Notes under the pieces: generated by a model
Database searches by the model: none
What the model was told of the DNA's origin: nothing
The model's input: only the letters and a program-made list of their open reading frames with translations
Shown: one piece after another, positions 1 to 64,000 of the stretch
How positions within the stretch are numbered: position 1 is the stretch's first letter
How the letters are laid out: every line of letters begins with the position of its first letter
Position numbers and translations under genes: made by a program
Origin: Chaetoderma sp. LZ-2023a
Lineage: Eukaryota > Mollusca > Caudofoveata > Chaetodermatida > Chaetodermatidae
Length of the DNA stretch: 64,000 bases
Direction: 5' to 3'
Assembly (NCBI GenBank): GCA_034401795.1
Contig: CM067365.1
Span: 17,103,166-17,167,165, forward strand

Positions 1-589
1 TGACTGGCTCGTTTATTGAGCCAGACATTTCAGTGGTAAATCTTCAAAAATTGTCTTCTCTTACTCTGCAAACGGACATTTCTCAAGACAACTGCAGAAG
101 TCATTTTTGGCTGATATGAGTGTTAAAGGATTAGACTATATATAAGCTAATGCAATTTCTGTATAAAGCAGTGGCTCTTAACAATGCTTTGCCCTCCACC
201 ATACACGGACAGTCGGACACGATGTATTAAACGTATCCTGATATTTGCTGTTTGTGCCAGGAACAACTTTATGTCAAATTGTTATTAAAAATATCTAGCC
301 TAGCACATTTCATGTTGACCATAAGAAAAACGTAATTAGAATCGAACTGCTATGCACTACTACACGCTCTGCAGGTAGATTCGCTCAACTCGGAGGACAG
401 CAGTACAATGATTATCATTAGCATTACAAGAATGGTTTATAATGTTCTTTGGCGGCTCACAAGAGGAAGAACATCACTGAAATGTTCAAATGTTTTCCTA
501 ATTTTATTGCCTCGGGATGCCTTTAACAGTCCTACATCAACAGAGAAATTATGCCCTGCAGTCTGGAGTGGGTATCTAAGGGTAATGGA

Positions 590-985
590 GGAATCCAGTT
601 TTAGCTATGCCTCGGCTATTTCTAGCTAAGCTCCACCCACATTTTGTCCGTGCTGGGATTGATCAATCCCTGTACACGCTGACTATAAATTTCCAGAAAG
701 TTATACATGTAAGCTGTTGAGTATTTTGAAACAAATTTGAAACTAATTTGACTGGGTGCTGTTGCTGACTATGGCAGCAACAGCCCCCCCCCCCCCTCCC
801 TCCCTTCCCCAATTCAAATTGTTTTCAAAATATTCTAAATAGTAAAGACATACAATTCATAAAACATTTGTGAAGAACTTAGCGACATCATTCATGACTT
901 AATTGATTATGACGTCATCCTACACATCACGTAGTTGATTATGACGTCCCATGATTGATGGATAAACTGCAACTTGAATCAGCAC
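590..985 (+). repeat. Composite MITE, copy 1
   Basis: Starts near ccagttttagctatgcc and ends near gatggataaactgc. Contains the H2 palindrome (about 712-838, interrupted by a C run), a TTTATT-AATAG spacer and a CRE-like TGACGTCA at 910-917. The same order of blocks recurs at 3160, 7829, 17508, 25300 and 37450. Confidence 0.7.
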
Positions 986-1548
986 TGATGTCATGCTTCG
1001 TACTTTTATTAGATGGCAGATTCGACAATTTGAAAACATATGTGTGGTGAAATCTTAGCCCGCATGGTTGATTATTCATGCGATAATGGCGTACTGCAAA
1101 TTCTCTGGAATGTCAAAATTGATTCTTTTAACCAAAATTTTAATATTAATAGGAGTTTTGTTAAAATTTGTTAGATTTAATTTCAATCCATAAAATATGA
1201 TAATAGCTGATTTTGGGAATTTTTTCTGATTAAAATTTACTCCTCGTTTGTGATCTCTCTTAATTTACTGTTGACTAACCGTACTGGCTAGCAGCTGATG
1301 AATGCAGGTTAATTTCAAAGCGGGATAATTTTGGCTGATGATGTCCAAAGTGGGACAAGGCTTTTAACCATTTCACAGACAAATCCCTGAAAAAGTATAT
1401 TCCTTATATAAAACTAATTCTGTTGAATATTTTGAAATTAATCTAATTGGAAGCCATTTCAACAGCTTTCCTTTATGATAGCATTGAAAACGAGATATGG
1501 AGAATTCGTCGGTGAGAGGGTTAAATAAAAATATTGTTTTTCCGTCAG

Positions 1549-1684
1549 TGATCTCAATGAGGATGTGTTTGACTTGTCCGCTCTTGATGATGATATGTCG
1601 TATGACCCAAACTGGGTGCCTCTGGGACTGAAAATTACCCTTTCCTCAGAAGGAACGCTGAAGATTTCTGAAGTTGCTGATGAT
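1549..1684 (+). CDS. PAN2: PAN2 exon (first in window)
   Basis: Acceptor ...ccgtcag ends at 1548 and donor gtaagt starts at 1685. The exon carries one base completing a split codon, then 45 codons starting DLNEDVFDL and ending EVADD. It belongs to the inactive ubiquitin-hydrolase-like part of PAN2. The preceding exon is not in the window. Confidence 0.85.
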
Positions 1685-4600
1685 GTAAGTACATGTAACT
1701 TGAATTAAAATTTCCTTCTTTTACACTTGCCCAGTAAGGGGTCTGTGCATGCATGCGTCTGCCTGCCTCTGTCTCTGCCTGCCTGCCTGCCTGACTGACT
1801 GACTGCCTACCTGCCTGCCTCTGTCTGTCTCTGCCTGCCTGCATGTTTATCTGCCTGCCTCCTGCCTGCCTGCCTGCCTGTGTGCATGCGTGTGTGTGTC
1901 CGAAAGAAACTAGGAAAGTTTCTGTGACTTAAGATCCAAAATGTTCCACAACTTGTATATGGATTTTGAAATTTAATGTTTGTATTCCCTTCTAAAACCC
2001 TGATGAGGGAAATGAAAATCTTGCATTGTAATCATGTCAGGTATTATGCCTAGAATATTCCTATCAACTTTTATTAAGCTCCATTCATCTATTGCGGAGG
2101 AAGAGCATTTGTACAATTTAAGGATGGGCCGCCCTTCAGTGAGGTTACCAGATGTTGAATCAAGAATCGGGCTTCATTACAATTTAGAACATTGCCTCTA
2201 TAATAGCCCTCATCATGGTTTATCAAACCATGTTTATTAATAATGGACTAGATGCAATTTTAAAGCTTATCCGGAAGGTTGGTTGAGGTGCCCTAATAAA
2301 AAACACAAGAGTAGTTATTGGTGAAGTGAAAATCAGAGTCCCATATGATTGGCTTTCTGTGAAATTATTTTCCGAATTTTCTGCAAATTATTTTTACAGC
2401 GTAATTTTCAATGTCTGACCTCTGTCTGGCCTGCAATTGCCATAGACCCATTTTGGTTCCATGAAATCGTATATAGATCTGTTCACTCACGCATCTTAAA
2501 GTCACAGTATGGTCCCACAAGACAGGTGTCCTCTTGAGAAGGTTTGACTTGTTATTGCAGGAGACGATGGAGGATCCACATGCAGAATACTATGAGATCT
2601 TTGCGACGATCGCTCACATACAGGATCGTAAGACTGGTGGTAATCTGGTGGCTCATATTAAGGTCGCAGAGCCATATCATCAGAGGAAGGAGAATGTCAC
2701 ATGCACACAGTGGTATCTGTTTAATGATTTCTCCATCATACCTGTAGAAAAGGTCAGTGTTTGGCTAAAACATGTATTTATCATATAAGTATGCACACCA
2801 ACATGGTTATAGTTATGAGAAAATCTTATAAAATCAGGTCAGAAACAACTCTCAATGCCTCTGTATACCACTTCAATTATTCTGTACAATCACCAGTACA
2901 TTGGCACCATCTAGAAGCTGTGCTAGCGCTCCAACTTTTCAATAATAACTGAGCGCTCTCTAAACGAATGTGTCATACCAATATTGACCAGACAACTGTA
3001 CACCTTATTATTTCATAATAATATCATCTATATAAGTATGAAATAAGGTTATTTTTGAAATTTTCACACTGAAATGACATGTAAAGTTATCGAGCCAGTC
3101 GTACGGCCAGTGACAGAACTTTAATAATAGTTTTCGTCACCTGCAAATGAAGATTTCTCAAAACTCTAACTAAGCTCCACCCACACTTCACCCATGTTGT
3201 GATCGATCGATACCTGAACTCCCTGACTATCAATTTCGAGAAAACTATACAGCTAAGCTGTTGACTATTTTGAACAACTGATTTAACTGTGTTATGGCAG
3301 CAACAGTACCCAGTCAAATTAGCTTCAAAATATTCAACAGCATCTTTATTAAATAGTAAAGACATACGATTCGTACAACAGCACTTAGTCCGTCATCAAT
3401 TACGTGTTGATGACGAACTTAACTACGTCGTTCATGAAGTCATTGATTTATGACGTCATCCTACGCATCGCATAGTTGGTTATGACATCATACGATTGAT
3501 GGATAAACTGGAAAGATCCATAGCAATGGCCAGTTTTGGCTGGCTTGACCAGTAAGGGTTAATTAAACACTTACAGGTAAAGGATCAATTATCGATGCAT
3601 TACAGGGATGAAAGAAAAAAACTTAAATAAAGTGAAGTTGACCAAAATTTATGTGAATACTTGAGATAATGCCTTATGTGATAATTAGAAGACGAAGATT
3701 GTTCCCAGTCTGTATCATATCTATCAGACTCATTGTGTAGGATCTCATGTGAAGATTAGAAGACAAAGCTTGTTCCCAGGCCGTATCACATCTATCAGAC
3801 TCATTGTGTAAGATCTCATGTGAAGATTAGAAGACAAAGCTTGTTCCCAGTTTGTATCACATCTATCAGACTCATTGTGTAAGATTTCATGTGAAAATTA
3901 GAAGGCAGAGCTTGTTCCCAGTTTGTATCAAACCTATCAGACTCATTGTGTAAGATCTCATTTGGTTTTTAGCTCACAGTCATTCTAAATGAGATCTTAC
4001 TGAAATCATGTAATGCATTGTAAATGCCTACTGAATGATGTATCTAGCTCCATCACAATCTTTGAATACTCCATCAAGTGCATGAATTGTACGTCTACTA
4101 TTTAATCAACATTCTGCGGAATATTTTGAAACTAATTTGAGTGGGCCCAGTATAGTCAGTTACCTTAAAATGGGATTCTGAGAATTCAGGGTTCAAAGTA
4201 TATTAATAAATCCCAGCATGTGCAAATGTGGGAAGAGTTTAGCTAGAAATGTGTGGGTCATAGCTAGAAATGGGTGTGTCATAGCTAGAAATGGGTGTGG
4301 TATATCTAGTAATGAGAGGGGCACAGCTAGAAATGGGCTCCTCTAATGTTTCGTTGTTATTTTCAGTTTGAGGGATTGTGGTTCAGTCTGGACTGGAAAG
4401 TTCCATGTGTGATTTATTTTAAGCACCGCAAGATCACAAAACACCATGACCTGAGCAGTAAGTCAAACCTGTGCTAAGTGACCACCTTATAGAACCACAA
4501 ACAATTAACCATCATAGAGAGATTAGCATTTAACCCATACAACTCTGTTGGCAAACTTTTATATTTTCAAATTAAATTAAAAGATGAACTGGTGTTCGAT

Positions 4601-7600
4601 TTTCAACAAATTTGGTGGCAATTGTTACATTACTGTCCACCAAAATTGTTTAAATGTACACCAGTTTCTTTGCTAAGGAGACAGTAAATGCTAGAATATA
4701 GACATCAAAGTGGTAAGGGTTAACCAATTAGGGGTGAAGCGGGCCAAAAATAACTTCACTCTTGAGGAACGTCCATTAGCGAGAAGTTATTGGTTTGATT
4801 GCCGATTATTGAGTCCCTGATTCCAGGTTACACCGGTACCCATTTATACTCCTGGATGGAGAGAAGCAGCGAGGAGTGAAGGAGATTGCCTATGTTTCCA
4901 GCGATTGATCGTCAGCCACTTGATCGCCTGACAGTTGAGCGTGATTTTAACCCAGCCCGGCTGTTTACCAGCTGATCACGCTAACACCACAGCCAATCAT
5001 CTCCCCCTGTCTATTGGAAGGCTAAGAGAAGATATTTATGCCAGTGGTAAATCTTCAAAAACACAGTACAGCTCAGAAATAACTTAACATGTTTTCCAAA
5101 AAAAAGTTAAATGTACTGTTGAATATTTTGGACTTAATTTGATTGGAAGGCAGCAATGGCTTCCAATCAAATTAAATCCGAAATATTTAACAGCACATTT
5201 CCTACATTGTGTTCAAAATTGTACTAACTAACTTGTATCTCTTTTTTATTGGAAACATGTTGACTTATTTATGAGCTGTCCTGTAGACTTCTCTTGGCCT
5301 GCAAATGTTTTATTTTTCTTGAACAATTTTGACCTTTAACTGTCTGACTGCTGCAAGCCACCAGACAATAATTTCAATGAGCAAAAACTTTTGACTGCTG
5401 AATATTTTGAAAAAATTTCGACTTAAAGTTGTTGGTGCCATATCCACCAACAACTTACATTCAAATAGTTTTCAAAATATTCAACATATTCAGATTTAAC
5501 CCTGATGAAAAATGTAGACTGCAGAAATTCAGCAGGCAGATGGTAAGTTGATATACTGAATGTTAAAGGTACTTAAATATATCAAGATTTTTTCCAATGA
5601 TGTGTAAAATAACATGCTGATTTATCAGGAGTTCCATGCTTTGATTCAAAATTGTCAGCATCCATAATTTTCCAGGATTTTCATCACCAGTATTATTCCA
5701 TAACATGTACAATTCTCTTGTTTTCTTGACAGTTATTAGTCCTATCAGTGGCAATATTCTCCTGCTAGACACGTCTCTCATCAACCCGAAGCGGAGAAAG
5801 CTGACATTCATACCGCCTAAACCTGATGAACTGCAGGATGCAGATGTCGTTGCACTCGATGCTGAATTTGTTTCCTTAAAGCAGGTTTGTATTTGACAAT
5901 TTCAGGATGAAACCGGCCCAAACTGGTCTCTGCAGTGGTCTCGAGGAATATCTGTTTGCTGGCCAGGAGAAGACTGTTTTTGAAGATTTACCACTGGAAT
6001 GACTGGCTCGATAACCCAGCCAGTCATTTTAGTGATAAATCTTCAAAAATTGTCTTCTTTCGGCCTAAAAATGGATATTCAATGAATAAATAAATATATT
6101 TTCTTGACCAAATTTAGACATTAAGGCCTTCATGATCAAGATTCGTCAATATATATATACACCATAATAATATGAAAATAAGTGGGTAAACCTTTAACAC
6201 CTGTGATTCTATGTACATATTGACAGGTAATACAGGTGGTCCATCCTAGGCAATGCATATAAGATTGAACCCTTAAGTATTTAGTTCCGTCATGAACATT
6301 GAAAAGTCTGTCATGTGTACAAATTGTATGTTTATTTCTAAACATTCTGTTGAATATTTTGCTATAGGCAGCAATAGCACCCAGTCAAATTTGTTTCCAA
6401 ATATTCAGCAGTTTACCTGTATAGTTAGCTTAAAATTGGGATTCTGGGAATTCAGGGTTCGAAGTATATAAATTGATCCCAACACCCACAAAGTGTGGGC
6501 GGAGCTTAGCTAGAAATGGGTGGGGTATAGCTAGAAATGGGTGGGACATAGCTAGAAATGGGTGGGACATAGCTAGAAATGGGTGGGTCATAGCTAGAAA
6601 TGGGTGGGTCATAGCTAGAAATGGGTGGGACATAGCCAGAAATGGGTGGGTCATAGCTATAAATGGGTGGGTCATAGCTAGAAATGGGTGTGGCATAGCT
6701 ATAAATGGGTGTGGCATAGCTATAAATGGGTGTGGCATAGCTAGAAATGGGTGTGGCATAGATAGAAATGTGTGTGGCATAGCTAGAAATGTGTGTGGCA
6801 TGGCTAGAAATGTGTGTGGCATAGCTAGAAATGGGTGGGTCATAGCTAGAAATGGGTGTGGCTTAGCTAGAAATGGGTGTGGCATAGCTAGAAATGGGTG
6901 TGGCATGGCTAGAAATGGGTGTGGCATAGCTAGAAATGGGTGTGGCATGGCTAGAAATGGGTGGTACATAGCTAGAAATGGGTGGGGCAAAGCTAGAAAT
7001 GGGTGTGGCATAGCTAGAAATGGAGCTCTCACTATGAGATGGAGGCAGATCATTTAATCCTGTATCATTCTTTTCTCCATTCCTTTAATGGTCAAGTCAG
7101 ACAAAAGCAGTATCTGCTTGAGTCTTGAGAAATGTTCCATTTTCAGGCCATGAGCAGACTCTTTTTGAAAATTTGCAAACAAGCTAGTCATTCCAGTGGT
7201 AGATTTTCAAAAAACAGTCGTCCTTTCGCTTGCAAATGGACACTCAATAATCAAATATTTGGATTTTGTTGAACAATGTTGACAATTAAAGGTGCATATT
7301 CACACCAGAATGCTTGAAAATAAAATTGGTGAGATGTCTACTTTTAGAGGCTTGAATTATGTGTGCCTACATGTAATGAAATGAAATAAATCTTAACATG
7401 TGATGATTTTGTTCCATATAAATTAATATAATTTTATAAGTTGTGAAATTGAATTAGAGACACGAGCCCCTAATTCAATTCCAGTCCTAAAAAATTATAT
7501 TAATTTATATGGAATGAAACCATCGCATGTTAAGATTTATTTAGTTTCTTTACATCTGGGTACATGAATTAATCTTCTAAACGTATACAATTTAACAATT

Positions 7601-9402
7601 TTATTTTCAAGCATTTTAGGGTGCATATGCACCTTTAAGTGTTAATATTGTATATTTCATTTATGTTTCTGTGGCTCTGTCTTCAGGAGGAGGCTGAACT
7701 TAGAAGTGATGGGACACGGTCAACAATCAAGCCGTCACACATGGCTGTAGCCAGAGTTACCTGCCTTAGAGGGTATGTAGCATGCGGTATAGCACGCTCC
7801 ACACGCATATTGGACAGCGTCTGATCAACGGACCTTTCCAGTTTTAGCTATTCCCTGCCCACCTCTAGCTAAGCTCCACCCACACTTCATCTGTGTTGGG
7901 ATCGATCGATACCTCAACTCCCTGACTGTCAATTTCCAGAAATCTATACAGGTAAGCTGTTGAATATTTTGAAACCAATTTGACTGGGCGCTGTTGCTGC
8001 TTACCGCAGCAACAGCGCCCAGTCAAATAAGTTTCAAAATATTCAACAGAATGTTTAGTAAATACTAAAGACATACAATTCAGTGGGTGGGTGGGGGGGG
8101 GGTGTTTGTTGTCTTCATACAAAAATTTAATTGGTCAACCTTTCCAGTGACCATCTTGGATTTTCCGACAATCCAGAAATGTGTTAAAAAGTAACTTAAA
8201 ACTGTTGAGATTTTCACTAAACTTGTCTTGAAGTACACTAGCAGGGTAAGCTTGTTTGATCAGAAATATGATTGGTATGTCTGGACATAGATATTTGCTC
8301 TTGGAGCGGTGCTTTCTTAAGTAGCTCCCTGGATTCATTTCAAGTTTTGTACATTTATGATGAGGAGGAGTGACTGTGTTCTGCAGCTGAAGAAGTGAAA
8401 ACTTCTTTAAGCTGAAATCAGTTTTTCTTCAACTTTCTCCATGGTGTCTTGTCCACTGGGATTATCCCAAGCTCTTTTAGGTTCTTTCTTGTCTTTAGTG
8501 GCCCTAGATTACATTTTTTGATCGCAAATGACATAGCAAGTTGATGTTGTGGCGTCCTTTGTGTGCCAGAAAACTGTTGGCACCTAACACTGCACATTCT
8601 AGTGTTTTCTGATCAGGAAAATTGTCTTGTATTCGAAGAACATCACTGTCGTGCTACCATCACAGATAGTGGCTCGGTGTTACACAGTTTGTAGTCTGCA
8701 TTTGATATTAGGGTGTGAGGCCAGCAAGGATTTGTAATGGCTCGCAGATGTTTGCGGTGACATGCATCAAGTTCGTTTAAGAGGGATATTGGAGTTGTTC
8801 AGCTTTTCCCATTTATAGCATTTTGGAAAGACAAATATAGCATCATATAGTCGCATCTTGACTTTCATGACGATTTTAGAGCCACGATCCAGTACTTCAA
8901 AAAGGACTAGAAGGCAGTATTTCCAGTTATACATCAAGTTCCAATGTCATTAGAGCTGCAGATGAGGGAACCCAAGATTCTGCTCTTCCTCCACATCTGA
9001 GTGCACCAATGGGGTTAGGGGTTGGGGTGGGAATGGGTACCGTCATTCATTTCCTCATCGATAAAGTCAACATCATCTGCATAGTCCATCTCTAGTGGCC
9101 TACCTATCATTGAGATTAAGATTTGATCTTAAGGCGTGTGATTAGTTCATTAATCATTAATCATATAGAAATAATGCCACAAGGTGCTTCTAGATCCATC
9201 TGTGTCTATGGAGTGATACATTTCTAACTTGTTACAGAATGTGATCTACAACCATTAAGATGAGAGAACCTAAAGGAGCTCAGGATGCTCGCAGTGGATA
9301 AGACACAGGGGAGAATCAGTCATTCAGAACGTTTAAGAGAACACAGTCACTCATCATCATCATCACCACCATCATCATCATCATCATCATCACCACCATC
9401 TT

Positions 9403-9434
<32 letters not shown>

Positions 9435-9621
9435 ATCATCGTCATCATCATCATCATCAGCATCATCATCATCATCATTATCCTCCTATCATCATCATCA
9501 TCATAATCACCATCTTATCATCATCATCACCATCATTATCATCATCATCACCATCTTATCATCACCATCATCATCATCAGCATCATGATCATCATCTTCA
9601 TCACATAATCACCGCCAGCTT

Positions 9622-9655
<34 letters not shown>

Positions 9656-9891
9656 ACACCATCTTATCATCATCATCGTCGTCATCAGCATCACATCATC
9701 ACCACCATCTCATCATCATCACCACCATCTCATCATCATCATCGTCATCACCATCTTACCATCATCATCGTCATCATCACATCATCATCATCACCACCAT
9801 CTTATCATCATCATCAGTATCATCATCATCACCATCTTATCATCATCATCATCATCACCATCATCATCACCATCATCATCACCACTGTCTT

Positions 9892-9925
<34 letters not shown>

Positions 9926-9985
9926 CCATCATATCATCATCATCATCATCATCATCACACCATCACCGTATCATCATCATCATTA

Positions 9986-10020
<35 letters not shown>

Positions 10021-10025
10021 CCACC

Positions 10026-10078
<53 letters not shown>

Positions 10079-10115
10079 TATCATCATCACCATCATCATT
10101 ATCACCATCATCTTG

Positions 10116-10147
<32 letters not shown>

Positions 10148-10179
10148 TTATCATCATCATCATCATCATCATCATCCTT

Positions 10180-10225
<46 letters not shown>

Positions 10226-10342
10226 CATCATCATCACCATCATATTATCATCATCATCATCATCATATCATCATCACATCATCTTATCATCATCATCATC
10301 ATCACCACATCATCATCATCTTATCATCATCATCATCATCAG

Positions 10343-10390
<48 letters not shown>

Positions 10391-13300
10391 TTCTACCTAT
10401 GTTATGCCCATTTCTAGCTAAGCTCCCCCCTTTTTCCGCATGTTGGAACCGATTTGAAACTTTGAAACCTAAATTTCCAGAAGGTAACTATACACGGAAG
10501 TTGTTGAATATTTTGAAACCTATATGATTGGGTTTCTTTCTGCCTATGGAAGCAACAGCTCCAAGACAAATTAGTTCCAATATATTCAACATCAAAGACA
10601 ATTCATACATTAGTGATAGACTTTTCGATTTTCATAGCGTCATTATGATTGTGATGTCGGCTAACCAGTGATGTACTTGATCATGACATCAGGTACTTGA
10701 GTGACAGAGCAGGTCTCTCCATTATGAGAGGAGCTTGATCTACTAATCTCAATCCTCCCTTTGTTGACTTTAGTCTAATGGGTAGATCCCATCTGTCATT
10801 CAAGTATATGATGTCATAATCACTTACTTCACATATAGGCTGACGTCACAAGTAAAATGTGTAATGAATGACTTATCTAGCTCTATCATGAACATTGAAT
10901 TGTGCAAAGCATGGGTGGGCATAGCTATAAATGGATTCTTCTATTGGTGCTGATAATGAGATGTGTTTGATTTGTAGCCATGGTGATCTGCTAGGAGAGC
11001 CTTTCATTGATGACTATATAGCTGCTCAGGAACAGGTATGAGCGCAGAACACAGAAATACGCAGGCACGCATGTATGTATGCATGGACACATACTGGCAT
11101 ACACATACGTACATGCACAGGCATGTTCATGCATGCACACACACATACACACGCATGCATAGTTGTTACTGGTTAGTGAATTAGACTATTTTAGTTTTGT
11201 ATTATCATGAACACTTGAACTATTGGTCATTGATCACTGCCACTTGTCAAAGTGGTCACTAGTGTAAATGACACTTGATTTGTTAGTCATTAGTGTCAGG
11301 GATGCCAAGGTCCTCTACCCCATGACTCCAGTTAAAACTGTTATGCTTGCTACATTGGTCAAGTGAATGAAGGCAGGGTTTCTCATAAGTGTTCTTTTGA
11401 GGGTATAGACCCCCAAAATGTAACTGAGGACCCCCAAAACTCATGGTGGTGGACCCCATGGAACCCCTGAAAATCTTGCATGATTGTTAAATATTAATTA
11501 GTTTTATCAGTTTTTGCACAAACATACCCACACAATCTGGCATGGGACCCCCTAATTCATACGTAGCTATGCACCCATGGTACTCTCTAATTTTAGCATG
11601 AATGAGAAAAGCTGCATGGGAATCCCAAATTTGAGTTTGGGACCCCTAGATTTCTGCTTGTCACCCCTAGATTTCTGCTTGTCACCCCTAGATTTCTGCT
11701 TGTGACCCCTAGATTTCTGCTTGTCACCCCTAGATTTCTGTTTGTCACCCCTAGATTTCTGCTTGTCACCCCTAGATTTCTGCTTGGGACCCCTAGATTT
11801 CTGCTTGGGACCCCTAGATTTCTAGGTGTGGGATCCCTGGGACCTCCAAAATTTAGATGCCATGAAAAACACTGCATGAAGGGTGCTTGGCCATCTGTCA
11901 ATTATGTATGTGACACTTGCCATTCTGATCATTAGTGTCATGGATGTATGCCACATATATCAATAATGTCAGGATCTGATGTCCTGTTGGTCAGTGTCAT
12001 CAGCTACGCTTACCAAGTTGGTCAATTGTGTCGATGAAATTTGCCTCATTGGTCAATGAGACCAAGTACATTGGTTGCATTAGTCAGCGGCATCAGTTAT
12101 GCTAGACTCATTGACCAATGTCAACGTTGGTGTCAGTGGCATTTGCGTTGCTAGTCATTAGTGTCAAGGATGTCTTGTCTCATTGGTCAATAATTAGATG
12201 GACCAGTGGCCTATTGCCCGAATGATAATAGTGCGTTGTGCATTAATTAACGTAAACATGTTTTCAGTTCCTCAGCCAGGTGAGCATTATGGTCCTTGGA
12301 CCATTTATACCTCGAAACACTGCGTGGCCTGTATGTATTAAATTAGAGTGTACCAACTTTAATTTTGCAGGTTGTAGACTATCTAACACAATTCTCTGGA
12401 ATCAAACCCGGCGACCTTGACCCTAGTGTCTCAACAAAGCACTTGACAACCTTAAAATCTACATACCTGAAGCTGCGTTACCTCACTGACCGGGGCGTAC
12501 GCTTTGTCGGCCATGGATTGAAAAAGGACTTTAGGGTCATCAACATTGTGGTATGTTTTATTCTGGGATCTCAGGTTTGGAAAATGGACATAATGTACTG
12601 TATGATTGGCCTGTGAAATGGTTAACCCTTTTCATACCTATACTCAAATATACGTGATATTTGATGTAGGAAATAGGATAGCGAATATTTAGAAGTTAAT
12701 TTAGCAACAACAACATTCACTATCCAATCAAACTATTTACAAATATTCAACAACTGCCCGGAAACTAAGACTAACCCTCAAATTTGTGTTAAAGAATTTC
12801 AGTTTTCTCATAGAAAATGGCCATTTGCAGACCACGAGAAAACCATTTTTGAAAATTTACCACTGGAATGACTGGCTCTCTTATTGAGCCAGTCATTCCA
12901 GTGGTAAATTAAAAAAAATAGTCTTCTCTTGGTCTGGAAATGGACATTTCTAAAGATGACTGCAGACACCGCTTTTGTCATATGAGTGTTAAAGGCTTAA
13001 AGCGGACTTGCTTGGTTACACATTTAACACTCAAATTTGATTTAAGAAATTCAATTTTCTCATAGGAAAGGTCTGTTTGCAGACCAAGAGAAGACTGTTT
13101 TTTCAGCTGTACCACTAGAATATCTGGCTCGGTTATCGAACCAGGTATTCTAGTGGTAAATTTTAAAGAATGGTCGTCTCTTGGTCTGCATATATGGACA
13201 TTTCCCAAGGCCACTGCTGAAGCCGTTTTTGGCCGGCTTAAGTGTAAAAGGGCTAAAGTTGAATTGACTGGTTAACTAGTAAACCATATGCTGATCCTGG

Positions 13301-15295
13301 TGATACTCGCTGGATATACAGTGCAGAGATGCATGCATATGATACCTTGTATATCTACCTTATACGTCACATTCTGCATGAAGTAGAACAAAACTACAAA
13401 ATGAGTTAGACTGATGTGGAGATCAGAATGCATAGAAAAACTAACATCAGGGAGTAGGGTGAAGCATAATACGCTAGACAATATAAGGATGTACCATGCA
13501 TAAAACTTATGATACATACCGACTGTCCAATTCTTGGAATAAGTCTTCAGGGAATAGTGTGCGTCAAAACACCTAAAGGCTTTGATAATATTGTCACTCT
13601 GTTGAATATTTTAAAAATTAAGTTGAGAATGTTGTTACTTCCTAAGATAGCAATGGCTTCCAGTCAAAGTAATTTCAAAATATTTAACATGTTACCATAA
13701 ATTGTTTATCTTTTAGATAATTTTTAGATTAACATTGTAAAACCATGTGAATTTTAATTAAGTTGAGATACATGTATATCCAAACTCTGTTCACCACTGC
13801 AATCAGGTGTCATTCCTCGGGATAAACAAAACACTCAGTCAAAAGTTGTTACACTGGAAGCTGGATAAAGGTTGATCAGTGTACATTTTGGAACCAATGT
13901 TACTGAGACATGTTGCTGTCATAGACAGAAACAACTTACAGCAACATTGATTCTAAAAATGTTCACCCGCTGCCATGAGAAAGATAATTTACATTATGAA
14001 TTTTAAAGTTCACTAGCTTTTGTATTTGTTTATCAGGTTCCTAAAGATCAGATAATTGACACGGTGGATTTGTTTCATCTCCCGAGGCAGAGAATGATCT
14101 CACTCAAGTTCCTGGCATGGTACTTTCTCAGTAAGTATCAATCGTCACTTTATTATCCCCATCCCGCGACGAACTGACCTGATATGTGCGTGCGTGCATG
14201 CATGCGTGCATGCGTGCGTGTGTTAGCTGATGTCACAAGCTGATGTCACAAGCAAAATGATGTACCGCTTGTAACATAATTTTGTAATGTCCATCACGCA
14301 GCTGTATGAATTATGTCTTATGAATTTACAATTAAAAAAGCATATTTTGCAACTAATTTGACTGGGAGGTGTTGCGACCTTGAAATTTAGATTCTGTGAA
14401 TTCAGGTTTCAAATCGATTCCAATGTGGGGCAGCTAGAAATGGATAGAATCCCTCTACAGTATTGTTATCTAAACTGTCCCTATTTCAAATTCCAATGTA
14501 GCGTTCAGGATGACATCTTTAAAGGAAGGGAAAAGGGAAATAACAAATGATGTTTATTAGTAATTTCATACAATATTAAATAAATTACCATCGGTAAAAA
14601 ATGGAAGTGAATGGGGATTATTTGAGAAAAAGCATTTACTAAATCTAGGAGCGCTTAACTTGTAACCAATTAGTGACATCGCTGGTGCTTCGCACGCTGC
14701 CGTGTGTCAACTGTGTGTACAGCTTTCAGTCAAATTGTTTTAAAACTAGACAGTATTTTACCTGTATGACGTAGTGGCTAATCAGCTTAATGCGAATATA
14801 ACTGAGCTTATATGACCTGCTGTAGCGGCTATTATGTATTCACTCAGCATACACCAGAGCGCATAGATCCAGCTGCGTCACTAATTGGTTCCTGCCAGAA
14901 TAACATAAATGGTATTTAGCTGCTTTCTAATTATTCTGATTTTCACTGGTGGCTATAGGTTGTTTATTATATGAAGCTGTCATTCAAGAGCATATGTTAG
15001 TTCCCTGATCCTTTCCTTTAAAATGCAAACTATTATCAGTGGTTTCAGCAAACTCTCTTTTCTGTATATGATTTTTTTATAATCTAACTTTCCAGATATC
15101 AAAATCCAGTCCTTCACTCACGATTCCATCGAGGATGCAAGAACGGCACTAGAGCTGTATATCAAGTACCAGGAGATGTCCAAGGAAGGGATGGATGTAG
15201 TCAAAGCTAAGATTAAGGAGATGTACGACTTTGGACGGAAAGTTCAGTGGAAAATACCCGAAATCGAGGAGTTTGAAGATGATTATGTGTTGTAG
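1549..15295 (+). CDS. PAN2: PAN2, poly(A)-specific ribonuclease catalytic subunit (3' nine exons; 5' part outside window)
   Basis: Catalytic subunit of the cytoplasmic PAN2-PAN3 deadenylase, which trims mRNA poly(A) tails early in mRNA decay. Nine exons with GT-AG borders and compatible phases give about 395 residues, the C-terminal third of a protein that is usually about 1200 residues. Exons 1549-1684, 2561-2752 and 4367-4457 code the end of the pseudo-ubiquitin-hydrolase domain (TQWYLFNDF, then [12 protein letters not shown]). Exons from 5733 on code the DEDDh RNase: LDAEFV (Exo I Asp and Glu), VGHGLKKDF (Exo II Asp) and HDSIEDART (Exo III His and Asp). All expected catalytic residues are visible. 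The stop TAG is at 15293-15295. The WD40 domain and PAN3-binding linker must lie upstream of the window. No frameshift or stop was seen, so the gene looks functional. Confidence 0.95.
1740..1885. repeat. CTGC-type microsatellite
   Basis: Degenerate run of ctgc/ctga/ctgt tetranucleotides in the PAN2 intron after the exon ending at 1684. Open frames across it on the - strand are repeat artefacts. Confidence 0.9.
2561..2752 (+). CDS. PAN2: PAN2 exon (pseudo-UCH domain)
   Basis: Acceptor gttattgcag, donor gtcagt, 64 codons, phase 0 at both ends. It contains [18 protein letters not shown] and TQWYLFNDF, the signature of the USP52/PAN2 ubiquitin-hydrolase-like fold, which lacks peptidase activity in this family. 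Confidence 0.93.
3160..3522 (+). repeat. Composite MITE, copy 2
   Basis: Blocks in order: taagctccacccacactt, gatcgatcgatac, H2 palindrome (3246-3342), aaatagtaaagacatac, TGACGTCA at 3451-3458, end gataaactggaaag. The complete ends of the family are ggacctttccag and its complement, so this is a non-autonomous DNA transposon without a coding region. Confidence 0.75.
3678..3962. repeat. 71-bp tandem repeat, four copies
   Basis: Units start near 3678, 3749, 3820 and 3891, each with agaagacaaagcttgttccc and cagactcattgtgtaagatc. Exact 71-base spacing. Intronic in PAN2. Confidence 0.9.
4225..4345. repeat. 21-bp minisatellite, about five copies
   Basis: Units of about 21 bases containing tagctagaaatgggtg, immediately upstream of the PAN2 exon at 4367. 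Same unit as the larger array at 6488-7030. Confidence 0.88.
4367..4457 (+). CDS. PAN2: PAN2 exon (end of pseudo-UCH domain)
   Basis: Acceptor ttattttcag, donor gtaagt, 30 codons plus one base. It codes [18 protein letters not shown]..., matching the strand-rich end of the PAN2 ubiquitin-hydrolase-like domain. It lies directly after a short run of the TAGCTAGAAATGGG minisatellite. Confidence 0.9.
5111..5196. repeat. H2 palindrome, arm-matched copy
   Basis: Hairpin with arms ggacttaatttgattggaag and its near-exact complement around 5160-5180. Its private changes from the H2 consensus (ttaatttgattgg) appear in both arms. Confidence 0.8.
5395..5490. repeat. H2 palindrome, variant centre
   Basis: Outer arms gaatattttgaaa are kept, but the centre is aaagttgttggtg pairing with caccaacaactt instead of the usual gctgttgctgcc. 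Confidence 0.75.
5733..5884 (+). CDS. PAN2: PAN2 exon (linker and RNase Exo I motif)
   Basis: Acceptor cttgacag, donor gtttgt (a weaker donor). Two bases complete an Ile codon, then 50 codons. It ends [13 protein letters not shown], where DAE supplies the first catalytic Asp and Glu of the DEDDh exonuclease. Confidence 0.93.
5905..6080. repeat. H1 palindromic MITE copy
   Basis: Arms around taccactggaatgactgg and ccagtcattttagtg with centre ctcgataacccagcc. H1 is a 120-200-base hairpin family repeated about 20 times in the window. Confidence 0.78.
6343..6413. repeat. H2 palindrome, shortened
   Basis: tgttgaatattttg followed by ggcagcaatagcacccagtc and a reversed outer arm; part of the left arm is deleted. 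It leads directly into the 21-bp minisatellite at 6488, so it is the remnant of the MITE in which that array grew. Confidence 0.7.
6488..7030. repeat. 21-bp minisatellite, about 26 copies
   Basis: Repeats of tagctagaaatgggtgtggca with variants (gtggggta, gtgggaca, gtgggtca, gtgtggca). Because 21 is a multiple of three, frames stay open on both strands; neither is a gene. The unit is the subterminal sequence of the composite MITE (gagcttagctagaaatgggc), so the array expanded inside a MITE. Confidence 0.95.
7286..7638. mobile_element. TTAA-flanked MITE (piggyBac-like ends)
   Basis: TTAA at 7286-7289 and 7635-7638 flank a 345-base element. Its termini pair (aggtgcatattcac with gtgcatatgcacct), then gcttgaaaataaaattg with its complement, and a second inner palindrome around 7400-7545. 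No coding region. TTAA target choice is typical of piggyBac-type MITEs. It ends 48 bases before a PAN2 exon. Confidence 0.82.
7687..7772 (+). CDS. PAN2: PAN2 exon (RNase domain)
   Basis: Acceptor gtcttcag, donor gtatgt, 28 codons plus two bases. It codes [18 protein letters not shown] then [10 protein letters not shown]. The acceptor lies only 48 bases after a 345-bp TTAA-flanked MITE. Confidence 0.92.
7829..8075 (+). repeat. Composite MITE, copy 3 (right part lost)
   Basis: Intact left end ggacctttccagttttagct, gatcgatcgatac block and a strong H2 hairpin (7948-8050: gggcgctgttgctgc pairing with gcagcaacagcgccc). The right end is replaced by a G-rich run near 8090. Confidence 0.78.
8340..9120 (-). 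pseudogene. CR1/jockey-like LINE remnant
   Basis: On the - strand, 9095-9060 reads [12 protein letters not shown], the YADD catalytic core of a non-LTR reverse transcriptase. Further on (about 8800-8690) [16 protein letters not shown] and [16 protein letters not shown] match the 3' part of LINE polymerases. Many stops and frameshifts; inactive. Related to the copy at 15800-17112. Confidence 0.75.
9345..10395. repeat. TCA/ATC trinucleotide array, about 1 kb
   Basis: Long imperfect run of tca/atc with ttatca and cacca interruptions in the PAN2 intron between the exons at 7687 and 10978. Open frames rich in Ser, His or Ile are artefacts. The right end abuts a composite MITE (ctagctaagctcccccc). 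Confidence 0.97.
10405..10690 (+). repeat. Composite MITE, copy 4 (diverged)
   Basis: Begins cccatttctagctaagctcc; contains an H2 palindrome at about 10500-10592, then a diverged right part. Related sequence with TGACGTCA (about 10842) continues to near 10960. Confidence 0.6.
10978..11035 (+). CDS. PAN2: PAN2 exon (RNase domain, short)
   Basis: Acceptor tttgtag, donor gtatga. A 58-base exon that completes a Gly codon and adds 19 codons ending [13 protein letters not shown], a conserved block of the RNase domain. Confidence 0.9.
11040..11165. repeat. Simple repeats, catg/cacaca type
   Basis: Mixed gcatgcatg, acacac and tacgtaca runs just after the donor of the PAN2 exon ending at 11035. Confidence 0.8.
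11215..12200. repeat. Degenerate dispersed motif: ttggtcattagtgtca type
   Basis: Across about 1 kb, motifs like attggtcaat, tagtcattagtgtca and ttggtcagtgtcatc recur at irregular spacing on both sides of the 11628-11835 minisatellite. Spacing is too irregular for a normal satellite. Function unknown. Confidence 0.6.
11628..11835. repeat. 21-bp minisatellite, about 10 copies
   Basis: Unit cccctagatttctgcttgtca, with cttggga variants near the right end. Preceded by decayed versions (gacccccaaaa, gaccccatgg) from about 11400. Frames are open on both strands because the period is a multiple of three. Confidence 0.93.
12371..12550 (+). CDS. PAN2: PAN2 exon (RNase Exo II motif)
   Basis: Acceptor aattttgcag, donor gtatgt, 60 codons, phase 0 at both ends. 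It contains [33 protein letters not shown] and [14 protein letters not shown]; the Asp after GLKK is the Exo II catalytic Asp. Confidence 0.95.
12790..13005. repeat. H1 palindromic MITE copy
   Basis: ccactggaatgactggctc at about 12860 pairs with gagccagtcattccagtgg at about 12890; flanking arms contain ccatttgcagaccacgag and ggtctggaaatggac. Confidence 0.85.
13025..13255. repeat. H1 palindromic MITE copy, arm-matched variant
   Basis: Private variant ccactagaatatctgg in the left arm is mirrored as ccaggtattctagtgg in the right arm, while the family consensus is ccactggaatgactgg. Confidence 0.85.
13600..13690. repeat. H2 palindrome copy
   Basis: ctgttgaatattttaaaaat and its reversed arm ttcaaaatatttaaca around a gagaatgttgttac / atggcttccagtc centre; weakly paired. 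Confidence 0.65.
14037..14130 (+). CDS. PAN2: PAN2 exon (RNase domain)
   Basis: Acceptor gtttatcag, donor gtaagt, 31 codons plus one base. It codes [16 protein letters not shown] then [13 protein letters not shown], nearly colinear with other animal PAN2 proteins. Confidence 0.94.
14185..14222. repeat. GCGT/GCAT simple repeat
   Basis: gtgcgtgcgtgcatgcatgc run in the last PAN2 intron. Confidence 0.85.
15096..15295 (+). CDS. PAN2: PAN2 last coding exon (Exo III motif, stop)
   Basis: Acceptor taactttccag. Two bases complete Asn, then 65 codons and [12 protein letters not shown] supplies the catalytic His and last Asp. The C-terminus is short and acidic ([11 protein letters not shown]), shorter than the tail of vertebrate PAN2. 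Confidence 0.94.
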
Positions 15296-15354
15296 TTAAA
15301 TAACGGCATGCTGAATTTCTGCACGCTACATTTTCTATGGTGTTTAACTCAGGA

Positions 15355-15445
15355 TAGGATGAATATTTTGAAAACAATTTGACTGAAAGTTATTGGTGGC
15401 TAAGCTGCCAATAACTTTCAGACAAATTATTTTCATAATGTTCAG
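15355..15445. repeat. H2 palindrome, variant centre
   Basis: Centre gaaagttattggtggc pairs with gccaataactttc. The arms match each other, but not the H2 consensus. Lies in the likely PAN2 3' UTR. Confidence 0.78.
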
Positions 15446-15559
15446 ATCCAGAGTAATTGCCCACTGAAATTATTGTCTGGTCGCTTGCGGCTGTCAGTTA
15501 AATAACACGCTCAACCCGGAGTTCACAGAATCCCAATTTAACGGCAATCATACAGATAA

Positions 15560-15652
15560 GCTGTTGAATATATTGAAAGAAATTTGACTGGAACCTGTTG
15601 CTGCCTAAAGCAGCAACAGGTTCCAGTCAAATTACTTTCAAAGTATTCAATA
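15560..15652. repeat. H2 palindrome, near-perfect
   Basis: ttgactggaacctgttgctg pairs with cagcaacaggttccagtcaa around the loop cctaaag. Only about 270 bases beyond the PAN2 stop, so it may be within the 3' UTR or the read-through transcript. Confidence 0.82.
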
Positions 15653-15799
15653 GAATATTTATTAAATTATAAATGATTTATCATACTTTTCATATTGGTG
15701 CAATGTTTATTATTATTATTTTACATGCGTGTTGACTGCCTGTAACACTCAAGCTAATGAGACAGATATTTGTCCAATGATGATTTAATATCTTATTTT

Positions 15800-16342
15800 A
15801 CAAGATGTATTACACATCTTGTATAGTGCATCATTGGAAATTATGCTGTCTGGCCATCAGTGTCCAGTGGTGCATAGGTGTTTGCGGTGGCAGGCATCGA
15901 GTTTGTCTAGAGCTGCCTTTGGAGCTGCCCAGCTGTTACAGTTATACAGCATCAAGGATACACAGGTTGCATTGTATAAACGTAGCCTTTTAATCAAAGG
16001 CATCTTTCATCTATGAATCCATAGCTTCCAGAAGAACTGGAATATTATGCTCCCCATGAAGCAGTGCGCAGCAATGTCAGCAGTACTGCAAAGCAGTGAG
16101 CCCAGGATTGTACTTTTCCTCCATGGTTCACCGCCACGAAGTGGATCAGCATTTTCTTTAGTTTCATGCTATGGATAGGTATATGTGGGTGAACTCTGTT
16201 TTGGATTCATTCATAAAGAGTCTCAATTTGTAGTTTGCTTGCAGCTATTGGGAGAAGTTCATTAAGGGGTTTCTTTTCCTCGTCTATGAAGTCCACATCA
16301 TCAGCATATTCATTTTCTAGCGGCATACCTAGTATTGACACT

Positions 16343-16389
<47 letters not shown>

Positions 16390-17113
16390 ATCTTGTGGAA
16401 CTTTTCCTCATGGATTTCAATGCAGCAGCAAGGTAACAGGTGAAAAGCAACAGAGATAGACCATCTCCCGGTGGGGAGCCGATTGATGTCTCAAACGCTA
16501 GACTTCACTGACTTGACTCGTGCTCTCAGCTTGGTGTCTGTAAGCAGTAGTCTCACTAGTCTTAGCTCATCTTCATTGCAACTGGCTTGGCGTAGTACAT
16601 CTAGGATCTTTGAGCGTTTAATTGTGTTGAAGGGTCGTGACATGTCAATGCCCATTTTCTGGAAATCCGAGTGTTTGGACATAACTACCGACACAAGCAT
16701 GCATTGAGCCCATACAATGTCTGCGCAGCTGCGTCCACGTTTGAAGCCACTTTGACATGCTCTGGTGAAGTCATTGATCTTGTCTCAGATACGGCATAGA
16801 GTAACATTGGATATGATTTTCCGTATGCTGTTGAGAAGCACAATGGGCCGAAGATTAGCTGGGGGCCAGGTGGTTTCTTGGGTTTCGGTAGTGCGATAAG
16901 GGTGCCTTGGCCAACTGCATCGATGGGAAGGTGGTGCATAAAAGCTGAATTAATTAGGTGCGTGATCGGTTTTGAACTAATGTCACTTGCATATTTGAAT
17001 AATTCATTGCTCATGCCATCAGGTCCAGATGCACGGTGCATTTTTCAGGGTTTTAAGTGCCGTCTCAATTTCTGGTGTTTTACTTGGTGTTGGTAATGGC
17101 CTGTAGGTGAGAA
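15800..17113 (-). pseudogene. CR1/jockey-like LINE reverse transcriptase remnant
   Basis: On the - strand: ASGPDGMSNELFKYASD, LIALPKPKKPPGP, IDMSRPFNTIKRSKILDVL and [11 protein letters not shown] (about 16315-16280) are the successive blocks of a non-LTR reverse transcriptase. Several frames are needed, with stops, so it is dead. Toward 15800 the 3' part fades. An hAT-like MITE interrupts the upstream side at 17114; LINE sequence seems to resume at 17468-17515. Confidence 0.85.
16343..16387. repeat. (GT)n microsatellite
   Basis: About 22 GT dinucleotides inside the LINE remnant. Confidence 0.97.
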
Positions 17114-17459
17114 TAGGCTTGCACGATTGTGATTTAATCGAAAATCATGATTATTTTTTAAACCGTGAATTCAAATGATTAAAAATTAAATAATCGAATA
17201 ATCATGAATAATTTCTACCTTATAATTACTCTGAGATGCGACCGGGCAAGAGAATTGACATTTTGATCAGGCAATTTCCATTTCCAGGCCCAGACTATTT
17301 TTTGAAAATGTATCACTGGAATTGACATGCTCGAGCCTGGAAATGGACACTTCTAAAACCCCATTGCAGCTTTTGTCCTTGATAAGGTATTGCTGTTATG
17401 TCACGATTATCTTAAAATAATCGATCGTGATTGCTCAACGCAATAATCACACAAGCCTA
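17114..17459. mobile_element. hAT-like MITE with 8-bp target duplication
   Basis: Ends TAGGCTTG and CAAGCCTA are flanked by GGTGAGAA at 17106-17113 and 17460-17467, an exact 8-base target duplication as made by hAT transposases. Inside are many attattcgattat/atcgatcgtga motifs and an H1 hairpin (17260-17375). Non-coding. Inserted into the LINE remnant, hence younger than it. A second copy is at 43370-43792. Confidence 0.88.
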
Positions 17460-17507
17460 GGTGAGAATGGAATTACATATGCAGATCAACTGCCACCAAA
17501 CCAGCGC

Positions 17508-17848
17508 CATAAACAATTCACCTTTCCAGAGTACCCACCCATCACATGACGTCATAATGAACTGCGCTATGTGTACAATGACATCATAATGAATGACGTC
17601 GATAAGTACGTCACGAACGCATATTTGAAGACGGTCTATGCGTTGTACAAATTGTTTGCTTTTACTATTTAATAAATATTCTGTTGAATATTTTGAAACT
17701 AATTTGACCCAGTCAACAGCTTCCCTGTATAGTTTTCAGGAAATTAATAGATAGGGCATTTGGGGATCAATCAATCCCAACACGGCGAGGTGTGGGTGGA
17801 GCTTAGCTAGTGATGGGCGGAGCATAGCTAAAAATGGAAAGGTTCATT
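17508..17848 (-). repeat. Composite MITE, copy 5 (reverse orientation)
   Basis: From caattcacctttccag to gaaaggttc, with TGACGTCA at 17547-17554, the H2 palindrome partly deleted (about 17680-17730) and the subterminal gagcttagctag. Both ends kept. Confidence 0.8.
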
Positions 17849-17896
17849 ACCATCCACCCTACACAACTGCAACAGTTGTGTAGGGTGGATGGTAAT
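17846..17896. repeat. Perfect 24-bp palindrome with 3-base loop
   Basis: Left arm starts attaccatccaccctac, right arm ends gtagggtggatggtaat; the two 24-base arms are exact complements around caa. It directly abuts the end of the composite MITE. Could be a small MITE or a template-switch product. Confidence 0.9.
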
Positions 17897-18329
17897 TATT
17901 TATGGCTCTGGTTGGGTGGGTGGGATGGGAACTAATTGTCTGTATACCTGTACTACTGCATGCCCTCTGTTTCCCGTTCAATATCTTCATCCTGGGCATA
18001 TCTACAGGGCTCTCATCGATCATGGAAATATCTTGTACAACATTGTTTCCAAAATGTGCACAATTTATATTTTTAGATCAGTGTAAACTAATACATTGTT
18101 TATTATAATTAATAAATAAATTATAACATGCAAGAGAAGAGGTACGGTTAAAAAAAATGGCCTCATTACCTACCCTACTGAAAGACAGCTAATTTAAGCA
18201 TTTCAGGCAGAACGCTCACACTTTATTTTCCCAAAATTTTGAATTTTATATCTGAAATTAATCAGTAGAAATATTCCCATGCCTGATTAATAACACTACT
18301 CCTCATTCATGCCATTAACGCTTGGGCCA

Positions 18330-18730
18330 TTTCAACCAGATTTGGCTAGAACGACTCTAGGGTAGTAGGCTTCAGAACGTGTGTACAGAATTTTGATTGG
18401 TCAATCTTTCAGGTGGCCATCTTAGATTTTCTGAAATCAGTTAAAAGGATACTCCTCATTAGCCGCTTGACCGATTTCAACCAAACTCAGTTGGAAGGAC
18501 CATAGGCAGATAGGCTTCAGAAGATGTATACAGAATTTTGATTGGTCAATTTTTCTGGTGGCCATCTTGGATTTTCCATAAATTCTTTAAAACGCTACTC
18601 TTCCTTAATCAATGGACTGATATCAATGAAACTTGAGTGGAATGATCCTATGATGATCGGCTTCAAGAGATCTAATGAGAATTTTGATTGGTCAATTTTT
18701 TGGCCATCAGATTTTCCAAAAATGTCTTTA
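18330..18730. repeat. Diverged tandem repeat, about 130-bp unit
   Basis: Three to four units each with attttgattggtcaat, ggccatcttggattttcc and rich in ggcttcaga. Related sequence occurs near 8140 and in 46590-47280. Confidence 0.75.
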
Positions 18731-19225
18731 AATGCAAATGGTTCAAATGCTAATTGCCCAGGTGAGCATAACAGGCCATTGGGTCTCTTGTTATACACAT
18801 ACTATGAAATACAAGAAACTCCTGTCATGCCTGAGAAGGGGTGGGTGGTGATGTCTGGTTATAACACTGTGGACTGCTGGGTAGTGAAGTATGGAGCTTG
18901 GTTTTAGGAGGGGGAGGGGGGTGGGGGTGGAACGGGGTTGGTTGTTGTTATGTCTGTTGCTCAAACATATTGTTTTTTCCATCCATCATAAGATATTGTT
19001 GTTTCCATCCATCATAACTGAATCTCGTACTGTGCTGTAAATGTTACTTATCATTAATACATCATCTCATCTTATCATTGTATTGTATTTTCACACATTA
19101 CTGTACATATTCAATAGCCATGATCCTCGTACATTATCACCAGTCAAACAAGCAATAAATATTTTTGTCATAAACCAATTCTTGTACTAATCCTTCAATG
19201 GTAAACTTTGGTTGAGAAAATCTAA
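18730..19225. other. No recognisable feature
   Basis: Intergenic. Contains a G-rich run near 18907-18930 and an atccatcataaga direct repeat near 18980-19015; I see no gene. Confidence 0.6.
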
Positions 19226-19415
19226 ATATTTCCTTTTTGAATGTCCATTTGCATGGCAAGAGAAGACTATTTTTGAAAATTTACCACTGAAATGACGGGC
19301 TCAGTAACTGAGTCAGTCATTTCAGTGGTAAATTTTCAAAAATAGTCTGTTGCCCTGGAAATATCCATTCCGCAAGACCGCTTCAGCGGTCAGTTTTGCC
19401 CGGTGTGACCAGTAG
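19225..19415. repeat. H1 palindromic MITE copy, arm-matched variant
   Basis: Left arm taccactgaaatgac and right arm gtcatttcagtggta share a private base change from the consensus ggaatgac. Confidence 0.83.
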
Positions 19416-20165
19416 ATGGGTTAAAGATAATACTGGAGCAATCAGAGACTGCAGATCCTCGCCCACACATTTTGTCATTGTAAAGATTTTTCGGATTTTC
19501 CGGATCACGTCCAATGCTGTGAAATCCTACTGTGAGGAGACCGCCTTTCTTGTGTTAAATTGTACACCAAATCTGACAAGTAGTTTCTGACATATTCACA
19601 GATCCAGAATTTGATCCAGTATATCTTCTTTCAGGGCCAAAGTCTTGGAAACTCCTAGTTTAGGGTAAGTTCATTAGTTGTGTTGTATCAGTAGGTGTGG
19701 AGACCTGTAAGTGACTTCTCAGGAATCTCTGGTCAGATTTTTACTAAATTTGGCAGGAAGCATTCTTTGGACAGAGCTCCAAGATGGCTTGCCCTTATGG
19801 CAGCAACACCTTTCAGTTATATTAGCTTCAAAATATTCAACAGTGATGATGTCACGTTTCTCCACCATTATTGAAACCACCATTATTGATGGCGTGTGGA
19901 AATTCTATGATCAGTAATGGCAAACTTAGCCTGTGACCTTTTGACCCCCCCAATAACGACTGCCATTGGCAAACAATAAAGCAAATATCATAAATGCTTT
20001 GAATCGAGCGTGTGTTATTGCTTAAAAACAAGTCATAGAAACAAGTCATCTTAGTGTTGCTGATTTTATACTTTTGACCACAAAAATAAATTATTATTTG
20101 ATGATCGCACGATTGAATAACATTCTCTTGCTGGTCTAGATTGGTTAAGAAACTAAAATGTTTAC
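19415..20165. other. Intergenic, diverged repeats only
   Basis: A weak H2-like arm (agcttcaaaatattcaacag at about 19825) and a near-tandem ccattattgaaaccacc. No gene recognised. Confidence 0.5.
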
Positions 20166-20285
20166 TTAGTGAATGTCCATTTGCAGGCTATGAAGACTAC
20201 TGTCAAAACTATCACTGAAATGATAATTGATTGGTTTTGTCAATTGAGTGGTAAATTTTCAAAAATTAGTCTTCACTTAAAGCGA
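20165..20285. repeat. H1 palindromic MITE copy (diverged)
   Basis: Arms ccatttgcaggctatgaaga and gtaaattttcaaaaattag with a decayed centre gattggttttgtc. Confidence 0.65.
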
Positions 20286-20509
20286 TGCTAAGCTCATCTC
20301 AAATGTTGTATTGCACTGATGGAATATGGTTTACAGATTCCACATCATTCATATCCTGTCACATACCCTGATCTGTTTCGCAATTATCTGTTTTGTAATA
20401 TCGAGTAAATGTTGAACAGTGATCGACACCATTTTGTCTCCTCAAGCTATTGTGTGTGATGTCATGTAAGCTCCAATGCATCACATTCTTTATTATGTAA
20501 TGCTCATCC

Positions 20510-20605
20510 CATTGAATATTTTGAAACTAATTTGACTGGAAGTTGTTGCCATAGGCAGCAACAACTTCCAATCAAATTGGTTTCAAAATATTCAACAGCT
20601 TACCT
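20510..20605. repeat. H2 palindrome copy
   Basis: ttgactggaagttgttgcc pairs with gcagcaacaacttccaatcaa; outer arms tttgaaactaa and ttggtttcaaa. Strong hairpin. Confidence 0.82.
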
Positions 20606-21124
20606 GTAGGATTGCTTTTATACCACGTTGCCAAACTATAGCTGGAGCCTCTATGACTGAGCGTATATACCGAGGCAGACACACTGGGGTTTTTCTGATT
20701 TGTTGAAAAGTAAATCATGACAGCCATCATAGGGTGTAGAAATGTACCAACATTTAATTACTAAATCCTGAATATCTTTCCTTAGCGGCATGATAAAAGG
20801 CTTAAAATTATCTGGATAGTTTATGACCGGCGTGTTAGATCACCTGAATAACTATCAAGAGATGGGATTAGTTATCCTTTAACCTACAAATACACATTGT
20901 CTAAGACCAGTAGAAGTCGCTTTGACCATTAAATGATGAACACACAGACAGTAGAACTTATGGAAGGAACATCAAACTGAATGCATGCATAGCCAGAAAG
21001 TACCACAATGGTGGCTACAATAGAGCCATCTAATTCTACAGAGCTCTATGAACCACCCATTTCTAAAGAGCTCTGAACCACCCATTTTTACAGAGCTCTA
21101 TGAGCCACCCTATTCCAGATAAGC

Positions 21125-21700
21125 TCTGCCCATTTCTAGATAAGATCCGCACATTTTGTAGGCGGGTAAGGCCGCAGGTTGGACTCAATTCAAAACTTTG
21201 AACCTGAATTCTAAGAATCTCAATTTCAAGGTCACTGTTAAGATAAGGGGTGTAATAATTTGAAAATAATTTGACTGGGAGCTGTTGCTGCCTAGATAGA
21301 ATGTTAATTAAACACGGACAAAGCTGATGTCATAATCAAAATGTCAGTCTGTCATGAGTTTGAATTTATGTCTTTGAAGAATTTACAGACTGACATTTTG
21401 ATTGTGACATCAGCAAGTGAAGTAAATTTGGTTGTCAACTCTTTATGACAAGACCTCGGTGGGGATTGCATATCTGCAAAATGTGTCCAGACCCACTGGA
21501 GTCTTGTCATAAAGAGTTGACATACCAAATTTGAAATGAATCCAATACAGTTCGTACACCAACGCTTAGTCCATCATCAATTAAGCACTCGTGATGAACC
21601 TAGTTCCATCATTCATGACAATTGATTATGACATCGTCCTACACGTCACATAGTTCATTATGACGTCATATTACTGACGGATAAACTGGAAACCTCCATT
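21125..21700 (+). repeat. Composite MITE, copy 6, rearranged, with two extra palindromes
   Basis: Ends resemble the composite family (subterminal ctagataag; right end tgacggataaactggaaa; TGACGTCA 21661-21668). Inside lie two further inverted pairs: caaaatgtcagtctgt with acagactgacattttg (about 21336/21388), and caactctttatgacaagac with its complement (about 21435/21505). Confidence 0.65.
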
Positions 21701-22079
21701 GGTTATGACATATTATACTATAGTTTTTTCTAGATGCATTATCAAGCTATTAACAATTTCATTAACAAATATTAAGTAGAAATTATGCTATCAAATGAAA
21801 ACCAAAATCTGCACACACCACAAGATTGTTCCCCTCGAAAATAAAATGACGAAACAATATATTTTCACAAATCTAACACTAGTTAGTATATAATTTAATG
21901 ACCATGATTACATTTTAAAATAAATAACAGATTTACAGTAATTGCAATGTATAACATTATGTACAATATAATGTTTATGAACAATAGATGAATTTGCTGC
22001 GATGGAGGTAATTTACAATGAATCTGCGTCAGCGCTGTATTTAGCTCAGACATAACATTTCCTAAACAAAATAAAATGT

Positions 22080-22178
22080 AATGTTAAATATTTGTAACAT
22101 AATTGGATTGGAAGAGATTGCTGCCTTAGGCTGCAATGTCTTCCAATCAAATTATGTTAAAAATATATTCAACAGAAC
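22080..22178. repeat. H2 palindrome, arm-matched variant
   Basis: Left aacataattggattggaaga and right tcttccaatcaaattatgtt share private changes from the consensus (aactaatttgactgg). Confidence 0.8.
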
Positions 22179-22394
22179 ATATCCTACATATTTTCAAAAA
22201 TGTTTTGTCTGGGAAACATGGTATCCCTTTTTATAAGCTGTACTGTATAGTACTAAGAATGTCCTGCTTACACTAGAAACAAAGCAAACACATCCACTAA
22301 GGCTGCGTTTACACCTATACTCTGAAACGGTTAAATCTGATATAGAGTGTTGCCTCCATGTTAAGGTTTTGTTTTCATACTAGTTTAACCGTTA

Positions 22395-22620
22395 ACACTC
22401 AAATTTGTTCCAAAAAATTTCTATTTTCTCATAGAAGATGTTCAATTGTAGACCAGGAGAAGACAGTTTTTGAAAATTTACCACTGGAATGACTGGCTCG
22501 GTTATCGAGCCAGTCATTCCGGTGGTAAATTTTCAAAAAATAGTCTTCTCTTGGTCTGCAAATGGACTTTCTCAAGACAACTTCAGCTGTTTTTAGTTGA
22601 TACGAGTGTTAAAGGGTTAA
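22395..22620. repeat. H1 palindromic MITE copy, full length
   Basis: From gttaacactcaaatttg to gagtgttaaagggttaa, with centre ggctcggttatcgagcc. The ends show the typical stand-alone form of H1, bounded by ttaa. Confidence 0.87.
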
Positions 22621-23245
22621 ATTCGAATAAAACAACTTGATCATATAAGAACTATCTAACAAAGGACGAGGCGCTGTGGCTGATCATGCAGGATTCTAAT
22701 TATGGAGTGCCCCTAGCAGCATTGAGAAGAAATATGGGACATTCACATCATAGCTTTATATTGGAGCATCTATTTTGTATCAGTTAATCTGACAATTTTT
22801 CCAATTAACTAATAAGCCGGGTGTATCAAATGAGCGTGTTTAGACATATGAATTCAAAATAATCGATGTATCAGTGTAACTTTTGGAGTAATTCTCTGAG
22901 GTGAACACAGTCAATGTCAAATTCAGTACAGACGCTTTTCTGATTATTTGCTGTTACAGTTGACTAATTAGGTACAGAATTTTTACCAGCCAACCAGAAG
23001 TGTACCGCTATAAATGAATAGCAACTATTGCAAGAGAGGAAATATTTACAAAAAGTCCCAGCATTCCTACATAGGAGAGCTCTTCTATGGAGAGGCACTG
23101 ATGTCTAGGTGGGTAAGATTTATGGCATCAGAGGTGGGAAAAAGTTGGCCATCATTTTACCACTCGACGATGCGCTGCCAGAATAAAACCCCAGTCTGAT
23201 CAATCTACAGGTCAAGAGTCGTCAAGAAAGCCTTAGTTCTTGCTT
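22620..23245. other. MOB4 downstream region, no feature seen
   Basis: About 600 bases of AT-rich sequence beyond the MOB4 stop (- strand). No clear AATAAA signal for MOB4 was identified. Possibly 3' UTR. Confidence 0.4.
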
Positions 23246-23415
23246 AAGAAGGGCCCAATTTCAGGAAGAGAGAAAACTGTTTTTGACAGTTTACCAGTGG
23301 AATGACTGACTTGATTATACATCCAGCCATTTCAGGCGTAAATTTTCATAAACGGTTCTCTATAGGCCTGCAGATGCTGTCTTTGTCCAGCTGGGTGACA
23401 TTAACAGCTTAATCA
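23245..23415. repeat. H1 palindromic MITE copy (diverged)
   Basis: ttaccagtggaatgactgac and gccatttcaggcgtaaatt with a decayed centre; next to the MOB4 stop codon, so it may lie in the MOB4 3' UTR. Confidence 0.7.
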
Positions 23416-23428
23416 TCATAAGCTGCAA

Positions 23429-23566
23429 TTAGGCTTCACTTTCATCTTTAGGTTCCAACTCGATTTGTTCTTCTTCGTCCAATATAGGCACAATGAGATT
23501 GTCTTTAGACATCAGTTTGAACTTGGTGACAAATAAAGTGAATCGTTTACACAGGGATGTCTCATT
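23429..23566 (-). CDS. MOB4: MOB4 last coding exon
   Basis: On the - strand: acceptor TTTTTCAG, 45 codons and stop TAA at 23429-23431. Begins [16 protein letters not shown], contains [12 protein letters not shown] and ends in an acidic tail. The reading into the upstream bases (residues before NETSL) is intron. Confidence 0.94.
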
Positions 23567-26500
23567 CTGAAAAACACAAGGAGAAAAATTAACAATTGTA
23601 GGAGTAAAAAAACCGCAATGCACACACACACACACCATACATCTCACATTGTTTATTAGCACACTGTTGATACGGCAATTTGCTGTGACGTTCATTGGAC
23701 CATAGTGGCATGTAAATGATTGACTGAAATATATTAAACAAAATATATTAAATACAAAAATTACGTCTAAGTTTTACAGAGCAAACTAACTGAAAATACA
23801 TTTGGGCAGTTGGGCATGACGATGGTACAATTCACGACCAACTCAATGATGAACGGCTTACAGATTTTGAGATACAAGCCTACTTCTGTATGAACATATT
23901 TCAGTCATGTTAACATGCGTACACACACATATTGGACGTACACACGCACGGACGGACGGATGGCCCATACACTGGGCCAATGAACCAAGGGAGACAACTT
24001 ATACATGGCATTAACGATCACAATAACCTGTCATTTTAAATGTTATTTAGCCGTAAAACATGATAATTACGTTTATACTATGCCGTTTATGTCACACGCC
24101 ATTAAACCATAAAGCTATCTTTTATTTATAATATATATACAGAGCTAACATACCGTTTTGTAGACAATCCAGGGTTAGAAAACTCAAACTGTCAACAAGG
24201 AACCACCATTATGATCGTGTGACCATGCCCTTGACTAATCTGACTACAACTAAAATCATTTGACTGTTACCAACCCAGAGTTATTTCCCATACACCGTAC
24301 AGAAACGATAAATAATAAAACATCCAAAATACCCAAATTTTATCAGGCATTACAGAATGATACATGGCCGTTACAACAATATATACCTGCTTTAAATGTC
24401 ACCTCTCTAGAAAGATTACCTCCTGTAAAAGACTGCTTTTGCCTACGACACACTAGAGGATTTTTGCCGCTTGTCAGTGAGATTTTAATAAAATCCAGAA
24501 AGCGGCTTTGAGTACCCGTTCTGGCGACAACAATTTTCTTGATTGCTTAACCCGTAACTATCAAGAAAATTTCTTTTTTCTCATAGAAAAGTGTCCATTT
24601 GCAGAGCAAGAGAAGAGTATTTTTGAAAATTTACCACTGGAATGACTGGCTCGATTATCGAGCCAGTCATTCCAGTGGTAAATTTTCAAAAATACTCTTC
24701 TCTTGCTCTGCAAATGGACATTTCTCAAGACAACTGCAGAAGGCATTTTTGGCTCAGAGTTAAAAGTAAGCAATAAGTCAGATAAAGTCACTTGTCTGGG
24801 AACGACAATCACCGAGTGTCATCTATAGTGTGTGCTCTCACCAACGACAGCAATGATTCTTTGATTCACAACAACTGAATTAAGGGGTGAACATGACTAG
24901 AGACCAACATGCTTTTCTGTTACATTGTTAAATACATGATAGCACCAATGACAATACCATGAAGCTGCTGCTCAGTGTTGCTGAACACCTCCTTAGCGTG
25001 CTCATAACTGTTTCTGACGATAATCGTGTGCAAATTTGCTGACGATTTAAATCGCACTGACGAGCAGCAAAAATTATAGCGACCTGAAGGCATTTGACGG
25101 GGCTAAAAATGAACCTTTTCAAGGGGGTTCATACAGATCAGTACATCAGAATATTCACATCACTAATCATTTTTGTTCTGATCTGTACTGCACTATATAT
25201 ATATATATAATTAGAATTATCTCAATGTTCTGACTGCATCATTTACATCATATTATCAGGATAGTTACTCCTTTAATGAAGGGTTTCAGTTTCTCAGTCA
25301 ACCATATGACGTCGTAATCAACTACGTGATGTGTAGGTTCGCCACGAAACGCTTATATAATGATGGACTAAGCGTTGTTGCAGGGTGTTTGCTAGAAATT
25401 GAAAATAGGGTGTCCACAGATAATGAATATAGGTTTTATATGTCTTATAATCCAAGTTACATTTTTCAAACTTCGTTGTTAAATTGGTAAAAATTTTGTA
25501 AAGTTTAACCTGCCTGTATTAATTTCTTACTTTTTCTGCCTGTCCAAAATGGAATTTATCCGTACAAGACGGGTGGACGGGTCTCTGGCTAACAGCCTGC
25601 ATTGTTGTACGAATTGTTTGTCTTTACTATTTAATAAACATGCTGTTGAATATTTTGAAACTAATTTAACTAGGCCATAGGCAGCAACAGCACCCAGTCA
25701 AATTGGTTTCAAAATATTCAACAGCTTACCTGTATGGTTTTATGGAAATTGATGGTCAGCAAGTTCAGGGATCGATAGTTTCCAACACGGGCGAAGTGTC
25801 CATTTGTATGATTAGCTGTGTGATAAAACCATTATATGGATTACGGAAACAATGTAGAACTCTGCATTCCAAAATCACAGGAGATTGAATATTCAAGCAT
25901 AAGCGTAATCTCACCTCATACTCGTCAAACAGTGTGCGGTGATGAAAATAAGCATGTGAGAATATTCTGTAGACACGACGGCAAACAGAACCGAGCTTGG
26001 CAACAGACGAGTCTTTGATGCTCACCCTGAAGTAGGAAAAACAGAACATTTTTTATCATTAAGTAATCAGAGAGCTGATGTTTCAAGAAAACTATTTTGA
26101 AAACAGTTTCACTGAAAGTCATTTCTGACTGAGGAAGCAATGATTTTCAAACAAATTCTTTTCCGGACAAGTATTCAGCGAATGACCTTGTTAATATACC
26201 TATCCACGATTCTTGCTCTTGACTGACTATACTTAACAAATATTGTTGCTTTTTCATATGTTTCATCAACCCACCCTATTCGGTGATCTTCATTTGTGAC
26301 CTGTTATCGTGCCAGACAGTCATGACAGTAGAAGTGTTGCAACACTAACAATCAGCAGGGTACTAGTTTAGTGTGTAAGAAATATAGCCACAAGTACGTT
26401 AGCCTAGCAAGTTGCTAATACGAAAATAAACCGTATAAAGGGCCCTCATACCTGCCACAGGTCAAAGGTCACTGTTATTGTTTTACAAACAATTATAACT

Positions 26501-29500
26501 GTTTTTTCTCATTTTTTCTGTTGTTTAGGTCAATTATTTAAACTGCAAAATATTACGTTTTTAATTAGTAAATGGAAAATATATATATCATGCCTTATTA
26601 GCTATTTTAAGGAGATCAGTGTCATGGCTTTAATTCCACCCTTTAATTCTAAAAGATAATATTCTCTCGGCTTGCAAATGGACATCCCACCAGACCCCCA
26701 TTAATGGGCTAAACCACTCTCTTTACCTGCTGGGGAAATATTTGTTACTGTTCAGTAGACACGCGGCTCCGTCTAACGTGTGTCGTGTATAATCTATAGC
26801 TGTGCACTGAAACAACAAAACAAGACATCAGTGTTACACTGATAGCATATTGGTGAAAATCTTGGAGTTATGCATCAAGATCACAAATACCTTGACCTCA
26901 GAAGTCTGAATGTCTTTGTGCTCCTCCTACTGATTGAGGTAACTATGACCATGGATGCTTAGTTCCAATAATTTGGCCAATTCTGAAATAAAGGCAAAAT
27001 GAGCTAAGCAGAGGAATCTACCAGTAAATTAAAGTGTACATTTGATATAAGTCAAATGGTATAATGATGTTGACCTTTGACCCCAATATCATTGTGCTTC
27101 ATCCCCTTGATATAAGGAAGCATGTGTTGAGTTTACTCCCATTCTGGTGAACCAACGCAAGCCTGAGATATAAGACTATATATTGAGCTAAACCAAAAAC
27201 CTAACCATAAAAAATAGTTTTATACCAAAATCACAGTGACTGAACTTGGACCTCAATATCATGTCTGATCCATCCCCTTGATATACATGCACGGAAGCAT
27301 GTGCCCAGGTTTAGTCCCAATAGGGTGAACCAAGCCTGAGATATAAGACAATATGTTGATCTAAATCAAAAACCTAAACATAAAGAATAGTCATATACCA
27401 ACTTCTGAGTGACTGAATTTTGGCCTCAATATCGTTGTGCTCAATCCACTTGATATACGGAGCATGTGTCCCATTATGGTGAGCCAAAACATATAAGGCA
27501 ATATATTGAACAAAACCAAAAATTTAACCGAAAAGAATAATTTTAGATTAAGGGCACAGGTAACTTGACCTTTGACCTCAACAAGAGTGTGCTGCATCTG
27601 GTTGATATATGTAGCCATGTGTCCAAGTTTAGTCACAATGGGTTGAATCAATTCTTAGATATATAATGATATGTTGAACAAAACCAAAACATTAGTATTA
27701 TACCAAGGTACTGGTGGACTTGACCTATGACCTCAATATCATTGTGTTCCATCCGGTTAATATATGTAATCATGTGTCCAAGTTTCGTCCCTATAGGGTG
27801 AAGCCATGGCGAGATATAAGATGCTATGTTGAGCTAAACACAAAACTTAACCGTAAAGATAGTGACACCAAGTTCACAATAACCTTGAACTTGGACATCA
27901 TGACCTCAGTATCATTGTGCGCAATCCCCTTGATAAAAGGAGGCATGCGTTCAGCCTTTGTCCCAATAGGGTGAGGCCATGCCAAGATATGAGGATATGT
28001 TGAGCTAAACACAAAATTTAAACGTAAAAAGTAGCTTTATACCAAGGTCATAGTGACCTTGACCTCATGACTGCAATGTCATTGTGCTTCATCCTTGATA
28101 TAAGGAAGCATGTGTCCACCGTTAGTCCCAATAGGATGAAACCCTGCTGAGACATAAAGCTAATCGAGATTGGACGACGACAAACAGACAGACGGAGTAA
28201 CGGAATCCATCGATACATTGGTGAAAATTTAAAAAATTTTTTGCCAATAATAATGACACATTATTTATCTTTTGACACAGGAAATTGTCACTTTTCCTCT
28301 GTTAATCTGTCCACTGATTATCTCATCTTTACTCTGACAAAGACACCAGCAAATCATGTCATTTTTACTTTAGCAAAACATCCACAAATTATGTCATATT
28401 CAGCTTCCCACAAACAGTATTCAGCTTCTTTAGCAAACCTTTGATGGATGATCAATATTTGTAATCTCTTACTTCTTTTGGGGTTTTATGCGCCGCACAC
28501 AGGAAGATCCATTGTTCTGTCGCTGTCATCTGAGAGCATATCCCGGGTGAACAGTCATCCTGTATGGGAGACAATCATTGCATTAGATATACCTGTAAGG
28601 AAGTTAATTGATCAAGATTCTCACCTGAGTTCAATTCTTTAACCCTTTAACACTCATATCAGCTAAAAATGGCTTCTGCAGTGGTCTTGTGAAATGTGCA
28701 TTTGCAGACCAAGATAAGACTATTTTTGAAAATTTACCACTGGAGTGACTAGCTTGATAACCGAGCCAGTCATTCCAGTGGTAAATTTTCAAAAATTGTC
28801 TTCTCTTGATCTGCAAATGGACATTTTCTACCAAAAAATTAAAATTTTAAAAAACAATTCAAAGAAACTTGGTTATTGAATGTCCATTTGCAGGTTCAGA
28901 GAAGACTATTTTTGAAATGTTACCACTATGTTACCTACTAGCTCAGTTTTTGTCATTACAGTGATAAATTGTCAAAAAGTCTCTGAGCCTGCAAATGGTC
29001 ATTTCTCAAGATTACTACAGGCCAGGTTTTGGTCGGCTTCATATGTAAAGCATTAACAAACTAAACGAAATCTAGGATTTCTTTTTTCACGAGAGAGTTG
29101 ATACTTACCTCCCTAATACTTTTGATATTGCTAAATATTGGCTTTCACTCAATAAACACTCAGATTTAAAACAGTTAGGTGCCCCTACTGGGCAGGGAGT
29201 CAGAGCGTAGTCTGGCGGATGCCAGCCCCACCACCGCGCATGCGCAGACTAGCACTTCCTCTGACTAGATTATTGGCTGACACACATGCAACTATTAAGA
29301 GCCTGAAGACCGAGCCTCTGTGGGGTGGAGAGGCCGGGTCCGTATCTAGGGAGGTAAGTATCAACTCTCTCGTGAAAAAAGAAATCCTAGATTTCGTTTA
29401 TTTCACTTCAAGAGTATACTTACCTCCCTAATACTTTTGATATTGCCAGAATTCGAAAGTGAATCTGGCGGGAGGGAGGCGAGGTCAAAAGACCAGCTCA

Positions 29501-32500
29501 TCCCTATACGCTTTTCTGCGTTTAAGGCACTTAAACTTCTGAAACTGTAAGAAAAAACAGTCAGGATTTGACTAACCATCGGATAACACTACCGATGTAT
29601 GAGAGATGACCGAATGTCATATGCGCTCCCCCCCCCTCCTTCCTGGGAGGAAGAGTCGCCTGACCTCAATGTCCTATACGCTCTCTACGTACAAGTGCCA
29701 TGTACTACAGGACAGAGACGAAAAAACTCCATTTTCGTAACTCTCAACAATGAACCACACAAATACACAAACCATCACCATATTAATAACGGGTAATCGT
29801 GACAATACAATCAACAACGGACAACACATGAACAAGACTGACCTTGTTGAAAATGGCTGCTGACATCATCTTCCCATTGGTAAAGACTGATGCAGGCCCA
29901 AAAAAGTGGGTGTTTCCATAAATTAATTGTGAAATATATAAGTAATGAGGAAAAACCTCCTCAAAAAATATAAACCGAGTTATTTTTTCAAAATCGACAA
30001 GGCGAGAGGATTAGAGGTGTCACGGAGATAATGGTCTGTAAAACTTGACTCACAGTGCCACTGAGCCACCGACATAATATCATCCACAGGGACCCCATTA
30101 AATAGGGCCGTGGATGTCACTACGCCGCGGACACTGTGAGCCTTGGCCACGTCAACCTGCTTCCCGGTGGCGGATTTATGGCAAAACTGAATGCATTCCA
30201 CAATCCACCTGGAAATGGTGTCCTTAGAAGCCCTGCCATGGGGTTCAATATATGACAACCATAACGCTGACTGGTCGGTGCGCCACTCCGCCGTACGTTG
30301 TTTGTACCGGCGCAGCGCCCGGACGGGACACCATGCTTTAGAATTAGGATCATATCTAGTTAAAGCAGGCAAAATAATAGGTTGACCTGGATATTTCAAC
30401 GACTGATTTTTAGCCAAGAAATTAATCCTAGGTAGCAGCTTAAGGCCTTCCCCTGAAACCACAAAACGGTCATCCTCGGCTGATAAGGCATGAATTTCAC
30501 TCCTACGCCTAGCCGAGGCCGCAGCAATTAAAAACACAGTCTTCAGTGTTAATAGTTTCATAGAAATGGAACTAAGTGGTTCAAAAGGCTTATCACCTAG
30601 TACTTGAAGCACTAGCGATAAACTCCAAGACGGAATCACAGGTGGATTCCTTGGTCTTAGATTGCCCATGCCTTTAATTAATACATTTAATGTATTTACT
30701 TCATCACTTCCCCTCTTAGCCAAGCAAGGAATAACAGACATTAATGCTGACTTATAACCAGCAATAGAGTTAGGCTTGAGGCTATAGGCATCATAGAGGT
30801 GACAGAGGAAATCAGCTACTACTTGAATAGATGAATCCATTGGATCAATACATCTTTTTGAGCACCATTCTGCAAATCTGTTGATTTTATAATTATATGC
30901 TCTGGAGGTTGACCCCCTCCTGGCTTTGGCCATAAACATGGCTGCTTGCTCAGAAAAGCCCTCCTTAATTCTAGATTCCTTGACAACATCCACGCAGTCA
31001 ATCTGAACATTGACGGATTGTTGTGAAGGGCCTTGCCCTGGAAGATAATATCGTCCATCAGAGGCAGAGGAACCGGATTGCAGACCAGAAGGTCCAGCAG
31101 ATCCGTATACCATGATCGGCTTGGCCAATCCGGGGCGATCAGAAGCACTTGGCATTCCTCTTGTCTGATTTTCTGAAGAATTTTTGGAATCAGGATTGCT
31201 GGAGGGAATGCGTATGCATACATTCTCCCCCAGCTGATAGCTAACGCATCTGTTGCGAAAGCGCTTGGATCCGGAATCGGAGAGACGTACGTCGTCATCT
31301 TCGCATTCTTCTTCGTTGCGAACAAATCGATGTTGGGTTTCCCCCAATGGTCGAACAGACGATCCGCCACACATTGATTTAGTTGCCATTCCGTGGGTAA
31401 AACACTCATCCTTCGGCTCAATGAGTCTGCTAGCAGGTTTAACCTTCCCGGAATATGAACTGCTTTCAAGGTAATCTGGTGATCCAGACACCAACAAAGC
31501 AGTTTCCATGTCATCATACAGAGACTGGGCGACTTCGTTCCGCCCTGGCGGTTTATGTAAGTCACAACTGTTGAGTTGTCTGAACGAATAAGAACAATCT
31601 TGCCCTGAACTTTCTGTAAGAAATGTTCCAGGCCCAGGACTACTGCTTTTAGCTCCAGTAGATTTATATGTTCCTTTGACTGTTCCAGATTCCAAAGCCC
31701 TGATATCGTGTACTCTTCCAGGCAAGCTCCCCAGCCCTCCATCGATGCATCTGTATACACAGTCACCTGAGGGTGGGGAGGGGTTAGCAAAACCCCCGGC
31801 AAGAGATTCTCTGTATTCAACCACCATTGCAGGTGGTGAATGAGAGGCGCCAACACTGACACATTCGAGTCCAGCGAACCTGTACTCTGGGTCCATTGTG
31901 TCATGAGAAATAACTGGATCGGCCGCCTGCGTAAGGCGGCCTGAGGAATGACTGGTTCCAATGAAACCATCAACCCCAGCATTCTCAAGTAAACCCGTGC
32001 CAGGACATGACGACTGTCGCACACTGACTGAATTAATGAGATGAGTTTCTGAACTCTCTCCTGAGTAGGATAAACATATCCTGTCTCTAGATCGAAGAAC
32101 ATCCCCAGGTAAACAAACTTCTGGGATGGAGTCAGCTCTGATTTTGGGAAATTGATCATCCAGCCTAAGTCTGTGAGAGTTTTCAAAACAATCTCCAGAT
32201 TGGCCGACAAACTTTCCCGGGTGTGCGCTTTCAACAGCCAGTCGTCTATGTACGTGTGGACTGCTATGCTTCTCCTGCGGAGGTATGCTGTGATCGCAAG
32301 AACCACACGGGTGAAAACCCGAGGAGCCGTGGAAATTCCGAAGGGCAACACCCTGAATTCCCACTGTCTGCCCTGGAATGCAAATCTCAGGAAGCGACAG
32401 AAACTCCCGTGGATGGGGATGTGGAAATAAGCGTCCTTCAAATCTATCGACGCCGTCCACATCCCCCTCTCCAACCCCGCCAACACCGAGCGCACCGTTT

Positions 32501-35500
32501 CCATCTTGAAACTGGGCGTCTCGATGAACTTGTTCAATGGCTTGAGGTTGAGAATCGGTCTCCACCCTCCGGTGCGTTTTGTTACTAAGAACAGGGTTGA
32601 ATAGAAGCCCGGACACCTTTGTGCCGGCTGAATAGCTCCTTTTTGTACGAGGGAATTTATCTCCTCCTCGATACACAACCTTTGCTCTGGCTCTCTCGGA
32701 ATGGGAGTCCAGACTGGCACTAGAGACAGTCGCGACGGCGGGCCTGTCATCCACTCTGGATGATACCCGACGGAAAGCCATCGCAAGACTAAACGGTCCT
32801 GAGTTAACCGTTCCCACTCTTGCATGTGGTCGGCTAGCCGGCCTCCCACCGGTCCACCTAGGGACCGCGGTGGACACAAGGCATGCAAGAGCGGCACTGT
32901 CTCCGTCGCCATACACACCGGAGTGGTTCTTACCGCGGTAAGCGTCCTGTCAGGACCGATAACCACGCCCAGATCCTCGCGCGCCCCGCCCCGCCCCGCG
33001 CGCACCTTGGTGCGCGGGCGGCTGCCTGGCTGACGGCGCCTGAGGAACCTGCGCCCCCCTCGCTGCTGGCCGAATCGCACGCGGCCGAGGCCGACGCTGC
33101 GACGGTGGCTGGCCTCTGACTTGGCCAGCACCACCTCGAGCCTGCAGGGGACGATACGCAGGGGCCGCGGCGCGAACGTTAGCACGACGCAGCACCTCAA
33201 ACTGCTCGCGCAGCGCCCTCTGGTTATTCACCAGGGTGACCGTCTCCTGGAGGTGGCGACATCCCTCACCTCCAAAAAGACCAGGACCCGTCATAGGCGT
33301 ACGGAGTAGCCTATTGTACAGGTCCTGAGACGGGCACAGATTGTCCAGGGCAAACGTGCGTCTTGCCCGGACACTCCTGGTCACCGCCCGAGTCATACAG
33401 TCCAGCGCCAGGTTAATACCATCCTGGATGGCTCGCTGGACCGTGACCGGGCTTGGCTGGCGCGATGCGGATGCCGTTACTACCCCCTGTAACAGCTGGG
33501 AGACGTGGGACAGAGCGGCAATCGAAGCCCTCCCACTCTCCTCCGCATCACGCAACGCGGTATTCGCCGAACGCAACGCGTTCGAGCACAAGACCCCCGT
33601 GTCAGAACGGGAGCCTGGCCGCGCATCCTCACCCAAAGCCGCGCGGTCATCCACGCTGGGCTTGGGTACCACACCGTACCGCTGGTAATCCAGGGGCACG
33701 ATGCGACAACGCCTGGCCACCTCGCGAGGGGCCTTCGCGAGACGTCCACTCGAGTTAATGGACGACTCCGCCGCCTTGAACATGTCAACGACATGCTCCG
33801 CCAGCGGCAGAGAAGGCATAGCGTTAGCAGTCGGTTTGCCAGCTAACCACGGCCTGTGGTCACGCTGGCTAGGCGACTGCTCCACGGGCAGATCAGGCCT
33901 AACGCTCACCAACCACTGGCAAGCGTCAGACCAATCCTCCTCCGTGGCTAACTGCGAGCGCTCTACAAGACGGGGACCTTCGTCTTCCTCCTGAGCGCAA
34001 GCAGCAGAGCTTGACGGCGGGTACGCTGATACACCTGGCAAGCCAGGGAAAACATGCGGGCCTGATAGCACCGGCATGACAATATCACTGGTTTGACCAG
34101 GAGCAGGCACCGTGGCAGAGCGCGGGGTATATACCGCCCCACCACGGGCCCGGCCAGCACCAGCAACACCCTCGGCAAGCCGAGGTATGCGGTACCGCTG
34201 GCCATCAGCAGCGCCCTGGGCCACCACCTGAGCCGCGGACTTTACTCCAGGGTGAGTAAAACCGTGGAAGAAGCCGCCTGTATTCCCCGCGAGGGGTGCA
34301 CAAACTTCTTCATCCATGTCCACGTCGTCAGACGGCGACCCTAGCAGGTAATCCTCATCACCCTGGTCAGAAAGATTAGACCCCGGGTCAGCAAAGAGAG
34401 CTAACCCGGGCTGACCAGGAACGGTGCCATAGGAGGTACTGGCCACCGCGGCGTGCGGATACCCCTGGACTGATAAGCAGCCCGCGGGTTCCAGCGACAA
34501 CCGTCCACGGTCCCCTCTCGGCGCGGCAATAAGCCTGCTGCCAGGGTCGTGGAACGCCCCCTCTAATGGGGCCACCTCTGAATCGTCGAACAACGGAAGC
34601 GGTCTAAGGAAAACCGATCCAGAGGCGGGGATTACCTGCTCCGAAGCCGATGATGAGGACAGTAAAGGATTTGGTCCAGGAAGCATGCCACGAAGCAACC
34701 CTGGAACCAAATCCTTTATTGTCCTCTTCATCTCTCCCAACATCTCGGTCCGGAAGGCCTCCATATCCACCGCGGACGAGACCTTCCCCTTACCCTTCCT
34801 ACTTACAACCTCTCGTTTCCGCTTCTTCTTCTTCTCCTCCTCTACCACCTTGTCCGTCGCCTGTAAGCAGCACAAGAATTCGGACATTAACTCGCCCCCC
34901 CAGTGCTTACATATGTCACAATTAACCAAGGGACCACAAGGGCTACATTGATAGCACAGATGAGGCCAGAACTTTTCATGTAGAAAACGTCCACAGGACG
35001 CGCAACCCGGTCCCTGAAACAGGGCAAAGGACAAGGAGTATGAGCAAACTAGTTAAGCTTAGAGACTCAAACCAACTCAAAGAGAAGGAAAACGATCATA
35101 AAGATCAATATACATCAGAAACCAGCATAGCGACTTGAATTGCTGATAAATACATAGCCAGGCTGATTATGACGTCATTAATCCCGTGACAGGAAAAATT
35201 CGATCCCAACAAAACATCCAAGTGCAAGGACGAATTGTATGCTGAATGGATAAGTCGACTACACAACCATCAGATACATATAGATAACTCTTTTCTGGCA
35301 AAAATGTTAATTATCTCCCTTTGTTTGTTTACTATAATTAACATCACCACATTATCAATAACTAGATACCTGACACTTTGTATAGACAAACCATCCAACG
35401 TAACGAACCGGAGAACTCCACCATCTGCACGCCTCTTAACTCTCTCCACCTCATGGGGAAGGAATTGGATCAAGAGGGCAAAGTGAGAAGACCTTTATAC

Positions 35501-38500
35501 TAGGCCTCCAACTCACTGGACATAATTTTTCATTTGGTTAGATAACCTAACAGTGTTAGTAGGAAATGGAACCATGGTGGAGAGAAAACTAACTCTCTGC
35601 TGCTGTGATGTCACCACCTAGCGTCATACAGACCTGTGGACATAAACAGAAAGAGAAATTAGCCTTAGGTAGCACCGAGTTGACATAAACCAACTAACCA
35701 AGGCGCTTATCACGGTAAACGCGAGTCCCGGAAACACAATACACCGGGAAGAAAACTCGCTAATTTTACTAGAAGTCACCTGATTTAAAGGTCCTAAGTC
35801 CTCCTTTGGCGAAGTGTTCCTTCCTGCCATCCAAATCAGATACTATCACTCCAAAATAACACCACTTAAACAGTTTAAGAGTAGGAAAAAGCTATTGCAC
35901 AAAAAGACATGTGTGTTCTCTCTGCCAATAATCTAGCAAAGAGGAAGTGCTAGTCTGCGCATGCGCGGTGGTGGGGCTGGCATCCGCCAGACTACGCTCT
36001 GACTCCCTGCCCAGTAGGGGCACCTAACTGTTTTAAATCTGAGTGTTTATTGAGTGAAAGCCAATATTTAGCAATATCAAAAGTATTAGGGAGGTAAGTA
36101 TACTCTTGAAGTGAAAATCTTGAACTTGTGTCAGTGTGTTCAGTGTTTTTTACATAATAAATTCCTTAAAGCGAGTTCAGCACTGCCTGCTTCAAAATCT
36201 GTACACTGGATGGACACATACACAGATGGGAGCAAAATGACAGAAAAGGCGGCGACGGGGGGGTGGGGGGGGGGGGTAATATTGTCGCTTCCATTTCCTG
36301 GCTTGCCAGCCCTGATACTGAGAGATGGGTTATAGTGATGAGACAATGGATCCCTGTTAGTAAAACTCTTTAACTATCAGAATTGTTAAAAAAAATGTAA
36401 ACCTGATAGAAAATTTCCATTTGCAGACCAGATGATTTTTTTATTTATCACTGGAATGACTGGCTCAATTCTTGTGTTAAAATTTGAGCCAAATAGGATC
36501 AATAATTTTTAGGATATGTGTGCAGGCACACAGACTGACAGACTTGATCGCAATACACTCTTTCCCCTTAAAGAGCAAGGGTAATAATAATTCAAGACAT
36601 GACAAACTACATCCTAAGAATGTGTATCTGGCAATGAAATGATAATAAAATGTAACAGGATACAGGTATTTATTAGCTCACTAATCTCAAAAGATTTCTT
36701 CATAATCATTTTACCCGCGTCGCTAGGGTTACGGGTTAATGCGAGCATGGAGTGCTTCATCTTCATACTTGTTCTTAAGACATTTTTATACCTCTGTTTC
36801 CACTGCAGGAATATGGGTGGACACTTGCCGGTGGGGTCCCGAAGATGTGTGCCAATTTTGGAGCCAAAAACTAAAATGCAACACCAACATTATTTTCAAA
36901 ATGGTCACTCAACACATTTTCAATAAGTCTGGTTTTATTGAAGATGTGCGCCAATTTGCTGTCAAAATCCAAAAACACAACACCAACACCTTTCAACAAC
37001 ATTGCTTTCAGAAGTGAGACTTTTAATACAATTTTCACTGGATCTACTGGAGTGAGTTTATTGAAACATGGGTGGATGTATGTCTGCGGGGTCCCGAGGA
37101 CTTGTTCCAATTGTGGGTCATAAGCTGAAAAGCAACAGTAAAAACTTTCAACGACATTTTTTCCAAAAGAGACACATTTGACCTCAAGCCAGCCAGATTG
37201 AAAAACATAGCAGCAGGTATTGGACAAATTCGTCCTTGTTACATAACACGCACCTGTAGCTTTACTGCTAACCCATTCAACTCCATACAGAATTGTCTGA
37301 AAGAAAGCACAGGAATTGTAAAACAGTACAAATATGGGATACATGTATGTTAATTATTATCAACTGTGTCGTAAATAAAAACAATCTACATGTAAGTTAA
37401 TCAGTGATACAATGTAACTAGCATTGTTGGGTCTAGGGGTGGGATAATTCACCTTCCCAGAGTCTCCATCTATCAATCTGATGTCGTATGACATCATAAT
37501 CAGCTAAGCGGCGTGTAGGATGTCATCATAATCATTACATAATAAATTAATAGTCCGACACGTTGTACGAATTGTATGGCTCTGCTATTTAATAAACATG
37601 CTGTGGAATATTTTGAAACTGCCATAGGCAGCAACAGCACCCAGGCAAATTTGTTCCAAAATATTTTATAGCTTACCTGAGTGTATAGTTTTCAGGAAAT
37701 TGATAGTCAGGGAGCTCAGAGATTGATCGATCCCAACACGGACATGGTGTGGGTGGAGCTTAGATTGAGATGGGTAGGGCATAGCTAAAAGTGGAAAGGT
37801 CCATTAGATTCCATTACTTAATTGGTAGTACTACTCAAATCCTCCAGGAGGAATGTTTGCCTTCAGATTGAGATATGGGGAATTTATCCGTGAAATGGTT
37901 AAGCACTGTTTATAACCGCTCCGTGTAGATTAAGAAATTATCATTTTTCAATATCTTAAGCGGGGAACATAAGACTATGATTAAATCGAGACAGTCATTC
38001 TAGCTGTAAATTTTTAAATTTCCCCTCTGTCTCGATCTCCTCTGATTTTCTCTTCAAAAGATATTTCAAAAGGCCAGAAGCTTCTCGTGATCTGTTCATA
38101 CCATTGACACTGCTGCAAGAGATGTTCTGCTGATTCTTCTGCCTGCTGACACTCACAAAGTGCAGAATCTGTAATCTTGAGACAGTGAAGATGTGCATTG
38201 AGACGATTGTCACCAGTCCTCAATCTGAACATACATGTCTGATCCTCCCTACTGAGGCTGTGTATTGCATCATTATGCGGCCTACTGGTGGTTCTTGTGG
38301 CTTTAATGATATGCTTCAGTTCTTCAAAGTCATCCTCACGGTTGAATCGTTCCTTGTTTGACCCTTTCTTAGCCAGTTGATCAGCTTTATTATTTCCTGA
38401 TATGGGTATTTTAAGACCAAAATGCTGACAATGCATTGTTGGCTGGATTTACCATTAAAAGATTATTATCAATACACATGTAATTGACTATCTTCTTCCA

Positions 38501-41500
38501 TAATACCGTGAATCTGATCTTCTTCCATACTACCCTGAATCTGAGGAAAGCTGCGTTCAATGGTGATGAGAACTTTAATTGAAAAGAATCTAAATGAAAG
38601 TTATTGCGGCTACAGGTAACAATAGCCTTCTGCTACCGGTAAGTTGCTTCAAAATTATCATCTCCAGGATTAAGATAATGTAATATAAAAATATTATCAA
38701 CATATTAAAATACTGAAATTTCTTAGAATTTGAATTAATCCTTTAACACTTAACCTGCCAATGTCTCGATTTCAAAACAACTATACTGGAAAGCTGTTGA
38801 ATATTTTGAAACTAATTCAAGTGGAAACTGTTGCTGCCACCAGCTCCAAGTCAAATTAGTTTCAGAATATTCTGGGCATCATAAAGAATTTGTCATTTCT
38901 AGCCTGTCGACGCTAAATCGTTACGATACGGGAATGTCTTAAAATTTGAATTACAATGTAAAATACTAGAAAGTGATATGATTTAAATTAAAATGCACCT
39001 TAGATGTTCGTATTTCCAAACACCCTCATCTTGTCCTTCTGGTGCATTGAGCACTTCATCTATGTTAGTGTAGTCTTTACGAATAGACTGCTGAATGAAC
39101 TGTCAAAGTAAAACATTAAAACTATGTTAGTGTAGTCCTTACGAATAGACTGCTGAATGAACTGATTAAAACTATGTTAGTGTAGTCCTTACGAATAGAC
39201 TGCTGAATGAACTGATTAAAACTATGTTAGTGTAGTCCTTACGAATAGACTGCTGAATGAACTGATTAAAACTATGTTAGTGTAGTTCTTACGAATAGAC
39301 TGCTGAATGAACTGATTAAAACTATGTTAGTGTAGTCCTTACGAATAGACTGCTGAATGAACTGATTAAAACTATGTTAGTGTAGTCCTTACGAATAGAC
39401 TGCTGAATGAACTGATTAAAACTATGTTAGTGTAGTCCTTACGAATAGACTGCTGAATGAACTGATTAAATCTAAGTTAGTGTAGTCCTTACGAATAGAC
39501 TGCTGAATGAACTGATTAAAACTATGTTAGTGTAGTCCTTACGAATAGACTGCTGAATGAACTGATTAAAACTATGTTAGTGTAGTCCTTACGAATAGAC
39601 TGCTGAATGAACTGATTAAAACTATGTTAGTGTAGTCCTTACGAATAGACTGCTGAATGAACTGATTAAAACTATGTTAGTGTAGTCCTTACGAATAGAC
39701 TGCTGAATGAACTGATTAAAACTATGTTAGTGTAGTCCTTACGAATAGACTGCTGAATGAACTGATTAAAACTATGTTAGTCTAGTCCTTACGAATAGAC
39801 TGCTGAATGAACTGATTAAAACTATGTTAGTCTAGTCCTTACGAATAGACTGCTGAATGAACTGATTAAAACTATGTTAGTGTAGTCCTTACGAATAGAC
39901 TGCTGAATGAACTGATTAAAACTATGTTAGTGTAGTCCTTACGAATAGACTGCTGAATGAACTGATTAAAACTATGTTAGTGTAGTCCTTACGAATAGAC
40001 TGCTGAATGAACTGATTAAAACTATGTTAGTGTAGTCCTTACGAATAGACTGTTGAATGAACTGATTAAAACTATGTTAGTGTAGTCCTTACGAATAGAC
40101 TGCTGAATGAACTGATTAAAACTATGTTAGTGTAGTCCTTACGAATAGACTGCTGAATGAACTGATTAAAACTATGTTAGTGTAGTCCTTACGAATAGAC
40201 TGCTGAATGAACTGATTAAAACTATGTTAGTGTAGTCCTTACGAATAGACTGCTGAATGAACTGATTAAAACTATGTTAGTGTAGTCCTTACGAATAGAC
40301 TGCTGAATGAACTGATCAAAACTATGTTAGTGTAGTCCTTACGAATAGACTGCTGAATGAACTGATCAAAACAATGTTAGTGTAGTCCTTACGAATAGAC
40401 TGCTGAATGAACTGATTAAAACTATGTTAGTGTAGTCCTTACGAATAGACTGCTGAATGAACTGATTAAAACTATGTTAGTGTAGTCCTTACGAAAAGAC
40501 TGCTGAATGAACTGATTAAAACTATGTTAGTGTAGTCCTTACGAATAGACTGCTGAATGAACTGATTAAAACTATGTTAGTGTAGTCCTTACGAATAGAC
40601 TGCTGAATGAACTGATTAAAACTATGTTAGTGTAGACCTTACGAATAGACTGCTGAATGAACTGATTAAAACTATGTTAGTGTAGTCCTTACGAATAGAC
40701 TGCTGAATGAACTGATTAAAACTATGTTAGTGTAGTCCTTATGATTAGACTGCTGAATGAACTGATTAAAACTATGTTAGTGTAGTCCTTACGAATAGAC
40801 TGCTGAATGAACTGATTAAAACTATGTTAGTGTAGTCCTTACGAATAGACTGCTGAATGAACTGATTAAAACTATGTTAGTGTAGTCCTTACGAATAGAC
40901 TGCTGAATGAACTGATTAAAACTATGTTAGTGTAGTCCTTACGAATAGACTGCTGAATGAACTGATTAAAACTATGTTAGTGTAGTCCTTACGAATAGAC
41001 TGCTGAATGAACTGATTAAAACTATGTTAGTGTAGTCCTTACGAATAGACTGCTGAATGAACTGATTAAAACTATGTTAGTGTAGTCCTTACGAATAGAC
41101 TGCTGAATGAACTGATTAAAACTATGTTAGTGTAGTCCTTACGAATAGACTGCTGAATGAACTGATTAAAACTATGTTAGTGTAGTCCTTACGAATAGAC
41201 TGCTGAATGAACTGATTAAAACTATGTTAGTGTAGTCCTTACGAATAGACTGCTGAATGAACTGATTAAAACTATGTTAGTGTAGTCCTTACGAATAGAC
41301 TGCTGAATGAACTGATTAAAACTATGTTAGTGTAGTCCTTACGAATAGACTGCTGAATGAACTGATTAAAACTATGTTAGTGTAGTCCTTACGAATAGAC
41401 TGCTGAATGAACTGATTAAAACTATGTTAGTGTAGTCCTTACGAATAGACTGCTGAATGAACTGATTAAAACTATGTTAGTGTAGTCCTTACGAATAGAC

Positions 41501-44500
41501 TGCTGAATGAACTGATTAAAACTATGTTAGTGTAGTCCTTACGAATAGACTGCTGAATGAACTGATTAAAACTATGTTAGTGTAGTCCTTACGAATAGAC
41601 TGCTGAATGAACTGATTAAAACTATGTTAGTGTAGTCCTTACGAATAGACTGCTGAATGAACTGATTAAAACTATGTTAGTGTAGTCCTTACGAATAGAC
41701 TGCTGAATGAACTGATTAAAACTATGTTAGTGTAGTCCTTACGAATAGACTGCTGAATGAACTGATTAAAACTATGTTAGTGTAGTCCTTACGAATAGAC
41801 TGCTGAATGAACTGATCAAAACTATGTTAGTGTAGTCCTTACGAATAGACTGCTGAATGAACTGATTAAAACTATGTTAGTGTAGTCCTTACGAATAGAC
41901 TGCTGAATGAACTGTTATAAAATTAAAACAAAAAGGCAAATTAAAGCAATAAATTGTCATATAATTCAACTCTGAATGTAAAGAAACAAAGCATGTACAT
42001 CTGACAGGATTCATACAAACTTGAAAAGTACTTGAATTTTGACATGTGCCTTGAAAAGCCTTGAGTTTGAGAATTCACTTGAAAATTGCTTTAATGCATT
42101 GAAAAGCCCTTTTGAATTTAACATTTCATCCCAGATTATCTTCATTGAGTACCAAACTGTTGCTATGAATCATCAGTAAAAATAAGGAATTGCCTTCTAT
42201 CTAATATTAAAACATGCATTAGCAGTCTCTAAAGTGGATCCCCGTATTTCAGTTGCATTGTCAGGGGATTCCTGTATTACTTACTTATCTACTTACTTAT
42301 CATATACTACCTTGATAGGCCACTTAGCCTGTAGGTAGATAATACAGTAAATGCATTGCACCGTATAAGTTTCTAAGATAGGCAATGTTTACTGCAGAGC
42401 ACCTGTTGTGCATAGGTTCTTGTATATACCAAAAGGTAGTCCAATATATATCTAATTGGTTTTTAAAGCTATTTAAGCTTGGGGAATTTACGACAGTTTC
42501 AGGTAACCCATTCCAGTTGTTGGTGGTATTGTCAGAGGATTCTACATCCCAGTTAACATCGTCGTGTCGTNNNNNNNNNNNNNNNNNNNNNNNNNNNNNN
42601 NNNNNNNNNNNNNNNNNNNNNNNNNNNNNNNNNNNNNNNNNNNNNNNNNNNNNNNNNNNNNNNNNNNNNNNNNNNNNNNNNNNNNNNNNNNNNNNNNNNN
42701 NNNNNNNNNNNNNNNNNNNNNNNNNNNNNNNNNNNNNNNNNNNNNNNNNNNNNNNNNNNNNNNNNNNNNNNNNNNNNNNNNNNNNNNNNNNNNNNNNNNN
42801 NNNNNNNNNNNNNNNNNNNNNNNNNNNNNNNNNNNNNNNNNNNNNNNNNNNNNNNNNNNNNNNNNNNNNNNNNNNNNNNNNNNNNNNNNNNNNNNNNNNN
42901 NNNNNNNNNNNNNNNNNNNNNNNNNNNNNNNNNNNNNNNNNNNNNNNNNNNNNNNNNNNNNNNNNNNNNNNNNNNNNNNNNNNNNNNNNNNNNNNNNNNN
43001 NNNNNNNNNNNNNNNNNNNNNNNNNNNNNNNNNNNNNNNNNNNNNNNNNNNNNNNNNNNNNNNNNNNNNNTTGTCAGAGGATTCTACATCCCAGTTCTCA
43101 CCCTTTATTTCCCACCCCATGTCCAGTCCGGTATCGGGCCCTTGAAAATTTTGAAATTACGGCCATAGTAGTCTTTGAAAGGTCCTTGGATGAAAACATC
43201 TGATGGCTGTATGAGCCCTGTCTGACCTCAACAGACACTATCAGCTGTCTACATGTATATAAAGACCAGTTTTATCTGGTTCCCCCAGGGGTGACCTTTA
43301 AAGACAAGTTTCATTGTATTTGTACATAGCGTGATGGTGCGGCTAATATTGTTAGGAATATCCGGCAGAAGTGTGTGTACATCGCGATCGATTATTTAAG
43401 AATAATCGTGATTACTCGAGTAATCGGCCTGGTTACAAATTAAACTGATATAACAACAAAGGTATATCAACTATGAAAGCTGCAATGGTGTTTAGAAATG
43501 TCCATAGTTGCAGGCCAAGAGAAGACTATTTTTGAAAATGTATAACTAGAATGCCTGGCTCGAGCACCGAGCCACACATTCCAATGATACATTTTCAAAA
43601 ATAGTCTTCTCTTGCCCTTCATATGGACATGCATTCGATGAGCAAAATGTAAATAAAAAGGTAGATTTTGAAATATTTTATGCAGTGGAATTATTCACGA
43701 TTATTCGATTATTTCATTTTTAATCATATAAATTCAGGATTTAAAAAATAATCGCGATTTTCGATTTAATCACGTAATCATGCAAGTCTAGTTTGTCAGG
43801 TAAATATTGTTGACTTGAAGTCTATTATATATGCAGGGTTCATACACTTTTCTATGTTTGAAATTCCATTACTTTTCCTGACAAAAATTAATAAATTCCA
43901 TGATTTCCAAGAATTATTATCTAGTAGATTTGTGTTTATGTCATGTAGCTACATAAATTACGATCCACGCTATTCTGCAAAAATGTCTGAATATTGTGTC
44001 TTACAACAACCACGCCAACACCTTGTTTTTGATACGCTGTTGCTATAATTGTTATTGCATATGGGTGATGACGGTAATTTATGCCTAAATATTTCTTTTA
44101 GTGTTCATGATTATCATTTTCTATGACTTTTCCATGATCTATGAAAAAAATGCTGATTTTCCATGACTTTCCAGGCCTGGCATGCCTGGTATTGAAATTT
44201 TCAAATTCCATGACTTTCCAGGATTTCCATGACCAATACGAATGCTGTATATGGTTATAATTGTCAAATTTGTCAGGAAAATTTTTGCAAAAATTATATC
44301 ACATGTGCATAGTTTGATATGTGTGAATGCTTTAACATTTGTGAAGGGAAAGACTTCTTTATTCCCAGCCAGGCGAAATTTAAAAGAATTTCACCCAGGA
44401 GCCTTACTGGAAATGAGACCACCATAGTTTTATGTTGGCCTAACTTTCCTAAGATTCAAAATGTTCAACAGTGTAAATGGTTTGAATTTGAGATAATAGA

Positions 44501-45261
44501 TTTCAAAGCATTTTAAAATCAGAATATTAAAAGCTTATCTTCACTTTCAAATCTTAAATAGATATGTGTATGCTGCATTGCTGGATGTGTCAACACTTTA
44601 ATCCTCATATTAGCCAAAACGGCTTCTGTAGCAGTCTTGAGAAATGTCCATTTGCAGACCAAGAGAATACTATTTTTGAAAATTTATCCCTGGAACAACT
44701 AGTTCGATAACCGAGCCAGTCATTTCAGTGGCAAATTTTCCAAAAAACAGTTCTCTTGATCTGCAAATGGACATTTTCTATGAGAAATTGAAATTTAAAA
44801 AAATTAATTTGAGGGTTAAATTCTCAAACTGGCTTACAGTTCTCCCACATAACAATGCATTTAAAACTTAGAACTCTTTCCCTCATTCGTTACATTTGTA
44901 AACCATTGTCATGTGCAAAACCTGCACTTCAAATCCTGAAGTATTAGGCATCCATTAACATTTAAGTCGCCATAAAACAGTTTTTGCAGTAATCTTGAGA
45001 AATGTCGATCAATTAGCAAACCATGAAATTATTTTTTTTAATTTACCACTGGAATGACTGGCTTGATGACCGAACCAGTCATTCCAGTGTGAACATTTTA
45101 AAAATAACCTTTCTTGGTCTGCAAATGGACACTTCTTATGAGAAAATTAAAATTTTTTGGAGCTAATTTGAGGGTGAAAATGCTATTTATAGACTCACTT
45201 GCTGAACAGCCAAGGTGCTGTCCATCTCTTCAAATGTCTCCTCCGGCCAGCTGCACCAGTC
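23429..45261 (-). CDS. MOB4: MOB4 (phocein), STRIPAK subunit; seven exons, first exon not found
   Basis: MOB-family adaptor that joins striatin, PP2A and GCK-III kinases in the STRIPAK complex. On the - strand the exons are 45261-45199, 39099-38999, 37296-37254, 28559-28473, 26806-26727, 26026-25915 and 23566-23429. All have GT-AG borders and fitting phases, and together they give 207 residues ending ...EPKDESEA. The family is usually about 225 residues, so about 20 N-terminal residues are missing. The MOB zinc ligands are present: Cys pair in [10 protein letters not shown] and His pair in FSHAYFHH. The IVPIL tail typical of phocein is kept. The gene spans at least 22 kb, largely because introns hold a DIRS element and a 2.8-kb satellite. 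It converges with PAN2. Confidence 0.94.
24550..24765. repeat. H1 palindromic MITE copy, near-perfect hairpin
   Basis: Arms match over about 70 bases around ggctcgattatcgagcc. Left gcagagcaagagaagagt is mirrored exactly by actcttctcttgctctgc; both differ from the family consensus gcagaccaagagaagact. Intron of MOB4. Confidence 0.92.
25300..25800 (-). repeat. Composite MITE, copy 7 (reverse), split by a younger insertion
   Basis: Left part 25300-25380 and right part 25600-25800 of a composite MITE; the H2 hairpin lies at 25640-25724. A 219-base element at 25381-25599 separates them. Confidence 0.75.
25381..25599. mobile_element. Small hAT-like insertion inside a MITE
   Basis: Ends CAGGGTGTTTGCTAG and CTGGCTAACAGCCTG are imperfect inverted repeats. 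Flanks cgttgttg (25373-25380) and cattgttg (25600-25607) match at 7 of 8 bases, as expected for an hAT-type 8-base target duplication. Non-coding. Confidence 0.72.
25915..26026 (-). CDS. MOB4: MOB4 exon (zinc His pair)
   Basis: On the - strand: acceptor CTACTTCAG, completes Arg, then [18 protein letters not shown] and [19 protein letters not shown], donor GTGAGA. HAYFHH supplies the zinc His pair of the MOB fold. Confidence 0.95.
26085..26175. repeat. H2-like palindrome (decayed)
   Basis: aaaactattttgaaaacag, actgaaagtcatttctgac and catttctgac-like reverse blocks; only partly paired. MOB4 intron. Confidence 0.5.
26727..26806 (-). CDS. MOB4: MOB4 exon
   Basis: On the - strand: acceptor GTTTCAG, 26 codons plus two bases ([18 protein letters not shown] then NSNKYFPS), donor GTAAAG. 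Almost identical to other animal MOB4. Confidence 0.94.
27078..28170. repeat. Diverged tandem repeat, about 150-175-bp unit, seven copies
   Basis: Units start near 27078, 27247, 27423, 27571, 27721, 27891 and 28057. Each has gacctcaatatcattgtg, ttgatataaggaagcatgtg, tttagtcccaatagggtgaa and gagatataag. Several units open with tgacctttgacc. MOB4 intron. Confidence 0.88.
28473..28559 (-). CDS. MOB4: MOB4 exon (zinc Cys pair)
   Basis: On the - strand: acceptor CATACAG, 29 codons [17 protein letters not shown] then [12 protein letters not shown], donor GTAAGA. Contains the two zinc-binding Cys and the family's [18 protein letters not shown] block. The next intron upstream carries the DIRS retrotransposon. 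Confidence 0.94.
28640..28835. repeat. H1 palindromic MITE copy
   Basis: Starts at ttaaccctttaacactcat; arms taccactggagtgactagc and gagccagtcattccagtgg. Lies 80 bases upstream (in transcript sense) of a MOB4 exon. Confidence 0.85.
28875..29055. repeat. H1 palindromic MITE copy (diverged)
   Basis: gaatgtccatttgcaggttc and agcctgcaaatggtcatttc arms with a decayed centre. The DIRS element is inserted a few bases further on, at 29062. Confidence 0.75.
29062..29283 (+). repeat. DIRS element left inverted terminal repeat
   Basis: From taaacgaaatctagg through cttacctccctaatac, the gcgcatgcgcaga block and ctagattattggc. It pairs with 35920-36116, except that the outermost 40 or so bases differ between the two ends, as in DIRS-1. 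Confidence 0.9.
29347..29446. other. DIRS internal complementary region
   Basis: 29347-29400 is the reverse complement of the left end (ending atttcgttta); 29401-29446 is the reverse complement of the right end (starting tttcacttcaagag). In DIRS-1 this region is thought to act as a splint for joining the ends of the reverse-transcribed DNA into a circle. Confidence 0.88.
29980..32916 (-). CDS. DIRS tyrosine recombinase open frame (978 codons; recombinase in last about 320)
   Basis: The conserved recombinase region starts near Met at 30939 ([19 protein letters not shown]) and ends at 29980. Catalytic residues of the tyrosine recombinase family are visible: first Arg in [12 protein letters not shown], HxxR in AHSVRGVV, then Trp/His in AQWHCESSF and Tyr in TDHYLRD. 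The roughly 650 codons upstream stay open over the reverse transcriptase gene in another frame and show no domain; the real start is uncertain and may lie close to 30939. The enzyme would integrate the circular DNA form. It overlaps the reverse transcriptase frame by at least 120 bases. Confidence 0.85.
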   Translation of the reverse strand: MYGDGDSAALACLVSTAVPRWTGGRPASRPHARVGTVNSGPFSLAMAFRRVSSRVDDRPAVATVSSASLDSHSERARAKVVYRGGDKFPRTKRSYSAGTKVSGLLFNPVLSNKTHRRVETDSQPQAIEQVHRDAQFQDGNGALGVGGVGEGDVDGVDRFEGRLFPHPHPREFLSLPEICIPGQTVGIQGVALRNFHGSSGFHPCGSCDHSIPPQEKHSSPHVHRRLAVESAHPGKFVGQSGDCFENSHRLRLDDQFPKIRADSIPEVCLPGDVLRSRDRICLSYSGESSETHLINSVSVRQSSCPGTGLLENAGVDGFIGTSHSSGRLTQAADPVISHDTMDPEYRFAGLECVSVGASHSPPAMVVEYRESLAGGFANPSPPSGDCVYRCIDGGLGSLPGRVHDIRALESGTVKGTYKSTGAKSSSPGPGTFLTESSGQDCSYSFRQLNSCDLHKPPGRNEVAQSLYDDMETALLVSGSPDYLESSSYSGKVKPASRLIEPKDECFTHGMATKSMCGGSSVRPLGETQHRFVRNEEECEDDDVRLSDSGSKRFRNRCVSYQLGENVCIRIPSSNPDSKNSSENQTRGMPSASDRPGLAKPIMVYGSAGPSGLQSGSSASDGRYYLPGQGPSQQSVNVQIDCVDVVKESRIKEGFSEQAAMFMAKARRGSTSRAYNYKINRFAEWCSKRCIDPMDSSIQVVADFLCHLYDAYSLKPNSIAGYKSALMSVIPCLAKRGSDEVNTLNVLIKGMGNLRPRNPPVIPSWSLSLVLQVLGDKPFEPLSSISMKLLTLKTVFLIAAASARRRSEIHALSAEDDRFVVSGEGLKLLPRINFLAKNQSLKYPGQPIILPALTRYDPNSKAWCPVRALRRYKQRTAEWRTDQSALWLSYIEPHGRASKDTISRWIVECIQFCHKSATGKQVDVAKAHSVRGVVTSTALFNGVPVDDIMSVAQWHCESSFTDHYLRDTSNPLALSILKK
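30819..33200 (-). CDS. DIRS reverse transcriptase / RNase H / methyltransferase-like protein
   Basis: Open frame of 793 codons; the true start is probably inside, since the first 80 or so residues overlap the end of gag in a different frame. Reverse transcriptase spans about residues 170-400: [42 protein letters not shown] and the catalytic YIDDW near residue 317 (32252-32241). RNase H spans about 475-600: [22 protein letters not shown] and LLADSLSR supply the four acidic residues. The C-terminal part ([39 protein letters not shown]) is the methyltransferase-like region typical of DIRS polymerases. No stop or frameshift. Confidence 0.92.
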   Translation of the reverse strand: MRCCVVLTFAPRPLRIVPCRLEVVLAKSEASHRRSVGLGRVRFGQQRGGRRFLRRRQPGSRPRTKVRAGRGGAREDLGVVIGPDRTLTAVRTTPVCMATETVPLLHALCPPRSLGGPVGGRLADHMQEWERLTQDRLVLRWLSVGYHPEWMTGPPSRLSLVPVWTPIPREPEQRLCIEEEINSLVQKGAIQPAQRCPGFYSTLFLVTKRTGGWRPILNLKPLNKFIETPSFKMETVRSVLAGLERGMWTASIDLKDAYFHIPIHGSFCRFLRFAFQGRQWEFRVLPFGISTAPRVFTRVVLAITAYLRRRSIAVHTYIDDWLLKAHTRESLSANLEIVLKTLTDLGWMINFPKSELTPSQKFVYLGMFFDLETGYVYPTQERVQKLISLIQSVCDSRHVLARVYLRMLGLMVSLEPVIPQAALRRRPIQLFLMTQWTQSTGSLDSNVSVLAPLIHHLQWWLNTENLLPGVLLTPPHPQVTVYTDASMEGWGACLEEYTISGLWNLEQSKEHINLLELKAVVLGLEHFLQKVQGKIVLIRSDNSTVVTYINRQGGTKSPSLCMMTWKLLCWCLDHQITLKAVHIPGRLNLLADSLSRRMSVLPTEWQLNQCVADRLFDHWGKPNIDLFATKKNAKMTTYVSPIPDPSAFATDALAISWGRMYAYAFPPAILIPKILQKIRQEECQVLLIAPDWPSRSWYTDLLDLLVCNPVPLPLMDDIIFQGKALHNNPSMFRLTAWMLSRNLELRRAFLSKQPCLWPKPGGGQPPEHIIIKSTDLQNGAQKDVLIQWIHLFK
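32950..35034 (-). CDS. DIRS gag-like protein (694 aa)
   Basis: First frame of the element. The N-terminus is Cys-rich ([24 protein letters not shown]), suggesting zinc binding. A basic [11 protein letters not shown] stretch follows near residue 65, probably nuclear-targeting. The middle is acidic and low complexity, and the C-terminus is rich in Arg and Gly ([10 protein letters not shown]... [15 protein letters not shown]), as in nucleic-acid-binding gag tails. CpG-rich DNA (about 32900-34600), unlike the surrounding AT-rich introns. Identified as gag by position and composition; no catalytic domain. Confidence 0.75.
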   Translation of the reverse strand: MSFALFQGPGCASCGRFLHEKFWPHLCYQCSPCGPLVNCDICKHWGGELMSEFLCCLQATDKVVEEEKKKKRKREVVSRKGKGKVSSAVDMEAFRTEMLGEMKRTIKDLVPGLLRGMLPGPNPLLSSSSASEQVIPASGSVFLRPLPLFDDSEVAPLEGAFHDPGSRLIAAPRGDRGRLSLEPAGCLSVQGYPHAAVASTSYGTVPGQPGLALFADPGSNLSDQGDEDYLLGSPSDDVDMDEEVCAPLAGNTGGFFHGFTHPGVKSAAQVVAQGAADGQRYRIPRLAEGVAGAGRARGGAVYTPRSATVPAPGQTSDIVMPVLSGPHVFPGLPGVSAYPPSSSAACAQEEDEGPRLVERSQLATEEDWSDACQWLVSVRPDLPVEQSPSQRDHRPWLAGKPTANAMPSLPLAEHVVDMFKAAESSINSSGRLAKAPREVARRCRIVPLDYQRYGVVPKPSVDDRAALGEDARPGSRSDTGVLCSNALRSANTALRDAEESGRASIAALSHVSQLLQGVVTASASRQPSPVTVQRAIQDGINLALDCMTRAVTRSVRARRTFALDNLCPSQDLYNRLLRTPMTGPGLFGGEGCRHLQETVTLVNNQRALREQFEVLRRANVRAAAPAYRPLQARGGAGQVRGQPPSQRRPRPRAIRPAARGAQVPQAPSARQPPAHQGARGAGRGARGSGRGYRS
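35920..36116 (-). repeat. DIRS element right inverted terminal repeat
   Basis: Reverse complement of the left terminal repeat apart from the extreme end, which here is gtatactcttgaagtgaaa. The 5' end of the element in transcript sense; its promoter would be expected in this repeat. Confidence 0.9.
36130..36300 (+). pseudogene. LINE RNase H fragment
   Basis: On the + strand, [21 protein letters not shown] then [12 protein letters not shown] resembles the start of a LINE RNase H domain (YTDGS). It then runs into a G run at 36257-36276. Starts 15-20 bases after the DIRS right end. Confidence 0.6.
36330..37240. other. MOB4 intron with H1 half-copy and a diverged direct repeat
   Basis: 36395-36475 holds a left arm of H1 (ccatttgcagaccaga, atcactggaatgactggc). 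36805-37175 holds two or three diverged units with gggtggacactt/gggtggatgtatg, ggtcccgaagatgtg and aacaacattgctttcag. Function unknown. Confidence 0.55.
37254..37296 (-). CDS. MOB4: MOB4 exon (43 bases)
   Basis: On the - strand: acceptor GTCTTTCAG-like ending at 37297, one base completing Arg, then [14 protein letters not shown], donor GTGCGT. Matches the [14 protein letters not shown] block of MOB4 exactly except one Leu to Met change. Confidence 0.9.
37450..37807 (-). repeat. Composite MITE, copy 8 (reverse orientation)
   Basis: Starts attcaccttcccagag and ends taaaagtggaaaggtcc; contains gtatgacatcataatc, an H2 palindrome remnant (37600-37670) and the gatcgatcccaac block. MOB4 intron. Confidence 0.78.
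38014..38436 (-). pseudogene. LINE RNase H C-terminal fragment
   Basis: A 140-codon open frame on the - strand: [18 protein letters not shown] is the last RNase H motif (GNNKAD), followed by [19 protein letters not shown] and [19 protein letters not shown], a Cys/His pattern typical of LINE polymerase C-termini. Isolated fragment in a MOB4 intron; not a host gene. Confidence 0.82.
38788..38875. repeat. H2 palindrome copy (loop shortened)
   Basis: gctgttgaatattttgaaac pairs with gtttcagaatattc; centre gtggaaactgttgctg/ccagctcc. Lies about 125 bases downstream of the MOB4 exon at 38999. Confidence 0.7.
38999..39099 (-). CDS. MOB4: MOB4 exon (source of the 50-bp satellite)
   Basis: On the - strand: acceptor TTTTACTTTGACAG, 33 codons plus two bases ([17 protein letters not shown] then [16 protein letters not shown]), donor GTGCAT. 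The first 40 bases of this exon, with one private base difference, form most of the 50-bp tandem unit that fills 39121-41913 just upstream in transcript sense. Confidence 0.93.
39121..41913 (-). repeat. 50-bp satellite derived from the MOB4 exon acceptor region (55 full units plus a 43-base end unit)
   Basis: Every unit is exactly 50 bases; the phase never slips over 2.79 kb and only scattered single-base changes occur. In MOB4 sense the unit is 40 bases copied from the start of the exon 39099-38999 (TTCATTCAGCAGTCTATTC, GTAAGGACTACACTAACATAG) plus a 10-base linker TTTTAATCAG that ends in AG. The distal end copy at 41913 is preceded by a strong pyrimidine tract and ATAACAG, likely the ancestral acceptor. 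The near copy keeps TTTGACAG and the rest of the exon. Not a CRISPR array: units are head to tail with no spacers. Confidence 0.97.
41914..42570. other. MOB4 intron, weak repeats before the assembly gap
   Basis: 42010-42110 has ttgaaaagtacttgaa-type motifs of an old non-coding transposon. 42270-42570 contains ttacttacttatctacttac and a stretch ending gtcagaggattctacatccc, which is repeated beyond the gap. No gene seen. Confidence 0.55.
42571..43070. other. Assembly gap, 500 N
   Basis: Exactly 500 N, probably a placeholder length. Open frames across it are meaningless. The same sequence attgtcagaggattctac lies at both edges. Confidence 1.
43370..43792. mobile_element. hAT-like MITE, second copy with internal H1 hairpin
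   Basis: Shares atcgatcgattattt-type motifs and the end gcaagtcta (compare TAGGCTTGC of the 17114 copy), in opposite orientation. An H1 hairpin (43495-43640) lies at the same internal place as in the 17114 copy, so H1 is a part of this MITE family. The left end is decayed. Confidence 0.75.
43830..44240. repeat. Dispersed non-coding repeat, ttccatgactttccagg type
   Basis: cagggttcatacact at the left and several copies of aattccatgactttccagg to the right. Motif-rich non-autonomous transposon, probably hAT-related (inference from motif style only). Confidence 0.6.
44600..44820. repeat. H1 palindromic MITE copy
   Basis: ccatttgcagaccaagagaa to ttctcttgatctgcaaatgg, with centre ctagttcgataaccgagcc. 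MOB4 intron. Confidence 0.82.
44955..45175. repeat. H1 palindromic MITE copy
   Basis: ccactggaatgactggcttg and gaaccagtcattccagtg; ends 24 bases from the MOB4 exon at 45199, on its donor side. Confidence 0.82.
45199..45261 (-). CDS. MOB4: MOB4 exon (first found)
   Basis: On the - strand: acceptor ctctttag, 21 codons [21 protein letters not shown], donor GTGAGT. It matches the conserved [17 protein letters not shown] block of MOB4. Phase 0 at both ends. The start codon must be in an upstream exon at higher coordinates, which I could not find. Confidence 0.9.
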
Positions 45262-45469
45262 CTAAAGAGAAGTTAACACACATGTTTATCACTTCAATGC
45301 TCAAGATAATGGATGGGTCAGATCTGTCACTCAAGCATATGACATCATAATCCATTGTCCACATGTAGGCTGATGTCACAATCAAGTGTGTAATGAATGA
45401 CATATGTAACTCTGTCATAAACATTGAAAAAGCATCAAGGGTACGAATTGTTTTATATAGTTTTACAAT

Positions 45470-45690
45470 TTAACCCTATAGGCCTAGAAAATGTCCATTT
45501 GCAGACTAAGAGACTACATGTACTTTTGAAAATTTACCACTGGAATGACTGGCTCGGTTATCGAGCCAGTCATTCCAGTGGTAAGCTTTCAAAAATAGTC
45601 TTCTCTTGTTGGTCTGCAAATGACCATTTCTCAAGACCCTACACTACAGAAGCCGTTTTTTGGCTGATATGAGTGTTAAAAGGTTAATAG
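45470..45690. repeat. H1 palindromic MITE copy
   Basis: Near-perfect centre: taccactggaatgactggc, tcggttatcga, gccagtcattccagtggta. About 200 bases upstream of the MOB4 exon acceptor at 45261. So H1 copies flank this 63-base exon on both sides. Confidence 0.87.
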
Positions 45691-45884
45691 GCAGTCTGTT
45701 GAAAATTTTGAAACAAATTAGACAGAAACAGCACATATACAGTCAAATTATTTTTAAAACATTCAACAACTTACCTGTATAATTCAGGGGTGTGATTGAT
45801 CTCAAAGAAAAAACCCAGGAAATGGTTTGATGCGGTGTCAGTCCTTCTTGACTTAAAAATTGATATAATCTCTTAAGACAATTA

Positions 45885-46030
45885 ACCCTTAAATTGTCAG
45901 ACGAGTCAAAAAGTATATGCAATGGTCCTGAGAAATATCCAATATGCAGGACAAGTAATTTTTTTATAATTTATCACTGGAATGACTGGCTCGGTAACAG
46001 AGCCAGCAGTCATTACAGTGAGTAAGTCTG
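45885..46030. repeat. H1 palindromic MITE copy (partial)
   Basis: atcactggaatgactggctc and gagccagcagtcattacag; right arm truncated near 46030. Confidence 0.7.
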
Positions 46031-46060
46031 ATGCTTCTTGAAAATCTGACCAACAAAATT

Positions 46061-46145
46061 ATAGGATTTCCTATAAATTTGAGTAGAAAAAAATAGGATT
46101 TCCTATAAATTTGAGTAGAAAAAAATAGGATTTCCTATAAATAAA
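46061..46145. repeat. 32-bp tandem repeat, 2.6 copies
   Basis: Unit ataggatttcctataaattt followed by gagtagaaaaaa; starts at 46061, 46093 and 46125. Confidence 0.92.
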
Positions 46146-46429
46146 GGAAAAATCTCATCCCTGATAATTAAGTTGAAAATGGGATTCTGAAAATTCCGGG
46201 TTCAAAGTATGTAAAATGTGAATAGCTACATGTAGAAATGGCATGAATGGATTCATCCAGTGATTGTCTTGATTAGCTTCTGGCTTGGTTATCGGTGGTA
46301 AAATTTCAAAAAACAGTCTTCCATATAATGTGCATATGGGCATTTCTCAGCTTTACCATCAAATGGTTATTACAATCTCACTACGGTACAGCTCAGACAA
46401 ATCTTAACATGTGCTGTTGACTATTTTGA

Positions 46430-47330
46430 ATACAAGAGGCCCAAAAGGCTTGTATAGCTCACCTGAAATTATTGGCCCCTGGCACAAATGAAAAAGATGA
46501 GATGACCACTGGAAAAATGTACCAATCTAATATCTGTGATGGTTTAGTCAAATTTTATTAAAATTTACCCAGTTCTTAATACGTAGGTCTTTTACATTAT
46601 TTTTTCAGAAAATCCAAGATGGCTACCAAACACGTTCAATTCTTTGATTGATCCACGACGGCCATGGTCTTTTTATGTATCAAATTTCAATGGACAAATT
46701 TTAATGGCGGTTTGGCCCAAATAATATCTGCCAAATTTCGGCCCGATCTGTTCAGCAGTTCTGGAGAAGTCGTTTTCGCGAAAACTAGCTCATCCAAGAT
46801 GGGTGCTGAAACATTTGGCCTATCAAGTTCCGTTGAACAAACATGGTTCAGCTCTTTCCCTAGAACATATTTTATGAGGTTTGCATCAATTCCCCAAGTG
46901 GTTTCTGATAAGATTTCTAAAGATAATTTAAAATTTAAATTCCAAGATGGGCCGATCGGCTTTGTTTGGAAAAACTTGAATCTCTATGCCCTAAGGATGG
47001 TTCCTGCCAAATATAATTGAAATTGGCCCCATAGATCTCGAGAAAACATTTGAAATTTCCCATTGCTTTTAGTATGGGCGCTTTTGGCAGGAAAATGAAC
47101 AAAGATGGCCACCAAACCGTTTATCCGACAGTTTTGAAAATCGCAAATTTGAGATCAGAATACCCAAACATATATATAAAAACAATTTTGGCCTCAAAAT
47201 CCATCAAATAAAAAACCCAATATGGCCGTCAAACACGCTACATTTTGATTGGCCCATGGCAGCCATGTTTTTTATGTGATGTTTTTTACAAGCTTTTATT
47301 TACAATATTTACAAATTTGTTTTATTCTTT
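46430..47330. repeat. Dispersed repeat, caagaggcccaaaaggc type
   Basis: Begins acaagaggcccaaaaggctt then gtatagctcacctgaaatt, a repeat start style common in molluscan DNA (from memory, not checked). Contains several tccaagatggc/caaacacg blocks and is related to 18330-18730. No coding potential supported. Confidence 0.65.
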
Positions 47331-47339
47331 CATAATCGT

Positions 47340-49530
47340 TAAAGCAAGAGGGTTATCATGTCACGTAAAAAATAGTCCGTAAAAACCCACACCGCTACTG
47401 GACTACCGTCATGTTGTCGACGGAAACTCACACCGCTACTGTTATGTTGTCGACGGAAACTCACACCGCTACCGTCATGTTGTCGACGGAAACTCACACC
47501 GCTACTGTTATGTTGTCGACGGAAACTCACACCGCTACTGTTATGTTGTCGACGGAAACTCACACCGCTACTGTTATGTTGTCGACGGAAACTCACACCG
47601 CTACTGTTATGTTGTCGACGGAAACTCACACCGCTACTGTTATGTTGCCGACGGAAACTCACACCGCTACTGTTATGTTGTCGACGGAAACTCACACCGC
47701 TACCGTCATGTTGTCGACGGAAACTCACACCGCTACTGTTATGTTGTCGACGGAAACTCACACCGCTACCGGTATGTTGTCGACGGAAACTCACACCGCT
47801 ACTGTTATGTTGTCTACGGAAACTCACACCGCTACCGGTATGTTGTCGACGGAAACTCACACCGCTACCGTTATGTTGTCGACGGAAACTCACACCGCTA
47901 CTGTTATGTTGTCGACGGAAACTCACACCGCTACTGTTATGTTGTCGACGGAAACTCACACCGCTACCGTCATGTTGTCGACGGAAACTCACACCGCTAC
48001 TGTTATGTTGTCGACGGAAACTCACACCGCTACCGTCATGTTGTCGACGGAAACTCACACCGCTACTGTTATGTTGTCTACGGAAACTCACACCGCTACC
48101 GGTATGTTGTCGACGGAAACTCACACCGCTACCGTTATGTTGTCGACGGAAACTCACACCGCTACTGTTATGTTGTCGACGGAAACTCACACCGCTACTG
48201 TTATGTTGTCGACGGAAACTCACACCGCTACTGTTATGTTGTCGACGGAAACTCACACCGCTACTGTTATGTTGTCGACGGAAACTCACACCGCTACTGT
48301 TATGTTGTCGACGGAAACTCACACCGCTACTGTTATGTTGTCGACGGAAACTCACACCGCTACCGTTATGTTGTCGACGGAAACTCACACCGCTACCGTT
48401 ATGTTGTCGACGGAAACTCACATCGCTACCGTCATGTTGTCGACGGAAACTCACACCGCTACTGTTATGTTGTCGACGGAAACTCACACCGCTACTGTTA
48501 TGTTGTCGACGGAAACTCACACCGCTACTGTTATGTTGTCGACGGAAACTCACACCGCTACTGTTATGTTGTCGACGGAAACTCACACCGCTACCGTCAT
48601 GTTGTCGACGGAAACTCACACCGCTACTGTTATGTTGTCGACGGAAACTCACACCGCTACTGTTATGTTGTCGACGGAAACTCACACCGCTACTGTTATG
48701 TTGTCGACGGAAACTCACACCGCTACCGTCATGTTGTCGACGGAAACTCACACCGCTACTGTTATGTTGTCGACGGAAACTCACACCGCTACTGTTATGT
48801 TGTCGACGGAAACTCACACCGCTACTGTTATGTTGTCGACGGAAACTCACACCGCTACTGTTATGTTGTCGACGGAAACTCACACCGCTACTGTTATGTT
48901 GTCGACGGAAAATCACACCGCTACTGTTATGTTGTCGACGGAAACTCACACCGCTACTGTTATGTTGTCGACGGAAACTCACACCGCTACTGTTATGTTG
49001 TCGACGGAAACTCACACCGCTACCGTTATGTTGTCGACGGAAACTCACACCGCTACCGTCATGTTGTCGACGGAAACTCACACCGCTACTGTTATGTTGT
49101 CGATGGAAACTCACACCGCTACTGTTATGTTGTCGACGGAAACTCACACCGCTACCGTCATGTTGTCGACGGAAACTCACACCGCTACTGTTATGTTGTC
49201 GACGGAAACTCACACCGCTACCGTCATGTTGTCGACGGAAACTCACACCGCTACTGTTATGTTGTCAACGGAAACTCACACCGCTACTGTCATGTTGTCG
49301 ACGGAAACTCACACCGCTACTGTTATGTTGTCGACGGAAACTCACACCGCTACTGGACTACTGTTATGTTGTCGACGGAAACTCAGTTGAATAGAGCCGT
49401 GGGTGCCACTACGCCATGGACACTGTCATCCTTGGCCAAATCTACTTGCCTACTGGTTATAGATTTGTTGCAAAATTGGATACATTCCACAATCCACCTT
49501 GAAAACATACTCAACCACTGAGCGCTGTAA
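47340..49530 (-). pseudogene. DIRS tyrosine recombinase fragment split by a minisatellite
   Basis: On the - strand 49490-49390 reads [12 protein letters not shown] and DSVHGVVAPTALFN, matching [12 protein letters not shown] and [16 protein letters not shown] of the intact DIRS element. 47400-47340 reads VAVWVFTDYFLRD, matching [17 protein letters not shown]. Between them lies a 2-kb minisatellite. The catalytic HxxR is destroyed (AHSVR became DDSVH), and a TGA follows LFN. Inactive. Confidence 0.85.
47400..49385. repeat. 33-bp minisatellite, about 60 copies
   Basis: Unit atgttgtcgacggaaactca then caccgctactgtt. Variants alternate actgtt / accgtc / accgtt / accggt. The period is a multiple of three and lacks stops, so frames of over 600 codons are open on both strands (MLSTETHTATV on +, SFRRQHNSSGV on -). 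Both are artefacts of the array. The unit matches the segment of the DIRS recombinase between FNG and the catalytic Tyr. Confidence 0.97.
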
Positions 49531-51465
49531 TCCCTTCTTATGGTGGCGGGTTACAATATAAAAGAGCTACAGTCTTCGAGCCGCCAACATTAATGTGAGA
49601 TAGAGCATATTTTTAGGGCAAAATAAAAAATAGTTTTGTTTCCTGTAAACCTCACTGGTGAAATTTTTCCTTTTTTCACTAGGCCGGGAATAAAAATATT
49701 TTTTCTACCCAACATAAATGCTAAAACAGCCATACATCTGTCAAACTAAACAAATTACAATGTTTTAAGGCCATTTGTATGCAATATGAATCCCTTTTGC
49801 TACTTGTGATATGAAAAACATGACAAATTTGACAATTACAACCATATTTAATGAACATCCAATTAAATATCTGAAATAGAAATATTAATGATCTTTTTAA
49901 AATAAATTAATAATTGAAAAAAACCCCAAATTTTCTCCTTCCCTACTTGTCTTTTTTCCGCACCCGGTTTGCAGGAAACACAATTTTTTTATGGATGGCC
50001 TCAGCATGTGGTGGTCTATTTAGTACTGTTATAATGGCTAAGTTGTACCCATGTGTGGAGAACTCATGGCTGGCGGTTTAGTAATGCCATCATCAGATTG
50101 GTATTTCAAAGGGATTTTCTGATTTGAGAAATGAAAGCAAGGCTAAATGAACCGTCATGACCATAGGCTACATCAAAATGGCAGAGTTTTATATTCCGCA
50201 GAAATTTAAATAAGCTGTGGATATCCGAGCTTTTACCCTAAAACATGGAAAAAACCTGGGGAATAATAGAGAGCATGAAAAATACATGCATTGATCTGGC
50301 ACACAGCCCATTATAGAGTAAGATTAAGTAAATGGTTATACACTGGTTGAATTGACTCCTTTTACCATAGTAACGTATTGAAATAAATACGACAGTCTGT
50401 TCAGATAAGTTTTATATTACAAGATAGACAACCGACAATATTGCCAATATTCGGAAATCAGACGATGACGATAATGATATCGCAATATTCTCGATATTAT
50501 CAGAAAATTGCCCAGCTCTAGCGGGTTGCTAGATGTCGATCATCACCACCATCATCAAGGTGCAGCTGCTACATTTGAGGACATTCTTGCACCGATCCTA
50601 ATATGATTAAACTGTAGTGTTTTTGGATGATTACTTATAACAACCGTGATAATGACATTGTTTGAAAACCAAAGACCGACAATAGGCCTAAAAGTCATCC
50701 AATGTCGAAACAGACAATGAGCTCTTTCGATTGGGCTACACTAGTATCGGGTTGAATTCGTTTGTGCGAGTTTAGCAGAATTTAATACATGTAACGATCC
50801 TGATAATGCAGGTTCTGGGCTACACAGTATTGCCACAGTAAAGGCACATAACCTGCATTATCAGTGTCATTGGCATGGTATGACTATGGTGTCATAATTG
50901 AATCTATGTGACATCACAACAAGTGTTGCAGATAGGGTTGGCAGCAATTTCCCAGTGCAGGAAATACCCGCAAATAATGCCCCGGGAAATACACCAATAA
51001 GTGGGTAATCCTCATCAGAAATGATAGATTTAAAACTAAATATCCTAAATAAAAACAACTCGGATTTTGGAATCACCAATCTACATCGTTGGTCCCTATG
51101 GGATCTGGCGTGTGAGATGGGTGTATCCCGTACTTCACTTGTTCTTCTCTAACATAGGTTTTTGTTTAGATCCTCAGGGTATGAGGAAGAACATGTATAA
51201 TTTTAAAGGACACGTTCTGTCCACTATGATTGGGCAAATTAAAATGTTGAGCAACAGGAGTATCTTTGTGTTTTTAATATCCCTTCGATATTCTTCCGCC
51301 CGTATGTGGAATTCATGTTTGGTTTCCTCCACAAACTGTTAGTGGCATTATGTGCATGTGAGTATTTATATGACCTTGCGTGTGTCACAATATGTCTTGA
51401 CCTTACATCTGTATTTTAGGCCCATGTGAATGTTAGTGAATTCACGTTTACTATCCATTTTGTGA
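49530..51465. other. No gene recognised
   Basis: AT-rich. Contains an inverted pair cctgataatgcaggtt / aacctgcattatcag at about 50798-50872 and atcgcaatattctcgatatt-type motifs near 50430-50510, both probably small MITEs. Short open frames here show no domain. Confidence 0.5.
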
Positions 51466-51867
51466 CAGAAAAACCCCCCAACAGACTACCCTTGAGGGTT
51501 GGTCTGTAGTTTTATTAACCACTATAAAACGTAATTACTGTTCAATCACTACTAGCTAATTCAACTACTCTGCATTTAGCCACCAGAATAAGATTTGTAT
51601 GCTTGCTTACATACCCCTATATGCCTATTCCATTTCAATATATACCCTCAACCAGGCTACTGGTAGGGTACCACCCCACCCACCCTTATGACCTGAAAGA
51701 GACTGGCACCAGTCTGTACTCAATCCTTGGTGACACCTATCACTAAGCACGCCTGCGCATGCGCAATGGAGGCCAAATAGGAAACAGATTCACTTTTCTA
51801 AATTTAAGTGCCAAATATTACAAACAGATTCTCAAATCATTCCCATGCGGGGTGGTTGAGGCCGGGT

Positions 51868-51995
51868 AGTAGTGATTGAACGGTAAGTATGTTTTACAGT
51901 GGTTAATAAAACTACATACCAACCCGCAAGGGGGGTCTGTTGGGGATTGTTATTACACCACAAAAACATCTATACCGTTCAATCACTACTTGCTA
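51868..51995. other. Internal complementary region of the second DIRS element
   Basis: gtagtgattgaacggtaagt to ggtctgttgggg is the complement of the left end (51470-51565). ttacaccacaaaaacatc to aatcactacttgct is the complement of the right end (58220-58258). Confidence 0.8.
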
Positions 51996-52222
51996 AAACC
52001 GTAGATTTGGTCAGTGCCCCACTTAAAACTGTTGGTGGGTAGAGATTTGTGAATCGTTAAACAAGGATAAAAATTAAACAAATCATATCCAAATGTTAAT
52101 AAATTAACATAACAGTGCATCCATAACAAATCACAGAGTGATTATCAAACAAGGAAAATTGTCAACTCAATGAAATAAACAAAACAAGAGAATATTCTCG
52201 CCATATCTGACAGACATACAGA

Positions 52223-53366
52223 CTAATGAAATTGGTGAGATGTGCTTGGTAAATGAGCCTTGGCTTGTTTTGTTAAAATCATTATATTTCTAAAAAAGGA
52301 GGTCGCTGGGCTCTGATCCTTTAAATAGAAAGCGGTAAAAGTCGATTCAGATTTCCAACCTGCGACTTGCATAACGTTGTCCAATGATGAGCCGGCAAAA
52401 AGAGCGAAGGAAGTAGCCATACCATGAAGGTCGAGAGCCTTGACATAGGCTAAATTGATCTCACCTGGGGAGGCAATCTCATAGCATAATTTTATGGTTT
52501 CACAGATCCATCTGGCAACTGTGGCCTTAGAAACTGGTCTAGCCACCTCCTCCGCGTATGGAACCCATAAGTGCGAAGAATCATATCTTTTAAAATTGCT
52601 ACGACGTTTATAGACTTTTAAGGCCCTGATATGACATCAGAATCTGTCGGATGGCGAAAAAGATGATAAAGATTTAAGAATAATAGGTTTGGCTGAGTAA
52701 TGGTTAGATTGGGTCTTCAATAAAAAATCCCTTCTGGGATATAAAACTAGACCGTCCCCAGATTCGATAAATCTGTATTTTTCTGCGGAAAGAGCATGAA
52801 TTTCGGATCTTCTCCTAGCTGAAGTGGCAGCAACAAGGAAAACAACCTTAAGAGTCAATAGTTTGAGACTGATAGATCCAATTGTCTCAAAATGGTGACC
52901 TGCCAAGACTTGAAGAATCAAGGCCAAATTTCAGGAAGACAAAGGCTTAGCCCCTGGAGGACGAATACTGGCCAACCCTCTAATAAAACCATTGAGAATC
53001 TTCAAATCCTTGTTATCAGCATTCAGAAGACAAGGAAGAGAAGAAGCCAAAGAAATCTATAACCCCTAACGGTGATAGCTGATAAATGAAATGAATCGAA
53101 TAGATACGATTAAAAAACAACAACAAAGAAACCCACAAAAACCTAACACCTAGGAAACAGAAACAGAATCAGGCAAGAAACCATGTTTTAAACACCATTC
53201 TCCAAAGCTTTAATAGTCGACCTTTGTACAAATTCAACAGGTCGACTCCCTCCTGAAGAGACAATGATTTCCCGAGATCTTGAAGAAAAGTTGATCTCAG
53301 AGACTGGACACTCCAAAATTCTCCAAACACACAGGGTGAAGAATTCTGGATTAGATGAAGATGCAA
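52223..53366 (-). pseudogene. DIRS tyrosine recombinase remnant
   Basis: Pieces in order on the - strand: LSLQEGVDLLNLYKGR (about 53280), LILQVLAGHHFETIGSISLK and [19 protein letters not shown] (52927-52740), then KATVARWICETIKLCYEIA, ALDLHGMATSFALFAG and GWKSESTFTAFYLKD (52546-52330). They align with the intact element's recombinase, but frameshifts separate them and the HxxR motif is lost (AHSVRG became LDLHG). Confidence 0.88.
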
Positions 53367-54960
53367 GCCCCTTACTTGAGCGAGATCTGATGATACTGGG
53401 AGAAGGCTAGCAAAATCTTACCATTAGATCGAGAAAGGCTACCAATCAGATCCTCTTTGACCATAAGGGAGCTGCTAGAAGAAATTCTTTAAACTGGTCC
53501 ATGACTCTTCAGAACCATTAGAATCAGGAATATTGAAATGAACATGAAATCAAACAATCCTGTCCAGAACTGAGACCAAACCTGACTGCCCGAAAAGGGA
53601 GACATGAAAGATGAGCTCTGGGCAACAGACATGTCGCAAAAAGATCTACATGGGGAAGACCCAGAAGCTTGAAAACGCTTTTGGCAACCAACCTCCTAAA
53701 CTGCCACTCGGTGAGTGAGAACTTGCTAGGACTGAACTACTGGTCCGCAAGAAATATCCGTCTGTCTGGAACATGACTGGGAACTAGAAAGATTTGGATC
53801 TAGAGACATCCCAAGAAAAGGATTCAAAATCCCCATATAAAGAGGGACAGACCTCGTTCCTCCGTCTGAAAATGAAAGAAAACCCTGTGGCATTGACTGA
53901 TCGAATCGAGATCTTGATGCCTACCACTCGATCCGACCAAAAGTGGAGGCTTCTTGATAAGTCACAACTCCACTAAATTGATGTGAGAAAATGACTCCTC
54001 CAGGGACCAAAGACTGGCAAAATCAGGGAGTCCCAAACTGCTCCCCACCCCTCCTGTGAAAAACGATGAAATAATCACCTGAGGGGGGAACTAGAATGTA
54101 CTGGCTGCTTCTAGAAGATCAGGAACATTAGAAAGTCTTCTCACCAACGTCACCCTGGGAATGACATTCTCGACGCTGATCATCAAGCCTAGAATCCTAA
54201 GAAAAAAATCTTCCCAGACATAGAAAGAGGATGTCAGGGTGACCACTGTCAACAAGATTGCCTCTACCCTTGTCTCTGAAGTTAAAAACTTGACCCTGAA
54301 AACAGCTCGAGGGAGATGCCTAGATGGAAGAAACTTGAGAAGGAACTAGGCTTGACTTATTGAAAAATAAAACTCAACCTAGGCTGCAAGGCGAACTGCA
54401 AACCTTTGGAATAAATCTTGAAAGAATTGAGAAAGACCTAGCTTTTATTAACCGATCGTCTATAAAGCCTAAAGAAGAATAAGACGACAGCGCAAGACAC
54501 CTGCCATGGCTGAGACCAGACGAGTGAAAAGAAAGGCGTCACGGTCAGATCGAAGGTCATGGCTCAAACTGCCATACCATATCCTTGAATGCAAAACTCA
54601 TGTACCTTCGGAAGGAAAGGTAAAAAAGGCACATGAAATAGGCATCCTAACGATCGATAGAAAAGGATCACATCCTGGAGGACTCCATCCTGAATTTAGG
54701 AGATAATGAAAGAAGATATAATTTCTTCAGGAAGATAAAAGGACGCCAGCCTTCTAAGAATTGGAGACTATGAAGATCGTTGAACAGAAGCTCAGGTCTA
54801 CTTTCCAAGGTAGAGCCTCTTCTATAGTCTCCTTGACAATCATAGAAAACCAGCACCCCCTCTAATGCTAATAGCATCTGATTGGATGGAACAGAAGACC
54901 ATTTGGGAGAAGAGACTGCGGAGAAGGGTCCTAGATCCAAGAAGAACATCCGGCCCTTTT
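53367..54960 (-). pseudogene. DIRS reverse transcriptase / RNase H remnant
   Basis: Heavily decayed. The clearest match is 54760-54670 on the - strand, EGWRPFIFLKKLYLLSLSPK and FRMESSRM, against [16 protein letters not shown] and FKMETVRSV of the intact element. The order (recombinase nearer the left end, then polymerase) agrees with the intact element. Confidence 0.7.
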
Positions 54961-55499
54961 GATAAGGCCCGCCCTTAGAGTTGGGGCTAACTTACTATAT
55001 GCTAAAGAGGACTGCTCATAGAAACACATAGTTTATATATGCCATGAAGCTCAAACCATAAAATCCTGGGCTATATCCTTATTCTTAGCCATCACAAAAA
55101 GTGGTAACTCGCGTTTATTTTGGTTATTTTAATTTTACCGCTTACTTTGAATGGAGGAAAAAGAATCATAGAAGTATAGCGTTACTTATTAAAAAGCTGA
55201 AGACCCTGAAAACATTATAGATAATTTTATTTATAGTGATTTAACCAGATTTCGTGGCAAACCGAAAACCCATAGTAAGCCTATGGGAGGGGTTAGAATC
55301 AAGATATAGCCTAATCCTGTACCTGAGAATATGCAATAAGCCCCGCCTGGTATTCGAAAACATCAAATCGTGACTGAATTTAACAAGATAGTAAGGAAAA
55401 TGCAATTAGGGTTTCCCAAACCACTGCTTGAAATGTTAAATTAGTCCTTCCAGAAATGGTGTCGCTCCAGGGAACTAAGGGAAATTTAATTGTGATGAC

Positions 55500-56375
55500 A
55501 TCATCGCAACTATGAATTGAATGCATGATATGGGCCTGTTAAGTGAACTATGGCAATCCTTTGACTGTCTTGGAGTCTGGCATAACCAGGGATCAAAATT
55601 TAAACAAAGCTTTGCCATTGAAAATTATCTTCATTTTGAAAAGAATTTCACAGAATGCAGAAACATTACAAAATTCATGATAGGTGCACACACCGTACAA
55701 ATTGAGGAAGATAGGCACAAAACACCACTAATACCGGCTCATCTATGATTCTGTAAGCTTTGCAACCAGAATCTAATCGAGGATGAAAAACCACTTTATA
55801 AAGGAATGTCCACAATACAATCAGGAGAGACAAATGCTCTTTAAAAAGCTTAATGAGTTTACTAATTTTGTCTCGCTTGATAGGTGTAGCCAATTAAAAT
55901 TTTTAATGTCATATAATAATGGAGATAGTGATCTAATAAAAATTGTTATTGATTACATCAACGTTTGCCTAGCTGCTCGGGCTTGTACTTTAAATCCTAT
56001 GCAATGACACAATTCATCAGATTGTCATCCTGTACATGAGGAAGGTTCATATGATGATTGCATAACTGTGTCCTATATTTTAATCAATATCATTGATTCC
56101 TGTTAAATTCACCATACCTCACTGTATTTGATATATGGTTTAATTAGATATCTCAAACAATCCGATATTTATGCCCAGTGGCAGTAAACTTAAATCATAG
56201 CCCTACACATTAAACCTGTAAATTATTTATTTATTTATTTATTTTTTATATTTATTGTCTTAGAACCTATATTTTCATCTTTGTAAAATGTAGTTAAATG
56301 TTTGTACCATGGCGTATGTCATTATGTTTGATATGCCAATAAAAGGATTGATTGATTGATTGATAATGAATCTCC
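55500..56375 (+). pseudogene. LINE 3' end with (GATT)n tail, inside the second DIRS element
   Basis: On the + strand: CKLCNQNLIEDE, KECPQYNQERQMLFKKL and FLMSYNNGDSDLIKIVIDYI form the Cys/His C-terminus of a LINE polymerase. Two frames are needed. 3' UTR follows to gccaataaaaggattgattg, a short tandem tail at 56336-56365 that marks the end of the element. Confidence 0.8.
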
Positions 56376-57539
56376 AGGATCAGCTCGAATGTTAAATGCA
56401 CAAAACACTGATTTTTGATTAACAACAAATGAAGACGTCATAAATACGCATTTATGAAATAAAGCGAAATACACACTTCTGGGTTGAATCACGCGCAGAG
56501 ACGTCATACCTAATCATGCCAATAGAATGAAATTCAACTGCCAAATTGAAATAAAAATTGAGATTTAGAGTAAAAAATTACGCTAGAAAAAAGGAAAGAA
56601 AGAGTCAAACTGACAGAAAAGATGATGATCGACAGCTACCGGAAGGAAAACAACAAAATTAAAAAAAATGTACTAGCCGAGAGAACTGATGCCGAGATGT
56701 AAGGAAAGAACAAGCTTTGAAGTAAAAGGATAAAACTAGAAGCGAGCCTCAAAGATGAAAAATAATAGAGAAAAAGTAAGAAAAACGCTGAAAAGACAAA
56801 GATGCGATATGAAACCAGGGCGAAATGACTCGCTGAAACCATGATGACAGAGAAGAAAACTTGGCTTTTACTCCTTCTTCCTTTTCCCTTTTTGGGTTAT
56901 TTCTCCGTACTTAGTGTATTTTTATTCTTGTGGTCATTATTCTTGGTGCCATTCTCTTCCCTATGTATCCGCTTCTGATTCTATTTCCTTTCAGTGACTG
57001 TCAGATTTAGAATAAGAATTACACTAGAATCAGGGCAACAAATTAACTCCCTTTGGTTAAAATAAAGGAAAAAAGAGCGAGAAAATGCTTGAACGGCCCG
57101 AAGACAACTGGCCATCTAAAGCTAAATGAAAGGACAAATTATGTATCTAGAGATAATGCGTAGAATAGACTGACTTATCGGCTGAGTGAGACCATTCAAA
57201 ATTAAGCGATGATACGCGCATATGAAATAAGCTGCAACAAAAAAAAACCCCAAAAAACCCCATATGGCAACCAGTCGAAAGAGTCTTTAACTACGTTGAA
57301 ATATTGTCCCTGATAAAAGAATAAATGCTGAATATCTATATAATATCAAGAGAGTCTTCGAGACTGGCAATATCTTGGTATGAAAATTTTCAGCCATTAA
57401 ACATTCCGATTTTTAAAAACAATTACGGAAATCAGACTAACTCTTAGGCAAGATGATGACTAGATCCTAGGAAAGCGAACATGTAAACCGGACCTGAAGA
57501 ACAAACCTGGAACCCCAGGACGTTCTCTATCACCGGCAC

Positions 57540-57925
57540 GAAAACCGGAAATAACCCTATCCCCGGATGTATGAAATCCGGAAGTGGAAAAATTTTTGAA
57601 CCGGAAATACATGAACCGGAAGTAGAATAGCAAACGGAAATGCGCAAACCAGAAGTAGACAACCGGAAACTGAACAGGATTCTACAGACCTCGATGTACA
57701 GCAAAAAAACAGACGTAAAATAGGAACCGGAAATACGTATAACGGAAGAAGAAAACAGGAAGCGGAATAACCGAAAACAGAAACGGGAAGGAGCCCAGGG
57801 GCTTGCCGACCCGAATCTATCAAGCACCTACCGGAAGTACTTGTCAAACCGGAAGCTATTTTTTTCTTTACTAAGAAAGGATTTCCAGGTGATCTCTTGA
57901 TGTTTCTGGCTACCGGAATCACGGA
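57540..57925. repeat. Cluster of accggaa motifs
   Basis: At least nine ccggaa cores (for example about 57545, 57570, 57601, 57616, 57662, 57727, 57830, 57849, 57914), all in the + orientation, several as accggaagt. Near the 5' (right) end of the second DIRS element. accggaagt is the core bound by ETS-family factors in animals; the role here is unknown. Confidence 0.7.
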
Positions 57926-58259
57926 AAATTGAACTTTGGCATAGGCAGCTGAATTGGGGATTTCTATCGCCGACACCACTGCTTAATGCCTCTGTTTCCT
58001 ATTTGGGCTCAATTGCGCATGCGCAGGCATGCTTAGTGACAGGTGTCACCAAGAAGTTAGTACAGACTGGTGCCAGTCTCTTTCAGGGCATATGCTGGAG
58101 GTGTACCCTACCAGTAGCCTGGTTGAGGGTATATATTGAAATTGAATAGGCATATGGGGGTATGTCAGCAGGCATAAAAATCTTATTCTGGGGGCTAAAT
58201 GCAGAGTAGTTGATTTAGCAAGTAGTGATAGAACGGTATAGATGTTTTTGTGGTGTAAA

Positions 58260-60080
58260 AACAACTACGTTTTCTGGTGAATAGATAGATAGGTTTTTGA
58301 AAGGGTTTTCCTTGGAACCCCGTAGCGGTGGGAAACTCAAGTTTGGTCATGACAGCTCTGTCTTAGAAAGCGTGATTCTCTCTGTAGCCCAACATTAGTG
58401 GTGTAAGCAGTGCGTTTCTACACTTGAGACTGCTTTCTAGCAATTCCTGATTCATTTGGATGATTTCTTTTGCCTTATGGCTTTGAGTGTGAAAACCAAT
58501 AATGCATGGGAGTATGTGTGTTTATCTCCAAATTTATTTGGATTGTCTCCTTCAACAGATTAGTCAAGAGTTTCGCTCGGTCTGCATGGAAAGAGTGATG
58601 CGCTTGCTGCCATCAACCAGTATAGAGCATCTGAGTACAGGATACAGGACGCCTGGATGCAGATTCTCAGCTTCAATGAATAGTTCAACTGGTCAGGAAC
58701 TCTTCTTGTGGTTTTCTTACGCTGGATCAGTTGGATCCAAATCCTAATGTCAGTGCTCTGATCTGCACTTGCTTTTATACTCTCTGTCCCGGTTGGGAGT
58801 AACCGGAATGAGGAAAATCAGATTTTCTAGTTTGCAACCGGAAATGTTGAATTTGCAACCGGAAATTTCATTTTGTAATCGGAATTGTGTTTTGTGTAAC
58901 CGTATTTTTGATTGTTCTAACCAAAAATAGTTTTTGTGTAAACAGATTTTTTTATTATTGGATTAGTGTAACCGTTAGATACCTTTTGATGAAACCATTA
59001 AAGTTTTGATTGTTGTTTCTGAGGGCTAGTGTAACCGTCAAGAACTACAAATGTAACCGGAAATTTTTCTCAGTGTTTATTAGTTGTCAATCTGACTGAA
59101 ACAACATTCATGTGGCTTGAGGATTCCCAATATTTCGGGTTTTGGTAGTATAATTCGCATTTGGTTGACATAGGTTTCTATTGTTATAGAATAACCGTAA
59201 GTGGAGTGATTCAGATTTATGGCGTTTCGTACTTTGTTTAGTTATACTCATCAGGGAAAATGAAATTGGATTTAGTTGTCGATTAAGAGCAATTCAGATC
59301 AAATGTGTATGATTCGAATATGTCTGCTTAGACTCATGCATTGGGCAAACTAGGTGTTGCAATAGCGACACTTGTAGATACCTGTACAGGTAAGTCATAC
59401 AATTTTGGCTAACTGATTTCAATTGACGCAAAAGGAGCGGAATTAGTAGTAGTCAGTGTGACATCATTTGATGACGTTTAATGTCAATCTATGCATATTT
59501 CTTGTACGCCACAGACTAAAAAGTAGACAGATGACTTGATTAACGATATTGCCAATCGAGAAGTGGGATGCCGATATATTTGACAACTTTCGCATCTCAA
59601 CTCAGCCGTATTACTGGCGGTAATTTGAAGAGTAAGTTTTCTCGGAAATTGTAAACAAAGACATGCATCGATGATTGAGCTTATTGGATTGTTTATCTAT
59701 GACCTTATTGTTATTTCGCGACCAGAGGTAAACGAAATGGATTTATATATTATTGGTTCTGCTGCTCTCTTACCACAATCGATAACTTTCTTGGTTAAAT
59801 TAGTCATTGAGTATCTGAAAACTTAGAAATAACAGCACATTTACAAATAATCATTGATGACTGGAACTTACTAATAATTCCTTAGAAAACAAATATTTCA
59901 CTATTGCCCTGGTTACAAACATTCTATCACCATTTACTGTGTGGCCAGTATCCTCTGATCAAAGATATAGAGAACCGGGGAGCTGAAATAAACTTGCTCT
60001 ATCATGGAAGTGTGCCCAAAATCAAAAACAATTATCACATTTGAACCTGAAAATTCCAGAACTTCACGTTTACAGTCATT
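58260..60080. other. No gene recognised; second ccggaa cluster
   Basis: 58795-59065 has taaccggaa-type motifs again (about 58800, 58848, 58859, 59057) with many decayed gtaacc versions, outside the DIRS element. The rest is AT-rich with no domain or splice pattern I could support. Confidence 0.5.
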
Positions 60081-60089
60081 ATAAATGTA

Positions 60090-60175
60090 AGATGTTGAAT
60101 ATTTTGAATCCAATATGAAGCTGGTGTTGCCGTAGCCAGCTTAAAGTCAAATTAGTTTCAAAATATTCAACAGAA
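60090..60175. repeat. H2 palindrome copy
   Basis: gatgttgaatattttgaatcc and tagtttcaaaatattcaaca arms around agctggtgttgccgtagccagct. Confidence 0.75.
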
Positions 60176-60179
60176 TTTT

Positions 60180-61130
60180 AAAACAATCGTAACAAATTTA
60201 TTATTCGCTCTTGTCGATTGAAAAGGTTAATTCAGTAACTAGTAGTCATACTCCCTCAGACTATATATGCCCACCATTTATTATATTATTCATTTCATTT
60301 CTGCGCTAAAATCTGAGGGCGGTGTATTACCATAACAGCCGTTGTCGGGTCATAATGTTTACCAGTATATCCCTTAGTCCGAGTCTGCTCTGACTCAACC
60401 TGTCCCTGTGACAGATATATGGACAGACTCGGACTATATATCCCTATGATCTTGCGCCGTACAAAGTATGGCACAGATGTAACTGTAGTGATGGACAGCC
60501 AGACCCTCAAATTTAAATGAGCACAGACAATCATAGATACCAAACTAATGAAATGAAATCGGTATCATTTTATGAATGGAAATATTATGTAAGGAAAATA
60601 TCTATGATATCAGTTTCTTATTTTTTACATACATGTATTTGTGGATGAAATTAATTGTATACCATATCTATGGTCAAGTTTGACGGGTTAAGCATGGTTA
60701 AATATAGTTGACTAGATCCCAGCCAAAGTTGAAATAGTAAACTAGCTAATAAAGTTAGTCAACCAGAATCCTGAATGGTTTATGCAAAATTATATCAAAT
60801 TCAAAATGGCAGATAACCTTGGCTTTCCAAGTTTAAATGCACATAAACATGTAAATATTCCAATATCTAATTTAAGTTTGATGAAATTATACTTTACTTA
60901 TGTATGGCAATGTTCTCAAGGCATATTCCTTTCTCACTGTTTCTCAAATAGACGCTGTTAGACGCTTTAGCATGCTACATATAACATCCTCATTGTCATA
61001 GCATCATAGCCCACAAAATAAGACATAATTCTTGCTTTGCTGGTGAGGCTTTCATGATTGTGGGTTTTTGTATAACTGAAAATTGTAGTTGAGTTGCAAA
61101 ATTGCAATTCCTAGGGGAGAGTATAGAAAA
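60180..61130. other. No gene recognised
   Basis: AT-rich sequence. One imperfect inverted pair, agtccgagtctg / cagactcggact, at about 60377 and 60425. Nothing else to support. Confidence 0.5.
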
Positions 61131-61149
61131 GACATATTGATACAAAATC

Positions 61150-61390
61150 ATGTGATTATTTTGAAAACAATTTTACTAAAGTTGTTGCTGCCTATGACTA
61201 TAACAGGCCCAGTGAAATTATTTTTAAAATACTTATTAATTTCATTATATTTCCTTTGAAACCAGGTTTATTAACCATTTCACCGACAAATCCCTGAAAA
61301 AGTAAATTCTTTACGATTAAAACTTATTCTGTTGAATATTTTGAAATTCATTTGACTGGAAGAATTAATTTCAAAATATTCAAGAGTTTT
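61150..61390. repeat. Two H2-type palindromes, second inside a ttaaccatttcac-bounded MITE
   Basis: 61150-61235 is a decayed H2 copy. 61273-61445 begins ttaaccatttcaccgacaaa and ends gtgacagggttaaa with an H2 palindrome inside (61333-61385). The same bounded form is at about 1365-1525, in the PAN2 intron just before the exon at 1549. Confidence 0.7.
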
Positions 61391-61549
61391 TCTATATGGC
61401 TGCCTTCAAAATGAGAAATGGGGAATTCATCAGTGACAGGGTTAAAGTTCAGACAGAAATGGAATAACATTAAACAAGGTTTATTTATTGATTTTGTTTA
61501 TTTATTTAGATCCTTGCTGATTATTCTTAAGATTATCTCATTTAAAAAC

Positions 61550-62560
61550 TGTCATTCAAATTGTTGCCAAAGATATTCCGATCTTTATTTAATTTGACAA
61601 CCAATCCTGCTGCTGTCTAATAAAAGCAATAATATTTCCAAAATGTGTACCTGTAATTCTCCTACTATTAATCTTTTAATATCATTATGAAAAGGGATAA
61701 TTAACCGCCATCTAAATGAATGCCATGAATATAAGTCATGATGAAAATGGTTAACACTATGGTATAGTCATGTAATACCTGACCAGCTCTACCTGAGTTG
61801 CTTTGAAAGGAAATAATTGCCCAATCCATTGCTGAATGGTTTGAAGAGCTAAACAAGTTTCTTACTCAGACTCAGTTATCTATCACAGTTTTATGCTGTT
61901 AACCATTTAATGGCCAAGTCAGCCCAAACTGGTCTCTGCATTGGTCTTGAGTATTGCCCATTTACAAGCCAAGAGAATATTATTTTTGAAACTGCAACTG
62001 GAATGACTGGCTTTATAAGCAAGCTAGTCATTCCAGTGGACTGGGATATATTTTGAAACAGGGTTTTTAAAATTTTGGTATGACTGGGATAGCAGGATTT
62101 ATTTATTTTATTTGTTTATTTATTTATTTAGATGTGCTAAAACGATCTGACTGTTTTTGGAAACACTTGTAAATCAAACTATGCGCAAAAATATTCAGAG
62201 CTTTTATTTTATTTGTACATTTTTTAAATTTCAGATTCCTAAGTTTCATTCCTTTTCGCATGACAACTGGTCTTCATACTGAAAAGCAATGATTGTATGT
62301 ACATGATCCTTATTCCTTTCTTCTACAAATTTTAATCATTTGACATAAGTGCTTAAGAAAGGGTAATTAACCCCACTGACACCCACCCACCCAATCTAAA
62401 TGAATAATTTGAATATAAAATCCATGCTGAAAAGGGTTAAGACTCTGGTATGAGTCCTGCAAGCTAGTATAATGGAGGTGTTGTTGTAACTTGACCAGCT
62501 CTATCTAGCTTGCTTTGAAAGGTGATAATTGCCCATTCTACTAGATAAGAATTCTAGAAT
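61550..62560. repeat. Imperfect duplication of about 270 bases
   Basis: 61550-61825 and 62210-62560 share aagggataattaacc / aagggtaattaacc, atctaaatgaat, gaccagctctacctg / gaccagctctatcta and gctttgaaaggaaataattg in the same order. An H1 copy (61900-62045) lies between them. Confidence 0.75.
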
Positions 62561-62939
62561 TAAAACTGCTATACAAGACTCAGAAAGTATGATGTAGTTA
62601 GAGAGCAGTAAAGTACTATACATTGCCTAAGGAATTGTGCTGTAAAGTTTGTTTCATTCTATATATGCATTGATAATATGTGTGTTACATAAAACATAAA
62701 ATCATGTGAATATTTTGAAAACCATGTGACTGAAAATTGTTGCTGCCTAAGAACACAACATATTCAGCAAAATTTTCAACATGTTCTAAAGATTTCATTT
62801 CCATCTTCTTTAAAACCAGGCTGATTAAAACTGAGGATAACATGTGTGAAATGTACGTGCAATGAGTTACAGAAGATATGAGAAATCCGTATTAAATTTT
62901 AATTTGTACTGTGCATGTACAATTGAATGTAAGAATTTA

Positions 62940-63115
62940 TCAGAAATAGACACATAAGTATTTCAAAAAGTATTTGAAAATACTCAAATACATTAACAAT
63001 GTATTTAAATACAAATAGTTTTGCCATAAATACTTTTCAAATACAAATACTTTCAAATACCTGAGAAATGTATTTAAAATACTTCAAATACAAATACTTT
63101 TTTATTTGACCCCAT
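62940..63115. repeat. aaatacttttcaaatac-type repeat
   Basis: Dense run of caaatac/aaatact motifs in both orientations, typical of the ends of old non-autonomous transposons; class not determined. Confidence 0.65.
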
Positions 63116-63179
63116 GAATACATAGCACAACTGAAAACTGGAAGTAATGTTCAGCACACAGTATTGTGACGATGAAGAT

Positions 63180-63992
63180 CTGACCAAAGATGTGTAAATC
63201 TGGGGACGTAAACCTGCGGTCAGAAACATCTTATCAGCTACAGGGTAAATCTCTGGAAATAGTTAAAGAGGACTCTAAGGACATAGGTGAACTAATTGAT
63301 GAAGAGCTCTCCTTCGAGAAGCATATCAGTGAAAGAGCTCTCCTTCGAGAAGCATATCAGTGAAAAAGCAAAAAAAGGCAACATCCATGTTCGCAATGAC
63401 CTGGAGAAGGTAACAGTGCACTTAGATCATGCTAGTTCCGTTTGGGCCCCATACAAAATTAAACACAGCGAACAACTAGAATCTATACAAAGGAAGGCAA
63501 CCAGGTAACTACCTGGAATAAAGGACTTGAGCTATCCAGAAAGGCTCAAGAAACTGAAGCTCCAAACACTGAGTTACAGGCATGTTCGAGGAGACATGAT
63601 AGAGATGTACAAGATGATCAGTTCGAAACATGATCAAGACTCATGTGATTTCATAAAAATGTGGTACGACATGACATCAAGATCTAGCAACTGTGGCAAT
63701 TCCAAAAAAGATATATCCACAAAGACCCAGGACATTATTCCACAAAAAAAATTCATTCACTGTACATGCTACACCAAACTGGAACAGCCTCCCTAACCAT
63801 GTTATTTAAGCTAAAATTCTAAACACATGCCTTATGTCTCCTTATGTCCAATCATGTATAATATGTCTGTATATTGTATTGTCATAAATGTTTTCTATCT
63901 CAGGGGTCCACAAGCACAGCCTCTAGTGGACTCCCTGTTATCTAATCATATTTGTAGTTTTTATATTTAGCAAGCGAATAAATCAAATCACA
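63180..63992 (+). pseudogene. CR1/jockey-like LINE 3' end
   Basis: On the + strand: IDEELSFEKHISEKAKKGN, HASSVWAPYKIKHSEQLESI, QRKATR, then KDLSYPERLKKLKLQTL and YRHVRGDMIEMYKMIS are the standard end of CR1/jockey polymerases. A stop after QRKATR, a local duplication (gagctctccttcgagaagca, twice at 63305 and 63337) and a frame break show it is inactive. It ends in an aataaatcaaatc tail at the window edge. Confidence 0.88.
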
Positions 63993-64000
63993 AACAGGCT

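Follow-up and report, generated by a model that had tools for sequence, protein, structure and literature searches.

Tandem copies of intron-exon boundaries have been described in amphioxus under the name 'mirages', for which Canestro et al. (2002) is cited; the accessible parts of these reports list Adh3, the globins BflGb6 and BflGb9 and troponin C, with PGBD5 as a likely further case (PMC3087553, PMC3902484). Consequently, the initial annotation of the locus treated here was wrong in stating that no such case had been described. Related systems are known from the donor side of human introns. According to the excerpted text, a 25-bp VNTR in intron 18 of ABCA7, whose unit begins with a splice donor, is polymorphic with measured splicing effects, and retention of one unit in the mRNA can shift the reading frame (PMC5954066). 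The minisatellite of IFI6 (6-16) is described as supplying multiple splice donors (Turri et al., 1995, cited in PMC4526556, PMC2572611), and internal tandem repeats located at exon-intron boundaries within segmental duplications of the human genome are reported to average four copies of 30 bp (PMC2812944).

The array in front of exon 3 of MOB4 has the structure of a mirage: its unit spans the border, it is intronic and continues into an intact exon, and AG and GT are kept in many units. As in amphioxus, an intact exon has beside it a minisatellite-like series of tandemly copied intron-exon borders; the BflGb6 mirage likewise copies the 3' end of an intron together with the 5' part of the exon, and amphioxus mirages are likewise described as keeping AG/GT signals in many units and as having less homogenised copies at their edges (PMC3087553, PMC3902484). 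In contrast, as far as the portions of these sources at hand go, the host is a spiralian here and a cephalochordate in the reported mirages, the copy number is 56 at MOB4 and at least 56 at a CDK4/6-like exon versus 6 and 3 in two BflGb6 haplotypes, and the units measure 50 and 55 nt versus 150-160 nt in BflGb6, 157 nt in BflGb9 and 10-72 nt in Adh3 (PMC3087553, PMC3902484). Regular splicing is reported to continue in amphioxus mirages, whereas MOB4 is known here from its intact frame and borders. The ABCA7 VNTR, too, is a minisatellite inside an intron with a splice signal in its unit, but it lies on the donor side, while the MOB4 array lies on the acceptor side and is known from sequence alone (PMC5954066). 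IFI6 units, too, are potential alternative splice sites and are said to be used; however, they are donors, while the copied MOB4 border is an acceptor, and 55 of its 56 intronic copies have GT at the GTAAG site (PMC4526556). The repeats of segmental duplications resemble ours as minisatellites at an exon border and are reported to change gene structure and splicing, yet they occur in recent paralogs, while the MOB4 array comprises 56 copies in an intact gene at one locus (PMC2812944). The kind itself is already known; new are the spiralian host and the scale of the copy number.

The host genome contains one Hox cluster with 11 Hox genes, which reads spiralian, unlike amphioxus. A cephalochordate host, suspected at first since mirages are known from that group, was rejected on account of this cluster and of the genome size of 2.44 Gb; a GFP search gave no match, but as its controls gave none either, it carries little weight. 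We take the cluster to include Post1, Post2, two Lox2/Lox4-like genes and a Lox5 with KLTGP. Two COX1 matches on contig C18 are presumably bacterial-type oxidases, and we assume this contig to be contamination, so that COX1 was discarded as a taxon marker.

Anatomy of the MOB4 array

MOB4 is intact: its exons 1-8 comprise 227 codons, and introns 1-7 all have GT-AG borders. A single MOB4 locus was found in the 2.44-Gb genome. A second intact MOB4 locus, which the initial annotation had named as speaking against its reading, was searched for genome-wide and not found. Unless stated otherwise, positions refer to the window, the whole 64-kb stretch of DNA that was analysed:

G000:C7:17170407-17170466, outside the 64-kb window: MOB4 exon 1
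45199..45261, minus strand: MOB4 exon 2
41912..41945, minus strand: distal acceptor with T-rich tract GCCTTTTTGTTTTAATTTTATAACAG
39122..41911, minus strand: array of period 50 in which the opening 40 nt of MOB4 exon 3 recur 56 times within the intron, interspersed with linkers TTTTAATCAG, seen in the sequence
41693..41761, minus strand: example of a putative 69-nt pseudoexon, in frame, open, 23 aa
39100..39121, minus strand: linker of 22 nt TTTTAATGTTTTACTTTGACAG that precedes the real exon and holds the acceptor expected to be used
38999..39099, minus strand: MOB4 exon 3, intact, 101 nt, GT-AG borders
37254..37296, minus strand: MOB4 exon 4
28473..28559, minus strand: MOB4 exon 5
26727..26806, minus strand: MOB4 exon 6
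25915..26026, minus strand: MOB4 exon 7
23429..23566, minus strand: MOB4 exon 8 with stop

In the window, a tandem array was detected at 39115-41922 with a period of 50, 56.1 copies and 99% matches. On the minus strand it yields 57 exon-start copies of MOB4 exon 3, namely 56 intronic ones plus the real exon, arranged head to tail within the intron and continuing into the intact exon (39099-38999). Each repeat unit consists of an intron-like linker ending in CAG and 40 nt of MOB4 exon 3, and thus spans the host intron-exon border. This anatomy supports the earlier proposal that the satellite grew from the acceptor and the start of a MOB4 exon, and the orientation of the units in the MOB4 sense with linkers ending in AG was confirmed, since AG precedes all 56 intronic copies. 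GT is present at the GTAAG site in 55 of them. Chance is not a serious alternative as the source of 56 copies.

Other details of the initial annotation required correction. It had counted 55 exact 50-base units; all 55 full units are indeed 50 nt long, but only 44 are identical to the consensus, while the remaining 11 differ from it by one or two substitutions, which adds up to 14 variant positions out of 2750. Variants are shared between neighbours in units 31-32 and 42-43, and the others are scattered. The unit next to the real exon measures 62 nt, with a linker of 22 nt versus 10 nt in the other units. No intronic copy holds the first 40 bases of the exon without a difference, as had been claimed: 39 positions match in 47 of the 56 copies, 38 in eight and 37 in one. 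Common to the copies is a G at nt 24 where MOB4 exon 3 has an A (CGT AAG versus CGT AAA, silent), so they read GTAAG where the exon reads GTAAA; the copy at 40761 reads ATAAG. The distal copy, formerly placed at 41913, begins at 41911, and its AG occupies 41913-41912. Among the scored matches no second genomic site of the repeat unit was found, and the copy screen revealed no copies of the other six in-window MOB4 exons (e2, e4-e8) within the window. A 33-nt array at 47403-49355 was rejected as a second MOB4 mirage, as no MOB4 exon was seen at its ends.

A second array and a possible chance capture of exon borders

A second array of the same build was found at one of 85 kinase exon loci screened; the exon concerned has CDK6 as its best solved relative, followed by CDK4. 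Its 55-nt unit comprises TATTTTAG, the first 27 nt of the exon and a linker, and there are at least 56 intronic copies (56 in the stretch analysed). The real border is the only TTTCAG in the array region and is followed by GA, while the copied acceptors read TTTTAG followed by GA or AA in 49 of 56 cases. These units are more diverged than those of MOB4 (87% identity at a one-unit shift versus 99%), and a 1430-nt block is repeated at 98.4% inside the array, either genuinely or through doubling in the assembly.

The 85 loci were hand-picked among 134 Pkinase matches listed (133 of 911 candidates scored) and consist of the 30 best Pkinase matches (L021-L050) and of 15, 20 and 20 smaller ones (L051-L065, L082-L121). 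Many of the loci L021-L050 have long open frames and are therefore probably intron-poor. The screen spans the HMM match plus 60 bp, so that borders further from the match are missed; with 400-bp flanks, the copy screen recovers both known arrays, MOB4 and CDK4/6-like. L027, L087 and L097 were rejected as mirages because they are inverted matches, and L090 because its direct repeat lies within the intron, away from the exon. At L113, an exon with STK25, MST4 and STK24 as best solved relatives, one 28-nt copy of exon sequence (89%) lies in the intron end, 66 bp upstream; this is possibly an old two-copy remnant and was left out of the count of clear cases.

Clear arrays amount to one in 85 kinase exon loci, or one in the 55 smaller ones, where 0.33 borders are expected. 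Around MOB4, 122.8 kb contain 13 arrays (period of at least 15, at least 3 copies), about one minisatellite per 9.4 kb, and consequently random placement should put the start of some arrays on an exon border. Our null model, with a density drawn from this one region including the MOB4 array, places 0.30% of borders inside a starting unit and thus expects 0.52 in 85 exons (0.45 without the MOB4 array itself), compared to one clear case observed. Since minisatellite density predicts about 0.5 captured borders, chance capture is sufficient for the observed frequency, and no dedicated function is needed.

Splicing across the array and rival explanations

Taken as a whole, the MOB4 array is probably a mirage-type minisatellite, explained by boundary duplication and exon-definition splicing, with no dedicated function needed. 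A short stretch across the border, with the 3' end of the intron and the opening 40 nt of exon 3, would first have undergone tandem duplication; amplification and homogenisation would then have led to 56 intronic copies. In this arrangement the last copy alone would be joined to the whole exon, which is why MOB4 would have stayed intact. The real 101-nt exon may be recognised as a unit by means of its donor and of the closest acceptor of good quality. Judged by pyrimidine counts and distances, without a trained splice-site score model, the acceptor at 39100 has its nearest upstream AG at 22 nt, a CTAAC branch-like site at 27 nt and 11 pyrimidines in 16 positions; the corresponding values of the consensus inner-unit acceptor are 10 nt, 15 nt and 8 of 16. 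Inner-unit acceptors thus look weaker than that at 39100, and to call the acceptors near-identical, as the initial annotation did, was too strong for them. A short pyrimidine tract, a close AG and a close branch-like site would make the inner copies poor acceptors, and the longer last linker would mend all three defects.

The distal acceptor, possibly the original intron end, differs from the inner ones: its pyrimidine count (11 of 16) is the same as at 39100, and its nearest upstream AG is 58 nt away versus 22 nt. As it equals or exceeds 39100 in these signals, acceptor strength does not explain its being ignored, and this step would fall entirely to exon definition. Nor are weak signals a general answer to the splicing puzzle, given the TTTTAG acceptors copied in the CDK4/6-like array. 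Any of the 56 upstream acceptors, if joined to the true donor, leads in translation to a stop after 50-74 aa compared to 227 aa, so that the truncation suggested earlier holds for all of them. In contrast, a putative 69-nt pseudoexon from a unit's AG to the GTAAGG of the next unit keeps the reading frame and is free of stops in 52 of 55 pairs of neighbouring units. The claim that only 39100 yields a full protein is therefore right for the use of a single acceptor, but not if such a pseudoexon is included. If the distal acceptor or unit pseudoexons were occasionally used by mistake, the outcome would be nonsense-mediated decay or a MOB4 with 23 additional residues.

Some of these features would also suit a regulatory decoy, in which array acceptors or GTAAGG donors draw unproductive splicing and array length sets the MOB4 protein level: the early stops behind all 56 upstream acceptors, the GT kept at the GTAAG site by 55 of the 56 copies and the strong-looking distal acceptor. 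The length of the 25-bp VNTR in human ABCA7, moreover, is reported to correlate with skipping of the next exon (PMC5954066). However, the inner acceptors look weak, amphioxus mirages are reported, in the text available, as leaving regular splicing undisturbed (PMC3087553, PMC3902484), and the array frequency in the exon sample fits chance capture; we regard a decoy as unlikely. It is likewise doubtful, and slightly more so, that acceptor minisatellites before many genes tune productive splicing by their fast-changing length, as a hypermutable, heritable and possibly somatic dial (MOB4, CDK4/6-like).

Very unlikely is an assembly artefact or gross mis-sizing, in which the assembler would have multiplied a boundary that the animal itself has in a few tandem copies. 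The draft assembly of the amphioxus BflGb6 mirage was, as the partial text states, aberrant (PMC3087553, PMC3902484). Here, exactly 500 N form a gap some 650 bp away from the array (42571-43070), with 26 nt shared by its two flanks; this gap, the very low divergence among the MOB4 units and the possible doubling in the CDK4/6-like array point in this direction. Nevertheless, the array lies in N-free sequence between exon 3 and about 650 nt of other sequence, its unit variants are scattered with few shared by neighbours, and a second, more diverged array exists elsewhere in the genome. Hardly credible is that some units are spliced in as 69-nt exons, giving MOB4 with 23 extra residues or multiples thereof: the open, in-frame pairs would allow it, but the donor context TTC/GTAAGG lacks the AG that usually precedes GT, the inner acceptors look weak, and the residues would land in a conserved MOB4 stretch.

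Returning to the mirage-type minisatellite, the literature found, as far as its text was available, reports mirages from amphioxus only, with few copies where a number is given (globins, PGBD5). Two arrays of more than 50 copies in a spiralian suggest that mirages are neither chordate-bound nor limited to a handful of repeats, and one of the two belongs to an intact gene for which only one locus was found. The MOB4 and CDK4/6-like arrays are test pieces for how an exon picks the right acceptor among dozens of upstream near-copies, and a simple null is available, as border capture by minisatellites at random accounts for the frequency seen here. If the tuning reading were true, array length would be a dial on conserved core genes, including MOB4 and a CDK4/6-like kinase.

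The MOB4 array and its gene

The MOB4 array is real and striking. Tandem Repeats Finder places it at 39115-41922 of the window, with a period of 50, 56.1 copies and 99% matches. On the minus strand, the array shows the 40-nt start of the MOB4 exon repeated 56 times, every copy preceded by AG, and then comes the real exon 39099-38999. The anatomy described in the initial annotation, namely exon-start copies with AG, in the same sense as the gene and set before the real exon, was borne out. Among the 55 full units, each of 50 nt, 44 carry the consensus sequence and 11 differ from it by one or two substitutions, which amounts to 14 changes in 2750 nt. The final linker before exon 3 comprises 22 nt, compared to 10 nt in the other units. 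At nt 24, all 56 copies have G where the real exon has A, a silent difference, and identity to the real exon over 40 nt is 39 in 47 copies, 38 in eight and 37 in one. Searched against the genome, the 50-nt unit gave 28 scored matches, all inside C7:17142225-17145090 (C7 being the contig that carries the window). Exactly 500 N are found at 42571-43070 of the window, and both flanks share 26 nt (TTGTCAGAGGATTCTACATCCCAGTT), resembling an unmerged contig joint.

The host gene consists of the following parts:
Within the window, minus strand: MOB4 exons 2 to 8, with GT-AG borders
C7:17170407-17170466, just beyond the window: MOB4 exon 1

Joined, exons 1-8 give 227 stop-free codons, and the peptide of exons 2-3 matches the phocein/MOB4 chain 7k36_H (E 7e-24). 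The possibility of a second intact MOB4 locus had been raised before; a protein search of the animal's own genome found none, as its six exon matches all fall at this one locus, while a diverged copy could escape detection because small exons can be missed in such a search. None of the remaining six MOB4 exons within the window (2 and 4-8) has border copies there. Intron 1 holds a 33-nt minisatellite of 59 copies (47403-49355), the minus-strand unit of which has GTGAGT and AACAG, with no exon seen at either end. Intron 4 holds a GC-rich retroelement with a reverse transcriptase domain (29980-35052, minus strand), presumably DIRS-like judging from a recombinase-like stretch.

Acceptor signals and predicted misuse

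Across the acceptors of exons 2-8 (n = 7, including the one at 39100, the real exon 3 border), the nearest upstream AG lies 22-76 nt away and 10-14 pyrimidines occupy positions -20 to -5. The acceptor at 39100 has its upstream AG at 22 nt, 11/16 pyrimidines and a CTAAC branch-like site at 27 nt, and the distal acceptor at the far array edge (AG at 41913-41912) has an upstream AG at 58 nt and likewise 11/16 pyrimidines. In the consensus inner unit, the upstream AG is only 10 nt away, 8/16 positions are pyrimidines and the CTAAC branch-like site lies 15 nt from the AG. Because of this AG spacing, the pyrimidine counts and the branch-like site distance, the inner copies look like weak acceptors, whereas both edge copies look good. 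Of the two edges the proximal one would probably win, since only the acceptor at 39100 can be paired with the real donor to define an exon of 101 nt; use of the distal acceptor would require an inner pseudoexon or else an exon of 2913 nt. The distal copy adjoins ordinary intron. TTTTAAT is common to the distal border and the unit linker, so the intron end in the first duplication may have come from the distal side.

When each upstream acceptor was joined in silico to the true exon 3 donor, a stop followed after 70 aa in 52 of the 56 cases and after 50 (two), 72 (one) or 74 aa (one) in the remainder. Consequently, no upstream acceptor used alone would give full MOB4, in agreement with the initial annotation. 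Each unit also holds a GTAAG site, with the GT present in 55/56. From the AG of one unit to the GTAAGG of the next there are 69 nt, in frame; this stretch is open in 52 of 55 adjacent unit pairs. On paper, such a pseudoexon would lengthen the protein by 23 residues without shifting the downstream frame of MOB4.

A second array and the chance expectation

A screen of 85 kinase exon loci (45 + 20 + 20), in which tandem copies of each exon's borders were sought, revealed one clear second array, together with one further candidate:
C6:74597107-74597280, minus strand: CDK4/6-like exon (best match CDK6, E 5e-25, then CDK4, 8e-21)
G000:C10:95003767-95004728: STK24/25-like kinase exon (locus L113)

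The CDK4/6-like exon is preceded by 55-nt units composed of TATTTTAG and the first 27 nt of the exon. At least 56 intronic copies are present in the stretch examined (L063 and L066, G000:C6:74596400-74600400), and the array is still running at the end of that stretch, with a higher-order repeat of 1430 nt (98.4%). TTTCAG occurs at the real border only; the copies (n = 56) carry TTTTAGGA (45), TTTTAGAA (4), TTTTAGCA (1) or TATTAGGA (2), and four have lost TAG. At L113, a 28-nt copy of exon sequence (89%; reverse-complement positions 364-391 and 430-457) sits 66 bp upstream, where the preceding intron ends, and may be an old two-copy remnant of a boundary duplication.

Near MOB4, 13 minisatellite arrays (period ≥15, ≥3 copies) were counted in 122.8 kb, one per 9.4 kb, their summed unit length making up 0.30% of the sequence. 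Assuming that arrays can begin at any position, 85 exons should have 0.52 borders falling inside a starting unit (P(≥1) = 0.40). Without the MOB4 array the expectation is 0.45 (P(≥1) = 0.36), and it is 0.33 (P(≥1) = 0.28) when only the 55 smaller exons are counted. The one array seen is in line with chance, on figures that are rough and come from a single region.

A mirage in a spiralian genome

The assembly holding the window comprises 2.44 Gb in 2753 contigs. A homeobox search (best 150 candidates) found 11 Hox genes in a single run (C6:50.67-53.45 Mb; L069-L079), which from their translations we take to be Post1, Post2, two Lox2/Lox4-like genes, Antp, Lox5 with a KLTGP motif, and Hox5 to Hox1. 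With these presumed gene labels, the set is of spiralian and not of amphioxus type. The cluster spans 2.8 Mb, and Post1 runs in the opposite orientation. Contig G000:C18 (L067, L068) is likely contaminant or symbiont sequence, since it carries bacterial-type cytochrome oxidase genes.

The initial annotation knew of no described case of such a satellite. This did not hold: as far as the available text of both papers goes, amphioxus mirages, minisatellite-like tandem copies of an intron-exon boundary, are of the same kind (PMC3087553, PMC3902484). Mirages are named there at Adh3 and other loci, with length instability, even somatic at Adh3, and the authors consider regular splicing to be suggested by RT-PCR and Adh3 data (PMC3087553); the lancelet PGBD5 paper cites them in globin, Adh and troponin C (PMC3902484). 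In the parts consulted, the human ABCA7 VNTR (PMC5954066) and the human IFI6 minisatellite appear as donor-side relatives, and boundary repeats of human segmental duplications as a further one (PMC2812944). An ascidian paper (PMC7710358) was rejected as a mirage report, the word occurring, in the text available, only in an unrelated reference. The titles and abstract beginnings listed from open-licence literature without bioRxiv preprints, mollusc terms included, contained no mirage outside cephalochordates. The MOB4 array shares the boundary-copy structure of the amphioxus cases and fits the structural definition of a mirage; compared to the amphioxus globin mirage, as far as published details were available, it differs in its spiralian host and its far higher number of copies.
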